Origin: a virus
IMG/VR virus record: IMGVR_UViG_3300022074_000148
Coordinates: 1-36,755 of that record
DNA: 36,755 nucleotides
Strand: one strand, 5' to 3'
This document shows positions 1-36,755 of this stretch, in pieces (position 1 is the first letter of the stretch; the number at the start of each line of letters is the position of its first letter). The position numbers were made by a program, and so were the translations under genes. Below the pieces are notes generated by a model that searched no databases, had not been told where the DNA came from, and worked only from the letters and a program-made list of their open reading frames with translations.

Positions 1-127
1 AATGTTTACGGGATGGGCACAGCCCTTAGGCGCAGCACAGCTTTGCCATTAGGTCACATACTAACGGTTAGCTGCGTTTTTCAACCTTTCATACATGTCA
101 CGATCAGTTTTAAATAAGCGTGATTGT
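1..127. repeat. Direct terminal repeat, left copy (circle junction)
   Basis: Bases 1-127 are identical to 36629-36755. An exact 127-base end overlap is what a de Bruijn assembler using k=127 leaves on a circular molecule, so this is most simply an assembly overlap. The unique circle is then 36,628 bp. A real short terminal redundancy cannot be excluded from sequence alone. Confidence 0.95.
15..25 (-). other. Small GC hairpin between scaffold and capsid genes
   Basis: GGGC-aca-GCCC is a perfect 4-bp stem in the roughly 75-base gap separating the scaffold gene (stop at 61) from the major capsid gene that lies upstream or downstream across the circle junction. On the - strand a T-run lies about 15-20 bases further along, too far for a classical terminator. 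It may be an RNA processing or partial-termination structure; the case is weak. Confidence 0.3.
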
Positions 128-732
128 TCTGTCAGGTTGAAAGTTTCTTTGCTGAATGGATTTTTGACACCAGCAACAGAGTCACTCGATGCACGCCCAG
201 ACGGTGCGCCACTGCCCTGAGGCTTGGGTTGCTTTTGCATCCAAGCTGGCAAAGTCTTGGCCCATTCACTGACGGGCGTTCGTTGATAGCCATCAACAAC
301 AACGACGGTGCCATCAGACTCACGCTCGATTTGTTCACTCGTCAACTTGGTTTTTAAAATCAAGTCCGGGTCATGAACAACATCAGCCAAAGCACTGACA
401 GCAGGCGTGATCAACTCCAGCTCACGAACACGCGCTTCGAGTTCAGAAATGCGTTTGTCCTTCTCCGCCGTCGCCTCACGGAATTGCTGCTCCAAAGCTT
501 GTCGGGCTTCGCCGTACTTGCCTTGTTTTTCCAGATCTGCTTGTTCCGCCTTAGCTTTGAAGTCCAGTAACTCCTGAACATCAACGCCATCAGGCACAGC
601 CTTTGCTTGAGCTTTTGCTTTTTTGTACTCATCCAGCAATTCAGCGTTTTTACGCCTCATTGATTCGAGTTCTGTTCTTAATTCGCTGGTGTCAACAGAT
701 TGCTCCACAGGAGCAGTTTGTTCTTCGGACAT
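61..732 (-). CDS. Capsid scaffolding protein
   Basis: This 223-aa acidic, Glu/Lys/Ala-rich protein has a long predicted coiled coil (about residues 17-110), a short folded centre and a Pro/Gly/Ser-rich stretch before a basic C-terminal tail ending NAANR. That architecture is typical of phage prohead scaffolds, which bind the coat protein through a charged C-terminus and leave before packaging. Its place directly upstream of the major capsid gene (reading leftward across the circle junction at 36614) fits. The ATG at 732 has no clear Shine-Dalgarno (SD) sequence. Assignment rests on composition and synteny, not on a sequence motif. Confidence 0.75.
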   Translation of the reverse strand: MSEEQTAPVEQSVDTSELRTELESMRRKNAELLDEYKKAKAQAKAVPDGVDVQELLDFKAKAEQADLEKQGKYGEARQALEQQFREATAEKDKRISELEARVRELELITPAVSALADVVHDPDLILKTKLTSEQIERESDGTVVVVDGYQRTPVSEWAKTLPAWMQKQPKPQGSGAPSGRASSDSVAGVKNPFSKETFNLTEQSRLFKTDRDMYERLKNAANR

Positions 733-767
733 GAATTAGCCACAGGCTAAATTGCCTTTAAAGGTTA

Positions 768-1049
768 TCAGCTCCATTTAATTTTGTTCGACCAAAACGC
801 CGCGCTTGTTTTGCCCTTAGCGATATTTTTCGCATGACGCGCTTTAAAAGACGCACGCTTTGCCTTATCCGCCGCTGATTCACCCTTGCGCGGGCGTTTT
901 GTTTGTGCGCCCTGCATCCCAAACCTGATAAGCCTGTCGTTGCCTTTGTCTTTAATGACAACAGCGTGAGACTTGCCGCTCGAATGATTCGGCGTCTTAA
1001 TTGGCTTGTCGTAGCCCTCAAACGTATGGCCGCCACGTTGGATGCTCAT
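768..1049 (-). CDS. Conserved small basic phage protein, head module
   Basis: The 93-aa product is very basic. An N-terminal part carries KSHAVVIKDKGNDRLIRFG, and a C-terminal part carries FKARHAKNIAKGKTSAAFW. I recognise this two-part pattern from small proteins of cyanophage head regions, but the function is unknown and I do not assert a family number. Its ATG (1049-1047) overlaps the TGA of the upstream gene in an ATGA, implying translational coupling. It sits between MuF/basic-peptide genes and the scaffold, so a head-assembly or DNA-associated role is possible. Confidence 0.8.
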   Translation of the reverse strand: MSIQRGGHTFEGYDKPIKTPNHSSGKSHAVVIKDKGNDRLIRFGMQGAQTKRPRKGESAADKAKRASFKARHAKNIAKGKTSAAFWSNKIKWS

Positions 1050-1297
1050 CGCTTTTTGTTGTAGCGGGCGTAGATCGCAGCATCTGCCGTTCGTGCCTTA
1101 TCGCCCCGCATGTAGCTGTTGACCCGGCCCATTGCCCATGCAGCCATCGGAACGTTGCGCGATCCGCTGGACAAGTATGCGCCCTGCCCTTTTCGATAAA
1201 CCGCAGCCAGCTCCCCATAGAAGAACCTGGTTTTTTCGGCCTTATCTTTTAGCGTTCTTTTTGTTGCGGCGTTTAGTGGTTTTGCTTTTGGTGCCAC
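1046..1297 (-). CDS. DUF5824-like protein, C-terminal part (GTG start)
   Basis: The product of 83 aa contains FYGELAAVYRKGQGAYLSSG followed by AAWAMGRVNSYMRG, matching the C-terminal core I associate with DUF5824-type phage proteins. The frame stays open to 1408, but residues before the GTG at 1297 look like an out-of-frame shadow of the neighbouring gene. A GAGGA motif at 1307-1311 lies 9 bases before this GTG, supporting it as the start. It overlaps the 77-aa gene (1242-1475), which looks like the N-terminal half of the same kind of protein in another frame, so this may be a split gene. Function unknown. Confidence 0.65.
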   Translation of the reverse strand: MAPKAKPLNAATKRTLKDKAEKTRFFYGELAAVYRKGQGAYLSSGSRNVPMAAWAMGRVNSYMRGDKARTADAAIYARYNKKR

Positions 1298-1475
1298 CTT
1301 GCTTGGTCCTCGATGCAGAAACGGCTTTGATGTCGATAAATTCTCCCGCCTTATAAGCAGCAGCGGTGCTCTTGATCTCTCGGGCTTTGCCTGAGCGATT
1401 CTTGGCACCAGAAAGATACTTCTTAGGCAGACCAGTGGCCTTGTCTTTTGGGACGCGCCGCTGCTTCTTGACCAT
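1242..1475 (-). CDS. DUF5824-like N-terminal segment, lysine-rich
   Basis: The 77-aa protein begins MVKKQRRVPKDKATGLPKKY and includes SGKAREIKSTAAAYKAGEF, resembling the leading segment of DUF5824-type proteins. The last 20 residues are almost all Lys/Arg/Thr/Asn. The start ATG is fused to the stop of the upstream 25-aa ORF (TAATG). The reading frame continues 56 bases into the next gene, whose frame is offset by +1. Either two small proteins are made or one ancestral gene was split. Confidence 0.65.
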   Translation of the reverse strand: MVKKQRRVPKDKATGLPKKYLSGAKNRSGKAREIKSTAAAYKAGEFIDIKAVSASRTKQGGTKSKTTKRRNKKNAKR

Positions 1476-1552
1476 TACTTTTTCTTGCCCCCTTTCTTTT
1501 TCTTTTTGGGTGCAGTCATCTGAGGCTTTTTAGGTCCGGAATAACGAGGCAT
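1475..1552 (-). CDS. Tiny lysine-rich protein (25 aa)
   Basis: The ORF encodes MPRYSGPKKPQMTAP followed by a Lys/Gly tail. It is preceded by a near-perfect SD (AAGGAGG, 1560-1566) with 7 bases to the ATG, the best ribosome binding site in the operon. Its ATG overlaps the upstream stop (TGATG) and its stop overlaps the next ATG (TAATG). Short starts of the type PRYSGPK also occur in small proteins of marine phages. The signals argue that it is translated; the role is unknown, perhaps nucleic-acid binding. Confidence 0.6.
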   Translation of the reverse strand: MPRYSGPKKPQMTAPKKKKKGGKKK

Positions 1553-1665
1553 CAGGATTCCTCCTTAGTTGCTGTTTTCTTGGCTGCGGCTTTTTTGGCT
1601 GCAGGCTTGGACTTCTTCTCTTCGCCCGGAAGCGTGAGTTGAAATCTGCTATGAAGCTTTCCCAT
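1552..1665 (-). CDS. Small Lys/Ala-rich protein (37 aa)
   Basis: The ORF reads MGKLHSRFQLTLPGEEKKSK and then a histone-like Lys/Ala tail ending KEES. It starts inside the 3' end of the MuF gene (17-base overlap) and ends with TGATG onto the 25-aa ORF. No clear SD is visible, so translation would rely on coupling to MuF. The Ala-Lys repeat resembles H1/HU-tail composition, suggesting nucleic-acid binding, but that is inference. Confidence 0.5.
   Translation of the reverse strand: MGKLHSRFQLTLPGEEKKSKPAAKKAAAKKTATKEES
1560..1566 (-). promoter_or_regulatory. Strong Shine-Dalgarno for the 25-aa ORF
   Basis: On the - strand the sequence reads AAGGAGG, 7 bases before the ATG at 1552. Most genes in this genome have weak or no SD, so a consensus site here stands out and decides that the tiny ORF is real. 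Confidence 0.75.
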
Positions 1666-2845
1666 TGGGATAGCGGCGCTTGAGCTGATCCAAGGTTAAC
1701 TCCGAACCGTCTTCACTGACAAACTTCCGAATCGCCTTTGTCGGGCCATACTTTCGCGCCAAGCGGTTGAAGTATGGAACCTTTTCAGGGCCAAGAACAT
1801 CAGCCTTTACAGCTTTGCTTTGATTGCTTAGCCATTGCCCATAGGTTTGATTCGCAGGCACCAAACCATCAGAACTTCTGCGCTTGCCAGGTTCTGGCGG
1901 CGGGATTCCCAAGCCTTTGTAATCAATGACAGGCACGGTCGTTGATCTGCAGTTGAAATGCTGCGGTGGTGTTGGCCCCTTGCCGTAATCAAATTCTTTG
2001 CCATCCAATGCACGACAGATCGGAGATGTCCTGCTGTCCAACGTCGCGACGTACCGATAACGCTTGGTCACATCTTGATTGGCTTCATACACCTGTTGGC
2101 TCGATGCGTTTGCTACTTGGTTGATACTGGTACGCACCATCGCCATCACTTGGTGATTGGCCACGGCTGTCACTTCACCGCCAGCCTGCGCCATTTGTCG
2201 CAAACTTCCTGGCTGACCAAACCGTAAACGACCTTTTAAACGACGCGCCAATTTGTCAGTCGATTCACCAGTTAGCAGGCCATTTCGCACAGTTTTTGCG
2301 AAAAGATCAGCCTGTGATTCAGCCAAACCACGGAACGACTTTTCCAGCACCTTGCCATTAGGCAGCGTGATCGTTGTCCCTTGCGCTGCTGTTAACTGAA
2401 ACGTTGCAGGTGCTCCAGTCACCGCAGCTTGTAAGTCATCACTGAGCGAAACAACATTCAGTGCAGTGGGATCTACCGTTGCAACAGACTGCGCAAACTG
2501 CGGGCTGATCTGCACACTGCGAATCTGGTCACGTAGTTCAATTGGCAATGCCTTGCGTAGTTGATCCTCTACAAACTCAGACTGCAAAAGCGTTAACCCC
2601 TGCAACTCTTCAACAGCCAAAATTGTGCTCGATCCGGCCCATCCATTCAGCGATTCTTTTAGTTGCGCGAGAATGGCCCTAAGCCGTGCAGCCTTGCTAG
2701 GCGCAGACAACTCATCAATCCCACGCAACTGATCAACAGCGTCCAAAATAAGATCGTTGTATGTGCGAGCGATGCGCTTTGCGACACCATTGCTAAATCG
2801 ATTGAGATCGATGGCATTGCGGTAAAGCTCGGCAGGTGTACTCAT
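1649..2845 (-). CDS. MuF-like head morphogenesis protein (SPP1 gp7 family)
   Basis: The 398-aa protein has a helical N-terminal two-thirds and the diagnostic MuF signature near residues 270-310: YVATLDSRTSPICRALDGK, then PPQHFNCRSTTVPV. The pattern with Cys, then H-x-N-C-R, is the conserved core of SPP1 gp7/Mu gpF proteins, which enter the procapsid and assist portal assembly or DNA ejection. It follows the portal gene with one 94-aa gene between. Its ATG overlaps the upstream TGA (ATGA at 2845-2842). Length is normal for the family. Confidence 0.92.
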   Translation of the reverse strand: MSTPAELYRNAIDLNRFSNGVAKRIARTYNDLILDAVDQLRGIDELSAPSKAARLRAILAQLKESLNGWAGSSTILAVEELQGLTLLQSEFVEDQLRKALPIELRDQIRSVQISPQFAQSVATVDPTALNVVSLSDDLQAAVTGAPATFQLTAAQGTTITLPNGKVLEKSFRGLAESQADLFAKTVRNGLLTGESTDKLARRLKGRLRFGQPGSLRQMAQAGGEVTAVANHQVMAMVRTSINQVANASSQQVYEANQDVTKRYRYVATLDSRTSPICRALDGKEFDYGKGPTPPQHFNCRSTTVPVIDYKGLGIPPPEPGKRRSSDGLVPANQTYGQWLSNQSKAVKADVLGPEKVPYFNRLARKYGPTKAIRKFVSEDGSELTLDQLKRRYPNGKAS

Positions 2846-3126
2846 TTTTCATAAATGCCAAGGGCTTGAGGTTCTTCAATGCAAACGACAGCGGCATCAG
2901 CTCCAAGCTTTAAAGCGTTATCCAAAATTGACGTAAATTCCGCTACCACATCTTTGTCATAAGTCGCAACACTGCTTTCGGTTACGGCGCAAACCTTGCC
3001 GTCCAAATACCACGTCAGTCTGATGACTGCAAAATACTGATTAGCAAGCCTGTCCTGCGAATAAAAGAAATCCCGACTTGATGGTTGTTCTGACTTTGGC
3101 TTGCGCAAATTATTCAGCCAATCCAT
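2842..3126 (-). CDS. Small conserved protein between portal and MuF
   Basis: The product of 94 aa is not recognised. It opens with a basic stretch (MDWLNNLRKPK), then a predicted alpha/beta region with alternating hydrophobic strands (QYFAVIRLTWYLDGK, ADAAVVCIEE). A good SD (GGAGG) lies 6-7 bases before the ATG. It overlaps the portal 3' end by 17 bases and the MuF start by 4. The position suggests an accessory head or portal-assembly role; there is no motif to prove it. Confidence 0.75.
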   Translation of the reverse strand: MDWLNNLRKPKSEQPSSRDFFYSQDRLANQYFAVIRLTWYLDGKVCAVTESSVATYDKDVVAEFTSILDNALKLGADAAVVCIEEPQALGIYEK

Positions 3127-4546
3127 TGCCTGCCTCCGGTTCTCCTTCAGGCATTGTGACTTCCTGCTCCGGGACTGGCTGCGGTGTTTCCATCAATCCA
3201 CCAGCCTGAGTCGCTTCAAGTTCGGCTTCTACATCAAAGTCGTCACCAAGCACTTCGCCCGCTTCAAGCTGCAGCAACAACGTTTCCTGTGTCACCGTGC
3301 CAGCGGTGTAAAGCTGCAACAACGCTTGGATCTCTTGTGGCTCAAGTCTTGTACCCATGAAGTCACGATTCACCAGGCTGCTGCCAGCTTGTGACTCCTG
3401 CAAGTAATCAGCATGGAACCGCAGGCAGTTATCGATCATGTCCTGCATCTGCTGTGCCACCACCATCATGGTGCTGTCGCCTTGGCTGCGATCAATCCGT
3501 TTTGACTCGGCAGTTTCTGCGCTGAGCTTTGCACCCATCACAGCAGCAAGGCCAAGCTCATTTATCTGTGATGCAATCTGATCCAGCCTGCGGAACTGTG
3601 CGTCATAGCTGTTGCCACCGGGTTCGATATAGCTTGCCGATGCACCTTCAGGGAGACTTAGTGCTTCGCCTGGGCCTGCGCTGATTTCTTCTGCTGCTGC
3701 AGGGAAACCAAATAATGCAAGCATCGGTACTGCACTGATGTGCAGTTGATTTCCAAGATCTGATTGCACCTGATAGTGCTGCAGGTTTAGTTCAGCAATG
3801 TCAGCCAGCGGTGGGAATGACTCCAAAACGCCAACCCTGTTGGAGTAAGCAACGCTGAACGGAATTTGGCTCAAGCTTGTTGTGCCTTCATCAACAACAC
3901 GGAAGTCACCTTTCTGATCTTTCTGGAAGATCTCAAATGCGCCAGGGGTTAGTACGCGCACCTGTTCAACTTGCTTTTCTCCGTACAAGCCATCGGGCAC
4001 GACGATCTTTTCAGAAAGACGAAGTTGCGTCAGTTTCTGTTGCCCATCAGCCAATTCAACCCTCCAGCCGAGCACGTCCCTTGGCGAGTATGAAATCCAG
4101 TAAGGACGGCCATTGTCGCCAGACTTTGGCGCATCAACAAGAACACCGACGTGCCCGTAGCGGATGCAAAGGCGCGACGTGTTGTAAAGCCACGTCTGCA
4201 GATCATTGCCCTGCAGGTCTACGTCAAATAATTGTTCGCGGATTTGATCAGACACATCGTCAAGCCTGACCGGCTTGCGGGTCAACATGCCAGCCAACAT
4301 GCGTTCGAGCCTGACGTAATAAGGCGCTAAAACAGAACGCTGCAGCCTGTTGTCATAAGACTCGTCTAATTCTCTAGGCTCCTGCGGTAAAAATTTACGG
4401 TGACCTTTTCTGATCTTGTATGTGCCACCAAGCAAATGTTCGATCAATCCCCAATGCGGTTCTTGATTAACCCAAGCCGTACTGGGGTCGTTCACCTGAG
4501 TGACGTTGCCAACGCGCTGGCGACCACCAGAAAAGCCTGAATACAC
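3110..4546 (-). CDS. Portal protein (DUF4055-like)
   Basis: The product (478 aa) lies directly after TerL. It has hallmarks of DUF4055 portals: an N-terminal WGLIEHLLGGTYKIR segment, KFLPQEPRE with YDNRLQRSVLAPYYV, and the wing element PYWISYSPRDVLGWRVEL. These are followed by a long helical clip/stem region and an acidic, Pro/Glu-rich C-terminus. It forms the dodecameric DNA channel at the capsid vertex and docks the terminase. The start is a GTG at 4546 with GGTGGG about 9 bases upstream. The C-terminus overlaps the next gene. Confidence 0.92.
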   Translation of the reverse strand: MYSGFSGGRQRVGNVTQVNDPSTAWVNQEPHWGLIEHLLGGTYKIRKGHRKFLPQEPRELDESYDNRLQRSVLAPYYVRLERMLAGMLTRKPVRLDDVSDQIREQLFDVDLQGNDLQTWLYNTSRLCIRYGHVGVLVDAPKSGDNGRPYWISYSPRDVLGWRVELADGQQKLTQLRLSEKIVVPDGLYGEKQVEQVRVLTPGAFEIFQKDQKGDFRVVDEGTTSLSQIPFSVAYSNRVGVLESFPPLADIAELNLQHYQVQSDLGNQLHISAVPMLALFGFPAAAEEISAGPGEALSLPEGASASYIEPGGNSYDAQFRRLDQIASQINELGLAAVMGAKLSAETAESKRIDRSQGDSTMMVVAQQMQDMIDNCLRFHADYLQESQAGSSLVNRDFMGTRLEPQEIQALLQLYTAGTVTQETLLLQLEAGEVLGDDFDVEAELEATQAGGLMETPQPVPEQEVTMPEGEPEAGNGLAE

Positions 4547-4573
4547 AGTTAAATCCCACCCGATGCAGTCAGT

Positions 4574-5923
4574 TTAGTAGAGCCTAATGCCAGTGCCCCG
4601 TCCAGCACGCGCATGAATCATGCTGAAGTCTCTGTAGATCAAGTAGCCCAAAGCATCATTCATATGGTCATAACCCGCATCTTTATCGGGATCACCGGCC
4701 TCGGTGTAACTCTGCAGCTCTAAACATTCAATGGTTCGTTTGCAATTTGCGGCGACCTGCAATCTGACTTCGCCCTTCCCGTTTTCCAGCAAAGCTTGAA
4801 CAGAAGCCACCCGATCGCGGACGGGAGGGTTGGCCTTTGGTGATTGATTGCTGAACTGGTATGACTCGAGAATCTGTATATCGGTTCGCGAGGCATTAGT
4901 AGAACGCGCTGAGCCTGATGCGTCAGGGTAGACGTAAACCTGGCGTCCTTCTGCGCGGCGTTGTATTTCTTGGGCCATGGCGTCGGTGTCATGTGCGCCA
5001 GTCACCTCGTCAATCAGGAGAAGGTTGTTCCCAAGACGAACACCGATGACTGCGGACATGTTTCCGATATTGAAGTCAACGCCGACGCGAAGGGGCTCGT
5101 TGCTGACATCAGGAATATCGGTGATTACATGTTTGGCGCGATCAAAACGGTCATAAACCTGACCTGTTGTCAGATTCGTAAATTCTCCAAGCAAATACGC
5201 CTTTAACAGGCTGGGATCGTAGTTGGCTTCGAGACGTTCAATGAAATCTTTTGGGAGGTGGGGATTATCCACCGATCGCATTTTAATCAGCTTTCGATCA
5301 GGGCGCTGTTGTGCCTCTTCTGTTCCAAACGTGTTCCACATCCAACGGAAGCCTTCAGGCGTTGATGCAGCCGCAAACTGTCGAACGTTGCCAGCACGTA
5401 AGCGGCCAAGGATTTTCGGGAATGCTTTCTGTGCGATTGATGGCGTGACTGTATCGATTTCATCGGCAAGCACCCAGGCAAGGTTCAAGCCAATGATGCG
5501 TGACCAATTCTCGAAACTGCGGCACAAGATTTTTGTGTCACCGCCGGGTAAATGCAAAACATATTCTGGGAGTGGACTTGCTCTAAACGTGTAGGGGATT
5601 TCGTAAGCCTCAAGAAATTCCTCGAAATCATTCATCCATATATCGCGGATCAAAGGCCCAGTAGGCTCCATCACGCAACCCATGAAGCCTTGATTTAACA
5701 CCGCAAGGACGACAGCCTTTGCAGCCAAGCTACGGGTCTTGCCCGCCCCATACCCAGCAGACAAGCCGATGATTTCTGTCGTTTGATCTTCTACAAATGC
5801 AAGCTGGCCTGGGTGCAAGTCGGCCTTGATCTGTGTGACTAAGGCTTGAACGTCTAGCTCTGAATTACTTTCGCCAATTCGGTTCAGGATTGATCCGCTT
5901 TCGATGTGGCTAAGGAACGTCAC
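4574..5923 (-). CDS. terL: Terminase large subunit (ATPase-nuclease)
   Basis: The 449-aa product contains a Walker A AGYGAGKT at residues 56-63, Walker B WVLADE ending at Asp154-Glu155, and a C-terminal RNase H-like nuclease with GVDFNIG, YPDASGSAR and DHMNDALGYLIY as the acidic catalytic positions. It drives DNA into the prohead and cuts the concatemer. I chose the GTG at 5923 because it overlaps the TerS stop as GTGA; a TTG at 5962 would add 13 unconvincing residues and a 43-base overlap. Both domains look intact. Confidence 0.95.
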   Translation of the reverse strand: MTFLSHIESGSILNRIGESNSELDVQALVTQIKADLHPGQLAFVEDQTTEIIGLSAGYGAGKTRSLAAKAVVLAVLNQGFMGCVMEPTGPLIRDIWMNDFEEFLEAYEIPYTFRASPLPEYVLHLPGGDTKILCRSFENWSRIIGLNLAWVLADEIDTVTPSIAQKAFPKILGRLRAGNVRQFAAASTPEGFRWMWNTFGTEEAQQRPDRKLIKMRSVDNPHLPKDFIERLEANYDPSLLKAYLLGEFTNLTTGQVYDRFDRAKHVITDIPDVSNEPLRVGVDFNIGNMSAVIGVRLGNNLLLIDEVTGAHDTDAMAQEIQRRAEGRQVYVYPDASGSARSTNASRTDIQILESYQFSNQSPKANPPVRDRVASVQALLENGKGEVRLQVAANCKRTIECLELQSYTEAGDPDKDAGYDHMNDALGYLIYRDFSMIHARAGRGTGIRLY

Positions 5924-6240
5924 TGAAGCACTTGAGCGATCTGCGCTGCGGTCTTGATGCAACCCAAGGCAGCGTTGAGATTATTGGTCTTGCGGGCCTC
6001 TTTTTGCAGCGTGGCGAGCTGAGCAAGGATTTCTGCAGTAAAAGTCAGCCGATCTGTTTCCCAATCAGCCCGGATAAGATCCCGCGCCTTGGCGATGTAG
6101 GTGTCTGTTTGCCGTTCAGCGATTTCCCATTCTTTCGCGCAATACTGCACGATCTCAGAGCGGACAGCACCGTTCGCCAAAAGGCGAGCGATGCGGTTGA
6201 CGCGCATGTCTACTTCAATCTTTGTGGACTTGTTTGCCAT
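5920..6240 (-). CDS. Terminase small subunit-like protein
   Basis: A helical protein of 106 aa lies immediately upstream of TerL. The N-terminal part (residues about 10-60) reads like a helix-turn-helix (VNRIARLLANGAVRSEIVQY, then AERQTDTYIAKARDLI), followed by a longer helical oligomerisation segment. The arrangement fits a TerS that recognises pac/cos DNA and presents it to TerL. Its ATG overlaps the methyltransferase stop (ATGA), and its stop is coupled to the TerL GTG. It lacks a strong family signature, so the call rests on fold pattern and position. Confidence 0.8.
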   Translation of the reverse strand: MANKSTKIEVDMRVNRIARLLANGAVRSEIVQYCAKEWEIAERQTDTYIAKARDLIRADWETDRLTFTAEILAQLATLQKEARKTNNLNAALGCIKTAAQIAQVLQ

Positions 6241-7427
6241 CAGCCTTTTGACTCCTCCTGTTCAAAGTGTGCCGCAGATGGTTCGCAGATGGCGGTGTTA
6301 CCGGTGAAGTCTTCCCAGCGTTTGACGATGACGTCGCAGTAAACGGGGTCGAGTTCCATAAGGCAAGCGTGTCGGTGCTGACGCTCGCAGGCGATGAGGG
6401 TGGAGCCTGAACCACCGAAAGAATCAAATACGGTTTTGTGCGCTGGATTGTCTTCTAAAGCCATTTCAATCAGCTCTACGGGTTTCATCGTTGGGTGAAG
6501 GGTGTTGCGTTGACGCTTGAGCTGCCAGACGTCTCCTCGAACAGTTTTCTGCCCTCCGAAGGGGCCAAAGTAAAAGATGATTTCGTGCTGCTTGTAATAG
6601 CGGTCAAGATTTTGGGCTGGATTGACTTTGTCCCAGACGATCATTGACTTAGGCGCAACACCTAGCTCAGTCATCGCCTGTTTAAAGAGATGCGCATACT
6701 GCCAAGAACAGCAGACATACATGACCTCTGCGGGCTGAATTGTGTCTTTGAGGAACTGGAGAAACTCCGAGTCACTCATTTTGTCATTCGCGATTTTCTC
6801 AAATTTGGCTTTTATGTCCTGGTAGCCGATGTTGTAAGGCGGGTCAGTAAAGACCATGTCTGCCTTCTTCCCATCCATTAGGCGTTCGACGTGCTGCGGG
6901 TTGGTGCTGTCACCGCAAAGCAAACGATGGTTGCCGAGGATCCACAGGTCGCCTGGTTTGGTAGTGGGTTCTTCTGGTGCTTCTGGTACGTCGTCAGGAT
7001 CTGTGTTGCCCTCTTCAGGATCAAGCTCCGTGACGTTGAGAATTTCGTTTAGGTCGTCCTGATCAAACCAAGGGCTGATGTCATGTTCTTCTGAGAGCTG
7101 ATGCAGCATCTCCTGATCCCATTCGCTGAGATCAGCCGTGCGGTTGTCAGCAAGAGCAAGGCCGACCTTTTGCTCCTCTGATAGGCCGGTGCGTTTAACG
7201 GCGATGATCTCATCACCGTCGGTTTCAATGATGCGTACGTTTTTGATGCCTGCGGCTTTTGCCCCATCGATGGTGCCATTGCCCGCAAGGATGCGGTTGT
7301 CTTCATCGATAACAATGCTTCGAGCAGCGCCATAACGTTGCAGCGATTCTTTGATCAGATCAGAAGATCGATCTGTTCTACGTCGTGCATTTTTATGGTC
7401 TGACTTTAAAGATGTTATTGATGTCAA
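6240..7427 (-). CDS. ParB-like domain fused to DNA methyltransferase (beta class)
   Basis: The fusion protein has 395 aa. Residues 1-100 resemble a ParB/Srx-type domain (RILAGNGTIDGAKAAG, QKVGLALADNRT). After an acidic linker (about 130-158), residues 160-380 form an amino-methyltransferase with motif IV TDPPYN (DPPY 195-198) preceding the SAM motif FDSFGGSGST (about 335-344), the beta-class order for N6-A/N4-C enzymes. It probably methylates phage DNA for protection or timing. It sits just before TerS with ATGA coupling. The start is a TTG at 7427; no ATG or clear SD is nearby. No cognate restriction gene is visible. Confidence 0.92.
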   Translation of the reverse strand: MTSITSLKSDHKNARRRTDRSSDLIKESLQRYGAARSIVIDEDNRILAGNGTIDGAKAAGIKNVRIIETDGDEIIAVKRTGLSEEQKVGLALADNRTADLSEWDQEMLHQLSEEHDISPWFDQDDLNEILNVTELDPEEGNTDPDDVPEAPEEPTTKPGDLWILGNHRLLCGDSTNPQHVERLMDGKKADMVFTDPPYNIGYQDIKAKFEKIANDKMSDSEFLQFLKDTIQPAEVMYVCCSWQYAHLFKQAMTELGVAPKSMIVWDKVNPAQNLDRYYKQHEIIFYFGPFGGQKTVRGDVWQLKRQRNTLHPTMKPVELIEMALEDNPAHKTVFDSFGGSGSTLIACERQHRHACLMELDPVYCDVIVKRWEDFTGNTAICEPSAAHFEQEESKG

Positions 7428-7458
7428 GCTAAAAAGACCGCTTGATGTATAGCGTAGC

Positions 7459-7671
7459 TCAGAGATGTTGGTTTTGATTGGCTTTTAGCCAGTAGCTCTG
7501 AAGGCGGATGATCTTTTCCTCGACGAGGTGATGGCTACTCACGATCGACCTGAATTGGATTGGCTCCTCGCCCACCGTGATCATGATCCGGCCGTCTGGC
7601 TCGAGCGTACGCAGTTTGGCGATAGGCAAGGCTGAGTCTGGCTTCATAGCGAAGAAAGGCGCGGAGTTCAT
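7459..7671 (-). CDS. Small unknown protein (70 aa), overlapping frame
   Basis: From the ATG at 7671 the frame encodes MNSAPFFAMKPDSALPIAKL, then DGRIMITVGEEPIQF and a helical amphipathic tail ending NQNQHL. It looks like coding sequence, but 137 bases lie inside the 88-aa ORF in the next frame (7535-7801). No SD is seen. It may be a separate gene, or the true C-terminal half of the upstream frame after a +1 shift. Function unknown. Confidence 0.5.
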   Translation of the reverse strand: MNSAPFFAMKPDSALPIAKLRTLEPDGRIMITVGEEPIQFRSIVSSHHLVEEKIIRLQSYWLKANQNQHL

Positions 7672-7801
7672 TTTGATGTTGCTGTGCTTTGAAGTGTTCG
7701 TCCATGTTTGAGATCGGGGTATTGATCGGGACACCAAGCCCGCCCTGCTTTTCCCACGGGGGTGGGTGTTGTATGGCTTTCAGCCGGACTCGAAACGGCA
7801 T
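7535..7801 (-). CDS. Small unknown protein (88 aa)
   Basis: The product is not recognised. It has a basic, Pro-rich N-terminus (IQHPPPWEKQGGLGVPINTP), a helical middle (MDEHFKAQQHQNELRAFLRY) and an Arg/His/Gly-rich C-terminal end that overlaps the 70-aa frame and looks less protein-like. It lies between the 96-aa gene and the 70-aa frame in the leftward operon. Only the first ~60 residues look convincingly selected. Confidence 0.5.
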   Translation of the reverse strand: MPFRVRLKAIQHPPPWEKQGGLGVPINTPISNMDEHFKAQQHQNELRAFLRYEARLSLAYRQTAYARARRPDHDHGGRGANPIQVDRE

Positions 7802-7819
7802 CAGGCGCCCCGACGGTGA

Positions 7820-8110
7820 TCAGTCTTCGTCGTCTTCTAAGCGAACAGTGACTGTGTAACCGCTCTCGGCAGCAATTTGCTTGAGGCTGGCGAGTTCGTC
7901 GTTGTCGTAGGCCCAGTCCTCCCAAATGTGCTCAGAGCCTTTGTAGGCGTTGACGGTGTAACGAGGCTCGACACGCGCAAACTTGAGGAGGTTTGACGAA
8001 TCAAGCCTGTCTTGAGTGGCCTGAAATTCATCAAATAAGTTGAGCCAGGTGTGGTGATAATCGAGCATGGTGTTGAAGCGAAAGTGTCGAGCGATCTCCG
8101 CCCGATACAC
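7820..8110 (-). CDS. Small acidic unknown protein (up to 96 aa)
   Basis: The protein has aromatic-rich helices (MLDYHHTWLNLFDEFQATQD), then NAYKGSEHIWEDWAYDNDEL and a strongly acidic C-terminus (RLEDDED). I do not recognise a family. The longest start is GTG at 8110, but a consensus-like promoter at 8141-8113 would initiate near 8106. From that transcript the first usable start is the ATG at 8068 (82 aa). The GTG remains possible on read-through RNA from upstream. Confidence 0.7.
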   Translation of the reverse strand: MYRAEIARHFRFNTMLDYHHTWLNLFDEFQATQDRLDSSNLLKFARVEPRYTVNAYKGSEHIWEDWAYDNDELASLKQIAAESGYTVTVRLEDDED

Positions 8111-8112
8111 AC

Positions 8113-8141
8113 AACATACATCCAGGCATACCCGCTGTCAA
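8113..8141 (-). promoter_or_regulatory. Sigma70-like promoter with GCGGGTATGCC in the spacer
   Basis: On the - strand a perfect -35 TTGACA (8141-8136) is followed by 17 bases and a -10 TATGTT (8118-8113). The spacer begins GCGGGTATGCC, the same 11 bases that lie in the spacer of the + strand promoter at 13205-13233. The -35 overlaps the stop of the RHH gene 8138-8443. It would drive the genes leftward toward the methyltransferase and terminase. Confidence 0.65.
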
Positions 8142-8443
8142 CGTTTTGCGTTCAGGGCGCAAATCACCGTGCAGATCAACGGCTCCAATTGCGCGTGGGG
8201 AATGTCATAACGGCGATTGACAGCATCCATAGCCCTGTCGATTACGTCGCGGCCTTTGGAGTAATGCACAGGCTTGATCTCAGGGACAGGGGCAGGCTGG
8301 TTGGCTTCGCTCAATACGCGAGCCCTCAGCAGCTCTTGGCGCGAGATTCCTCGCTTTAGGGCCTGTTCGTTCAAAGCTTCTCTTTCGGCCTCAGTAAGAC
8401 GGACATCGATTCGGCAGGGATAGGTGCGGTTGCAGTCAGGCAT
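8138..8443 (-). CDS. Ribbon-helix-helix-like protein (101 aa)
   Basis: The N-terminal half reads CRIDVRLTEAEREALNEQAL followed by GISRQELLRARVL, matching the beta-strand plus two-helix layout of RHH/MobC-like DNA-binding proteins. The C-terminal half is helical with no known motif. Its ATG overlaps the RepA-like gene stop (ATGA at 8443), so the two are translated together. It could be a regulator of the motif found at nearby promoters or an accessory replication factor; this is inference. Confidence 0.75.
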   Translation of the reverse strand: MPDCNRTYPCRIDVRLTEAEREALNEQALKRGISRQELLRARVLSEANQPAPVPEIKPVHYSKGRDVIDRAMDAVNRRYDIPHAQLEPLICTVICALNAKR

Positions 8444-10089
8444 CAGAAATCAAATAAATCAGTTGGTTCAGGCTCTTGCGAGCCAGATTGACAAAGGCGT
8501 ACGTCTAGACCCCAGCGCAGATTGCTGATCAAGACGTTTGGGCTTCCGAGCTTTGCAGCGCGGATGCTGCCCATATTGCTCGCATTGGCAACGACCCACC
8601 CGTTGCACCACTCATTGTTGCGAAACAGCTCAACAGGAGCACCGACAGCAGGTGTGTCAAACCCCGATCCTCCGTCACTACGTGTCAAAGGTGTCAAAGG
8701 TGGCAAACCCCTTTCTATCGTGATAGAGGGTGAGGTTTGGGACGTTTGGGACGTTTGCCACCCCTCCAGGGAGGATCCTCCTGCTGGTCGATACAACGGC
8801 GATGGGCGACCACCAAGCACGCCAGGATCGGCAAGCCCTGCTTCTTCAATCAAGCCCTTGCGAACCAAGCCGCGCAAGCATCGGCTCGTCTTGTTGCGCT
8901 CAAGATTGAAGTGCGTTGCAAGCTCTGTCCCCGCCACAGTGAACTCACCCAAGAGCCAACGCTCTTTGATGTAGTCGAACACGTCAGCCTGACGGCCCTG
9001 AAGATCGTCAGCGGCTTCCTGCATGGCCTCAGCAGCCAAGACATTCTCACCGTCGCCGTGATGCACCCATCCGTCGTCTTCAAGCTCAATCAACAGGGTC
9101 GTGCCTTTTGCCCTCCCCTGCGTCTTGAGCACAACGCGATGATCTGATTGTGTCTGGCCTTCGGCAGGCTGCTTAAACCAGTTCATCAGGATCGTGAGGC
9201 TGGCCGCCGCAGGCAGGGCATTGCTGCCCCGGCTCGCATTGGTTGCATTGCCACCGCTGACGCTTTTGTTGGTGTGATGGATCATCGCCAACGTGGCCTT
9301 GTGTGGGGCAAGGGCCTCGGAAAGCTGACGGGCTGGACCATCAAAACTTGAAGCGGCTTCTTCAAGGCCAAGGGGCGCACAACAGGCGTGGTAACTGTCG
9401 AGCAAAAAGAATGAACCAGGGTTCTCTTCCGCGATCTCAGAAAGATGTTTGATCCCTTCAACTGTTAGGTGCAACGGTGCTCCCGTGTGCCACAACATTT
9501 CAACCGGGCCTGATAATTCGCCATCGCGATTTACCAAGCCTTCGCGTTCAAACAAGGTGTTCCAATCGCTTTCAGGTTGATCAGTCCCAATGATGTAAAC
9601 CTTGGGGCAAGCACCATGAAGTTTTTGGCCCAGATAAGATTCTTCGCCGTGAAACCATGCGCTGATCATTCCAACCATCAAGGCAGATTTGCCGACCTTG
9701 GGTGGCGCAACAAGCAAGTTGAAAGTGCCCGACATGATGACACCTTCCCACGACCATGGTGTAGGGGTTGTGTTTAACTTTTCACCGCGTTTTCGTGGGA
9801 CGGATACGCCAGCAATTTGACCTTGGGCCTTGCTTAAAACAATGCCCGCAGTTTTTTCGTTAATCGGACAACCAACCTCATCGGCGTAAAGACGAAGCAG
9901 TTGCGATCGGCGCAGCTCGTCTGTCTCATTACAAAGGACGGTGTTTGCGTATTGGTCGAGCCGGTCCAGAAGGTCTTGGTGGTCCTTCAGGCTTTCGGGC
10001 AGTATCTCGGAGGGCTTTGATTCGCCCGGTGTAGTGTCCATCTTTGGCTTTGCTTGGGGAGTAAAAGTCAGCCTGTGCGTAGACACCAA
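8443..10089 (-). CDS. RepA-like AAA/RecA-fold ATPase (replicative helicase or initiator)
   Basis: The product has up to 548 aa. A RecA-fold core carries Walker A APPKVGKS (128-135), Walker B SFFLLD (ending Asp231) and IHHTNKS (270-276), as in RepA/AAA_25 hexameric helicases. Residues about 360-420 form a winged-helix-like domain (GTELATHFNLERNKTSRCLR). A low-complexity Ser/Thr/Gln/Pro linker (about 440-485) precedes a small beta-rich C-terminal domain. It is the only replication ATPase visible and probably loads the host replisome. Starts are ambiguous: TTG 10089, GTG 10086 (behind GGAAAGG) or ATG 10041. All overlap the upstream gene by more than 100 bases. Confidence 0.88.
   Translation of the reverse strand: MVSTHRLTFTPQAKPKMDTTPGESKPSEILPESLKDHQDLLDRLDQYANTVLCNETDELRRSQLLRLYADEVGCPINEKTAGIVLSKAQGQIAGVSVPRKRGEKLNTTPTPWSWEGVIMSGTFNLLVAPPKVGKSALMVGMISAWFHGEESYLGQKLHGACPKVYIIGTDQPESDWNTLFEREGLVNRDGELSGPVEMLWHTGAPLHLTVEGIKHLSEIAEENPGSFFLLDSYHACCAPLGLEEAASSFDGPARQLSEALAPHKATLAMIHHTNKSVSGGNATNASRGSNALPAAASLTILMNWFKQPAEGQTQSDHRVVLKTQGRAKGTTLLIELEDDGWVHHGDGENVLAAEAMQEAADDLQGRQADVFDYIKERWLLGEFTVAGTELATHFNLERNKTSRCLRGLVRKGLIEEAGLADPGVLGGRPSPLYRPAGGSSLEGWQTSQTSQTSPSITIERGLPPLTPLTRSDGGSGFDTPAVGAPVELFRNNEWCNGWVVANASNMGSIRAAKLGSPNVLISNLRWGLDVRLCQSGSQEPEPTDLFDF
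8654..8762. repeat. Iteron-like 9-bp repeats inside the RepA-like gene (candidate origin)
   Basis: Three 9-bp units in phase (GTGTCAAAG at 8682, GTGTCAAAG at 8691, GTGGCAAAC at 8700) face three units (GTTTGGGAC at 8735 and 8744, GTTTGCCAC at 8753). The outermost, GTTTGCCAC, is the exact reverse complement of GTGGCAAAC. A further GTGTCAAA lies at 8654, and a CTATC-GT-GATAG palindrome (8715-8726) lies between. They encode Pro-Leu-Thr and Thr-Ser-Gln tripeptide repeats in the protein linker, so coding repetition alone could explain them. Confidence 0.55.
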
Positions 10090-10300
10090 GCCTTTCCAGT
10101 TCCTTAAACGCTTCTAGTTCGTCGCTGGATTTGTACGGATGATCAGCGTCCCATGCGTCGAGAGCATGATCGGAGCGATCCTTCTGCGTCTTGCTGTAAT
10201 AGCCGAGCATCGCTTGCTCTTCGTCATATTGAGACGGAAGGCAATACGGCACCCACTGCAACAGATCAAAGGCGCGTTCTTCTGCTTTGAGATCAGTCAC
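9929..10300 (-). CDS. Unknown protein upstream of RepA-like gene (123 aa)
   Basis: The product is acidic and aromatic in the first 90 residues (AFDLLQWVPYCLPSQYDEEQ, DELEAFKELERLGVYAQADF) and ends in a Pro/Arg-rich tail. I do not recognise a family. The GTG at 10300 was chosen because it overlaps the preceding stop in GTGACTGA and has CGGAG upstream; a TTG at 10327 would extend it. The tail overlaps the RepA-like start by 113-161 bases, so tail and RepA N-terminus are encoded in different frames of the same DNA. Confidence 0.7.
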   Translation of the reverse strand: MTDLKAEERAFDLLQWVPYCLPSQYDEEQAMLGYYSKTQKDRSDHALDAWDADHPYKSSDELEAFKELERLGVYAQADFYSPSKAKDGHYTGRIKALRDTARKPEGPPRPSGPARPIRKHRPL

Positions 10301-10457
10301 GGGCAAGGGGCTCCGGCTCTGACGCAATTGCCTTTTGCAGCAGCAGGTTGACCCAGCCGGTGCGGGTGACGCCGATGGGTTTCTTGCGGTCCACTTCTGC
10401 GATCACTCTGGGATCGACGCGGACGTGGCTGCTAGCAGTTGATTCCAGTTCTGCCAT
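10293..10457 (-). CDS. Small ribbon-helix-helix DNA-binding protein (54 aa)
   Basis: The protein reads MAELESTASSHVRVDPRVIA followed by RTGWVNLLLQKAIASE, a classic CopG/Arc-like strand-helix-helix. It is the first gene of the leftward transcript. The frame is open to 10592, but that would cross the divergent promoter and the nuclease gene on the opposite strand, so the ATG at 10457 is chosen. It lies about 18 bases from the predicted start site, without an SD. Adjacency to the dyad at 10461-10516 makes it the best candidate for an autoregulator of that operator. Confidence 0.75.
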   Translation of the reverse strand: MAELESTASSHVRVDPRVIAEVDRKKPIGVTRTGWVNLLLQKAIASEPEPLARD

Positions 10458-10466
10458 TGATTGGGG

Positions 10467-10495
10467 TTGCTTTGCTGCCAAAGTATGCCCATACT
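10467..10495 (+). promoter_or_regulatory. Rightward promoter of the early block
   Basis: TTGCTT (10467-10472), 17 bases, then CATACT (10490-10495). Exactly the same hexamer pair and spacing occurs at 13205-13233. Transcription would start near 10502, about 15 bases before the nuclease ATG at 10517, leaving a very short leader without SD. Confidence 0.65.
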
Positions 10496-10510
10496 GGACC
10501 CAAAGCGCAA
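10482..10510 (-). promoter_or_regulatory. Leftward promoter, mirror image of the early promoter
   Basis: On the - strand TTGCGC (10510-10505), 17 bases, then CATACT (10487-10482). It overlaps the rightward promoter so that both -10 boxes form one palindrome; the two promoters should compete or be co-repressed. It would start RNA near 10475 for the RHH and RepA-like genes. Confidence 0.55.
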
Positions 10511-10516
10511 CCCCCA

Positions 10517-11164
10517 ATGCTTGATCCGGTTCCAGAGCTTGAGTTCTACGAAAAAATCCATCGTTATCGATTTCGAAACGAGTGGCTGGCATACAACGTT
10601 GGAAATGTGCTCGACGTTGATATGACGCCGTTCAAGCGAGCAATGATCGACAAATACAAAGACGGCCCCGACGGATGGGCCGCCCGAGGAACGGCCATCC
10701 ATTCCGCGCTGGAGCTGCACCTTCTTGACGAGCCGCAGATTGTTGACGACAAATGGTCGCCGTGGCTTGATCCACTGCTTGACGATCCATTCTTTAGAGG
10801 CGTTGAAACCTTGGCCACGGAATACAGGGTGATGGACAGACACAAAAGCCTTGGCGGCAGCTTTGACTTTTTAATTCGCCTGAAAGAAGAAGGACTGGAA
10901 CCCAGCAAGCAACTGGTCATCCTGGGAGATCTGAAAACGGTGGCATCAAAAAAGGCCATTGGCTCGCGTGCTCCAGCAACAGCACAGCTCGGTGCGTACA
11001 TGTCTTGTTTGGCCCTTGTGCAACCAAGTATCACGGTTGGCATGTGCGTGACTGTTGTGAGCGGCCCCGAAAAATGTAAGGTGATCAAACAAGATCCAGA
11101 AGAATGCCTTGAAGCCTGGGAAGAGGCGTGGGGCAAATTCCAAGCAACACAACCAAACTTTTGA
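10517..11164 (+). CDS. PD-(D/E)XK exonuclease, RecB/Cas4-like
   Basis: The 215-aa protein shows the full nuclease motif set: GTAIHSALE with His62, Glu102, GGSFD with Asp117, ILGDLKT with Asp138-x-Lys140, and QLGAY (157-161). This order is that of lambda-exo/RecB/Cas4-type nucleases. Together with the ERF annealase at 14.6 kb it would make a two-part recombination system: the nuclease resects ends and the annealase pairs strands. The ATG at 10517 is the first after the predicted promoter; an in-frame upstream extension would run through the promoter. No SD is evident. Confidence 0.9.
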   Translation: MLDPVPELEFYEKIHRYRFRNEWLAYNVGNVLDVDMTPFKRAMIDKYKDGPDGWAARGTAIHSALELHLLDEPQIVDDKWSPWLDPLLDDPFFRGVETLATEYRVMDRHKSLGGSFDFLIRLKEEGLEPSKQLVILGDLKTVASKKAIGSRAPATAQLGAYMSCLALVQPSITVGMCVTVVSGPEKCKVIKQDPEECLEAWEEAWGKFQATQPNF

Positions 11165-11178
11165 GCCGTCAAATCAAG

Positions 11179-11373
11179 ATGAAGTGTCCCAAGTGCGGAT
11201 CATTCCGCGTCCATGTTGTGACGACCAAGAAAACTGTTGATGGCCCCTACGAAACAGTGCGCCGCCGCCATTGCAATAGCTGTGACTACAGGTGGTACAC
11301 AGCGCAAGAGCCCGAGGTAAACATCGGCCCATATCTGAACTGGGTTGGCGATCAGGTCAGAGTGCCGACCTAG
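11179..11373 (+). CDS. Small zinc-ribbon protein, NrdR-N-terminus-like
   Basis: The 64-aa product begins MKCPKCGS and contains two Cys pairs, Cys3/Cys6 and Cys32/Cys35 (RRRHCNSCDYRW), spaced as in the zinc ribbon of NrdR. The ATP-cone domain of NrdR is absent, so it is a stand-alone ribbon. It may bind DNA or a host transcription protein. It begins 14 bases after the nuclease stop in the same transcript. The alternative start at 11128 would overlap the nuclease gene and adds nothing family-like. Confidence 0.8.
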   Translation: MKCPKCGSFRVHVVTTKKTVDGPYETVRRRHCNSCDYRWYTAQEPEVNIGPYLNWVGDQVRVPT

Positions 11374-11550
11374 CAAACCCCCGGCTCCGGAAACTAAGCA
11401 CCATAAGTCCAGTTACATTTCTGGCACACCTGCGCTTTTCTATGGGACGCCTCACTCTTTCAATACAGGGAAGCGGTGCTCTAACACCGCCGCCCCTGGC
11501 TTAGCCAGGACATCTCACGCCCCAGGCTTTGCCTGGACTCATTAAAGACC
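11374..11550 (+). other. 177-base intergenic leader before the HTH gene
   Basis: No convincing gene is seen here; the frames open through it are short and of low quality. The notable content is two hairpins near the 3' end (11495-11536). No clear promoter match was found, although TTTCAATACAGG near 11457-11468 could be inspected. It is long for this compact genome and probably serves as a regulatory leader. Confidence 0.5.
11495..11536 (+). promoter_or_regulatory. Tandem hairpins in the leader of the HTH gene
   Basis: CCTGGC-TTA-GCCAGG (11495-11509) and CCAGGC-TTT-GCCTGG (11522-11536) are two perfect 6-bp stems with 3-base loops, 12 bases apart. The ATG of the HTH gene follows 14 bases later. 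The sister stems are similar in composition, suggesting a duplicated RNA element, a protein-binding site, or paired processing signals. No T-tract follows, so a simple terminator is unlikely. Confidence 0.55.
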
Positions 11551-12096
11551 ATGTTTGATTTTTCTGAATTTTGCGGCGGCTCTGCCGCAAGACCTGTCGA
11601 GTTTTTAGGGCTCACAGAAGAGGCAACAAGCCAACTGCTGAATCAAGAATTTGGGTTATCCAAATTGTTGCTTGAAAAATACCCCGATGTTTTCAAGCGC
11701 GGCGGCAGCCCTAACTCATTAGGTAAGTGCCTAATTCTTTTTGAAAGCCTTGGTCGTCGTTGCAACTATGACACCATCGCAGACATGTTGGAAGTCAGCC
11801 GCGACACGGTGTATGAAAACATGCGCCTTGTTCGCAATCACGTTAATGATGCTTTCGGCTTGAAAATTGAGCACAGCGGTTCACAGGTTTACCTTGTCAA
11901 CAATCAAACGCTGGCGCAAAAAGCAGAACGCCTGCAAGGTCATCTGAGCAAAGTTGACAATGCAATGCGCAACCTCAAAGCAGACGTAGACAGCATTCGT
12001 CGATCGGGACAAACCCCTGTCTTGCCTGGGACTGCTGGGGCGTTGCTTGCTGGTTATGAACAAGCAAAGCAGCTTGAAGCCTCACAGAATCTTTGA
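11551..12096 (+). CDS. Helix-turn-helix protein with C-terminal coiled coil
   Basis: The protein of 181 aa has a probable HTH at about residues 65-95 (CNYDTIADMLEVSRDTVYEN). A C-terminal helical/coiled-coil segment follows (ERLQGHLSKVDNAMRNLKAD). The pattern suggests a DNA-binding regulator in the early block, possibly the activator of late genes, though nothing in sequence shows this. A terminator follows its stop by 19 bases. Upstream it has a structured leader with two hairpins, so its own expression may be controlled at RNA level. Confidence 0.7.
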   Translation: MFDFSEFCGGSAARPVEFLGLTEEATSQLLNQEFGLSKLLLEKYPDVFKRGGSPNSLGKCLILFESLGRRCNYDTIADMLEVSRDTVYENMRLVRNHVNDAFGLKIEHSGSQVYLVNNQTLAQKAERLQGHLSKVDNAMRNLKADVDSIRRSGQTPVLPGTAGALLAGYEQAKQLEASQNL

Positions 12097-12115
12097 TCAA
12101 ATTTTGACGTTTATG

Positions 12116-12140
12116 CCCTTGCAAATCGCAAGGGTTTTTT
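12116..12140 (+). terminator. Rho-independent terminator or attenuator
   Basis: CCCTTGC-AAATC-GCAAGGG (12116-12134) is a perfect 7-bp stem with a 5-base loop, followed by TTTTTT (12135-12140). It is the clearest intrinsic terminator in the window. The next ATG is only 6 bases downstream, so besides ending the early transcript it may act as an attenuator for the gene at 12147. Confidence 0.9.
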
Positions 12141-12146
12141 ATCGCA

Positions 12147-13193
12147 ATGACATTAACTAACGAAACTTCAATTGCCCAAGCTTTCCCGCCTGCAGTGTTA
12201 GGGCGCGGTTACAGCAATACTGAGCTGAAGTTAATCAAGAGCATTTGGACCGACACCAAACAGGTCGCCCAGCAAAAGATGCAGCTCTGCCTTCACTTGT
12301 ACGAACTGAAGCAGGAGATGGACGCCAATGATCCGCACGCTGGCAACGATCCGCAAAAGTCACGTTTCTGGGGGGCTTTTGAAAACGGCGACTTGCCTGA
12401 ATACGTGGTCAACGATCCACGAAGAGCCCGCGACTGGATTGCGGCTGCAGAGTTTGCAACCTCTGGAAGCTTGGGCGGGGCCTCGCCGGAGTCGCTTTTG
12501 GCTCTGACGCCGTCCACCGTTTGCAATCTGGCGCGGATCTCCAACCCCGACGCTTTGAAGATTGCAGAGCAGCATCTCAAAACTCACGAGTTCATCGGTC
12601 ACGATGCGGCGTCGTACCTCGCCAAAAACGACTTGGACGATGAGGTGCTTGCCGAATTAAGAATGTGGATTATTGAGAACGAAAGCAAGGCATTAGTCCC
12701 CAGCGTGATTCGCAAGGTTGAGTCAGCCGTTCGAGAAAGTCAACAGCCAGCCAGCACTCGGACTATTGATGCCGAGCAAATCCGTGAGCAAGAAGCTGAG
12801 TTCAAACGAATCTCAGACGACCTGACTGCCAGGGCTCCCGAGATCGCTGCCCGCAATACAGCGACGGCTGTAAAAGAAGAGCTAAATCGTCCAGCTAAAG
12901 AGCACCAAGAAAAGCTTGAGGGTGAAGTCCGCAAGTACAACAGCAAACTCAACGCAGCCGCTGAGGCTGTACAAGATCTACTTACGTGCCTGATTGCCAT
13001 TGATCGAGTGCATGGCACTCAATATTTGGACGAAATGCGGGGCGCTGATTTGATGGGGCTTGTCAGTGTTCAAGACGATTTACAGCGTCTATTGGCTATG
13101 GGGCAAGAGTTGATGAAAGTTGTTGAACTGGCAAAAAGCAACAACCCGCCGAGCGGGATTGACATGACGACGCTTGAAGTCGAACAGCTCTAA
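12147..13193 (+). CDS. Unknown coiled-coil protein (348 aa)
   Basis: I do not recognise this protein. An N-terminal helical domain (residues about 1-190: ELKLIKSIWTDTKQVAQQKM, then PRRARDWIAAAEFA) is followed by a long charged coiled coil (about 200-285, REQEAEFKRISDDLTARAPE) and a shorter helical end. A role as a DNA-binding or recombination-mediating factor is possible from its place among nuclease, RusA and ERF genes, but unproven. The gene starts 6 bases after a terminator hairpin and has no SD, so expression must depend on read-through or an unseen promoter. Confidence 0.75.
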   Translation: MTLTNETSIAQAFPPAVLGRGYSNTELKLIKSIWTDTKQVAQQKMQLCLHLYELKQEMDANDPHAGNDPQKSRFWGAFENGDLPEYVVNDPRRARDWIAAAEFATSGSLGGASPESLLALTPSTVCNLARISNPDALKIAEQHLKTHEFIGHDAASYLAKNDLDDEVLAELRMWIIENESKALVPSVIRKVESAVRESQQPASTRTIDAEQIREQEAEFKRISDDLTARAPEIAARNTATAVKEELNRPAKEHQEKLEGEVRKYNSKLNAAAEAVQDLLTCLIAIDRVHGTQYLDEMRGADLMGLVSVQDDLQRLLAMGQELMKVVELAKSNNPPSGIDMTTLEVEQL

Positions 13194-13204
13194 AGGCTGA
13201 TCTG

Positions 13205-13233
13205 TTGCTTTCTCCCTGCGGGTATGCCATACT
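13205..13233 (+). promoter_or_regulatory. Promoter sharing the early-promoter core motif
   Basis: TTGCTT (13205-13210), 17 bases, then CATACT (13228-13233), identical in hexamers and spacing to the promoter at 10467-10495. The spacer ends GCGGGTATGC, so GTATG-C-CATAC forms a small palindrome over the -10. Start of RNA would be near 13240. An AAGGG-GAGAT-CCCTT hairpin (13240-13254) then forms at the 5' end of the RNA. Confidence 0.65.
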
Positions 13234-13274
13234 GGCTCCAAGGGGAGATCCCTTTTCACCTCCAAATTAATTCC

Positions 13275-13451
13275 GTGAAATCACGTTCCCGCTACTACAA
13301 GCCTGAAAAAACAAACTTTCTAGTTTGTGCCGCATTTGCCCTTCTTTTTTCCGGTGCAACTTGGCTCACCTTGACCAGCGTTCACAACCAACAACAAGTC
13401 ACGCACTGCAAGCAAGGTTGGCAACGCGCCTGCGCGAATTTGCCCCAATGA
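13275..13451 (+). CDS. Small single-span membrane protein (58 aa)
   Basis: From the GTG at 13275 the product has a basic N-terminus (KSRSRYYKPEK), one hydrophobic helix (NFLVCAAFALLFSGATWLTL) and a polar tail with two Cys (HCKQGWQRACANLPQ). Positive-inside topology puts the tail in the periplasm. An upstream in-frame ATG at 13224 lies inside the promoter and is excluded. Its stop overlaps the next ATG (ATGA). It is expressed from its own promoter in the early block, so a role in host takeover or superinfection exclusion can be imagined, without direct evidence. Confidence 0.6.
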   Translation: MKSRSRYYKPEKTNFLVCAAFALLFSGATWLTLTSVHNQQQVTHCKQGWQRACANLPQ

Positions 13452-13750
13452 CACAGAAACTCTACCTGCAGTGGCAACAATGCAAAGCCAGGAATCCTGG
13501 CCTTTTATTGCAGCTCGCAGGGCTAGCCAGAGAGCTAAAGCTGTCAGGTCATAGCCGCTATTCAATGGACGGTTTGTTTCACATTCTCCGATGGGAGACA
13601 CGGGCAACAACCGGCGACCTTGGCCTCAAGATCAACAACAATCACACAGCTTTTGCGGCCCGTGATTTGATGGATCAGTTTCCTGATCTTGAAGGTTTCT
13701 TCAAAACACGCGAGCAAAAAGCACGCGGTAATCACGGCCAGTTTCATTAA
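13448..13750 (+). CDS. Conserved phage protein of unknown function (100 aa)
   Basis: The protein contains HSRYSMDGLFHILRWETR, then LKINNNHTAFAARDLMDQFP and GFFKTREQ. I recognise this pattern (YS-D-LFHxIRW followed by LNNNxTAxYAR and GFFxxR) as a small family widespread in phage early regions, with unknown function. The ATG at 13448 overlaps the membrane-protein stop (ATGA), and the longer frame from 13325 would be an out-of-frame shadow. Confidence 0.8.
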   Translation: MTQKLYLQWQQCKARNPGLLLQLAGLARELKLSGHSRYSMDGLFHILRWETRATTGDLGLKINNNHTAFAARDLMDQFPDLEGFFKTREQKARGNHGQFH

Positions 13751-13795
13751 CTTTGGGCGGCTATTGCGTAAGTCCCGTTCTCTTTTTCTAATTAC

Positions 13796-14242
13796 ATGGA
13801 ATCACCTTCTATCTCTACATTCGTCGAAGCACAGCCTGCTGTCATAGCGGCTTTAAAAAAGCATCGTGAACGCTGGAATGCAGTCAACGCAGCCGATCGC
13901 ATGGTTATTTTTGAAGCTCAAAAAGTAAAGGCTTTGATTTATGCTTTTGAGCTTTGCATTGATAAGATGAGTTGCAGCGAATCAGACGATGAACTCAGCG
14001 AAGCCAACGAGTCACTGCTGCAAAAATATACTACTGGGGATTCAGAGTCGTGGTTTTTTGAATATCACCGAGCGCAAGAAGTCGTTCAGTTAGCAATTGT
14101 TGAGCAATGCCAAAAAGTTGTAGTAGCGCAACTTGAGCACGAAAGGATCAAAAAAGAAAATCAATCTTGTAAGGAACTTGCAAAAGCTCGATCCGATGCG
14201 CGAGACTTGTTCAATCAACAGCAGAAAAAAGAGGCCAAGTGA
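13796..14242 (+). CDS. Unknown helical protein before RusA (148 aa)
   Basis: The product is not recognised. It is highly helical, acidic in the middle (CSESDDELSEANESLLQKYT) and basic and coiled-coil-like at the end (QLEHERIKKENQSCKELAKA). The 45-base gap before it contains a T-rich CTTTTT tract but no stable hairpin. Its stop overlaps the GTG of the RusA-like gene (GTGA), implying coupled translation and perhaps a shared task in junction processing. Confidence 0.7.
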   Translation: MESPSISTFVEAQPAVIAALKKHRERWNAVNAADRMVIFEAQKVKALIYAFELCIDKMSCSESDDELSEANESLLQKYTTGDSESWFFEYHRAQEVVQLAIVEQCQKVVVAQLEHERIKKENQSCKELAKARSDARDLFNQQQKKEAK

Positions 14243-14676
14243 GCGAAAGCTTTACGTTCACTGTTTTTGGTAAACCTGCCCCGCAAGGCAGCAAGCGTCA
14301 TGTTGGCAAAGGCATTTTGCTTGAGTCAAGTAAACGCTGTAAGCCTTGGCGTCAAGATGTCAAGTATTCAGCTCTTGATGCTCTACCTGACGGCTGGTAT
14401 GCCATAATGGATAGGCCCATTTTGGTCTCGGTCACTTTCATATTTGCCAGACCGAAAGGCCATTTTCGCAATAACGGAGAACTTAAACCTAAAGCCCCTT
14501 CTCATTGCACCGCACGCATCGGTGACGTGGACAAATTAAGCCGCGCTGTCTTAGATGGTCTGGCTGAAATTTGTTTCAACGACGATGCCCAAGTAATCGC
14601 TCTAAATGCACAAAAACGTTATGCAACCAGAAACGAACAACCCTCCGCAATCATTACCATTGCAGCCATTAGTTGA
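14239..14676 (+). CDS. RusA-like Holliday-junction resolvase
   Basis: The 145-aa protein matches RusA in length and motifs. It opens FTFTVFGKPAPQGSKR, has a central strand VSVTFIFARPK, and carries the catalytic block IGDVDKLSRAVLDGL with Asp96, Asp98, Lys99 and Asp106, followed by NDDAQV (Asp115-116). RusA dimers cut four-way junctions made during recombination-dependent replication or before packaging. The GTG start at 14239 overlaps the upstream TGA. The gene overlaps the ERF annealase start by up to 71 bases, as expected of a compact recombination operon. Confidence 0.93.
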   Translation: MSESFTFTVFGKPAPQGSKRHVGKGILLESSKRCKPWRQDVKYSALDALPDGWYAIMDRPILVSVTFIFARPKGHFRNNGELKPKAPSHCTARIGDVDKLSRAVLDGLAEICFNDDAQVIALNAQKRYATRNEQPSAIITIAAIS

Positions 14677-15295
14677 AGCTTTGGTCAACTTTCACAAAAA
14701 CGTCCCAGCAATCAACAAAACAGCAAAAGCCCAATATGGAAACTTTGCTGATCTTGAGACTGTCCTTTCAACTGTCACCCCGCATTTGATTAAAAACAGC
14801 CTTGTGATCACACAGTTGTTTGAGCCCAGCGAAGGCATTGACCCAATCCTTGTCACAAAGTTGCTGCACGTCAGCGGCGCTGAGCTCGTCAGCCGCTTGC
14901 CAATGGTTGTCGGCAAAGGTCGCAACCCTCTGCATGACTTTGGTGGATCTTGCACTTATCTCAAAAGATATGCCTTGCTGGCCTTGCTTGGTCTCACAGC
15001 CGACATGGATGTTGACGGTGACTTTGCCGATTCTGCAGAAGCCAAACCAGCAAAAGCAGCGCCTAAGCCTGCAGCAAAGATTGAAGGCATTGCCGACAAA
15101 GATCAACCTCTGTCAAAAGAAGATCGCGATCAATGCCTTGGTCTTATCAAAGAGCTGACTCCTGACAACCTTGCTCGATTTTGTACGGATTTTCGACGGG
15201 ACTTTAATCTCGGGCCTAACGACAAGGTTGCCCCAGCATTGACGGCCAAGCGCCATCAAGACTGGATGAACACCCATTTGAAAAATTATGTCTGA
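14606..15295 (+). CDS. ERF-family single-strand annealing protein
   Basis: The product (229 aa) carries the ERF core: FADLETVLSTVTPHLIKNSL in the N-terminal half and GGSCTYLKRYALLALLGLTA followed by an Asp-rich end (DMDVDGDF). An Ala/Pro/Lys linker (about 150-170) and a small helical C-terminal domain follow. ERF proteins anneal complementary strands and can circularise or recombine phage DNA. With the exonuclease at 10.5 kb this forms a Red-like pair. ATG 14606 and ATG 14621 are both possible; neither has an SD. Confidence 0.92.
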   Translation: MHKNVMQPETNNPPQSLPLQPLVEALVNFHKNVPAINKTAKAQYGNFADLETVLSTVTPHLIKNSLVITQLFEPSEGIDPILVTKLLHVSGAELVSRLPMVVGKGRNPLHDFGGSCTYLKRYALLALLGLTADMDVDGDFADSAEAKPAKAAPKPAAKIEGIADKDQPLSKEDRDQCLGLIKELTPDNLARFCTDFRRDFNLGPNDKVAPALTAKRHQDWMNTHLKNYV

Positions 15296-15482
15296 CGATG
15301 AAAAGACAGCACAAGCCAAGCGTGATGACGAACGGCGTCATCTGCATTTCCAAGTTCGGCTGGATCCTGTCCTAGCCAAAAATGTTCAGCACTACGCTGA
15401 TCAAAATCACGGCGGCGTGCGCAACGCTGCGGTCAAAACCATTCTTTCCCAATTCTTCAAAGGCATTAATCCTGATGGCTGA
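15288..15482 (+). CDS. Small ribbon-helix-helix-like protein (64 aa)
   Basis: A charged N-terminus (MSDDEKTAQAKRDDERR) precedes a strand-helix-helix (LHFQVRLDPVLAKNVQHYAD, then GVRNAAVKTILSQFF) of the RHH type, without the usual sharp Gly-Ser turn, so confidence in the DNA-binding call is moderate. It overlaps the ERF 3' end by 8 bases and the next gene by 8 bases. It is the third RHH-like protein in the genome. Confidence 0.7.
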   Translation: MSDDEKTAQAKRDDERRHLHFQVRLDPVLAKNVQHYADQNHGGVRNAAVKTILSQFFKGINPDG

Positions 15483-15753
15483 TTTCGCTCCCGACGCATT
15501 CACACTTTGGTTCAACTGCAACCAAGACAAAAAAACTGCTGGTGCTTATTGGGCTTCATCTGAAGTGCCTGTGGCTGAACTTCGCAAGTTAGTTGAATGG
15601 GCCAAGACTGCAGAACGCACCGAAAACCAAAAAGGGGACGAGTGCGTAAAACTTCGCGCCAACCTTCGCCCTCGCGTCAGCAAGGCCGGTAACGACTTCT
15701 TGCTGATGGCAATCTCTGATCAAAAGCCACCACAAGCAGAAGCTGATTTCTGA
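15475..15753 (+). CDS. Unknown small protein (92 aa)
   Basis: The ATG at 15475 overlaps the RHH stop in ATGGCTGA. The product (MADFAPDAFTLWFNCNQDKK, YWASSEVPVAELRKLVEWAK, RPRVSKAGNDFLLMAISDQK) looks like a compact alpha/beta domain with a single-strand-binding-like feel at the end, but I do not recognise a family. The longer frame from 15382 is a shadow of the RHH gene. It closes the recombination operon before the hairpin at 15765. Confidence 0.65.
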   Translation: MADFAPDAFTLWFNCNQDKKTAGAYWASSEVPVAELRKLVEWAKTAERTENQKGDECVKLRANLRPRVSKAGNDFLLMAISDQKPPQAEADF

Positions 15754-15764
15754 TTGATTCAATG

Positions 15765-15795
15765 GGCACGGCTAACCACCGTGCCTATTCTTTTG
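15765..15795 (+). terminator. Terminator-like hairpin in front of a small gene
   Basis: GGCACGG-CTAACCA-CCGTGCC (15765-15785) is a perfect 7-bp stem with a 7-base loop, followed by TATTCTTTTG. The T-tract is interrupted, so termination may be partial. The ATG of the next gene is at 15798, only 12 bases after the stem. This repeats the arrangement seen at 12116-12147. Confidence 0.7.
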
Positions 15796-15797
15796 AA

Positions 15798-15956
15798 ATG
15801 AAGCCAACAATCAAGCAAGTAGAAAAAGATGGAAAGCTTGTTTGGCGAATCGAGGCGGTTGGCCTCACAAAATTTCATGCTCAAAGGTGGCAGGCTGAGT
15901 GGCTTTACACCTACCTGACAAGTCTCTATAACTGCGACAAGACCAACTCTCAGTAA
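15798..15956 (+). CDS. Small unknown protein after the hairpin (52 aa)
   Basis: The product reads MKPTIKQVEKDGKLVWRIEA, then LTKFHAQRWQAEWLYTYLTS. It is basic and aromatic, and the WRIEAVG strand followed by a helix suggests a small DNA-interacting fold, but nothing is proven. An upstream in-frame ATG at 15762 lies inside the hairpin stem, so I use the ATG at 15798. Confidence 0.55.
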   Translation: MKPTIKQVEKDGKLVWRIEAVGLTKFHAQRWQAEWLYTYLTSLYNCDKTNSQ

Positions 15957-15963
15957 CTGAGCC

Positions 15964-16152
15964 ATGGCCCCAGTCAACATGAATTGGACGACTCGGCCTC
16001 AAGATCAAATCGACGCAGCCAAAGCAAGAGTTAGGGACACGCTGCACGAATCCAGCCCAAAACTGACCACTCTAGAAAAAGCTTTCAGGGCTTCTGCTCT
16101 CCGCCAGAAAGCACAGCATCCAGCAAGGCAATGTGACCAACGGCCTGCTTAA
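15964..16152 (+). CDS. Possible small protein (62 aa), end of rightward block
   Basis: The frame opens MAPVNMNWTTRPQDQIDAAK and continues helical and charged to about residue 45; the last part overlaps the oppositely oriented gene at 16085 and the hairpin and looks poor. It begins 7 bases after the previous stop without an SD. It may be a genuine gene whose tail has drifted. Confidence 0.4.
   Translation: MAPVNMNWTTRPQDQIDAAKARVRDTLHESSPKLTTLEKAFRASALRQKAQHPARQCDQRPA
16076..16112 (-). terminator. Terminator of the leftward lysis block
   Basis: GCTTTC (16081-16086) pairs with GAAAGC (16107-16112) across a 20-base loop. On the - strand the stem is followed by TTTTTC. It overlaps the stop of the 81-aa gene. 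It is weaker than the 12116 terminator because of the long loop, but it is well placed where two transcription units meet head-on. Confidence 0.5.
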
Positions 16153-16330
16153 GCAGTTTTCCTTGGTGCCATTGCTGACGGGCCATCGCGACACATAGCT
16201 GCGACAAAACATCAACGTTGTCACAGTCTTCGATGGATCTGATCGATCGCTCAAGCGTTAGTTCTTCTTCAAGGCTTGGTTTGACTACCATCCAATCGAA
16301 AGTGTTGGAGGCTGCGTTTTTCGGAGGCAT
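16085..16330 (-). CDS. Small acidic unknown protein (81 aa)
   Basis: The product begins MPPKNAASNTFDWMVVKPSL and includes LERSIRSIEDCDNVDVLSQL. It is helical and unrecognised. GAGGAG, 4 bases before the ATG at 16330, is one of the clearest SD sites in the window and fixes the start; the frame upstream to 16363 is excluded. It is the last gene of the leftward lysis block, ending in a terminator. Confidence 0.65.
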   Translation of the reverse strand: MPPKNAASNTFDWMVVKPSLEEELTLERSIRSIEDCDNVDVLSQLCVAMARQQWHQGKLLKQAVGHIALLDAVLSGGEQKP

Positions 16331-16475
16331 AAGGCTCCTCAGTCTTAAAACGTATGTAATCACCTATAGCGGGCAATAACCAGTCCTGCACTGGTAAACA
16401 TGCTTCCCAATTGACAGGTTGTAGGCAGTTCATAACGACTGTCGTCCAAAACGCTGTGATATAGCCCCAGTTCAT
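16269..16475 (-). CDS. Possible small protein coupled to the C39 gene (68 aa)
   Basis: The ATG at 16475 overlaps the stop of the C39-like gene (ATGA), which favours translation. The product is Trp/aromatic-rich (MNWGYITAFWTTVVMNCLQP, NWEACLPVQDWLLPAIGDY); its last third overlaps the 81-aa gene in another frame and looks non-coding. No homology is recognised. Confidence 0.4.
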   Translation of the reverse strand: MNWGYITAFWTTVVMNCLQPVNWEACLPVQDWLLPAIGDYIRFKTEEPYASEKRSLQHFRLDGSQTKP

Positions 16476-17206
16476 CGATCAACGAAGATGGCCCATCCAC
16501 TTGATTCACCCTCGATCAAAAATCGTTGATAGAAAGCAGGTCGCGACATTTTAATTAGTTCCCCCGATTTCTTGATGTCATGCCCACCACGTTCCATGTC
16601 TGGCAATCCGAGCGGGTCCATGGCAATAAATTCGTCTTTGTTATATCCGACGATTACGCTCCAATGACCACATCCTTCACTGTCACAAACAGCAGGCTGG
16701 CCTTTAGTAAAGTCGCCCTTATGGAGCCAACCTATAGCTAAGGGACGGCCCGCGTCGATTTCGATCTCAATATCCTCCACCCTCACGTTCTTACGAAACT
16801 CAGCATCCAGGCCAAGAGCCCTCAACGCAGACACTTGAGAATGAACCTCAGTAGTGTCGCCAAACCTTCGGCGCACCTGTCGATACTCGTCTTGACTTTC
16901 AACGACTCGATGGAACGCAGCAACCATCGCAGCCGCCGAATCAAAACACTCACGCGCTCCGTAGCCGGTGGGGCTCAATAGCTGTGAATACCAGGGCACC
17001 CCATAAACCTGTTGGCTGCGGCCTGTGGTCTTCCAGGTCTGAAACCATTCCGCTTCTTCATCCAACAAGTTTTGATCAATCAGCGAGTCTTCCAACTGCT
17101 TTATCGCTGCCATCTGGTGCGGTGTTTCTCGAAACCACTTGAAGAAGGGCAGCAGACTCAACACAATGCTTGACAGCAAAACTATTGGGATAATGCCGGA
17201 GAACAT
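16472..17206 (-). CDS. Membrane-anchored C39-like cysteine peptidase, candidate lysis enzyme
   Basis: The 244-aa protein starts with one hydrophobic helix (IIPIVLLSSIVLSLLPFF, residues 5-22) that is not obviously cleaved. The enzymatic part follows the Peptidase_C39 plan: VPWYSQ (70-75), Cys87 in ARECFDSAAAMVAAF, His181 in GHWSVIVGY and Asp197 in IAMDPLG form a plausible Cys-His-Asp triad. C39-like enzymes cut peptides, including peptidoglycan cross-bridges. Its small-membrane-protein neighbours and the absence of any visible lysozyme, amidase or transglycosylase make it the likeliest endolysin, working as a signal-anchored enzyme. A non-lytic protein-processing role remains possible. Confidence 0.82.
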   Translation of the reverse strand: MFSGIIPIVLLSSIVLSLLPFFKWFRETPHQMAAIKQLEDSLIDQNLLDEEAEWFQTWKTTGRSQQVYGVPWYSQLLSPTGYGARECFDSAAAMVAAFHRVVESQDEYRQVRRRFGDTTEVHSQVSALRALGLDAEFRKNVRVEDIEIEIDAGRPLAIGWLHKGDFTKGQPAVCDSEGCGHWSVIVGYNKDEFIAMDPLGLPDMERGGHDIKKSGELIKMSRPAFYQRFLIEGESSGWAIFVDR

Positions 17207-17301
17207 GGCGTGTGCCTAGCTGCAAAACCGCTCATAAACATTGCGCCGCTACCAAACACGACGATCAAGACGCTGATCACAACAGCCAGTACGGATGGCA
17301 T
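17182..17301 (-). CDS. Small transmembrane peptide (39 aa) before the C39 peptidase
   Basis: The ATG at 17301 opens MPSVLAVVISVLIVVFGSGA followed by MFMSGFAARH and a short polar tail. One strongly hydrophobic helix fills most of it. It overlaps the C39 start by 25 bases, and the upstream 57-aa gene ends only 4 bases before it. Size, topology and position fit a pinholin-like or holin-helper peptide. It is below the usual annotation length. Confidence 0.6.
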   Translation of the reverse strand: MPSVLAVVISVLIVVFGSGAMFMSGFAARHTPCSPALSQ

Positions 17302-17305
17302 GAAA

Positions 17306-17479
17306 CTACTTTTCTACCCTTTCGGTCGGAAATAACAAATTCTTGAGATACGTGCAGGCCACATCGTCCAGCTCGTTATCAGTCTGCTCGCTGATCTTGA
17401 CCAGGCAGTCAAGTAGCAACTGTTTTACGGCCTTTGATTTGATGAATCCAAACAGAATTGGCTTTAGCAGTAAAACCAT
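17306..17479 (-). CDS. Small amphipathic protein (57 aa) in the lysis block
   Basis: The ATG at 17479 encodes MVLLLKPILFGFIKSKAVKQ, then LLLDCLVKISEQTDNELDD and a helical end. The LLxKPILFGFIKSKAVK pattern with a following TDNxLDD is one I associate with a small protein found beside lysis genes in diverse phages; its function is unknown. It is hydrophobic-amphipathic rather than a clear transmembrane span. No SD is visible. Confidence 0.7.
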   Translation of the reverse strand: MVLLLKPILFGFIKSKAVKQLLLDCLVKISEQTDNELDDVACTYLKNLLFPTERVEK

Positions 17480-17503
17480 GGGATCACTGTGTGTGCAAAA
17501 AGT

Positions 17504-17767
17504 CTAATTCCTGTTGGCGTGTCCTTCCAGCCGTGCAACATCTTGCTCCAGCGTTGATATACGAGCAAATAATTCTTGGTCTCGAACGCGCAGGTCAGCG
17601 TGGAGCACATCCATCCGTGACGCTAAATTATCGACAGCACTTGTGAGGCGCACCAAGGAATCCCGTCCATGCTGACTTTCGCGGTTGGCTCCTTTAATGC
17701 CAGAAGCCGCTACGCCTATTGACGCTCCAGCAACAGCAGCCCAAATTTCTACCACCATTCGACCCAT
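17504..17767 (-). CDS. Membrane-anchored coiled-coil protein (87 aa), lysis block
   Basis: A short hydrophobic N-terminal segment (VEIWAAVAGASIGVAASGIK) is followed by a coiled coil (LTSAVDNLASRMDVLHADLR, ISTLEQDVARLEGHANRN). Similar small hydrophobic-plus-coiled-coil proteins accompany lysis genes in marine phages; it could be a holin regulator or a spanin-like partner, but no lipobox is present. ATG 17767 or ATG 17758 may be used. It is the first gene of the leftward lysis block, 14 bases from the oppositely oriented gene at 17782. Confidence 0.7.
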   Translation of the reverse strand: MGRMVVEIWAAVAGASIGVAASGIKGANRESQHGRDSLVRLTSAVDNLASRMDVLHADLRVRDQELFARISTLEQDVARLEGHANRN

Positions 17768-17781
17768 AGCTTGACTGCATC

Positions 17782-18063
17782 ATGGCAGAAACACCGCAAA
17801 CCAAGTCGGAAGAACAAGAGGATCAAGGTCATTCTTGGCTAGGTGATGTTGTTCGCGTGACCATTCTGCTGTGGTCGATGGGAATCCTGACTGCAAACTA
17901 TCTGGGCATCTTTTCCCAATCTGTCGATCCAACTTTTCCGGCGTCTTTGCTTACGGGTACGGCGGCTTCTTATTCGCCAGCACTCGGCAAACTTGGCAAG
18001 AAAAAGAAGGAGGACAACGGCGTTATCGTTGATAACAGTAAAACCAATGCAGGCATCAAATGA
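17782..18063 (+). CDS. Small membrane protein, holin-like candidate (93 aa)
   Basis: An acidic N-terminus (MAETPQTKSEEQEDQGHSWL) precedes one predicted span (VVRVTILLWSMGILTANYLG), a conserved-looking DPTFPASLLTGTAASY element and a basic/polar tail. I associate this layout with small proteins of marine cyanophages. It heads the rightward exported-protein cassette and lies back-to-back with the lysis block, so a holin function is plausible. Its stop overlaps the next ATG (ATGA at 18060). Confidence 0.7.
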   Translation: MAETPQTKSEEQEDQGHSWLGDVVRVTILLWSMGILTANYLGIFSQSVDPTFPASLLTGTAASYSPALGKLGKKKKEDNGVIVDNSKTNAGIK

Positions 18064-18587
18064 CCCGCACACTTTTGGTATTGGGCATCACTTTGTTGGC
18101 TGCCCCTGCCCACGCTGACATCAATCATGTTCTGACGCAATCAGCCCAGATCAGCATTGATCAGGCTTACAGCTCAGCCAAACGAATCGGTTCTACCTAC
18201 AGCGCATCAGGCTCAAATGTTACCCCAAGCGTCACCAGTGGTAGCACCACAACCAGTGGAGCCATTGGCGGTCTGAATCTTGGCAGCCTGACCAGTGGTG
18301 TCCCAGCCATGGTTGACACGAATTATGCGGTGACTACCGCCGGTTCTGCTTTTTCGTTTAGTGAGTCAGCAGTGATTGGCGACACGATTAGTTCAGCCAC
18401 TGAGGTGACCGCAACCACTGGCACCGTTGATGACCTTCCGACATACGGCGAAGTCGTGACTGGTTCTGGAGGCGTAAAATCGACCTTGGCTGCGACGACC
18501 CTTTCAAGCGGAATCATGACGATTACAGCAGGTGGAGCGGGTACAAGTGCAATCCTGTCCAACAAGATGTCACTTGAAATTGATTAG
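18060..18587 (+). CDS. Exported Ser/Thr-rich protein A (175 aa)
   Basis: A textbook Sec signal peptide (MTRTLLVLGITLLAAPAHA, cleavage after AHA near residue 19) precedes a Ser/Thr/Gly-rich, low-Lys, beta-prone mature domain. Motifs are STYSASGSNV, GGLNLGSLTSG and GSAFSFSESAVIG. The same three motif positions recur in the next protein, suggesting a tandem duplication. Phage proteins with cleavable signals act outside the cytoplasm, for example in envelope modification, superinfection exclusion or lysis. The function is unknown. It is coupled to the upstream membrane-protein gene. Confidence 0.75.
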   Translation: MTRTLLVLGITLLAAPAHADINHVLTQSAQISIDQAYSSAKRIGSTYSASGSNVTPSVTSGSTTTSGAIGGLNLGSLTSGVPAMVDTNYAVTTAGSAFSFSESAVIGDTISSATEVTATTGTVDDLPTYGEVVTGSGGVKSTLAATTLSSGIMTITAGGAGTSAILSNKMSLEID

Positions 18588-19011
18588 AGCTTGGGCGCTG
18601 GTTTTGTTGTTGCCTAGCTCTGCTTTGGCCGCACCAATCGTTCCGCAGTTCACGCAAGGTCAACTTAACTCAAGATCAGAATCCACAACGATCATCAACG
18701 AAACAATTACGTCCCATAATTTTCGCACGGGTTACAGCTACTCAGCGGCAGGTCATAATGTCGAAACTGTTGGAGATGTTCCTATTTCGCCTGACGCTAC
18801 CGTCACAAATAATCAGACAGTTGGTGGAGTCAACTTTTCATGGACAAGCCCAAACCTTGAAACTAAGCCCCAATGGCAAGTAATCAATCCCGGCTCAAGT
18901 TGGAGCCTGACAGAATCATTCATGGCTCCAGGCTTAGATGCAGTAACTACGATTCAACGCACCATTCAAACCGAAAGCGTAACCGAGTCGCAGTCGGTGT
19001 TCTCGCAGTAA
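18574..19011 (+). CDS. Exported Ser/Thr-rich protein B (145 aa), paralogue of A
   Basis: From a TTG at 18574 the protein begins LKLIRAWALVLLLPSSALA, a good Sec signal cleaved before APIVPQ. The mature part repeats the layout of protein A: GYSYSAAGHNV, GGVNFSWTSPN and GSSWSLTESFMAPG align with STYSASGSNV, GGLNLG and GSAFSFSESAVIG. A GTG at 18532 is an alternative start, but it would bury the signal sequence. The gene overlaps its neighbour upstream by 14 bases and the next gene downstream by over 100. Function unknown. Confidence 0.65.
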   Translation: MKLIRAWALVLLLPSSALAAPIVPQFTQGQLNSRSESTTIINETITSHNFRTGYSYSAAGHNVETVGDVPISPDATVTNNQTVGGVNFSWTSPNLETKPQWQVINPGSSWSLTESFMAPGLDAVTTIQRTIQTESVTESQSVFSQ

Positions 19012-19649
19012 TTACTGCATTTAATGCACCGGTTCAAGCCAACACAACAGTGGCAAATCCATCAAGTACATCAAGCGGTTCAGTGGTTAATAACGCCTAT
19101 CAGATGATGACCGGGCCACACCCTATATATCGGATGAGTCAAGGTATTCAGTGCCCTGGGCCTACGTTATCGCTCAGTCCATTTGTTACATCTAGCCGAA
19201 ACTTTGACCTGCCCCATCAATCAGTAACCAGGACGCCTGTCTACTCAAGTGCTGATGCAGACGATAACGGTGAACCAGATTCCCCTGGCAAGGTGCTCTA
19301 CTACTCAGAAATGCCACGATTTGAGAAAGATCGTAGATCAGTTAACTACGGCATAACAGCAACGTTTTCGATGCCGTTGGATGGTGGCCTGACTGCTAGG
19401 TGTAAGCGTGCTGTAGAAACAAACATCGAGCTGCAACAGCAATTATTGGCAACGAAGCGGTTGGAGTACGAATTATTTCGCGCCAAACAATGCGGGCAGC
19501 TAGCTGAATCAAGAATCCAATTCAGGCCAGGCAGTCGATACGCTCAGGTTTGCGAAGACATTGTGGTTTACGTTCCACCCAAAAAGGTGATCCCACATGT
19601 TCACTCTATTTCCGCGCCTTCCGCTGATTCTTCTGACGCTCAAAAGTAG
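18873..19649 (+). CDS. Exported Cys-containing protein C (up to 258 aa)
   Basis: A hydrophobic segment (VAVGVLAVITAFNAPVQA, about residues 39-56) after a basic RKRNR cluster looks like a Sec signal. No start codon lies just before it, so translation must begin at ATG 18873 or TTG 18900 inside gene B. The mature part has four Cys (IQCPGP, ARCKRAV, AKQCGQL, QVCEDIV), suitable for periplasmic disulfides, and a helical segment (VETNIELQQQLLATKRLEYE). Its C-terminus overlaps the convergent gene at 19606 by 44 bases. An odd long n-region or a start-site rearrangement is possible. Confidence 0.6.
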   Translation: MASNQSRLKLEPDRIIHGSRLRCSNYDSTHHSNRKRNRVAVGVLAVITAFNAPVQANTTVANPSSTSSGSVVNNAYQMMTGPHPIYRMSQGIQCPGPTLSLSPFVTSSRNFDLPHQSVTRTPVYSSADADDNGEPDSPGKVLYYSEMPRFEKDRRSVNYGITATFSMPLDGGLTARCKRAVETNIELQQQLLATKRLEYELFRAKQCGQLAESRIQFRPGSRYAQVCEDIVVYVPPKKVIPHVHSISAPSADSSDAQK

Positions 19650-20316
19650 ACGGGCGATCCTCTTTCTTACGGGTTACGACCTCTTTTAGTTTCGTAATTA
19701 CCTTTTTCACTAGCGGCTTGACGATACGCAGTAGAAAAGGCGTAGTCAATGCTGCACTAGTGGCAATCACAGCGATAGCTGCTGTTTGCGTAGCTTCAAA
19801 TGGTGATGGTACGGCTTGAATTAACTGCTCTTGAATTGGCAGAGTACGAAACACCTCCTTACATGTTCCATCCACCAACTCGTAAGACTCAAGAATCTTG
19901 CGACCATCGGGTGACAGTGTGCCAATCTCTGCAGCGTCTGGAGCAGGGCAATCGATTTCTGTCTTTTTATTTTTTGGCGGTGGGTTTGGCGTCTGTGGTT
20001 TGGTTTCTGCTGGTGGGGTTTCTTGCTCTTGATTCTGAACAGGCGCTGCTTCAATAATTTTTAGATTTCGTGGATTCCAATCCATCGGGTTATAACTTGG
20101 CATTTCGCCTTCAGGGCAAACCGTTCCAGTGCCATTGGGATCATCACGAAGCAGCGATGGGTTGAGCTGTGCATCCCTATGAACCTTGGCACAACCAGGC
20201 ACTTGATAAATCGGAGCAGGTAGTAACTCTGCTGTTATCGGTGGAGCGTAAACATACGGCTCAGGAATTATTCGCGGTTCAATGCTTCGGATCTGTATAT
20301 CCGGGATGTCAGGCAT
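19606..20316 (-). CDS. Proline-rich protein with C-terminal membrane span (236 aa)
   Basis: Residues 1-150 are Pro/Glu/Ile-rich with Cys at GCAKVH, TVCPEG, IDCPAP and GTCKEV. A hydrophobic helix (TAAIAVIATSAALTTPFLLR, about 178-197) follows, then a very basic tail (VVTRKKEDRPSTFERQKNQR). I associate the architecture, Pro-rich N-terminus, one span, basic C-terminus, with a protein type conserved in marine cyanophages, function unknown. Positive-inside predicts the Pro-rich domain outside the cytoplasm. It lies beside the 79-aa membrane gene, a pairing I also associate with cyanophages. Convergent with protein C. Confidence 0.75.
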   Translation of the reverse strand: MPDIPDIQIRSIEPRIIPEPYVYAPPITAELLPAPIYQVPGCAKVHRDAQLNPSLLRDDPNGTGTVCPEGEMPSYNPMDWNPRNLKIIEAAPVQNQEQETPPAETKPQTPNPPPKNKKTEIDCPAPDAAEIGTLSPDGRKILESYELVDGTCKEVFRTLPIQEQLIQAVPSPFEATQTAAIAVIATSAALTTPFLLRIVKPLVKKVITKLKEVVTRKKEDRPSTFERQKNQRKARK

Positions 20317-20320
20317 ACAG

Positions 20321-20560
20321 TCAGAACGGTGACTTAGGAAGCTCGACTGCTGGGCCTGTTGATGTTGGCAGTTCAGGCATTACGTCATCGATCTTGGCTG
20401 GCACCATGTCAGTCATAACCTTGGTCAGCTCTAGCTTTAGCTCGCTTATGTAGTGCTTGGTGATTGAGGGGATGCGCGTGTAAAGCATCGTTGATCCAAT
20501 CAATACGCCAACTGACATCGTGAACGATGCCACGGACAAAGCGTTAAAAACCTTTTGCAT
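20321..20560 (-). CDS. Small membrane protein of cyanophage type (79 aa)
   Basis: MQKVFNALSVASFTMSVGVL and the next residues form one membrane span; the IPSITKHYISELKLELTKVM helix and a C-terminal PELPTSTGP segment follow. I recognise the pattern SFxMSxxVxxGSxMLYxRIP from small cyanophage proteins of unknown function. It precedes the Pro-rich membrane protein with a 4-base gap, so both are likely co-expressed. It lies beyond the terminator of the barrel gene, so it needs read-through or its own promoter. Confidence 0.75.
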   Translation of the reverse strand: MQKVFNALSVASFTMSVGVLIGSTMLYTRIPSITKHYISELKLELTKVMTDMVPAKIDDVMPELPTSTGPAVELPKSPF

Positions 20561-20571
20561 GATTAGATGTG

Positions 20572-20612
20572 CAAAGAAAAGCCCCTTCCCTGGTGTGAGG
20601 ACAGGAAAGGGG
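20572..20612 (-). terminator. Terminator after the barrel-like gene
   Basis: CCCCTTCCCTG (20582-20592) and CAGGAAAGGGG (20602-20612) pair with one mismatch across a 9-base loop. On the - strand the stem is followed by CTTTTCTTTG. A smaller GTCTC/GAGAC stem lies just before it next to the stop codon. This is probably the end of the long leftward late transcript. Confidence 0.8.
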
Positions 20613-20639
20613 TAAGGTGTCTCCCTATTTGAGACTAGC

Positions 20640-20999
20640 TCAGAAGCTGTACTTGGCTCCGACCTTCAGGCCATAGCCTGCATCAACGTCTTCGTACTTA
20701 GCGAACGAAACTTCGCCGTACATGTCAACGTTCTCTGAAACAGCACCTGACAAGCCGGTTTTGCCGGAAAATCCAACCTCAGTATCAGCGCCATCAACCG
20801 CCAAAACTGATGGGCCAATCTGTGCGAAAAACGCACCAGACTCATAACCAACGTGAGCGTCGAGCACTCCAGCGGTGAAGTCAGAACCAACCCAACCAGC
20901 GTTGTACTCAGGATTCACATAGAAACCTTCGGCTTGGGCAGGAGATGCCAGCACAGCAGCGCCAACGACGGCAGAACTCACAATCAATGATTTGATCAT
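20640..20999 (-). CDS. Exported beta-barrel-like outer-membrane protein (119 aa)
   Basis: A clear signal peptide (MIKSLIVSSAVVGAAVLASP, cleavage after AQA near residue 23) precedes alternating strands rich in Gly/Tyr/Val (FYVNPEYNAGWVGSDFTAG, MYGEVSFAKYED, YGLKVGAKYSF). The final Phe is the classical outer-membrane barrel signal. At ~95 mature residues it would be a small 6-8-strand barrel or half barrel. A phage-encoded outer-membrane protein could mask a receptor or alter the envelope; function unproven. It is the last gene of the late block, with its own terminator. Confidence 0.8.
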   Translation of the reverse strand: MIKSLIVSSAVVGAAVLASPAQAEGFYVNPEYNAGWVGSDFTAGVLDAHVGYESGAFFAQIGPSVLAVDGADTEVGFSGKTGLSGAVSENVDMYGEVSFAKYEDVDAGYGLKVGAKYSF

Positions 21000-21009
21000 T
21001 TTGGGAAGA

Positions 21010-21021
21010 GAAAACGTTTTC
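21010..21021. promoter_or_regulatory. Perfect palindrome upstream of the barrel gene
   Basis: GAAAACGTTTTC is a perfect 12-bp palindrome 11 bases upstream of the barrel-gene ATG (20999-20997). It could be an operator or an RNA stem limiting initiation. No second copy was noticed in the window. No matching -10/-35 pair was found near it beyond a weak TTGACT on the same strand. Confidence 0.45.
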
Positions 21022-21076
21022 CGTAGGTAGATTAACCGGCCCAGTCAATGGACGGTTTTGGATGTGATCTACAGGG

Positions 21077-21268
21077 TCAATCTTCGTCACTGCCAGGCCA
21101 AACCGAATGCTTACGGTTTAGGCCCGTATAAAGACCATGCTTTGGATGTGCTGGGTCATCTCTTTTTTCATGCTTGTAAAGCATTTCGAGCCAGACAAGG
21201 CGATTATTTTGGGCCTCGATGTCCGTAGCCCCGTAAGACGCGGACATCATTGGATCAGGTTTTTGCAT
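21077..21268 (-). CDS. Small unknown protein (63 aa) after the 110-aa gene
   Basis: From ATG 21268, 4 bases after the previous stop and with GGTGA just upstream, the product is MQKPDPMMSASYGATDIEAQ, then NNRLVWLEMLYKHEKRDDP and a polar end. It is helical and charged and unrecognised. A TTG at 21337 would overlap the previous gene and is rejected. Confidence 0.6.
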   Translation of the reverse strand: MQKPDPMMSASYGATDIEAQNNRLVWLEMLYKHEKRDDPAHPKHGLYTGLNRKHSVWPGSDED

Positions 21269-21272
21269 TAGA

Positions 21273-21605
21273 TCACCAGCCTGAAGGCTTGCCAGATGCT
21301 TGGGTCGGTGTGACCTGTTCTGTGATTCGTGCCGCAAGCTGCGTTTCGATCTCAGTTACTTTCTCAGCACCACCAAGTTTGGCTTGGACAGCAGCAACAA
21401 TGTCGGCTTCAGTCAGATCTTCAAAGTCAGCCAAGGTGTCAGGACGATCCAGGCCGATGCTGCCGTAAGCGCCAGAGTTATAGGCGTTGCCCTCAGAGTC
21501 AACTTGATCGCTGATTCCGGTCACGGTGTAGTGGGCCGTGTGAGCAAAATTGTCGCTCACATCACGGTTTAAATCAACAATCTTCCAAACGTAGGTGTTA
21601 GCCAT
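21273..21605 (-). CDS. Conserved small tail-region protein (110 aa)
   Basis: The protein begins MANTYVWKIVDLNRDVSDNF, with YTVTGISDQVDSEGNAYN next. This MANTYVWKI opening plus a beta-rich middle and a helical, Glu/Ala-rich end is a pattern I recall from small proteins beside tail-fibre genes in marine phages, function unknown. It follows the fibre gene after a gap with two hairpins. Confidence 0.75.
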   Translation of the reverse strand: MANTYVWKIVDLNRDVSDNFAHTAHYTVTGISDQVDSEGNAYNSGAYGSIGLDRPDTLADFEDLTEADIVAAVQAKLGGAEKVTEIETQLAARITEQVTPTQASGKPSGW

Positions 21606-21638
21606 GAAAAAAGAGCATTAGGTTCAGTGTAACTTGAG

Positions 21639-21685
21639 CGCCCCACGTTGCCATGGGGCGGTTTGCTATCCAGCCTCAAGGGCTG
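21639..21685 (-). other. Two hairpins between fibre and 110-aa genes
   Basis: CGCCCCA (21639-21645) / TGGGGCG (21654-21660) and CAGCC (21671-21675) / GGCTG (21681-21685) are both perfect stems. Neither is followed by a T-run on the - strand, so they resemble mRNA-stability or processing structures more than terminators. They fill most of the 88-base gap. Confidence 0.5.
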
Positions 21686-21693
21686 CAACGTTA

Positions 21694-24057
21694 TTAACGG
21701 ACAAGCCATTCCTCAACAGTGTCGCTGACATCTCGCATTTTGATCCAGCGTGTACCAGTGACCTGACCTTTGCGAATCCGCAGTTTGCCCATCAGACCAA
21801 CGCAATCCCACTCGGGACGATCTTCACGGGAAACATATTCAGTATCAGGGTTGTAGTCAGGGTTGAGTTGGCGGCGTTGCTGAACAACGGTATTGCCATC
21901 ATCATCCTCAACTTCATAGTCCTCTTGAATGTAAGTGCCGTAATCATCGCGGAGATATTTGCCTTTCCAGCTGTCAATATCTGCATCACCTACAGCACTA
22001 GGATTGCCAGAAATAACGCCAATAGGCTCTTCACCAGCAACAGCTTCGCGGATTTTGTTGCCGTCTAGAACAACGCTAATCCCGCGACGATCTTTTGCTT
22101 CTGTGTTGCCATCAGACCACTCAAAGTATTCAGCGTAGTCAGCGCCACCAGCGTTCCAAGAGCCGTCTGCGTAGGCGTTACCGTCACCGCGGAGAACAAA
22201 ATCAGTGTCACTTGCATTATTTGCAGCAAGTTTTATATATTGAAAAGCACTGTTTGATGTTCTTGATACATATCCAAATATCAGCGAATTTGTAAGACTA
22301 GCGTTAGTGTTTCTCATGACCTGTACAGTCCCGTTATCGCTGGCACTTACAGACAGACTTAAGCCAGAGCTGTAGTAACTTCCGTCATGAGCCATCGAAA
22401 CTCGACCAGTAGAACTAATCCTCATCCGCTCCGTAGTGCTCGTCGCACCATTTGCAGTGGTGTAGAAACGCAATTCTCCACCTGAATTTGAGCCTGAATA
22501 TGCAGTGCTATCAGTTACACCACGAATTTGTGCGCCCAAACTGAAAGCGCTTCCAGTTGATCCACTAAAATTGATTGATCCAAGATGCCACGGAGCGGCA
22601 CTTAATGCTGTTACAGAACCATCAGTTGTTCCAAGCGACCTATTAAAGTTAATTTCAGGACAACTTCCAGTACTTGATCCACCTGTGTAGCCAGTAATAT
22701 CTAATCCGCCGCGACTTAGATCGCCTGTAATAACAATCGCCTGCTTGCTCTGATTTGCAATGTTGTGAGTGCTAGTAGACGTCCCCACCAACAGCCTGCC
22801 ACTTGAATCGAGGCGTGCCGCTTCGGAAAGGCCACCTGAGTAAGTATGAAAACGCAGATCACCTACACCAGAACCAGATTTACCTCCTTCAATCCGTGCA
22901 TAAGTGTTTAACGCGTTTTCAGTAAAGTTTAAATTTGTTAATGTACTGGAACTAGAGACTAAATTTAGATGCCCCGAACTATCAATCCTGAGTCTCTCAC
23001 TAGGGCTAGCTGCCCCGTCCGCACAGGTCGCAAATGTAAGCCTAGTTGGCATGTCATCACTGCCAGGAGTCCCATCAACAGCAGCGGTGATTTCTGCTCC
23101 TCTAGAGAACAAATCACTGCCGTCAGCACCATAAAAACCTATGGTTCCTAAAAAGTCGTCATCCTGGACAACCGTATTGCTGCCAAGAGAAGTCCCTCTT
23201 GTTTTATACAAATGTATTTCAGGGCCATTATCTGCATTGCTGTTTCGACCGATGTTCATGCGCGAGTCACTATCGCCCGTGCCTTCAATTTGAAAGCTTG
23301 GAATTGATGCAGAAGCTTTTGTTGCTCTTGCACTTGTAAGGCCCACGAGGAGCCTGCCACTTGAATCGATGCGTGCTGCTTCGGATGCGTTCGTACTAAA
23401 CTCCATTGAGTTTGTACTGTTGTCATAGTAAATTTTGCCAATATCGTCGTCGCCAGAATCACCAAATTCAATACGGCACTCACTACTCGTTCCACCTTTT
23501 AATGACAGTAAGGCAGTGGCGTTACTGTCAATTCTCTGCATTGCTTGTGCAGAACCGTCCCCAACATGAAGGGTGTAAGCAGGCGCATTATTTTGAATCC
23601 CTACCCGATCATTTCCACCATCGACAAACAGCATGTTTGCGTTGCCGTTTGACTCCACGCGGAAGTCAACGTCATTACTGCCGTCGTTAAATACAACTTC
23701 AGAACTGCCAATCTCTAAACGCTCAACACCACCAGTCGCAAAGTTAATCTTGTCGGCTGCACTTCTAAAGAAACCAGTATTTAGATCAGACGCAAACGCA
23801 AGACCAGGCGCTGAAACAGTGCCGTCCTCCATCAACATCGTGCCGTCAAGCTCGAAAATTGTGACCCAGCCGTTGTTCGCTGAGTTCCTCAGCTTTAACT
23901 GACCGGTCGTAGTATCAGCCCACCATTGATACGCATATTTGGTCGCTGGCTCAGAGCTGCTGCTGTTATTGCTAACGATCGCTGCAAGGGCGTTATTGAG
24001 ATCTGAACGAACTGCCGAGCCAGTTCCATTCGCGATCACATAATCATGGGTAGCCAT
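21694..24057 (-). CDS. Tail fibre/spike with Peptidase_G2-like C-terminal domain
   Basis: The product (787 aa) starts with an attachment segment, then long beta-rich repeats built on E/AAR(I/L)DSSGRLLVG, ERLRIDSSGH and ERMRISSTGR. The C-terminus (about 640-787) contains GGADYAEYFEWSDGN, RRGISVVLDGNKIREA and EPIGVISGNPS. That is the pattern of Peptidase_G2, an intramolecular chaperone that trims itself after fibre folding. It should recognise the host surface. Two 35-bp repeats within the gene suggest recent domain-level duplication. Confidence 0.85.
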   Translation of the reverse strand: MATHDYVIANGTGSAVRSDLNNALAAIVSNNSSSSEPATKYAYQWWADTTTGQLKLRNSANNGWVTIFELDGTMLMEDGTVSAPGLAFASDLNTGFFRSAADKINFATGGVERLEIGSSEVVFNDGSNDVDFRVESNGNANMLFVDGGNDRVGIQNNAPAYTLHVGDGSAQAMQRIDSNATALLSLKGGTSSECRIEFGDSGDDDIGKIYYDNSTNSMEFSTNASEAARIDSSGRLLVGLTSARATKASASIPSFQIEGTGDSDSRMNIGRNSNADNGPEIHLYKTRGTSLGSNTVVQDDDFLGTIGFYGADGSDLFSRGAEITAAVDGTPGSDDMPTRLTFATCADGAASPSERLRIDSSGHLNLVSSSSTLTNLNFTENALNTYARIEGGKSGSGVGDLRFHTYSGGLSEAARLDSSGRLLVGTSTSTHNIANQSKQAIVITGDLSRGGLDITGYTGGSSTGSCPEINFNRSLGTTDGSVTALSAAPWHLGSINFSGSTGSAFSLGAQIRGVTDSTAYSGSNSGGELRFYTTANGATSTTERMRISSTGRVSMAHDGSYYSSGLSLSVSASDNGTVQVMRNTNASLTNSLIFGYVSRTSNSAFQYIKLAANNASDTDFVLRGDGNAYADGSWNAGGADYAEYFEWSDGNTEAKDRRGISVVLDGNKIREAVAGEEPIGVISGNPSAVGDADIDSWKGKYLRDDYGTYIQEDYEVEDDDGNTVVQQRRQLNPDYNPDTEYVSREDRPEWDCVGLMGKLRIRKGQVTGTRWIKMRDVSDTVEEWLVR
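22793..23385 (-). repeat. Repeated 35-bp segments inside the fibre gene
   Basis: Bases 22793-22827 and 23351-23385 are identical at 33 of 35 positions. Both encode the AARxDSSGRLLVG turn of the fibre. Nucleotide-level identity this high over a repeat of the shaft means recent duplication or gene conversion rather than protein-level constraint alone. Confidence 0.8.
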
Positions 24058-24091
24058 TTCTTAGCCCGTTGTGGACAGCATTACCATCATC

Positions 24092-27000
24092 TTAAACGCC
24101 TCTGCCAAATCCCACCGCTGTATAGGTGAAGTTGCGGTTTACGTTGCTGCCGCCTGAATCCAGCACATCAAGATTAAAACCTGTGCCTGTAACACTGCTG
24201 ACGTTGACGCGCTCACCGTTGCCAAGGTTCTGCACCGTGATGCCAATGCTCGGCAGGAAGTTGTTTAAGTTGCCGAGCGCCGACGTACCAACAAAGAAGG
24301 CATTCGCAAAGGTCACCGATTTTGTGCTCGTGCCCGACGCTGTGGGCTGCCCAGTTTCTTCCCTGCGCTGAAACGTCGCTTCATAACCCAGCTCATCAAT
24401 CAAGATGTTTTGAGCGATGTCATTACTGTCCAGCTCTGCTTTGAACTGAAAACCACGCCCCCTAAATGTTCCAGCTACAAACTGCTTCCAGTCTGAGTAA
24501 GTCGGAGATCCTGAAGGGTCGGTTTGTGTCCTTCGCATATAGAGCTTGGCGTTGACGGCATCAGCCTCTGTTCCATCGAAATCATTCCAGGTGTCGATCA
24601 GCGCAGTACGTGCATCAATGGTGTCGTTCGGGAAGAAAGCCCTAGTGACAAACCGCCGTTTGAGATCAAGCGAGAAAACAGCACCTAAATCAAGAGTGCT
24701 GTTGAACTGATACTCAGCAGAACCAAGGATGTCCCCTAAGAAATCAAAGGACGTGATGGCATCAACGTCGGTTACATCATCGAGGTTGTCGTCACCGTCA
24801 ATCACCAACGCATCAAGGTCATCGCTGTAGAAGCAGTCAGTTTTTGTCCCTTGGAACGGTGGGCTGTCTTGATCCTCTCTCCGCGTTTGGATCGTGATCC
24901 TGCCGAGTGCGTCAGGGAAGTCCATCAGCACACTGGTTGCGTTGGTGCTCTTGTTGCCCAGCTCGTCCTCAAACTTGACCAGAATCTCGCCTTCAACCAG
25001 CGGCACAATGGCTTCAGTTGAGTTGCCACCAACAGCAGGGATCAGGTCAACAGAATTAGGCCAAGTAGCTGAACCGTCAGTCAGGTTGCTGTGCTTGATA
25101 TGCACCAAGCCGTTGACCTTTACATCCAGATCAACTGTTTGATCCCACCGCAGGCGAGCACTGTTGGCACTGATCGGTTCAATCGATAGGTTCTGCACAT
25201 CGCCAGGTACTGCCGTTTTGCCTAGCAGCGTGAACGTTGCCGATGCAGTCGAGCTTTGTTTACCTAGATAATTGGTTGCACGGATCTGAACTGTGAGCGT
25301 GCCAGCCTTCAGGTTGCGCAGAGTAACCGACGGGTTTGACGTGTTCAGCTCAGTGAAGTTGTCATTGTCGAGCTTGTATTTAACGCGGAACTCATTGACG
25401 TTTACTCTGTCGTGCTGCCAGCTCAGGTCAAAACCAGTGTGAACAGTTTGGCCCTCTTGATATAAGAACTCAGTGCCAGACAAACCCTCTGGCGCACTTG
25501 GCGTACCGTTCAGGTTGCTGATGTCTCGTGTTGTTAGTGCAATGTCTTGCTCAACAGCTGCATAAATTGACTCGTTATATGCAACAGCAGTAACACCCAC
25601 CGTGCCATCACCGCCTTCAGCAACGGAAACAATCCGATATTGCTGCGACTGGATGTCGCTGGTTTGGATCAGATAAATTGCTTGTGATTGTGGTGCTTCG
25701 CTGAACGCGCTGCTAACAGTGATCGCAGTGCCTGAGATGCTGCTAATTGTCTTTGTCTCAACTAAACCTGTCGGCAACAGCACTGACAGTGTTGGGCTTG
25801 CGGCCAGATTTACAGATAGATCCGTTTCACTGTCGATCGTGATAACAGTTGTGGTTGCAGAACTGACCCTCCCACTGCGACGTGTGCCAGCACGCAACGG
25901 ATCAGCAACATCGATGACGATTCCTGGCGTGACAGCAATGCCAGCGTCAATAGAAACAGCAAAGCTAACTGTTTCTGACAACAGTCTTTCGCTAGTCAGC
26001 AGCCATTTACCCAGCCTGTGCGCTTGCCCTTGGCTGTAGCAACCAATTGCTTTTACGTCTTTATTAACGATGCCGTATTTAGCGACGGCCTCATGATCCT
26101 CAATGTATTCGTATTCAACATCACCCAATGTGTCGTAACTCTGCCATGCCACTGTTGCGCAGGTGTGGCGTGTCTTCTCTGCTGTGCCGCTGTAAGTGAA
26201 TAAACCATCAACAACATTGCTAGGCCCGAGCAGATATTGAGAATCAGCAGGTTTGTCTTGACGTAGCACAAGTGACCCAGCGCCGTAATAACTAATCCCC
26301 CTAAAAATGCTGGTTAGTTGCTGGATGACGTTGTAAACCTCATCACGAGTATTGAGCAGCAGATTGAGGCTGAAGCGTGGCTCTTGGCCGCCTTTGCCAT
26401 CATCGACAAGCTCGTTGCAATATCTGCTGATTTCATAGAAGTCGAACACATCTAGTGATGACTCAGGCACAGAACACCCATAGCGGGTGTCTGTAAGCAA
26501 GTCATATAGGCACCAGGCAGGATCTGAAGTCCACGTCGCCGCAGACAATGTGCCGTTAAAAAGTCCTGAATATGCAATCCGACCCAGATGCGTCGTTGTG
26601 TCAACAGTGCCGTTGCTAGGGATCCTGACCTTTGTGCCCCGGATCAGATATTTACGGCGTGGGATGTTTTGAAATTGTTTTGAGCTAAAACGCAGGCCAG
26701 CCAAAGCGGTGTTTGGATAGGCCAACTTCTCATCCTGAATTTCTGTGTAGCTACTAAAGAATGTTGAGCTTGCGCGCTTCGTGCTGGTTTCATCTGCACT
26801 GACGCGAACAACACGCAAGTCAACAGGGAAGCTACCTGTCAGGTTGACTAGATAGTCACGCTGATAACGGCTGCTGCTTTTGCCGCTAATTGTGTCGCTA
26901 AGAACGTCGTTGTATCCACCGCCGTCATATTGCAATTGAATTTTTATGCTGACTGAGTTGCCAACAATGTCGCCGTCATCTTCAACCGCCTGAAGCGATG

Positions 27001-27403
27001 GGACTGTAATCGTCACACGGACGCGATCAATATCTGAGTCAGTAATTGATCGTGTTACTGAGGCTGTTTTTGTTACTTCAACATTGACTGCCCTTTCGTT
27101 TTGAATACCACCTGAAGGGTTAGGAATGTGCGGCTGTGCTTGCGTGCCATTTGCAAAAGTTCCGGTAAAATTGTCAAAATTTACGGATCCATCACTGTTT
27201 TGAACTGGCGTGTCATCTATAAAGATACTTTTAGCGCCGTCATCTAATCCTTCAATCTCACCCTCACAAAGCACCTCAAGGAGGTTGACAAACTGTTCTG
27301 ACTTGAGGCTGTCATCCTCCTCAGTCGGAGTTCTACTGCTACCGCCGCCGCCTTTGCCGCCACCACCGCCGCCTGCACCCTGAATCAGCTTTTCGTCAAT
27401 CAT
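24092..27403 (-). CDS. Tail tip / host-specificity protein (lambda J-like)
   Basis: The product has 1103 aa. After a glycine-rich N-terminus it shows J-family features: FVNLLEVLCEGEIEGL, SIFIDDTPVQNSDG, YPNTALAGLRFSSKQF, and a central fold resembling baseplate hub proteins. Two FN3-like domains follow (about 580-750; e.g. VNEFRVKYKL, SANSARLRWDQ). The C-terminal part is beta-rich and likely contacts the fibre. It caps the tail and takes part in ejection. It follows gene I by 2 bases. Confidence 0.93.
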   Translation of the reverse strand: MIDEKLIQGAGGGGGGKGGGGSSRTPTEEDDSLKSEQFVNLLEVLCEGEIEGLDDGAKSIFIDDTPVQNSDGSVNFDNFTGTFANGTQAQPHIPNPSGGIQNERAVNVEVTKTASVTRSITDSDIDRVRVTITVPSLQAVEDDGDIVGNSVSIKIQLQYDGGGYNDVLSDTISGKSSSRYQRDYLVNLTGSFPVDLRVVRVSADETSTKRASSTFFSSYTEIQDEKLAYPNTALAGLRFSSKQFQNIPRRKYLIRGTKVRIPSNGTVDTTTHLGRIAYSGLFNGTLSAATWTSDPAWCLYDLLTDTRYGCSVPESSLDVFDFYEISRYCNELVDDGKGGQEPRFSLNLLLNTRDEVYNVIQQLTSIFRGISYYGAGSLVLRQDKPADSQYLLGPSNVVDGLFTYSGTAEKTRHTCATVAWQSYDTLGDVEYEYIEDHEAVAKYGIVNKDVKAIGCYSQGQAHRLGKWLLTSERLLSETVSFAVSIDAGIAVTPGIVIDVADPLRAGTRRSGRVSSATTTVITIDSETDLSVNLAASPTLSVLLPTGLVETKTISSISGTAITVSSAFSEAPQSQAIYLIQTSDIQSQQYRIVSVAEGGDGTVGVTAVAYNESIYAAVEQDIALTTRDISNLNGTPSAPEGLSGTEFLYQEGQTVHTGFDLSWQHDRVNVNEFRVKYKLDNDNFTELNTSNPSVTLRNLKAGTLTVQIRATNYLGKQSSTASATFTLLGKTAVPGDVQNLSIEPISANSARLRWDQTVDLDVKVNGLVHIKHSNLTDGSATWPNSVDLIPAVGGNSTEAIVPLVEGEILVKFEDELGNKSTNATSVLMDFPDALGRITIQTRREDQDSPPFQGTKTDCFYSDDLDALVIDGDDNLDDVTDVDAITSFDFLGDILGSAEYQFNSTLDLGAVFSLDLKRRFVTRAFFPNDTIDARTALIDTWNDFDGTEADAVNAKLYMRRTQTDPSGSPTYSDWKQFVAGTFRGRGFQFKAELDSNDIAQNILIDELGYEATFQRREETGQPTASGTSTKSVTFANAFFVGTSALGNLNNFLPSIGITVQNLGNGERVNVSSVTGTGFNLDVLDSGGSNVNRNFTYTAVGFGRGV

Positions 27404-27405
27404 GG

Positions 27406-28152
27406 TTAGGTGCTAAATCCCAAAGAGTCCGCAGTTTCAAATACCAAGCCATACTTCTTACGCATACTGAATGGTAAGCCGACCAGGCGTGGGTCAATAG
27501 TTTCCCTAGCAGAATGATCAACGTCAAAACCAGAACTGATCACTGCTGAACCAACAACAACACGTCCATACGCTATAGGAACCGCAAGGCCCTGCTGGGT
27601 GGTATTTGTGATGCCGCTGAAGCTGAAGTTTTGAATCCGGTTCGCTTCTTTCAGCTCCAGCCCTGATGGAGGCGTTGGCGAAATAATTTGCGAAATGCCT
27701 CCCGCAACTAAGCTCGCGCCAACAGCAGACAACGCCGTGCCCACAGTGGTCAACGTTCCGATTGCTGCTGGAGCCAAAGGACCAAAAGCACCAAAGCCAG
27801 CACCGAACAAGCCAGCGCCAGGAAACAAAAACGATGCACCAATTAGCAAACCACCAAGAAAGACACGGCCAAACCCACCACCAGCACCAGCGATCACAGG
27901 CGTGATGCTAAAAACCTCACGCTCTGACCAAGGCAAAGCCAACACGCTCACGTCATCAGGTGTCGCCTCCTGCTTGCCAACCCTTACCCGGTAGCCAACG
28001 CCATCTTGCTCGCTATCAATTAACCACTTATCCAAGCCTGGAAAATTAACGCACAGCGCCTTTACTGCCTGCGCTGGTGTCGCCACGTCAAGCTCAAACC
28101 GGCACTGGCCTAGTCGCTCACGCAAAGCGCCGTAGACCTTAACGACTTTCAT
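27406..28152 (-). CDS. Tail assembly protein, lambda I-like
   Basis: The protein (248 aa) begins with a beta-grasp-like domain (MKVVKVYGALRERLGQCRFE), then a glycine/alanine-rich hydrophobic region (AGLFGAGFGAFGPLAPAAIG), and ends ISSGFDVDH-containing sequence. This matches lambda gpI, needed for tail-tip assembly. Its start overlaps the K-like gene by 14 bases. Confidence 0.85.
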   Translation of the reverse strand: MKVVKVYGALRERLGQCRFELDVATPAQAVKALCVNFPGLDKWLIDSEQDGVGYRVRVGKQEATPDDVSVLALPWSEREVFSITPVIAGAGGGFGRVFLGGLLIGASFLFPGAGLFGAGFGAFGPLAPAAIGTLTTVGTALSAVGASLVAGGISQIISPTPPSGLELKEANRIQNFSFSGITNTTQQGLAVPIAYGRVVVGSAVISSGFDVDHSARETIDPRLVGLPFSMRKKYGLVFETADSLGFST

Positions 28153-28846
28153 GGCGTATAGCGCGGTCTGTAACCTTCAAATAATAACCGCCTAATAAAT
28201 CACGAGAACTTAAGCGGCCCTGTACGTGATGCAAAATCTGCTGATCGCCAAGATAAATCGCAGCATGGTTCGGCACAGGCGACTGCAGATTCATCAGCAA
28301 CAGGTCGCCACGCTGCAGCTCTTGAATCGGCACCCGCAAGAAGCCTTCCTTTGCGAAATTCTCGACATACATATTTTCGCCGTTGTGCCACCACTGATCA
28401 CGGCGGTGATAATCGCTCAACGCGATGCTGTACTCACGCTGGAAAAAGTCGCGGACCAAGGTGTAGCAGTCCACAATCCCGTGAACAAACTCTCGCCCCA
28501 CATACTGCAGCTCAAAGCCTCCAGGCTCGCAGTATCCCCAGCCTTCAGTTTTCGGGTTGACGATGAACCACGGCAAACCAGACTTTTCGCACGCAACACG
28601 ATCAGCCTCTGATGGCCTGGGGTTGGTCACAGGGTGACTGTGGCAAACCGCCACTATCTCGCCCTTGTCCTCTACCTCATGCCAGCCGTCAAGCACAAAA
28701 TGTTCATCTGGGGTCTGTGCAATGTTGCGGCATGGGAAGTAACGCCGCCTGCCCTTCACAACAGCAACCAGCCCGCAGCACTCCTTTGGGAACTCATCCT
28801 TGGCGTGTTGCAGGATGTCCGCCTGCATCGCATCAGTCAGCTTCAT
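28139..28846 (-). CDS. Tail tip peptidase, lambda K-like (JAMM + NlpC/P60)
   Basis: In the 235-aa protein, residues 1-110 form a JAMM/Mov34 metalloprotease with Glu22 and His69-x-His71 ... Ser79 ... Asp82 (CHSHPVTNPRPSEAD). Residues about 120-235 form an NlpC/P60 cysteine peptidase with Asp126-Cys127 (IVDCYTLVRDFF) and His194 (PNHAAIYLG). Both active sites look intact. Lambda K-type proteins cut tail proteins or cell wall during assembly or entry. It overlaps L- and I-like genes at both ends. Confidence 0.93.
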   Translation of the reverse strand: MKLTDAMQADILQHAKDEFPKECCGLVAVVKGRRRYFPCRNIAQTPDEHFVLDGWHEVEDKGEIVAVCHSHPVTNPRPSEADRVACEKSGLPWFIVNPKTEGWGYCEPGGFELQYVGREFVHGIVDCYTLVRDFFQREYSIALSDYHRRDQWWHNGENMYVENFAKEGFLRVPIQELQRGDLLLMNLQSPVPNHAAIYLGDQQILHHVQGRLSSRDLLGGYYLKVTDRAIRHESR

Positions 28847-29739
28847 CGCGTCAAACCAGCACCAGGGAATGAGCCAAATGGCAACGTTCCATTCTCACCG
28901 AACCGCAGCTTGCAGGACGCTAAACGCTTGCCGCAAACGTCCTGAGCTAACGTGCTGACGCTGTTGCCGTTGACATCAAAGAAGTTGCTGCCGGTGTAGC
29001 TGCACTCACTGCTCCGATAGATCCATTGGCAGGTGTTGGCGACGACCTGCCGCTTTGGTAGCTTTTGCCCAGCGAGATCGAACTCACTGGCAAGTTCAAA
29101 CGTAACAACGTCGCGGGTCTCTGTTGCCTTGCGGTTGATGCGCCAGATTTCTGTTGGGAACCTAGCGTTTGGATCTGCTGTCGATTCGCCGTCTAGATAA
29201 CGCTTCAGAGTGCGGATCCGTTTAACCGTTGCACCCGTCAGATCGTTGCCTGCTGTGGTGGCATTGACCAACGCCAGCAACGTGGTCATCGTGCCATCAA
29301 GGTTGGCAATCGTCAGCGTTGGTTGCGGCAACGTTCCACCCGATCGCATCTCGAATCCGTCAGCTTGCAACGGAAAACGTGTATACGCGTTTCCGTCAAA
29401 AACAATGTTGCCTGTCACGTCAGCATTGCTGCCAGCGTGAAAGCGGTAAACGTCAGAACTGCCGTGCAGCGTGCTGTTTAAATGCAGCTCAAACAGCTCA
29501 ATAATCGCGCTGGGCGCAAGAACTGAAACATCCTCGTAGACGCTGCTGATCGCAGTCCAAACAGCTGTGTTGTCAGTAACCGTGCTGCCAATATCTGTCG
29601 GCCAACTAGGTTCAGATCCTGCTGACGTTCCAGCAGTAGTGCAGCGAAACCACAGGCCACTCGCTTGGCTTGCAGTGGCCCTGCGTATATCACCAACAGA
29701 AAAAGCGGTGCTGGCTGCCCAGGCTGCGACTGCTGCCAT
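28843..29739 (-). CDS. Minor tail protein, lambda L-like, with extra N-terminal domain
   Basis: Residues about 65-298 match lambda gpL: SAIIELFELHLNST, FDGNAYTRFPLQADGFEM, and four conserved Cys (237, 246, 269, 276), the ligands of the [4Fe-4S] cluster in gpL. Residues 1-64 are an added domain (WAASTAFSVGDIRRAT, GLWFRCTTAGTSAGSEPSWP, DNTAVWTAI), resembling small carbohydrate-binding-like modules common in phage tails. The extra domain may touch surface glycans. Ends couple to M (TAATG) and K (ATGA). Confidence 0.9.
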   Translation of the reverse strand: MAAVAAWAASTAFSVGDIRRATASQASGLWFRCTTAGTSAGSEPSWPTDIGSTVTDNTAVWTAISSVYEDVSVLAPSAIIELFELHLNSTLHGSSDVYRFHAGSNADVTGNIVFDGNAYTRFPLQADGFEMRSGGTLPQPTLTIANLDGTMTTLLALVNATTAGNDLTGATVKRIRTLKRYLDGESTADPNARFPTEIWRINRKATETRDVVTFELASEFDLAGQKLPKRQVVANTCQWIYRSSECSYTGSNFFDVNGNSVSTLAQDVCGKRLASCKLRFGENGTLPFGSFPGAGLTR

Positions 29740-30080
29740 TACGGTTCAAATACTTCGCGAAAGGTTGCGTTAATTGTGGCGCGGTTCAGATACGGGATTG
29801 ATTTGCTCCAACTCTCGCAAACAAATTTTGAACTGCTGCCTTCACCTGGTGGTGTGAAATCAAACGATGCTGAATCGTCAGCACGGGCATCTAAGAAAAT
29901 TTCGATTGTGTCTGAGTCAGTTTCAGAAACCTCGAAGGTGAGCTGATAAATTTTCGGGTTTTGATTCAATCCGTACTTCAGGCGGAGTTCAAAACCATCA
30001 CCGAAACGCACACTCCGCGTTGCAGGGCGGCTGCGTTTTTGGATGCCGTAGGTCGGCGTGATTGCAGGGAAATTAGCCAT
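29739..30080 (-). CDS. Minor tail protein, lambda M-like
   Basis: This 113-aa beta-rich protein carries RSVRFGDGFELRLKYGLN, then a run of strands with WSKSIPYLNRATINATFREV. It matches the Phage_min_tail family in length and sequence pattern. It acts at the tail tip below the tape measure. It overlaps the tape measure stop (ATGA at 30080) and the L-like start. Confidence 0.9.
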   Translation of the reverse strand: MANFPAITPTYGIQKRSRPATRSVRFGDGFELRLKYGLNQNPKIYQLTFEVSETDSDTIEIFLDARADDSASFDFTPPGEGSSSKFVCESWSKSIPYLNRATINATFREVFEP

Positions 30081-32143
30081 CAGATAGCAGCGATAAGGCC
30101 ACCAGGCCGTTTTTGTTTAATCAGTTCCTGTTGTACTGCCAACCCGATCGCTTTGCCAAGTTGAGCACCTTGGCCGCTGCTGGCATCAGCAGAAGTTTCA
30201 GAAGCATCAACGTTGACGGTGATTGTCGTGCCGCCACCCATGCCAACACCATTGGGCAGGATTGTGCCAGCACGATCAGGAACAAACAGCTCAGGGCCAC
30301 GTTCGCCAACAACAGAAGGGCGGCCAACAGGTGGTCGACCTCCGTTGGCAAAACCAAGCAAGCCGCTAAACAATCCTGAACCAGGGAAAGCAGCCTTAAG
30401 CAAAGAATTAACGCCAAGCTGCAACAACTGTCGAGCAACATCATTGAGAACGCCTGACAACGCTTCTGATGCACTCTTGGCCTGCATCAAGGTATCGACA
30501 ATTCCGGTACTGATGGTTTGACCGATACCACCAAACAACTGCTCAAGGCGTTGTGCTTCGGCTTGCTGTCTTTTTAAGGCTTCTTCTTTTGCATTATTTG
30601 CAGCCTTTGTATCAGCGACTCGTTTTTGTTCTGCTTTGCCTAAGTCAAAGTTAGTTTGTAGTTGATCCCGCAGTTTTTGCAGCTCGGATTCTTTTAAGTC
30701 TGGAAATTGCCTGTTGAGTTCAAATTTTGCCATTACAAGCTCTAACTGAGCCCTTTCTTCTTTTGTTGTTGCCGCTGCTAACAAACCCTCTTGTTTTTTC
30801 TTCAGCAACAAAGCATCGAATTTTTGTTGCTGAGCGACGATTGGGTCGGTTTGTGTTGCACCTGCGCTACTTGTCCTATTTAACAGAGCAGGTATTCCTG
30901 TATTCCCTTTTAACGTAGGCGCACTAACAGGTGCTTTAAGAGTTCCTCTCTTGAAACCTTCCTGCCTCATAAGATCTTCAAATCGCTCGTTTCGCAGTCG
31001 TTGAAATTCTTCGTTGTTAAGAGCACCGAAAGCAAAGCCAGTGGCAGGCAACCCTTGGCGACGGCGTTGGGTTTCTTCAGCTTCTGAACCAGCCTGCCTA
31101 AGTAAACGTTGCTGCTCTTTTGGCGACAAACCAACTTTGCCCGCTATTGCTGCTTGGTTCATCATCTTGACGATGCTGTTAATAACAGTCGTTGTGTCGT
31201 CTAGGACAAATTTAAGAACAGGAGAAAGCGTGTTTCCTATCGTTACGGCAATTCTTTCAATACCATCTACGAGAGTTGAAAATTTGCCTGCGAGCGTCTC
31301 TGACTGAGCGATAGCACCGTTGGCATATTTCCCGCCTGTGTCAGTGATGTTTTGCAGCGCCAAATTGACAGCATCTGCGCTAATCCGGCCGCCTTCTAAT
31401 GCTTTCCGAAACTCATCTGCGGTGAGTCCATACATCTTCTGTAGCTCATCTTGAAGGCTTACCCCACGTTCTTGAAGCTGTAGCAACTCTTCGCCCTGCA
31501 GCCTTCCTTTTGCTTGGATCTGGCCAAAAGCAGTCGCGATGCCGCCAAGGTCAGCACCAGTTGCGCCAGCAACATCAGCAAGTCGCTTAGTTACGTCAAC
31601 AACCTCTTTAGTCTCAAACCCAAATGCTTTCAGCCGTTTGGCCGTTTCAATCAACTCTGTGCTTGTGAATGGTGTAACCGCACCAAACTGCTGCAGCTCT
31701 TTAATAATGCTGCGAGCGTTGCCTAACGAACCGGTAAGCACTTCAAGGCTCTTGGTTTGGCGTTCTAGTTCTGCTGTTTTAAAAATGACGAACTTGCCTG
31801 CCTGAAAAATTCCAAAGCCAGCAGCGAGGCCACGAACAGCTTTTCCAAGTTGGTTTACGTTTTTTGATGCCTTTTTTGCTGCTTTACCTTGACGGTTTAA
31901 ACCAGCAGCAGCCGCTTCTGCAGTAGTTACAAACTGGCCGTTTACTTTTCTTGCACGCCCCGAAGCGTCAGTAAAAAACTTCATCCCGTTGGCCGCAGTT
32001 TTTATTTCGCGACCAGTTTTTGTAAACGCAGCAGAGTTTTTTTGTGTTGCAGCTTCAAGTTTTTTTGTTTCAGACGCAACACGTTTAAGCGGATTAGTCG
32101 CTTTTGAGGCGTCAACAATCAGCTCAACAGTTGACTGTGCCAC
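30080..32143 (-). CDS. Tape measure protein
   Basis: The product (687 aa) is Lys/Ala-rich and helical at the N-terminus, with the TMP core LKAFGFETKEVVDVTKRLAD, ADLGGIATAFGQIQAKGRLQ and GEELLQLQERG, a central hydrophobic stretch, and a C-terminal RPSVVGERGPELFVPDRAG motif frequent in siphovirus tape measures. Using about 0.15 nm per residue, the tail would be near 100 nm. The start is a GTG at 32143 with AGG six bases upstream, 23 bases after the GT fusion stop. Confidence 0.93.
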   Translation of the reverse strand: MAQSTVELIVDASKATNPLKRVASETKKLEAATQKNSAAFTKTGREIKTAANGMKFFTDASGRARKVNGQFVTTAEAAAAGLNRQGKAAKKASKNVNQLGKAVRGLAAGFGIFQAGKFVIFKTAELERQTKSLEVLTGSLGNARSIIKELQQFGAVTPFTSTELIETAKRLKAFGFETKEVVDVTKRLADVAGATGADLGGIATAFGQIQAKGRLQGEELLQLQERGVSLQDELQKMYGLTADEFRKALEGGRISADAVNLALQNITDTGGKYANGAIAQSETLAGKFSTLVDGIERIAVTIGNTLSPVLKFVLDDTTTVINSIVKMMNQAAIAGKVGLSPKEQQRLLRQAGSEAEETQRRRQGLPATGFAFGALNNEEFQRLRNERFEDLMRQEGFKRGTLKAPVSAPTLKGNTGIPALLNRTSSAGATQTDPIVAQQQKFDALLLKKKQEGLLAAATTKEERAQLELVMAKFELNRQFPDLKESELQKLRDQLQTNFDLGKAEQKRVADTKAANNAKEEALKRQQAEAQRLEQLFGGIGQTISTGIVDTLMQAKSASEALSGVLNDVARQLLQLGVNSLLKAAFPGSGLFSGLLGFANGGRPPVGRPSVVGERGPELFVPDRAGTILPNGVGMGGGTTITVNVDASETSADASSGQGAQLGKAIGLAVQQELIKQKRPGGLIAAI

Positions 32144-32166
32144 GGCTGCCTAGCAATAGCTTGATT

Positions 32167-32699
32167 CTACCTCCGCATTTGCTTTGCACGCTGCATTGCT
32201 TTTTCCTCATGCTCCGCCTTGACTTCATAAAACGCAGCGAAATGAACAAGCTCCGCGTCAGTTAACTCTGTGCGGAGCCTGCTGACTGTCATGCCAAGTT
32301 CGCAGGCCAGAAAAAACTCGAAATAAGTCCAACTGTCCTGCTTCAGTCGTTTTTTGCTTCTTCAAGGCCAGCCTCTTCTCCAAGGCCAAACAAGAACAGC
32401 TCAATCTCGTTTAATACAGATTCAGGGAGCTGGCGCTGCAGCTTGTTTGCGTCAGCAGCAGCAAAAGCCTTGGTGCCATCCTCAAGCTCAGCAATTTGAC
32501 ATAGCATGTTTGTGCTGATGTCCAATGCCTCTTCTGTACCTGCAAGGCTCTGTGCCTTCTTGCGGTCAGCGCGTGTAATCGGCTTAAAAAACAAATCAAC
32601 GACTTTTTTGCCGTCAGCGTTTTTTAATTCAAACTTGCGGCGCTGGTTGAGGTCAAACGCCCCAACCAGCAGATCAACGGTGCGATTTCCAGCAGGCAT
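32167..32699 (-). CDS. Tail assembly chaperone GT fusion by -1 frameshift
   Basis: Reading through A-AAA-AAC (32355-32349) in the -1 frame adds 60 residues, RLKQDSWTYFEFFLACELG then MTVSRLRTELTDAELVHFAA, to G residue 117 for 177 aa. The extension has the T-domain features of lambda gpGT (W-x-Y-F-E-F, L-x-x-E-L-x-x-x-E-L). It should recruit the tube protein to the tape measure-chaperone complex. The stop is TAG at 32169-32167. Confidence 0.92.
32343..32699 (-). CDS. Tail assembly chaperone G-like (unshifted product)
   Basis: The 118-aa protein (MPAGNRTVDLLVGAFDLNQR, then DLFFKPITRADRKKAQSL) is the zero-frame product and ends GLEEAKND. Its stop comes 4-6 bases after the slippery site. In lambda the unshifted G protein is made in large excess and binds the tape measure with GT. 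It starts at an ATG partly inside a hairpin (32699-32724), with no visible SD. Confidence 0.9.
   Translation of the reverse strand: MPAGNRTVDLLVGAFDLNQRRKFELKNADGKKVVDLFFKPITRADRKKAQSLAGTEEALDISTNMLCQIAELEDGTKAFAAADANKLQRQLPESVLNEIELFLFGLGEEAGLEEAKND
32349..32355 (-). promoter_or_regulatory. Programmed -1 frameshift slippery heptamer
   Basis: The - strand reads GCA AAA AAC GAC TGA in the G frame. The heptamer A AAA AAC is canonical X-XXY-YYZ in the right phase, directly before the zero-frame stop, with an open -1 frame that yields a T-like domain. Confidence 0.92.
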
Positions 32700-32724
32700 T
32701 TAGACGACAGATTTGTCATCTAAA
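32699..32724 (-). promoter_or_regulatory. Hairpin covering the G-gene start
   Basis: On the - strand TTTAGATGAC (32724-32715) pairs with GTCGTCTAAA (32708-32699) across a 6-base loop with one G-T pair. The last A of the stem is the first base of the G ATG. No SD is visible between. The structure could set the level of the chaperone relative to the tube gene just upstream. Confidence 0.6.
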
Positions 32725-32735
32725 CTATAGCCTCA

Positions 32736-33158
32736 TCACTCAAGGTTAGAAGTGATGGTGCTGCTAGTGACGAAGTTGCAGGTGGCAACAACTAGCTCAC
32801 CGACAGTAGAAGTGATTTCCATGTCGGTAATAATTCCGCCAAAGGCAACCGAATCAGTGCCGTTTGTGTTGCCGGTGGTGAACAACTCGAACGAAGCATC
32901 AGCGGCATCATTTGCTTTGATGATGTCTTCAATGAAACCGGCTTGGCCCGTTGCATCTGGGTCGTAAACCAGTTCAACTGTTCCAGAGCCGGAAATCATG
33001 CTGCCAACAAATTGGCGGAAAGTGTTCCCATGAACTGAAGTGTCCAAGGTTTCTTTAGTGATTGACAGGCTCCAGCTTCGAGTACCGACAACAGTGGCAA
33101 GGCTGCCGCTGCCGGTCTCAAATTCAACTGAACCGGATTCGCCGCGAATGGTGGCCAT
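32736..33158 (-). CDS. Major tail tube protein
   Basis: This 140-aa beta-rich protein shows SGSVEFETGSGSLATVVGTR and WSLSITKETLDTSVHGNTFR, ending in a Thr/Ser-rich part (EITSTVGELVVATCNF). The strand pattern and position between tail terminator and chaperone match lambda V/TP901-type tube subunits. Many copies form the tail tube. The sequence is short, without the extra Ig domain seen in lambda V. Confidence 0.88.
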   Translation of the reverse strand: MATIRGESGSVEFETGSGSLATVVGTRSWSLSITKETLDTSVHGNTFRQFVGSMISGSGTVELVYDPDATGQAGFIEDIIKANDAADASFELFTTGNTNGTDSVAFGGIITDMEITSTVGELVVATCNFVTSSTITSNLE

Positions 33159-33160
33159 GG

Positions 33161-33586
33161 TCAGAGTTCCTCGATGGATTCAAAGGTCACACGGACCTGG
33201 GTTTGGAAGTAGCCCTCGGGTGCTGCTGAAAGCAGTGCCTCTGGACCTGTTGCAGCGTCGAAGAAAACCCCCGACACGATGACCCTATTGTAAAGGTCTC
33301 GAATCCTTTTGCCGATGACGAAATTGGCTCCAGGACCAACACCTTTGGCAGAGAAGATATTGATGGTGACAATTCCGATAATTCTGTTTTGGGAATTAGT
33401 TGTCAGCCCTTGGCTTAGATACTCGTTTGCACCAAAACTGACAAGGCACTGAACAAACGATGAGTTAGGCGTTGGCTCAAACGCCATGTTGTGAAACACA
33501 ACTGGAATGGCAGGGCTGCTAGCCAGCTCTGTCGCAAGCCTGCCTTCAATGGTGGCCCTGATTGCATTGAGATCAGCAGCAGCCAT
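33161..33586 (-). CDS. Tail terminator protein (DUF4128-like)
   Basis: The 141-aa product has an N-terminal helix (LNAIRATIEGRLATELAS), then strands (SSFVQCLVSFGANEYLSQG, IIGIVTINIFSAKG) and a final QTQVRVTFESIEEL. It fits tail terminator/gpU-like proteins of the DUF4128 sort that cap the tail tube. It overlaps the upstream stop (TAATG at 33586). Confidence 0.8.
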   Translation of the reverse strand: MAAADLNAIRATIEGRLATELASSPAIPVVFHNMAFEPTPNSSFVQCLVSFGANEYLSQGLTTNSQNRIIGIVTINIFSAKGVGPGANFVIGKRIRDLYNRVIVSGVFFDAATGPEALLSAAPEGYFQTQVRVTFESIEEL

Positions 33587-33939
33587 TAGTTACGCCTCCT
33601 AAACGCTGCAATAAATTTAGGAACGCGGGTAACAGCAATTTCTTTACCAATCAAATCAGGAAAGCCTGGGACTGTTCCTTGGCGCGTCTTGTAATCGTCC
33701 CCCCAAGATGGTGGCAGGTTGTTGCCATACAAAACTGGTTCCGCATATTCCACATTGTTCGTGATTTCAGCTTCAAACTTGCCAATGCTTGTTTGCCACG
33801 CATTGCGCAACCGACCCGTGTCAACCGGAGTTTTTTCTTTTACTCCTTTTGCCCATTCAAGTGCAGTCAGCTTCACGACAAGCTGCACCTCTTCTTCCAT
33901 CAGATCAGCAATCTGATCAATTCTGATCTGACGTGCCAT
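33586..33939 (-). CDS. HK97 gp10-like tail completion protein
   Basis: The 117-aa protein contains KTPVDTGRLRNAWQ and NNVEYAEPVLYG, the hallmark of HK97 gp10-type proteins that join tail to head or help connector assembly. A helical N-terminus precedes it. Position and length are standard. Confidence 0.9.
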   Translation of the reverse strand: MARQIRIDQIADLMEEEVQLVVKLTALEWAKGVKEKTPVDTGRLRNAWQTSIGKFEAEITNNVEYAEPVLYGNNLPPSWGDDYKTRQGTVPGFPDLIGKEIAVTRVPKFIAAFRRRN

Positions 33940-33941
33940 CG

Positions 33942-34298
33942 TTATGCCCTCAGGATTAGTTCGTGAGTGATCGCCGTGTTGTCTTGCTCTGTCGTTTCAA
34001 CGCGAATGATTTGATGCACAATCGTGCTGATCACGACGCGGTCTTTTGTTTCTGGTGCTGACGGCAAATCCTTTGCAGCAACCGTCAGGCGCTTGTCACC
34101 CTGCTGAACAAGCTCATTTACCTCGCGAACGCTTACATCTTCCAAGACACCCTTGACGTCGGTGTCGCTGGCTGTCTCAGCAATTGCACCCGTGGTGGCG
34201 TTATAAGCGCCAGCAGAAACGTAACGAACTGTCACATCACCGCCGAACTTTGCGATGACAGTACCGGCCACTTTCTCAAGGGATTGAGCAAGTCCCAT
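33942..34298 (-). CDS. Head closure / head-tail joining protein
   Basis: The product (118 aa) is beta-rich (VTVRYVSAGAYNATTGAIAE, VKGVLEDVSVREVNELVQQG, RVVISTIVHQIIRVETTEQD), the pattern of head-closure proteins such as SPP1 gp16/HK97 gp9-like. It plugs the connector after packaging. Its ATG overlaps the upstream stop (ATGA at 34298). Confidence 0.8.
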   Translation of the reverse strand: MGLAQSLEKVAGTVIAKFGGDVTVRYVSAGAYNATTGAIAETASDTDVKGVLEDVSVREVNELVQQGDKRLTVAAKDLPSAPETKDRVVISTIVHQIIRVETTEQDNTAITHELILRA

Positions 34299-34543
34299 CA
34301 GACGCTATAAACAACGACATGACCAGAGGTCAAAGTAATCGAAGTGAAAATTACGCCTTCAATGCAAGCTCCGGTATTAATGTTGATTGCAGACGGAGCA
34401 CCTGATCCGTTCTCAGTAATGCCTTCAGAAACCATCGCAGCAATGACTGAGTCTTTCAAGGCTTCTACCTTGTAAAACCTGCCAGTGTGCGCGGCTGTAT
34501 CAGTGATGATAATTGCCTTTGACGGCGAATAACCCATTCCCAT
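34298..34543 (-). CDS. Small beta-rich virion-region protein (81 aa)
   Basis: MGMGYSPSKAIIITDTAAHT, then GRFYKVEALKDSVIAAMVSE and GACIEGVIFTSITLTSGHVV: a compact all-beta protein with a HTGxFYxxxxLxDxVI pattern that recurs in phage head regions. It might be a capsid or connector decoration protein. It lies between connector and closure genes. No catalytic motif is visible. Confidence 0.75.
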   Translation of the reverse strand: MGMGYSPSKAIIITDTAAHTGRFYKVEALKDSVIAAMVSEGITENGSGAPSAININTGACIEGVIFTSITLTSGHVVVYSV

Positions 34544-34545
34544 GA

Positions 34546-35106
34546 TCAGCTCCGTTTGATTGCAATGTTGCCTGGTCCGCTAATTCTAAGCCCTGTCAAG
34601 TAACGCTCGACCATTGGCGGGATGCGATCTGCACCAACGGCACCGGTCTTGTCAGGCGTTACGTCAAGGCTGCCAATCTTGACGTTCTTAAAGTCTTCAA
34701 GGCCGCCCAGGCTGATGCCGTCTTTGTTGCTGTGCAGGTACACCGCTAGCTCAATCTGAGCACGCTTGACTTGATCAGGAACTTCAGTGTCGGTGAAGTA
34801 ATCGTCGGATATGCGAAATGGAAAGCCCGTTGAAAAAGTATTGACGTAGGTATCGGGCTTTCGCACGCCAGTACGCGGCCATTGCAATGCCTGTGTGTCG
34901 GTGGCGCGTGCGCCTAAAAATCTTTCGCGGTCGAGCCGCTGTGCTGCAGCCGTCAAAGCACGGTTGCGGCTATCGGTGTTGCCTGAGCCCCACTTGTTCG
35001 CATCAGTGCCAAGCACCATCGCTTCAACAAAGGCATCAGCCTCAGCCAGCGTGATGTAGCTGTTGGCGCTTGCTCCGCCCGCTGTTGCGTCGATTGATAC
35101 TGCCAT
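34546..35106 (-). CDS. Head-tail connector protein (DnaT-like fold, gp15 type)
   Basis: The 186-aa protein opens with ASANSYITLAEADAFVEAMV, followed by NRALTAAAQRLDRERFLGAR and LQWPRTGVRKPDTYV. This is the family often labelled DnaT-like ssDNA-binding but found as the connector ring under the portal. A helical centre and VPDQVKRAQIELAVYL complete it. It overlaps the upstream 56-aa gene by 65 bases. Confidence 0.88.
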   Translation of the reverse strand: MAVSIDATAGGASANSYITLAEADAFVEAMVLGTDANKWGSGNTDSRNRALTAAAQRLDRERFLGARATDTQALQWPRTGVRKPDTYVNTFSTGFPFRISDDYFTDTEVPDQVKRAQIELAVYLHSNKDGISLGGLEDFKNVKIGSLDVTPDKTGAVGADRIPPMVERYLTGLRISGPGNIAIKRS

Positions 35107-35212
35107 CGGGCTTCACGTTAGAAGTCTTTAATTTTGGCTTTTCAGGGGCTAAGGCCGCCGCTTGCGCAGCAGCCTCGCGTTCCTTCATTCGCCTGAAAGC
35201 GAATAAACCCAT
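35042..35212 (-). CDS. Small basic protein (56 aa) between decoration and connector genes
   Basis: The ATG at 35212 overlaps the upstream stop (ATGA) and opens MGLFAFRRMKEREAAAQAAA, then APEKPKLKT and an Arg/Ser/Gln tail. It is helical, Ala-rich and basic. Similar very short basic proteins occur at this place in marine phages as far as I recall. Its last 21 residues overlap the connector gene in another frame. Function unknown. Confidence 0.6.
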   Translation of the reverse strand: MGLFAFRRMKEREAAAQAAALAPEKPKLKTSNVKPDGSINRRNSGRSKRQQLHHAG

Positions 35213-35577
35213 CAGGAGCTTGCGCCCTTCAGAGCTACAAAGGAAAGGACAATTGCCTCTCCCAGTGAACCTGCAGACAGGTTCGCAACGGTGATCGCAA
35301 ACGAGCCAGCAGCAATTGTGTTGGCTTGAACGAGATAAGCGCCAGCAGTTCCGGCGGAGCTGTGGTTAACCACAACAACGTCGGTGGCTGCAATTTCGCT
35401 GTTGGTCACAGCAAACGAAACCTCAGCACCTGCTGCCAGGGCTGCGTCGTCCAGGGTGATTTGGCCTGAAGCTGTGTTCAGGGTCACGCCTGTTGCTTTG
35501 CTGGTGGCCTGGGTGACAGTGCCGCCAGTTGTCGGGCCAATGAGTTTGCCCGCTGTTGCCTCAAAAATGGATGCCAT
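35212..35577 (-). CDS. Head decoration-like protein (121 aa)
   Basis: The sequence is Ala/Thr/Ser-rich and beta-prone: MASIFEATAGKLIGPTTGGT, GVTLNTASGQITLDDAALAA, VVVNHSSAGTAGAYLVQANT. Immediate position after the major capsid gene is where decoration proteins lie. A beta-tulip-like or Ig-like decoration role is inferred. Confidence 0.7.
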   Translation of the reverse strand: MASIFEATAGKLIGPTTGGTVTQATSKATGVTLNTASGQITLDDAALAAGAEVSFAVTNSEIAATDVVVVNHSSAGTAGAYLVQANTIAAGSFAITVANLSAGSLGEAIVLSFVALKGASS

Positions 35578-35591
35578 GGTTAATTACTCCC

Positions 35592-36614
35592 TCAATCAAG
35601 GTTAGAAGTGGAAGTAATCCGCACGATCCCAATGTTGTTGGTCTCGTAAACCTTCGTCCAGTTTCCAACGGTCTCAAGTTGAGCGCGAGTTGGATTTGAA
35701 ACAGCAGAGGAGAACTTCGAACCTACCGGGTGGTAGACGTAGTGAAGATCAATCGACATTGCATCACTCTTGGCGAGGATGTCGCGATCGGTTTCTGTCT
35801 GCAAGCCAAGCTGTTCGCCGGAAGCGATTGCACCTTGGGTAAACAGATAGGAAGCGTATTCAGTGGATGCACCGCTACCTGCTGTTTGAACGTCTGCAGA
35901 GACGATCACGCGCAATCCCATAAATGTTGGGACTTGCACCTGGCCGAATGCGTTTGCAGTCGAACCTTGGCTGGCTGCAGTGTCAGCAGCGCCCGAATCA
36001 TCGTAGATGAAATCGATGGCCCTTCTTTCCATCAGGTCGTAGTACACATTGGGGTGTACGCAGATCGCAGCAAGCTTTTCGCCTTGATCGCCTAGCAATG
36101 CTTTGCCAGTAACAATTTGACGTGGACCAAGCACGGTTGGAGTGTCACCTGATGCGCCATCAACGGCTAGGCCGATGAAAGCTGCACTGGCGGTGTCACC
36201 AACTGCACCAAACACACCGCCCAAGCAAGAAAGAAGATCCTTCTGGCGCTGGTTGGCAATGTAATCAGCAATCTTGGCACCAATGGCAGCCATCGGATCA
36301 GAACCAGCAGCTAAGGCAGCTAGGTCGCGTGACTCGAAAGCACGGCCACGGTGCAAGACAGCAGCAACTTGCTTGTCTGCAGTGATCTTGCCTGGGGTCA
36401 GTGAAGAACTATCAGTAAGAACTTCAAAGTCACCAGCAAGGTTGGCTTTGTAGAAAGGAACTTGAACAAAGTCCCCACCACCCTCTGCAGCATTTAGCTC
36501 AGCCATTGGCTGCACCACACCGCTTGCCAGGAAGGCATCACGCTGAGTGGTTTGCTCAATGACGTAAGGCGTAAATACCTCAGGGATGATGATGTCGCTC
36601 CTAAGAGTCGCCAT
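35592..36614 (-). CDS. Major capsid protein (Gp13-like, HK97 fold expected)
   Basis: The product has 340 aa with MATLRSDIIIPEVFTPYVIE, the E-loop-like VVQPMAELNAAEGGGDFVQV, KQVAAVLHRGRAFESRDLAA, CVHPNVYYDLMERRAIDF and FMGLRVIVSADVQ. This is the pattern of the major capsid protein 13-like family (PF20036-like). It builds the icosahedral shell on the scaffold protein. Just before the ATG, the leader is T-rich without an SD, unexpected for a highly expressed gene. Confidence 0.92.
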   Translation of the reverse strand: MATLRSDIIIPEVFTPYVIEQTTQRDAFLASGVVQPMAELNAAEGGGDFVQVPFYKANLAGDFEVLTDSSSLTPGKITADKQVAAVLHRGRAFESRDLAALAAGSDPMAAIGAKIADYIANQRQKDLLSCLGGVFGAVGDTASAAFIGLAVDGASGDTPTVLGPRQIVTGKALLGDQGEKLAAICVHPNVYYDLMERRAIDFIYDDSGAADTAASQGSTANAFGQVQVPTFMGLRVIVSADVQTAGSGASTEYASYLFTQGAIASGEQLGLQTETDRDILAKSDAMSIDLHYVYHPVGSKFSSAVSNPTRAQLETVGNWTKVYETNNIGIVRITSTSNLD

Positions 36615-36628
36615 CTGTCAAAAAAGAG

Positions 36629-36755
36629 AATGTTTACGGGATGGGCACAGCCCTTAGGCGCAGCACAGCTTTGCCATTAGGTCACATACTAACGGTTAGC
36701 TGCGTTTTTCAACCTTTCATACATGTCACGATCAGTTTTAAATAAGCGTGATTGT
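36629..36755. repeat. Direct terminal repeat, right copy
   Basis: This is the second copy of bases 1-127. It contains the last 67 bases of the scaffold gene (36689-36755), which should not be annotated as a separate partial gene. Confidence 0.95.

Follow-up and report, generated by a model that had tools for sequence, protein, structure and literature searches.

The question raised by this locus is what a pair of inverted repeats with a single common axis means in the short gap between two divergent phage genes. In the window, i.e., the whole stretch of 36,755 nucleotides analyzed (IMG/VR record IMGVR_UViG_3300022074_000148), an outer repeat of 8 bp and an inner repeat of 6 bp are centered alike on 10488.5, and the double dyad with a common axis described in an earlier note on this DNA was found with both repeats at the places it had given. 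The window contains a single exact co-centered double dyad of this size, compared with 0.03 per window after dinucleotide shuffling (one in 30 shuffles), and a mirror pair of TTG-N20-CAnnnT with −10 boxes 1–3 bp apart is likewise present once, vs. 0.02 times per shuffle. The earlier note had also assigned the arms to two promoters in mirror image, as their −35 and −10 boxes, a reading borne out by the 20-nt distance kept among relatives, by the invariance of −10 positions 1, 2, and 6, and by the similar build of one-way promoters in these phages. In our assessment, the element very probably consists of two overlapping σ70-type promoters in mirror image. The spacer between −35 and −10 is 17 nt in both directions in the window, where the −10 boxes adjoin each other, 2 bp apart (Table 1). 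By the E. coli consensus each of these promoters is weak (7/12) and neither is in the list given by a standard promoter scan; position −12 is always C instead of T.

Table 1. Positions of the divergent promoter element, its neighboring genes, and two one-way promoters in the window
Feature	Position	Strand	Remarks
RHH-like protein of 54 aa, first leftward gene, ATG at 10457	10293..10457	-	
Exonuclease of 215 aa (phrog_298), first rightward gene, ATG at 10517	10517..11164	+	
Intergenic gap of 59 bp holding the whole element	10458..10516	.	55-61 bp in most relatives
Left outer arm GGGGTTGC	10463..10470	.	includes TTG (10467-10469) of the rightward −35
Right outer arm GCAACCCC	10507..10514	.	arm best conserved among relatives
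Rightward −35, TTGCTT	10467..10472	+	conserved geometry in relatives
Rightward −10, CATACT (right inner arm)	10490..10495	+	CAnnnT invariant in relatives
Leftward −10, CATACT (left inner arm; AGTATG on plus strand)	10482..10487	-	CAnnnT invariant in relatives
Leftward −35, TTGCGC	10505..10510	-	conserved geometry in relatives
Predicted rightward transcription start	10502, ±1	+	inferred from −10
Predicted leftward transcription start	10475, ±1	-	inferred from −10
One-way promoter TTGCTT-17-CATACT, GGGTATGC upstream of −10	13205..13233	+	same phage family
One-way leftward promoter TTGACA-17-TATGTT, GGGTATGCC in spacer, hairpin after	8113..8141	-	

Relatives were sought with the exonuclease and with the RHH-like protein, which gave approximately 80 exonuclease loci and approximately 80 RHH loci, and the 81 usable gaps were grouped into 18 clusters at 75% identity. 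A small divergent RHH-like gene is found at nearly all of these loci, and the gap is mostly within the range given in Table 1. Common to the relatives on both strands, the cultured Synechococcus phage S-CBS3 included, are TTG, exactly 20 nt, and CAnnnT, although the bases around the element have mostly changed. Of 21 nonredundant gaps, 15 have CA exactly 20 nt after TTG in both directions, and no other offset tested was shared by the two strands of more than one gap. Within the −10 box, C1, A2, and T6 are invariant in both directions (15/15), which for positions 1 and 2 is partly the result of selection because the 15 mirror sites used for the base counts were chosen by CA on both strands, T6 and the 17-bp spacing being free of it. 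Positions 3–5 vary, giving hexamers of the form CA(T/C/G)nnT; A2 and T6 correspond to −11A and −7T in σ70 promoters, present on both strands at 15/15 sites. What has been conserved is a σ70-like −35/−10 pair with a 17-bp spacer on each strand. With 3, 2, or 1 bp separating the −10 boxes, the TTG..CAA distance is 37, 38, or 39, respectively, so between lineages the promoters shift against each other in steps of 1 bp and each spacer is left unchanged. Because the spacer is constant and the distance between half-sites is variable, a mirror promoter pair is favored over one rigid operator.

When spacers of 16–18 are allowed, the strict mirror pair is present in 70/81 loci and 12/18 clusters, vs. 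5.6e-5 per shuffled region; in L346 and in the cluster of L321, 11 of 12 positions agree, more than in any shuffle, and the strict pair is missing from four clusters that have the divergent RHH-like gene (L019, L310, L312, and L345). The axis of the outer TTG..CAA also predicts that of the inner repeat, with a combined p of 1e-10 (interior shuffled, all clusters except that of the window), a value that, as any p-value given here, overstates independence because the clusters are phylogenetically related. An axis scan lacking the TTG anchor was significant in some clusters only and, being weaker, was replaced by the TTG-anchored test. A scan of genome contigs yielded one relative, on a short MAG contig that is possibly phage DNA, and scans of viral contigs with 14-mers or with the outer dyad alone were dropped, since they returned mostly chance matches. 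The L321 cluster had been considered as a control devoid of a divergent RHH-like gene and was rejected as such, given that this gene lies approximately 250 bp away and the near-mirror promoter adjoins it. Other RHH-like types, with INVRIT.. or GEIRLRI.. N-termini, stand upstream of the exonuclease at L307, L309, L330, L346, and L332, where a mirror or near-mirror promoter persists despite the replacement.

The phages' own one-way promoters provide a standard with which the arms can be compared. Around TATGCCATA, 44 distinct one-way sites were collected, 32 of which have TTG at a spacer of 17 and at most two at any other spacer tested; TTGAC is present in 18. The phage-wide consensus for these promoters reads (GGG)TTGAC-17-CATACT, with GGTATGC ahead of the −10 box. 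Half of the 32 one-way promoters (16/32) have GGG ahead of TTG, which matches the flank of the outer arm in the mirror element, and 16/32 are followed by a short hairpin whose loop is GAGA. At the base that mirrors −7T, 43/44 one-way sites have G and 15/15 mirror sites have A, and the mirror CAA was found in 0/32 one-way promoters. Members of the one-way family include window positions 13205-13255 (+) and the minus strand of L331 near 219, 544, 761, and 1443, and S-CBS3 has two one-way sites in addition to one mirror pair. Since the mirror arms match the one-way consensus of these same phages, the assignment of the arms to promoters is supported. We regard the sequence of the element, its conservation, its geometry, and the one-way family as established.

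In the mechanism that we propose, each promoter has TTG as its −35 and CAnnnT as its −10 with 17 bp between them, the −10 boxes abut (1–3 bp apart in relatives), and the double dyad would result from the phage consensus GGG-TTG-N20-CATACT being written on both strands across approximately 50 bp. The rightward promoter would drive recombination genes, the exonuclease being the first, and the leftward one the RHH-like gene followed by a RepA-like replication gene. From these features we infer transcription itself as well as mutual exclusion: RNA polymerase bound in one orientation would cover the opposite promoter and, because a single orientation is possible at a time, use of one start should preclude use of the other, so that both operons would compete. 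The earlier note suggested that this switch could also control the entire late block on the left, which is unlikely given that another leftward promoter, TTGACA-17-TATGTT, lies at 8141-8113 (−), and relatives also carry a leftward promoter of this kind in a comparable place. That site is the sole canonical promoter-like match of at least 9/12 in window 1-18000, for which shuffles give 12.7, and σ70-like sites seem to be depleted in this part of the window.

The same note had proposed looking for co-variation of the two arms among relatives; it is seen in the variable inner bases, which change symmetrically between major lineages only, and is absent from the outer GGGG flanks. In close relatives, GGGA, GGCA, or GCTA has taken the place of the left GGGG, and the right CCCC is kept; the TTG of the left outer arm is also kept although its GGGG flank decays, and CATAGT replaces CATACT in many of these sequences. 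Within a spacing class, the left and right promoters at a given locus resemble each other no more closely than do promoters compared across loci, and as there is no excess of symmetry within classes, the promoter consensus explains most of it. Nevertheless, agreement at −10 positions 3–5 is 0.58 within a locus vs. 0.30 across spacing classes (p 0.005), and phages whose RHH-like protein is of a second type (group of L307, L329, and L330) keep GGTATGCCATACT at other promoters and have AACGTG-C-CACGTT at the gap. This symmetric change at the level of classes, which comprises few independent events, points tentatively to a symmetric reader, for which the RHH-like protein encoded next to the gap is a plausible candidate. 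The model of the 54-aa protein has an extended N-terminus followed by helices 16-25 and 32-46, the order of elements expected of an RHH protein. Sequence searches of Pfam, NCBIfam, and PDB with this protein gave no match, structure matches were weak (best Z 3.0), and comparing its profile with that of the 101-aa RHH-like protein gave nothing. The predicted fold is suggestive of membership in the RHH family, and RHH autoregulation is plausible. Repression of both promoters by the RHH-like protein, bound to the inner dyad, has, we believe, a little less than an even chance of being real. A code relating the beta strand to the operator was also considered and dropped, given that L294 and L295 have the same gap and different beta strands; it is contradicted as well by the sharing of TATGCCCATA between very different RHH-like proteins (L353).

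These observations also bear on how much of the dyad belongs to a regulator. At one extreme, it could be mainly an operator, with at least two RHH-like dimers on the inner and outer half-sites and the promoter boxes secondary or elsewhere. The nearly constant presence of an RHH-like gene as divergent neighbor, the paired changes of −10 positions 3–5 between classes, the separate gap sequence of the second RHH-like type, and the inner arms of L325, which are 11 bp long, would all be consistent with such an operator. However, a rigid protein array is difficult to reconcile with half-sites whose spacing varies from 1 to 3 bp while the −35/−10 distance does not, changes in a single arm are common, symmetry is not in excess within spacing classes, and L294 and L295 have one gap for two beta strands, all of which make a dyad that is primarily an operator improbable. 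At the other extreme, the symmetry could be that of the consensus written on both strands and nothing else, with competition between polymerases balancing the operons and no regulator of the dyad. This is a narrower form of the mirror-promoter explanation and a substantial possibility, albeit one to which we give less than even weight; it agrees with a within-class symmetry equal to that across loci and with arms that match the one-way consensus, but it accounts poorly for the symmetric class-level change at nonconsensus positions and for the conservation of the RHH-like neighbor. More tentatively, and with rather less confidence, we envisage a switch of approximately 55 bp in which the 54-aa RHH-like repressor reads the dyad and exchange of the repressor is accompanied by symmetric changes in the −10 boxes. 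It is most improbable that the element is a replication origin, a recombination site, or an RNA hairpin. RepA-like and exonuclease genes do flank it, but the window contains neither iterons nor second copies of the arms beyond expectation, and promoter geometry explains the conservation. A hairpin in the leader RNAs was rejected because the predicted leaders barely fold.

The virus of the window is related to the Synechococcus siphovirus S-CBS3, and the S-CBS3-like cyanosiphovirus module is complete in it, with the RepA-like helicase, the RHH-like gene, the divergent exonuclease, and RusA. Inside the RusA-like gene, GCTGGTATGCCATAAT is found at 14393-14408 (+) and also in relatives, where it encodes GWYAIMD, and it could reflect either a coding constraint or an internal promoter. 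At L023, a gap and RHH-like gene like those of the window are joined to an exonuclease of approximately 57% identity, an arrangement that likely arose by recombination at the gap. The annotated start of S-CBS3 gp43 (L262 3137-3197) overlies the promoter, with 60 nt between it and the following in-frame ATG downstream. Far from the element, at window 22820-23345, short stretches are 87–94% identical to genes of large Synechococcus phages, namely, a tail fiber protein (Sf-CH5 and Sf-CH8) and a hypothetical protein (S-CAM4), in surroundings that are otherwise unmatched, which suggests exchange.

On the strength of its sequence, we take the mirror-promoter element to be a real, conserved, and unusually compact divergent promoter. 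It provides the widespread, poorly studied cyanosiphoviruses with a deeply conserved and testable promoter pair, in addition to a phage-wide promoter consensus, and the literature searched yielded no description of the promoter from these viruses. Its abutting −10 boxes, with spacers held at 17 bp, represent an arrangement beyond the usual definition of a bidirectional promoter. Since the cultured phage S-CBS3 carries the element, the choice of direction, the exclusion between polymerases, and control by the RHH-like protein can be tested.

Overlapping divergent promoters accompanied by a regulator gene are known from tetR/tetA of Tn10. In the conjugation switch of pLS20, overlapping divergent promoters also adjoin a regulator gene, whereas in the phage the promoters are mirror images and the regulator is only putative (PMC4207663). 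According to reports on bacterial bidirectional promoters with symmetric −10 elements (Warman et al. 2021, via PMC10268837 and PMC12825309), the −10 element is shared or overlapping in these promoters, their starts are usually 18 bp apart, with a definition of 7–25 bp (PMC10268837), and polymerases compete when one side is strong (PMC12825309). The phage pair is like them in its pseudo-symmetric DNA, in having promoters of opposite strands on the same bases, in the key −11A and −7T, and presumably in that one polymerase would exclude the other. In contrast to the promoters so described, the phage pair has separate −10 boxes 1–3 bp apart, a −35 and a 17-bp spacer belong to each of them, and the predicted starts are approximately 27 bp apart, compared with the 7–25 bp of that definition (PMC10268837). 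In acrR/acrA, one regulator represses both RNAs, and the divergent gene of the autorepressor lies beside the operon, as would that of the putative autorepressor in the phage; acrR/acrA has a TetR-family repressor and a shared −10, whereas the phage has an RHH-like candidate and separate −10 boxes (PMC12825309). Finally, the gp44/gp43 gap of S-CBS3 (NC_015465) has the same gene pair and the mirror promoters, in a phage with the same one-way family, and differs from the window in that its −10 boxes are 1 instead of 2 bp apart, its spacers are 16 and 17 bp, and the remaining sequence has diverged.
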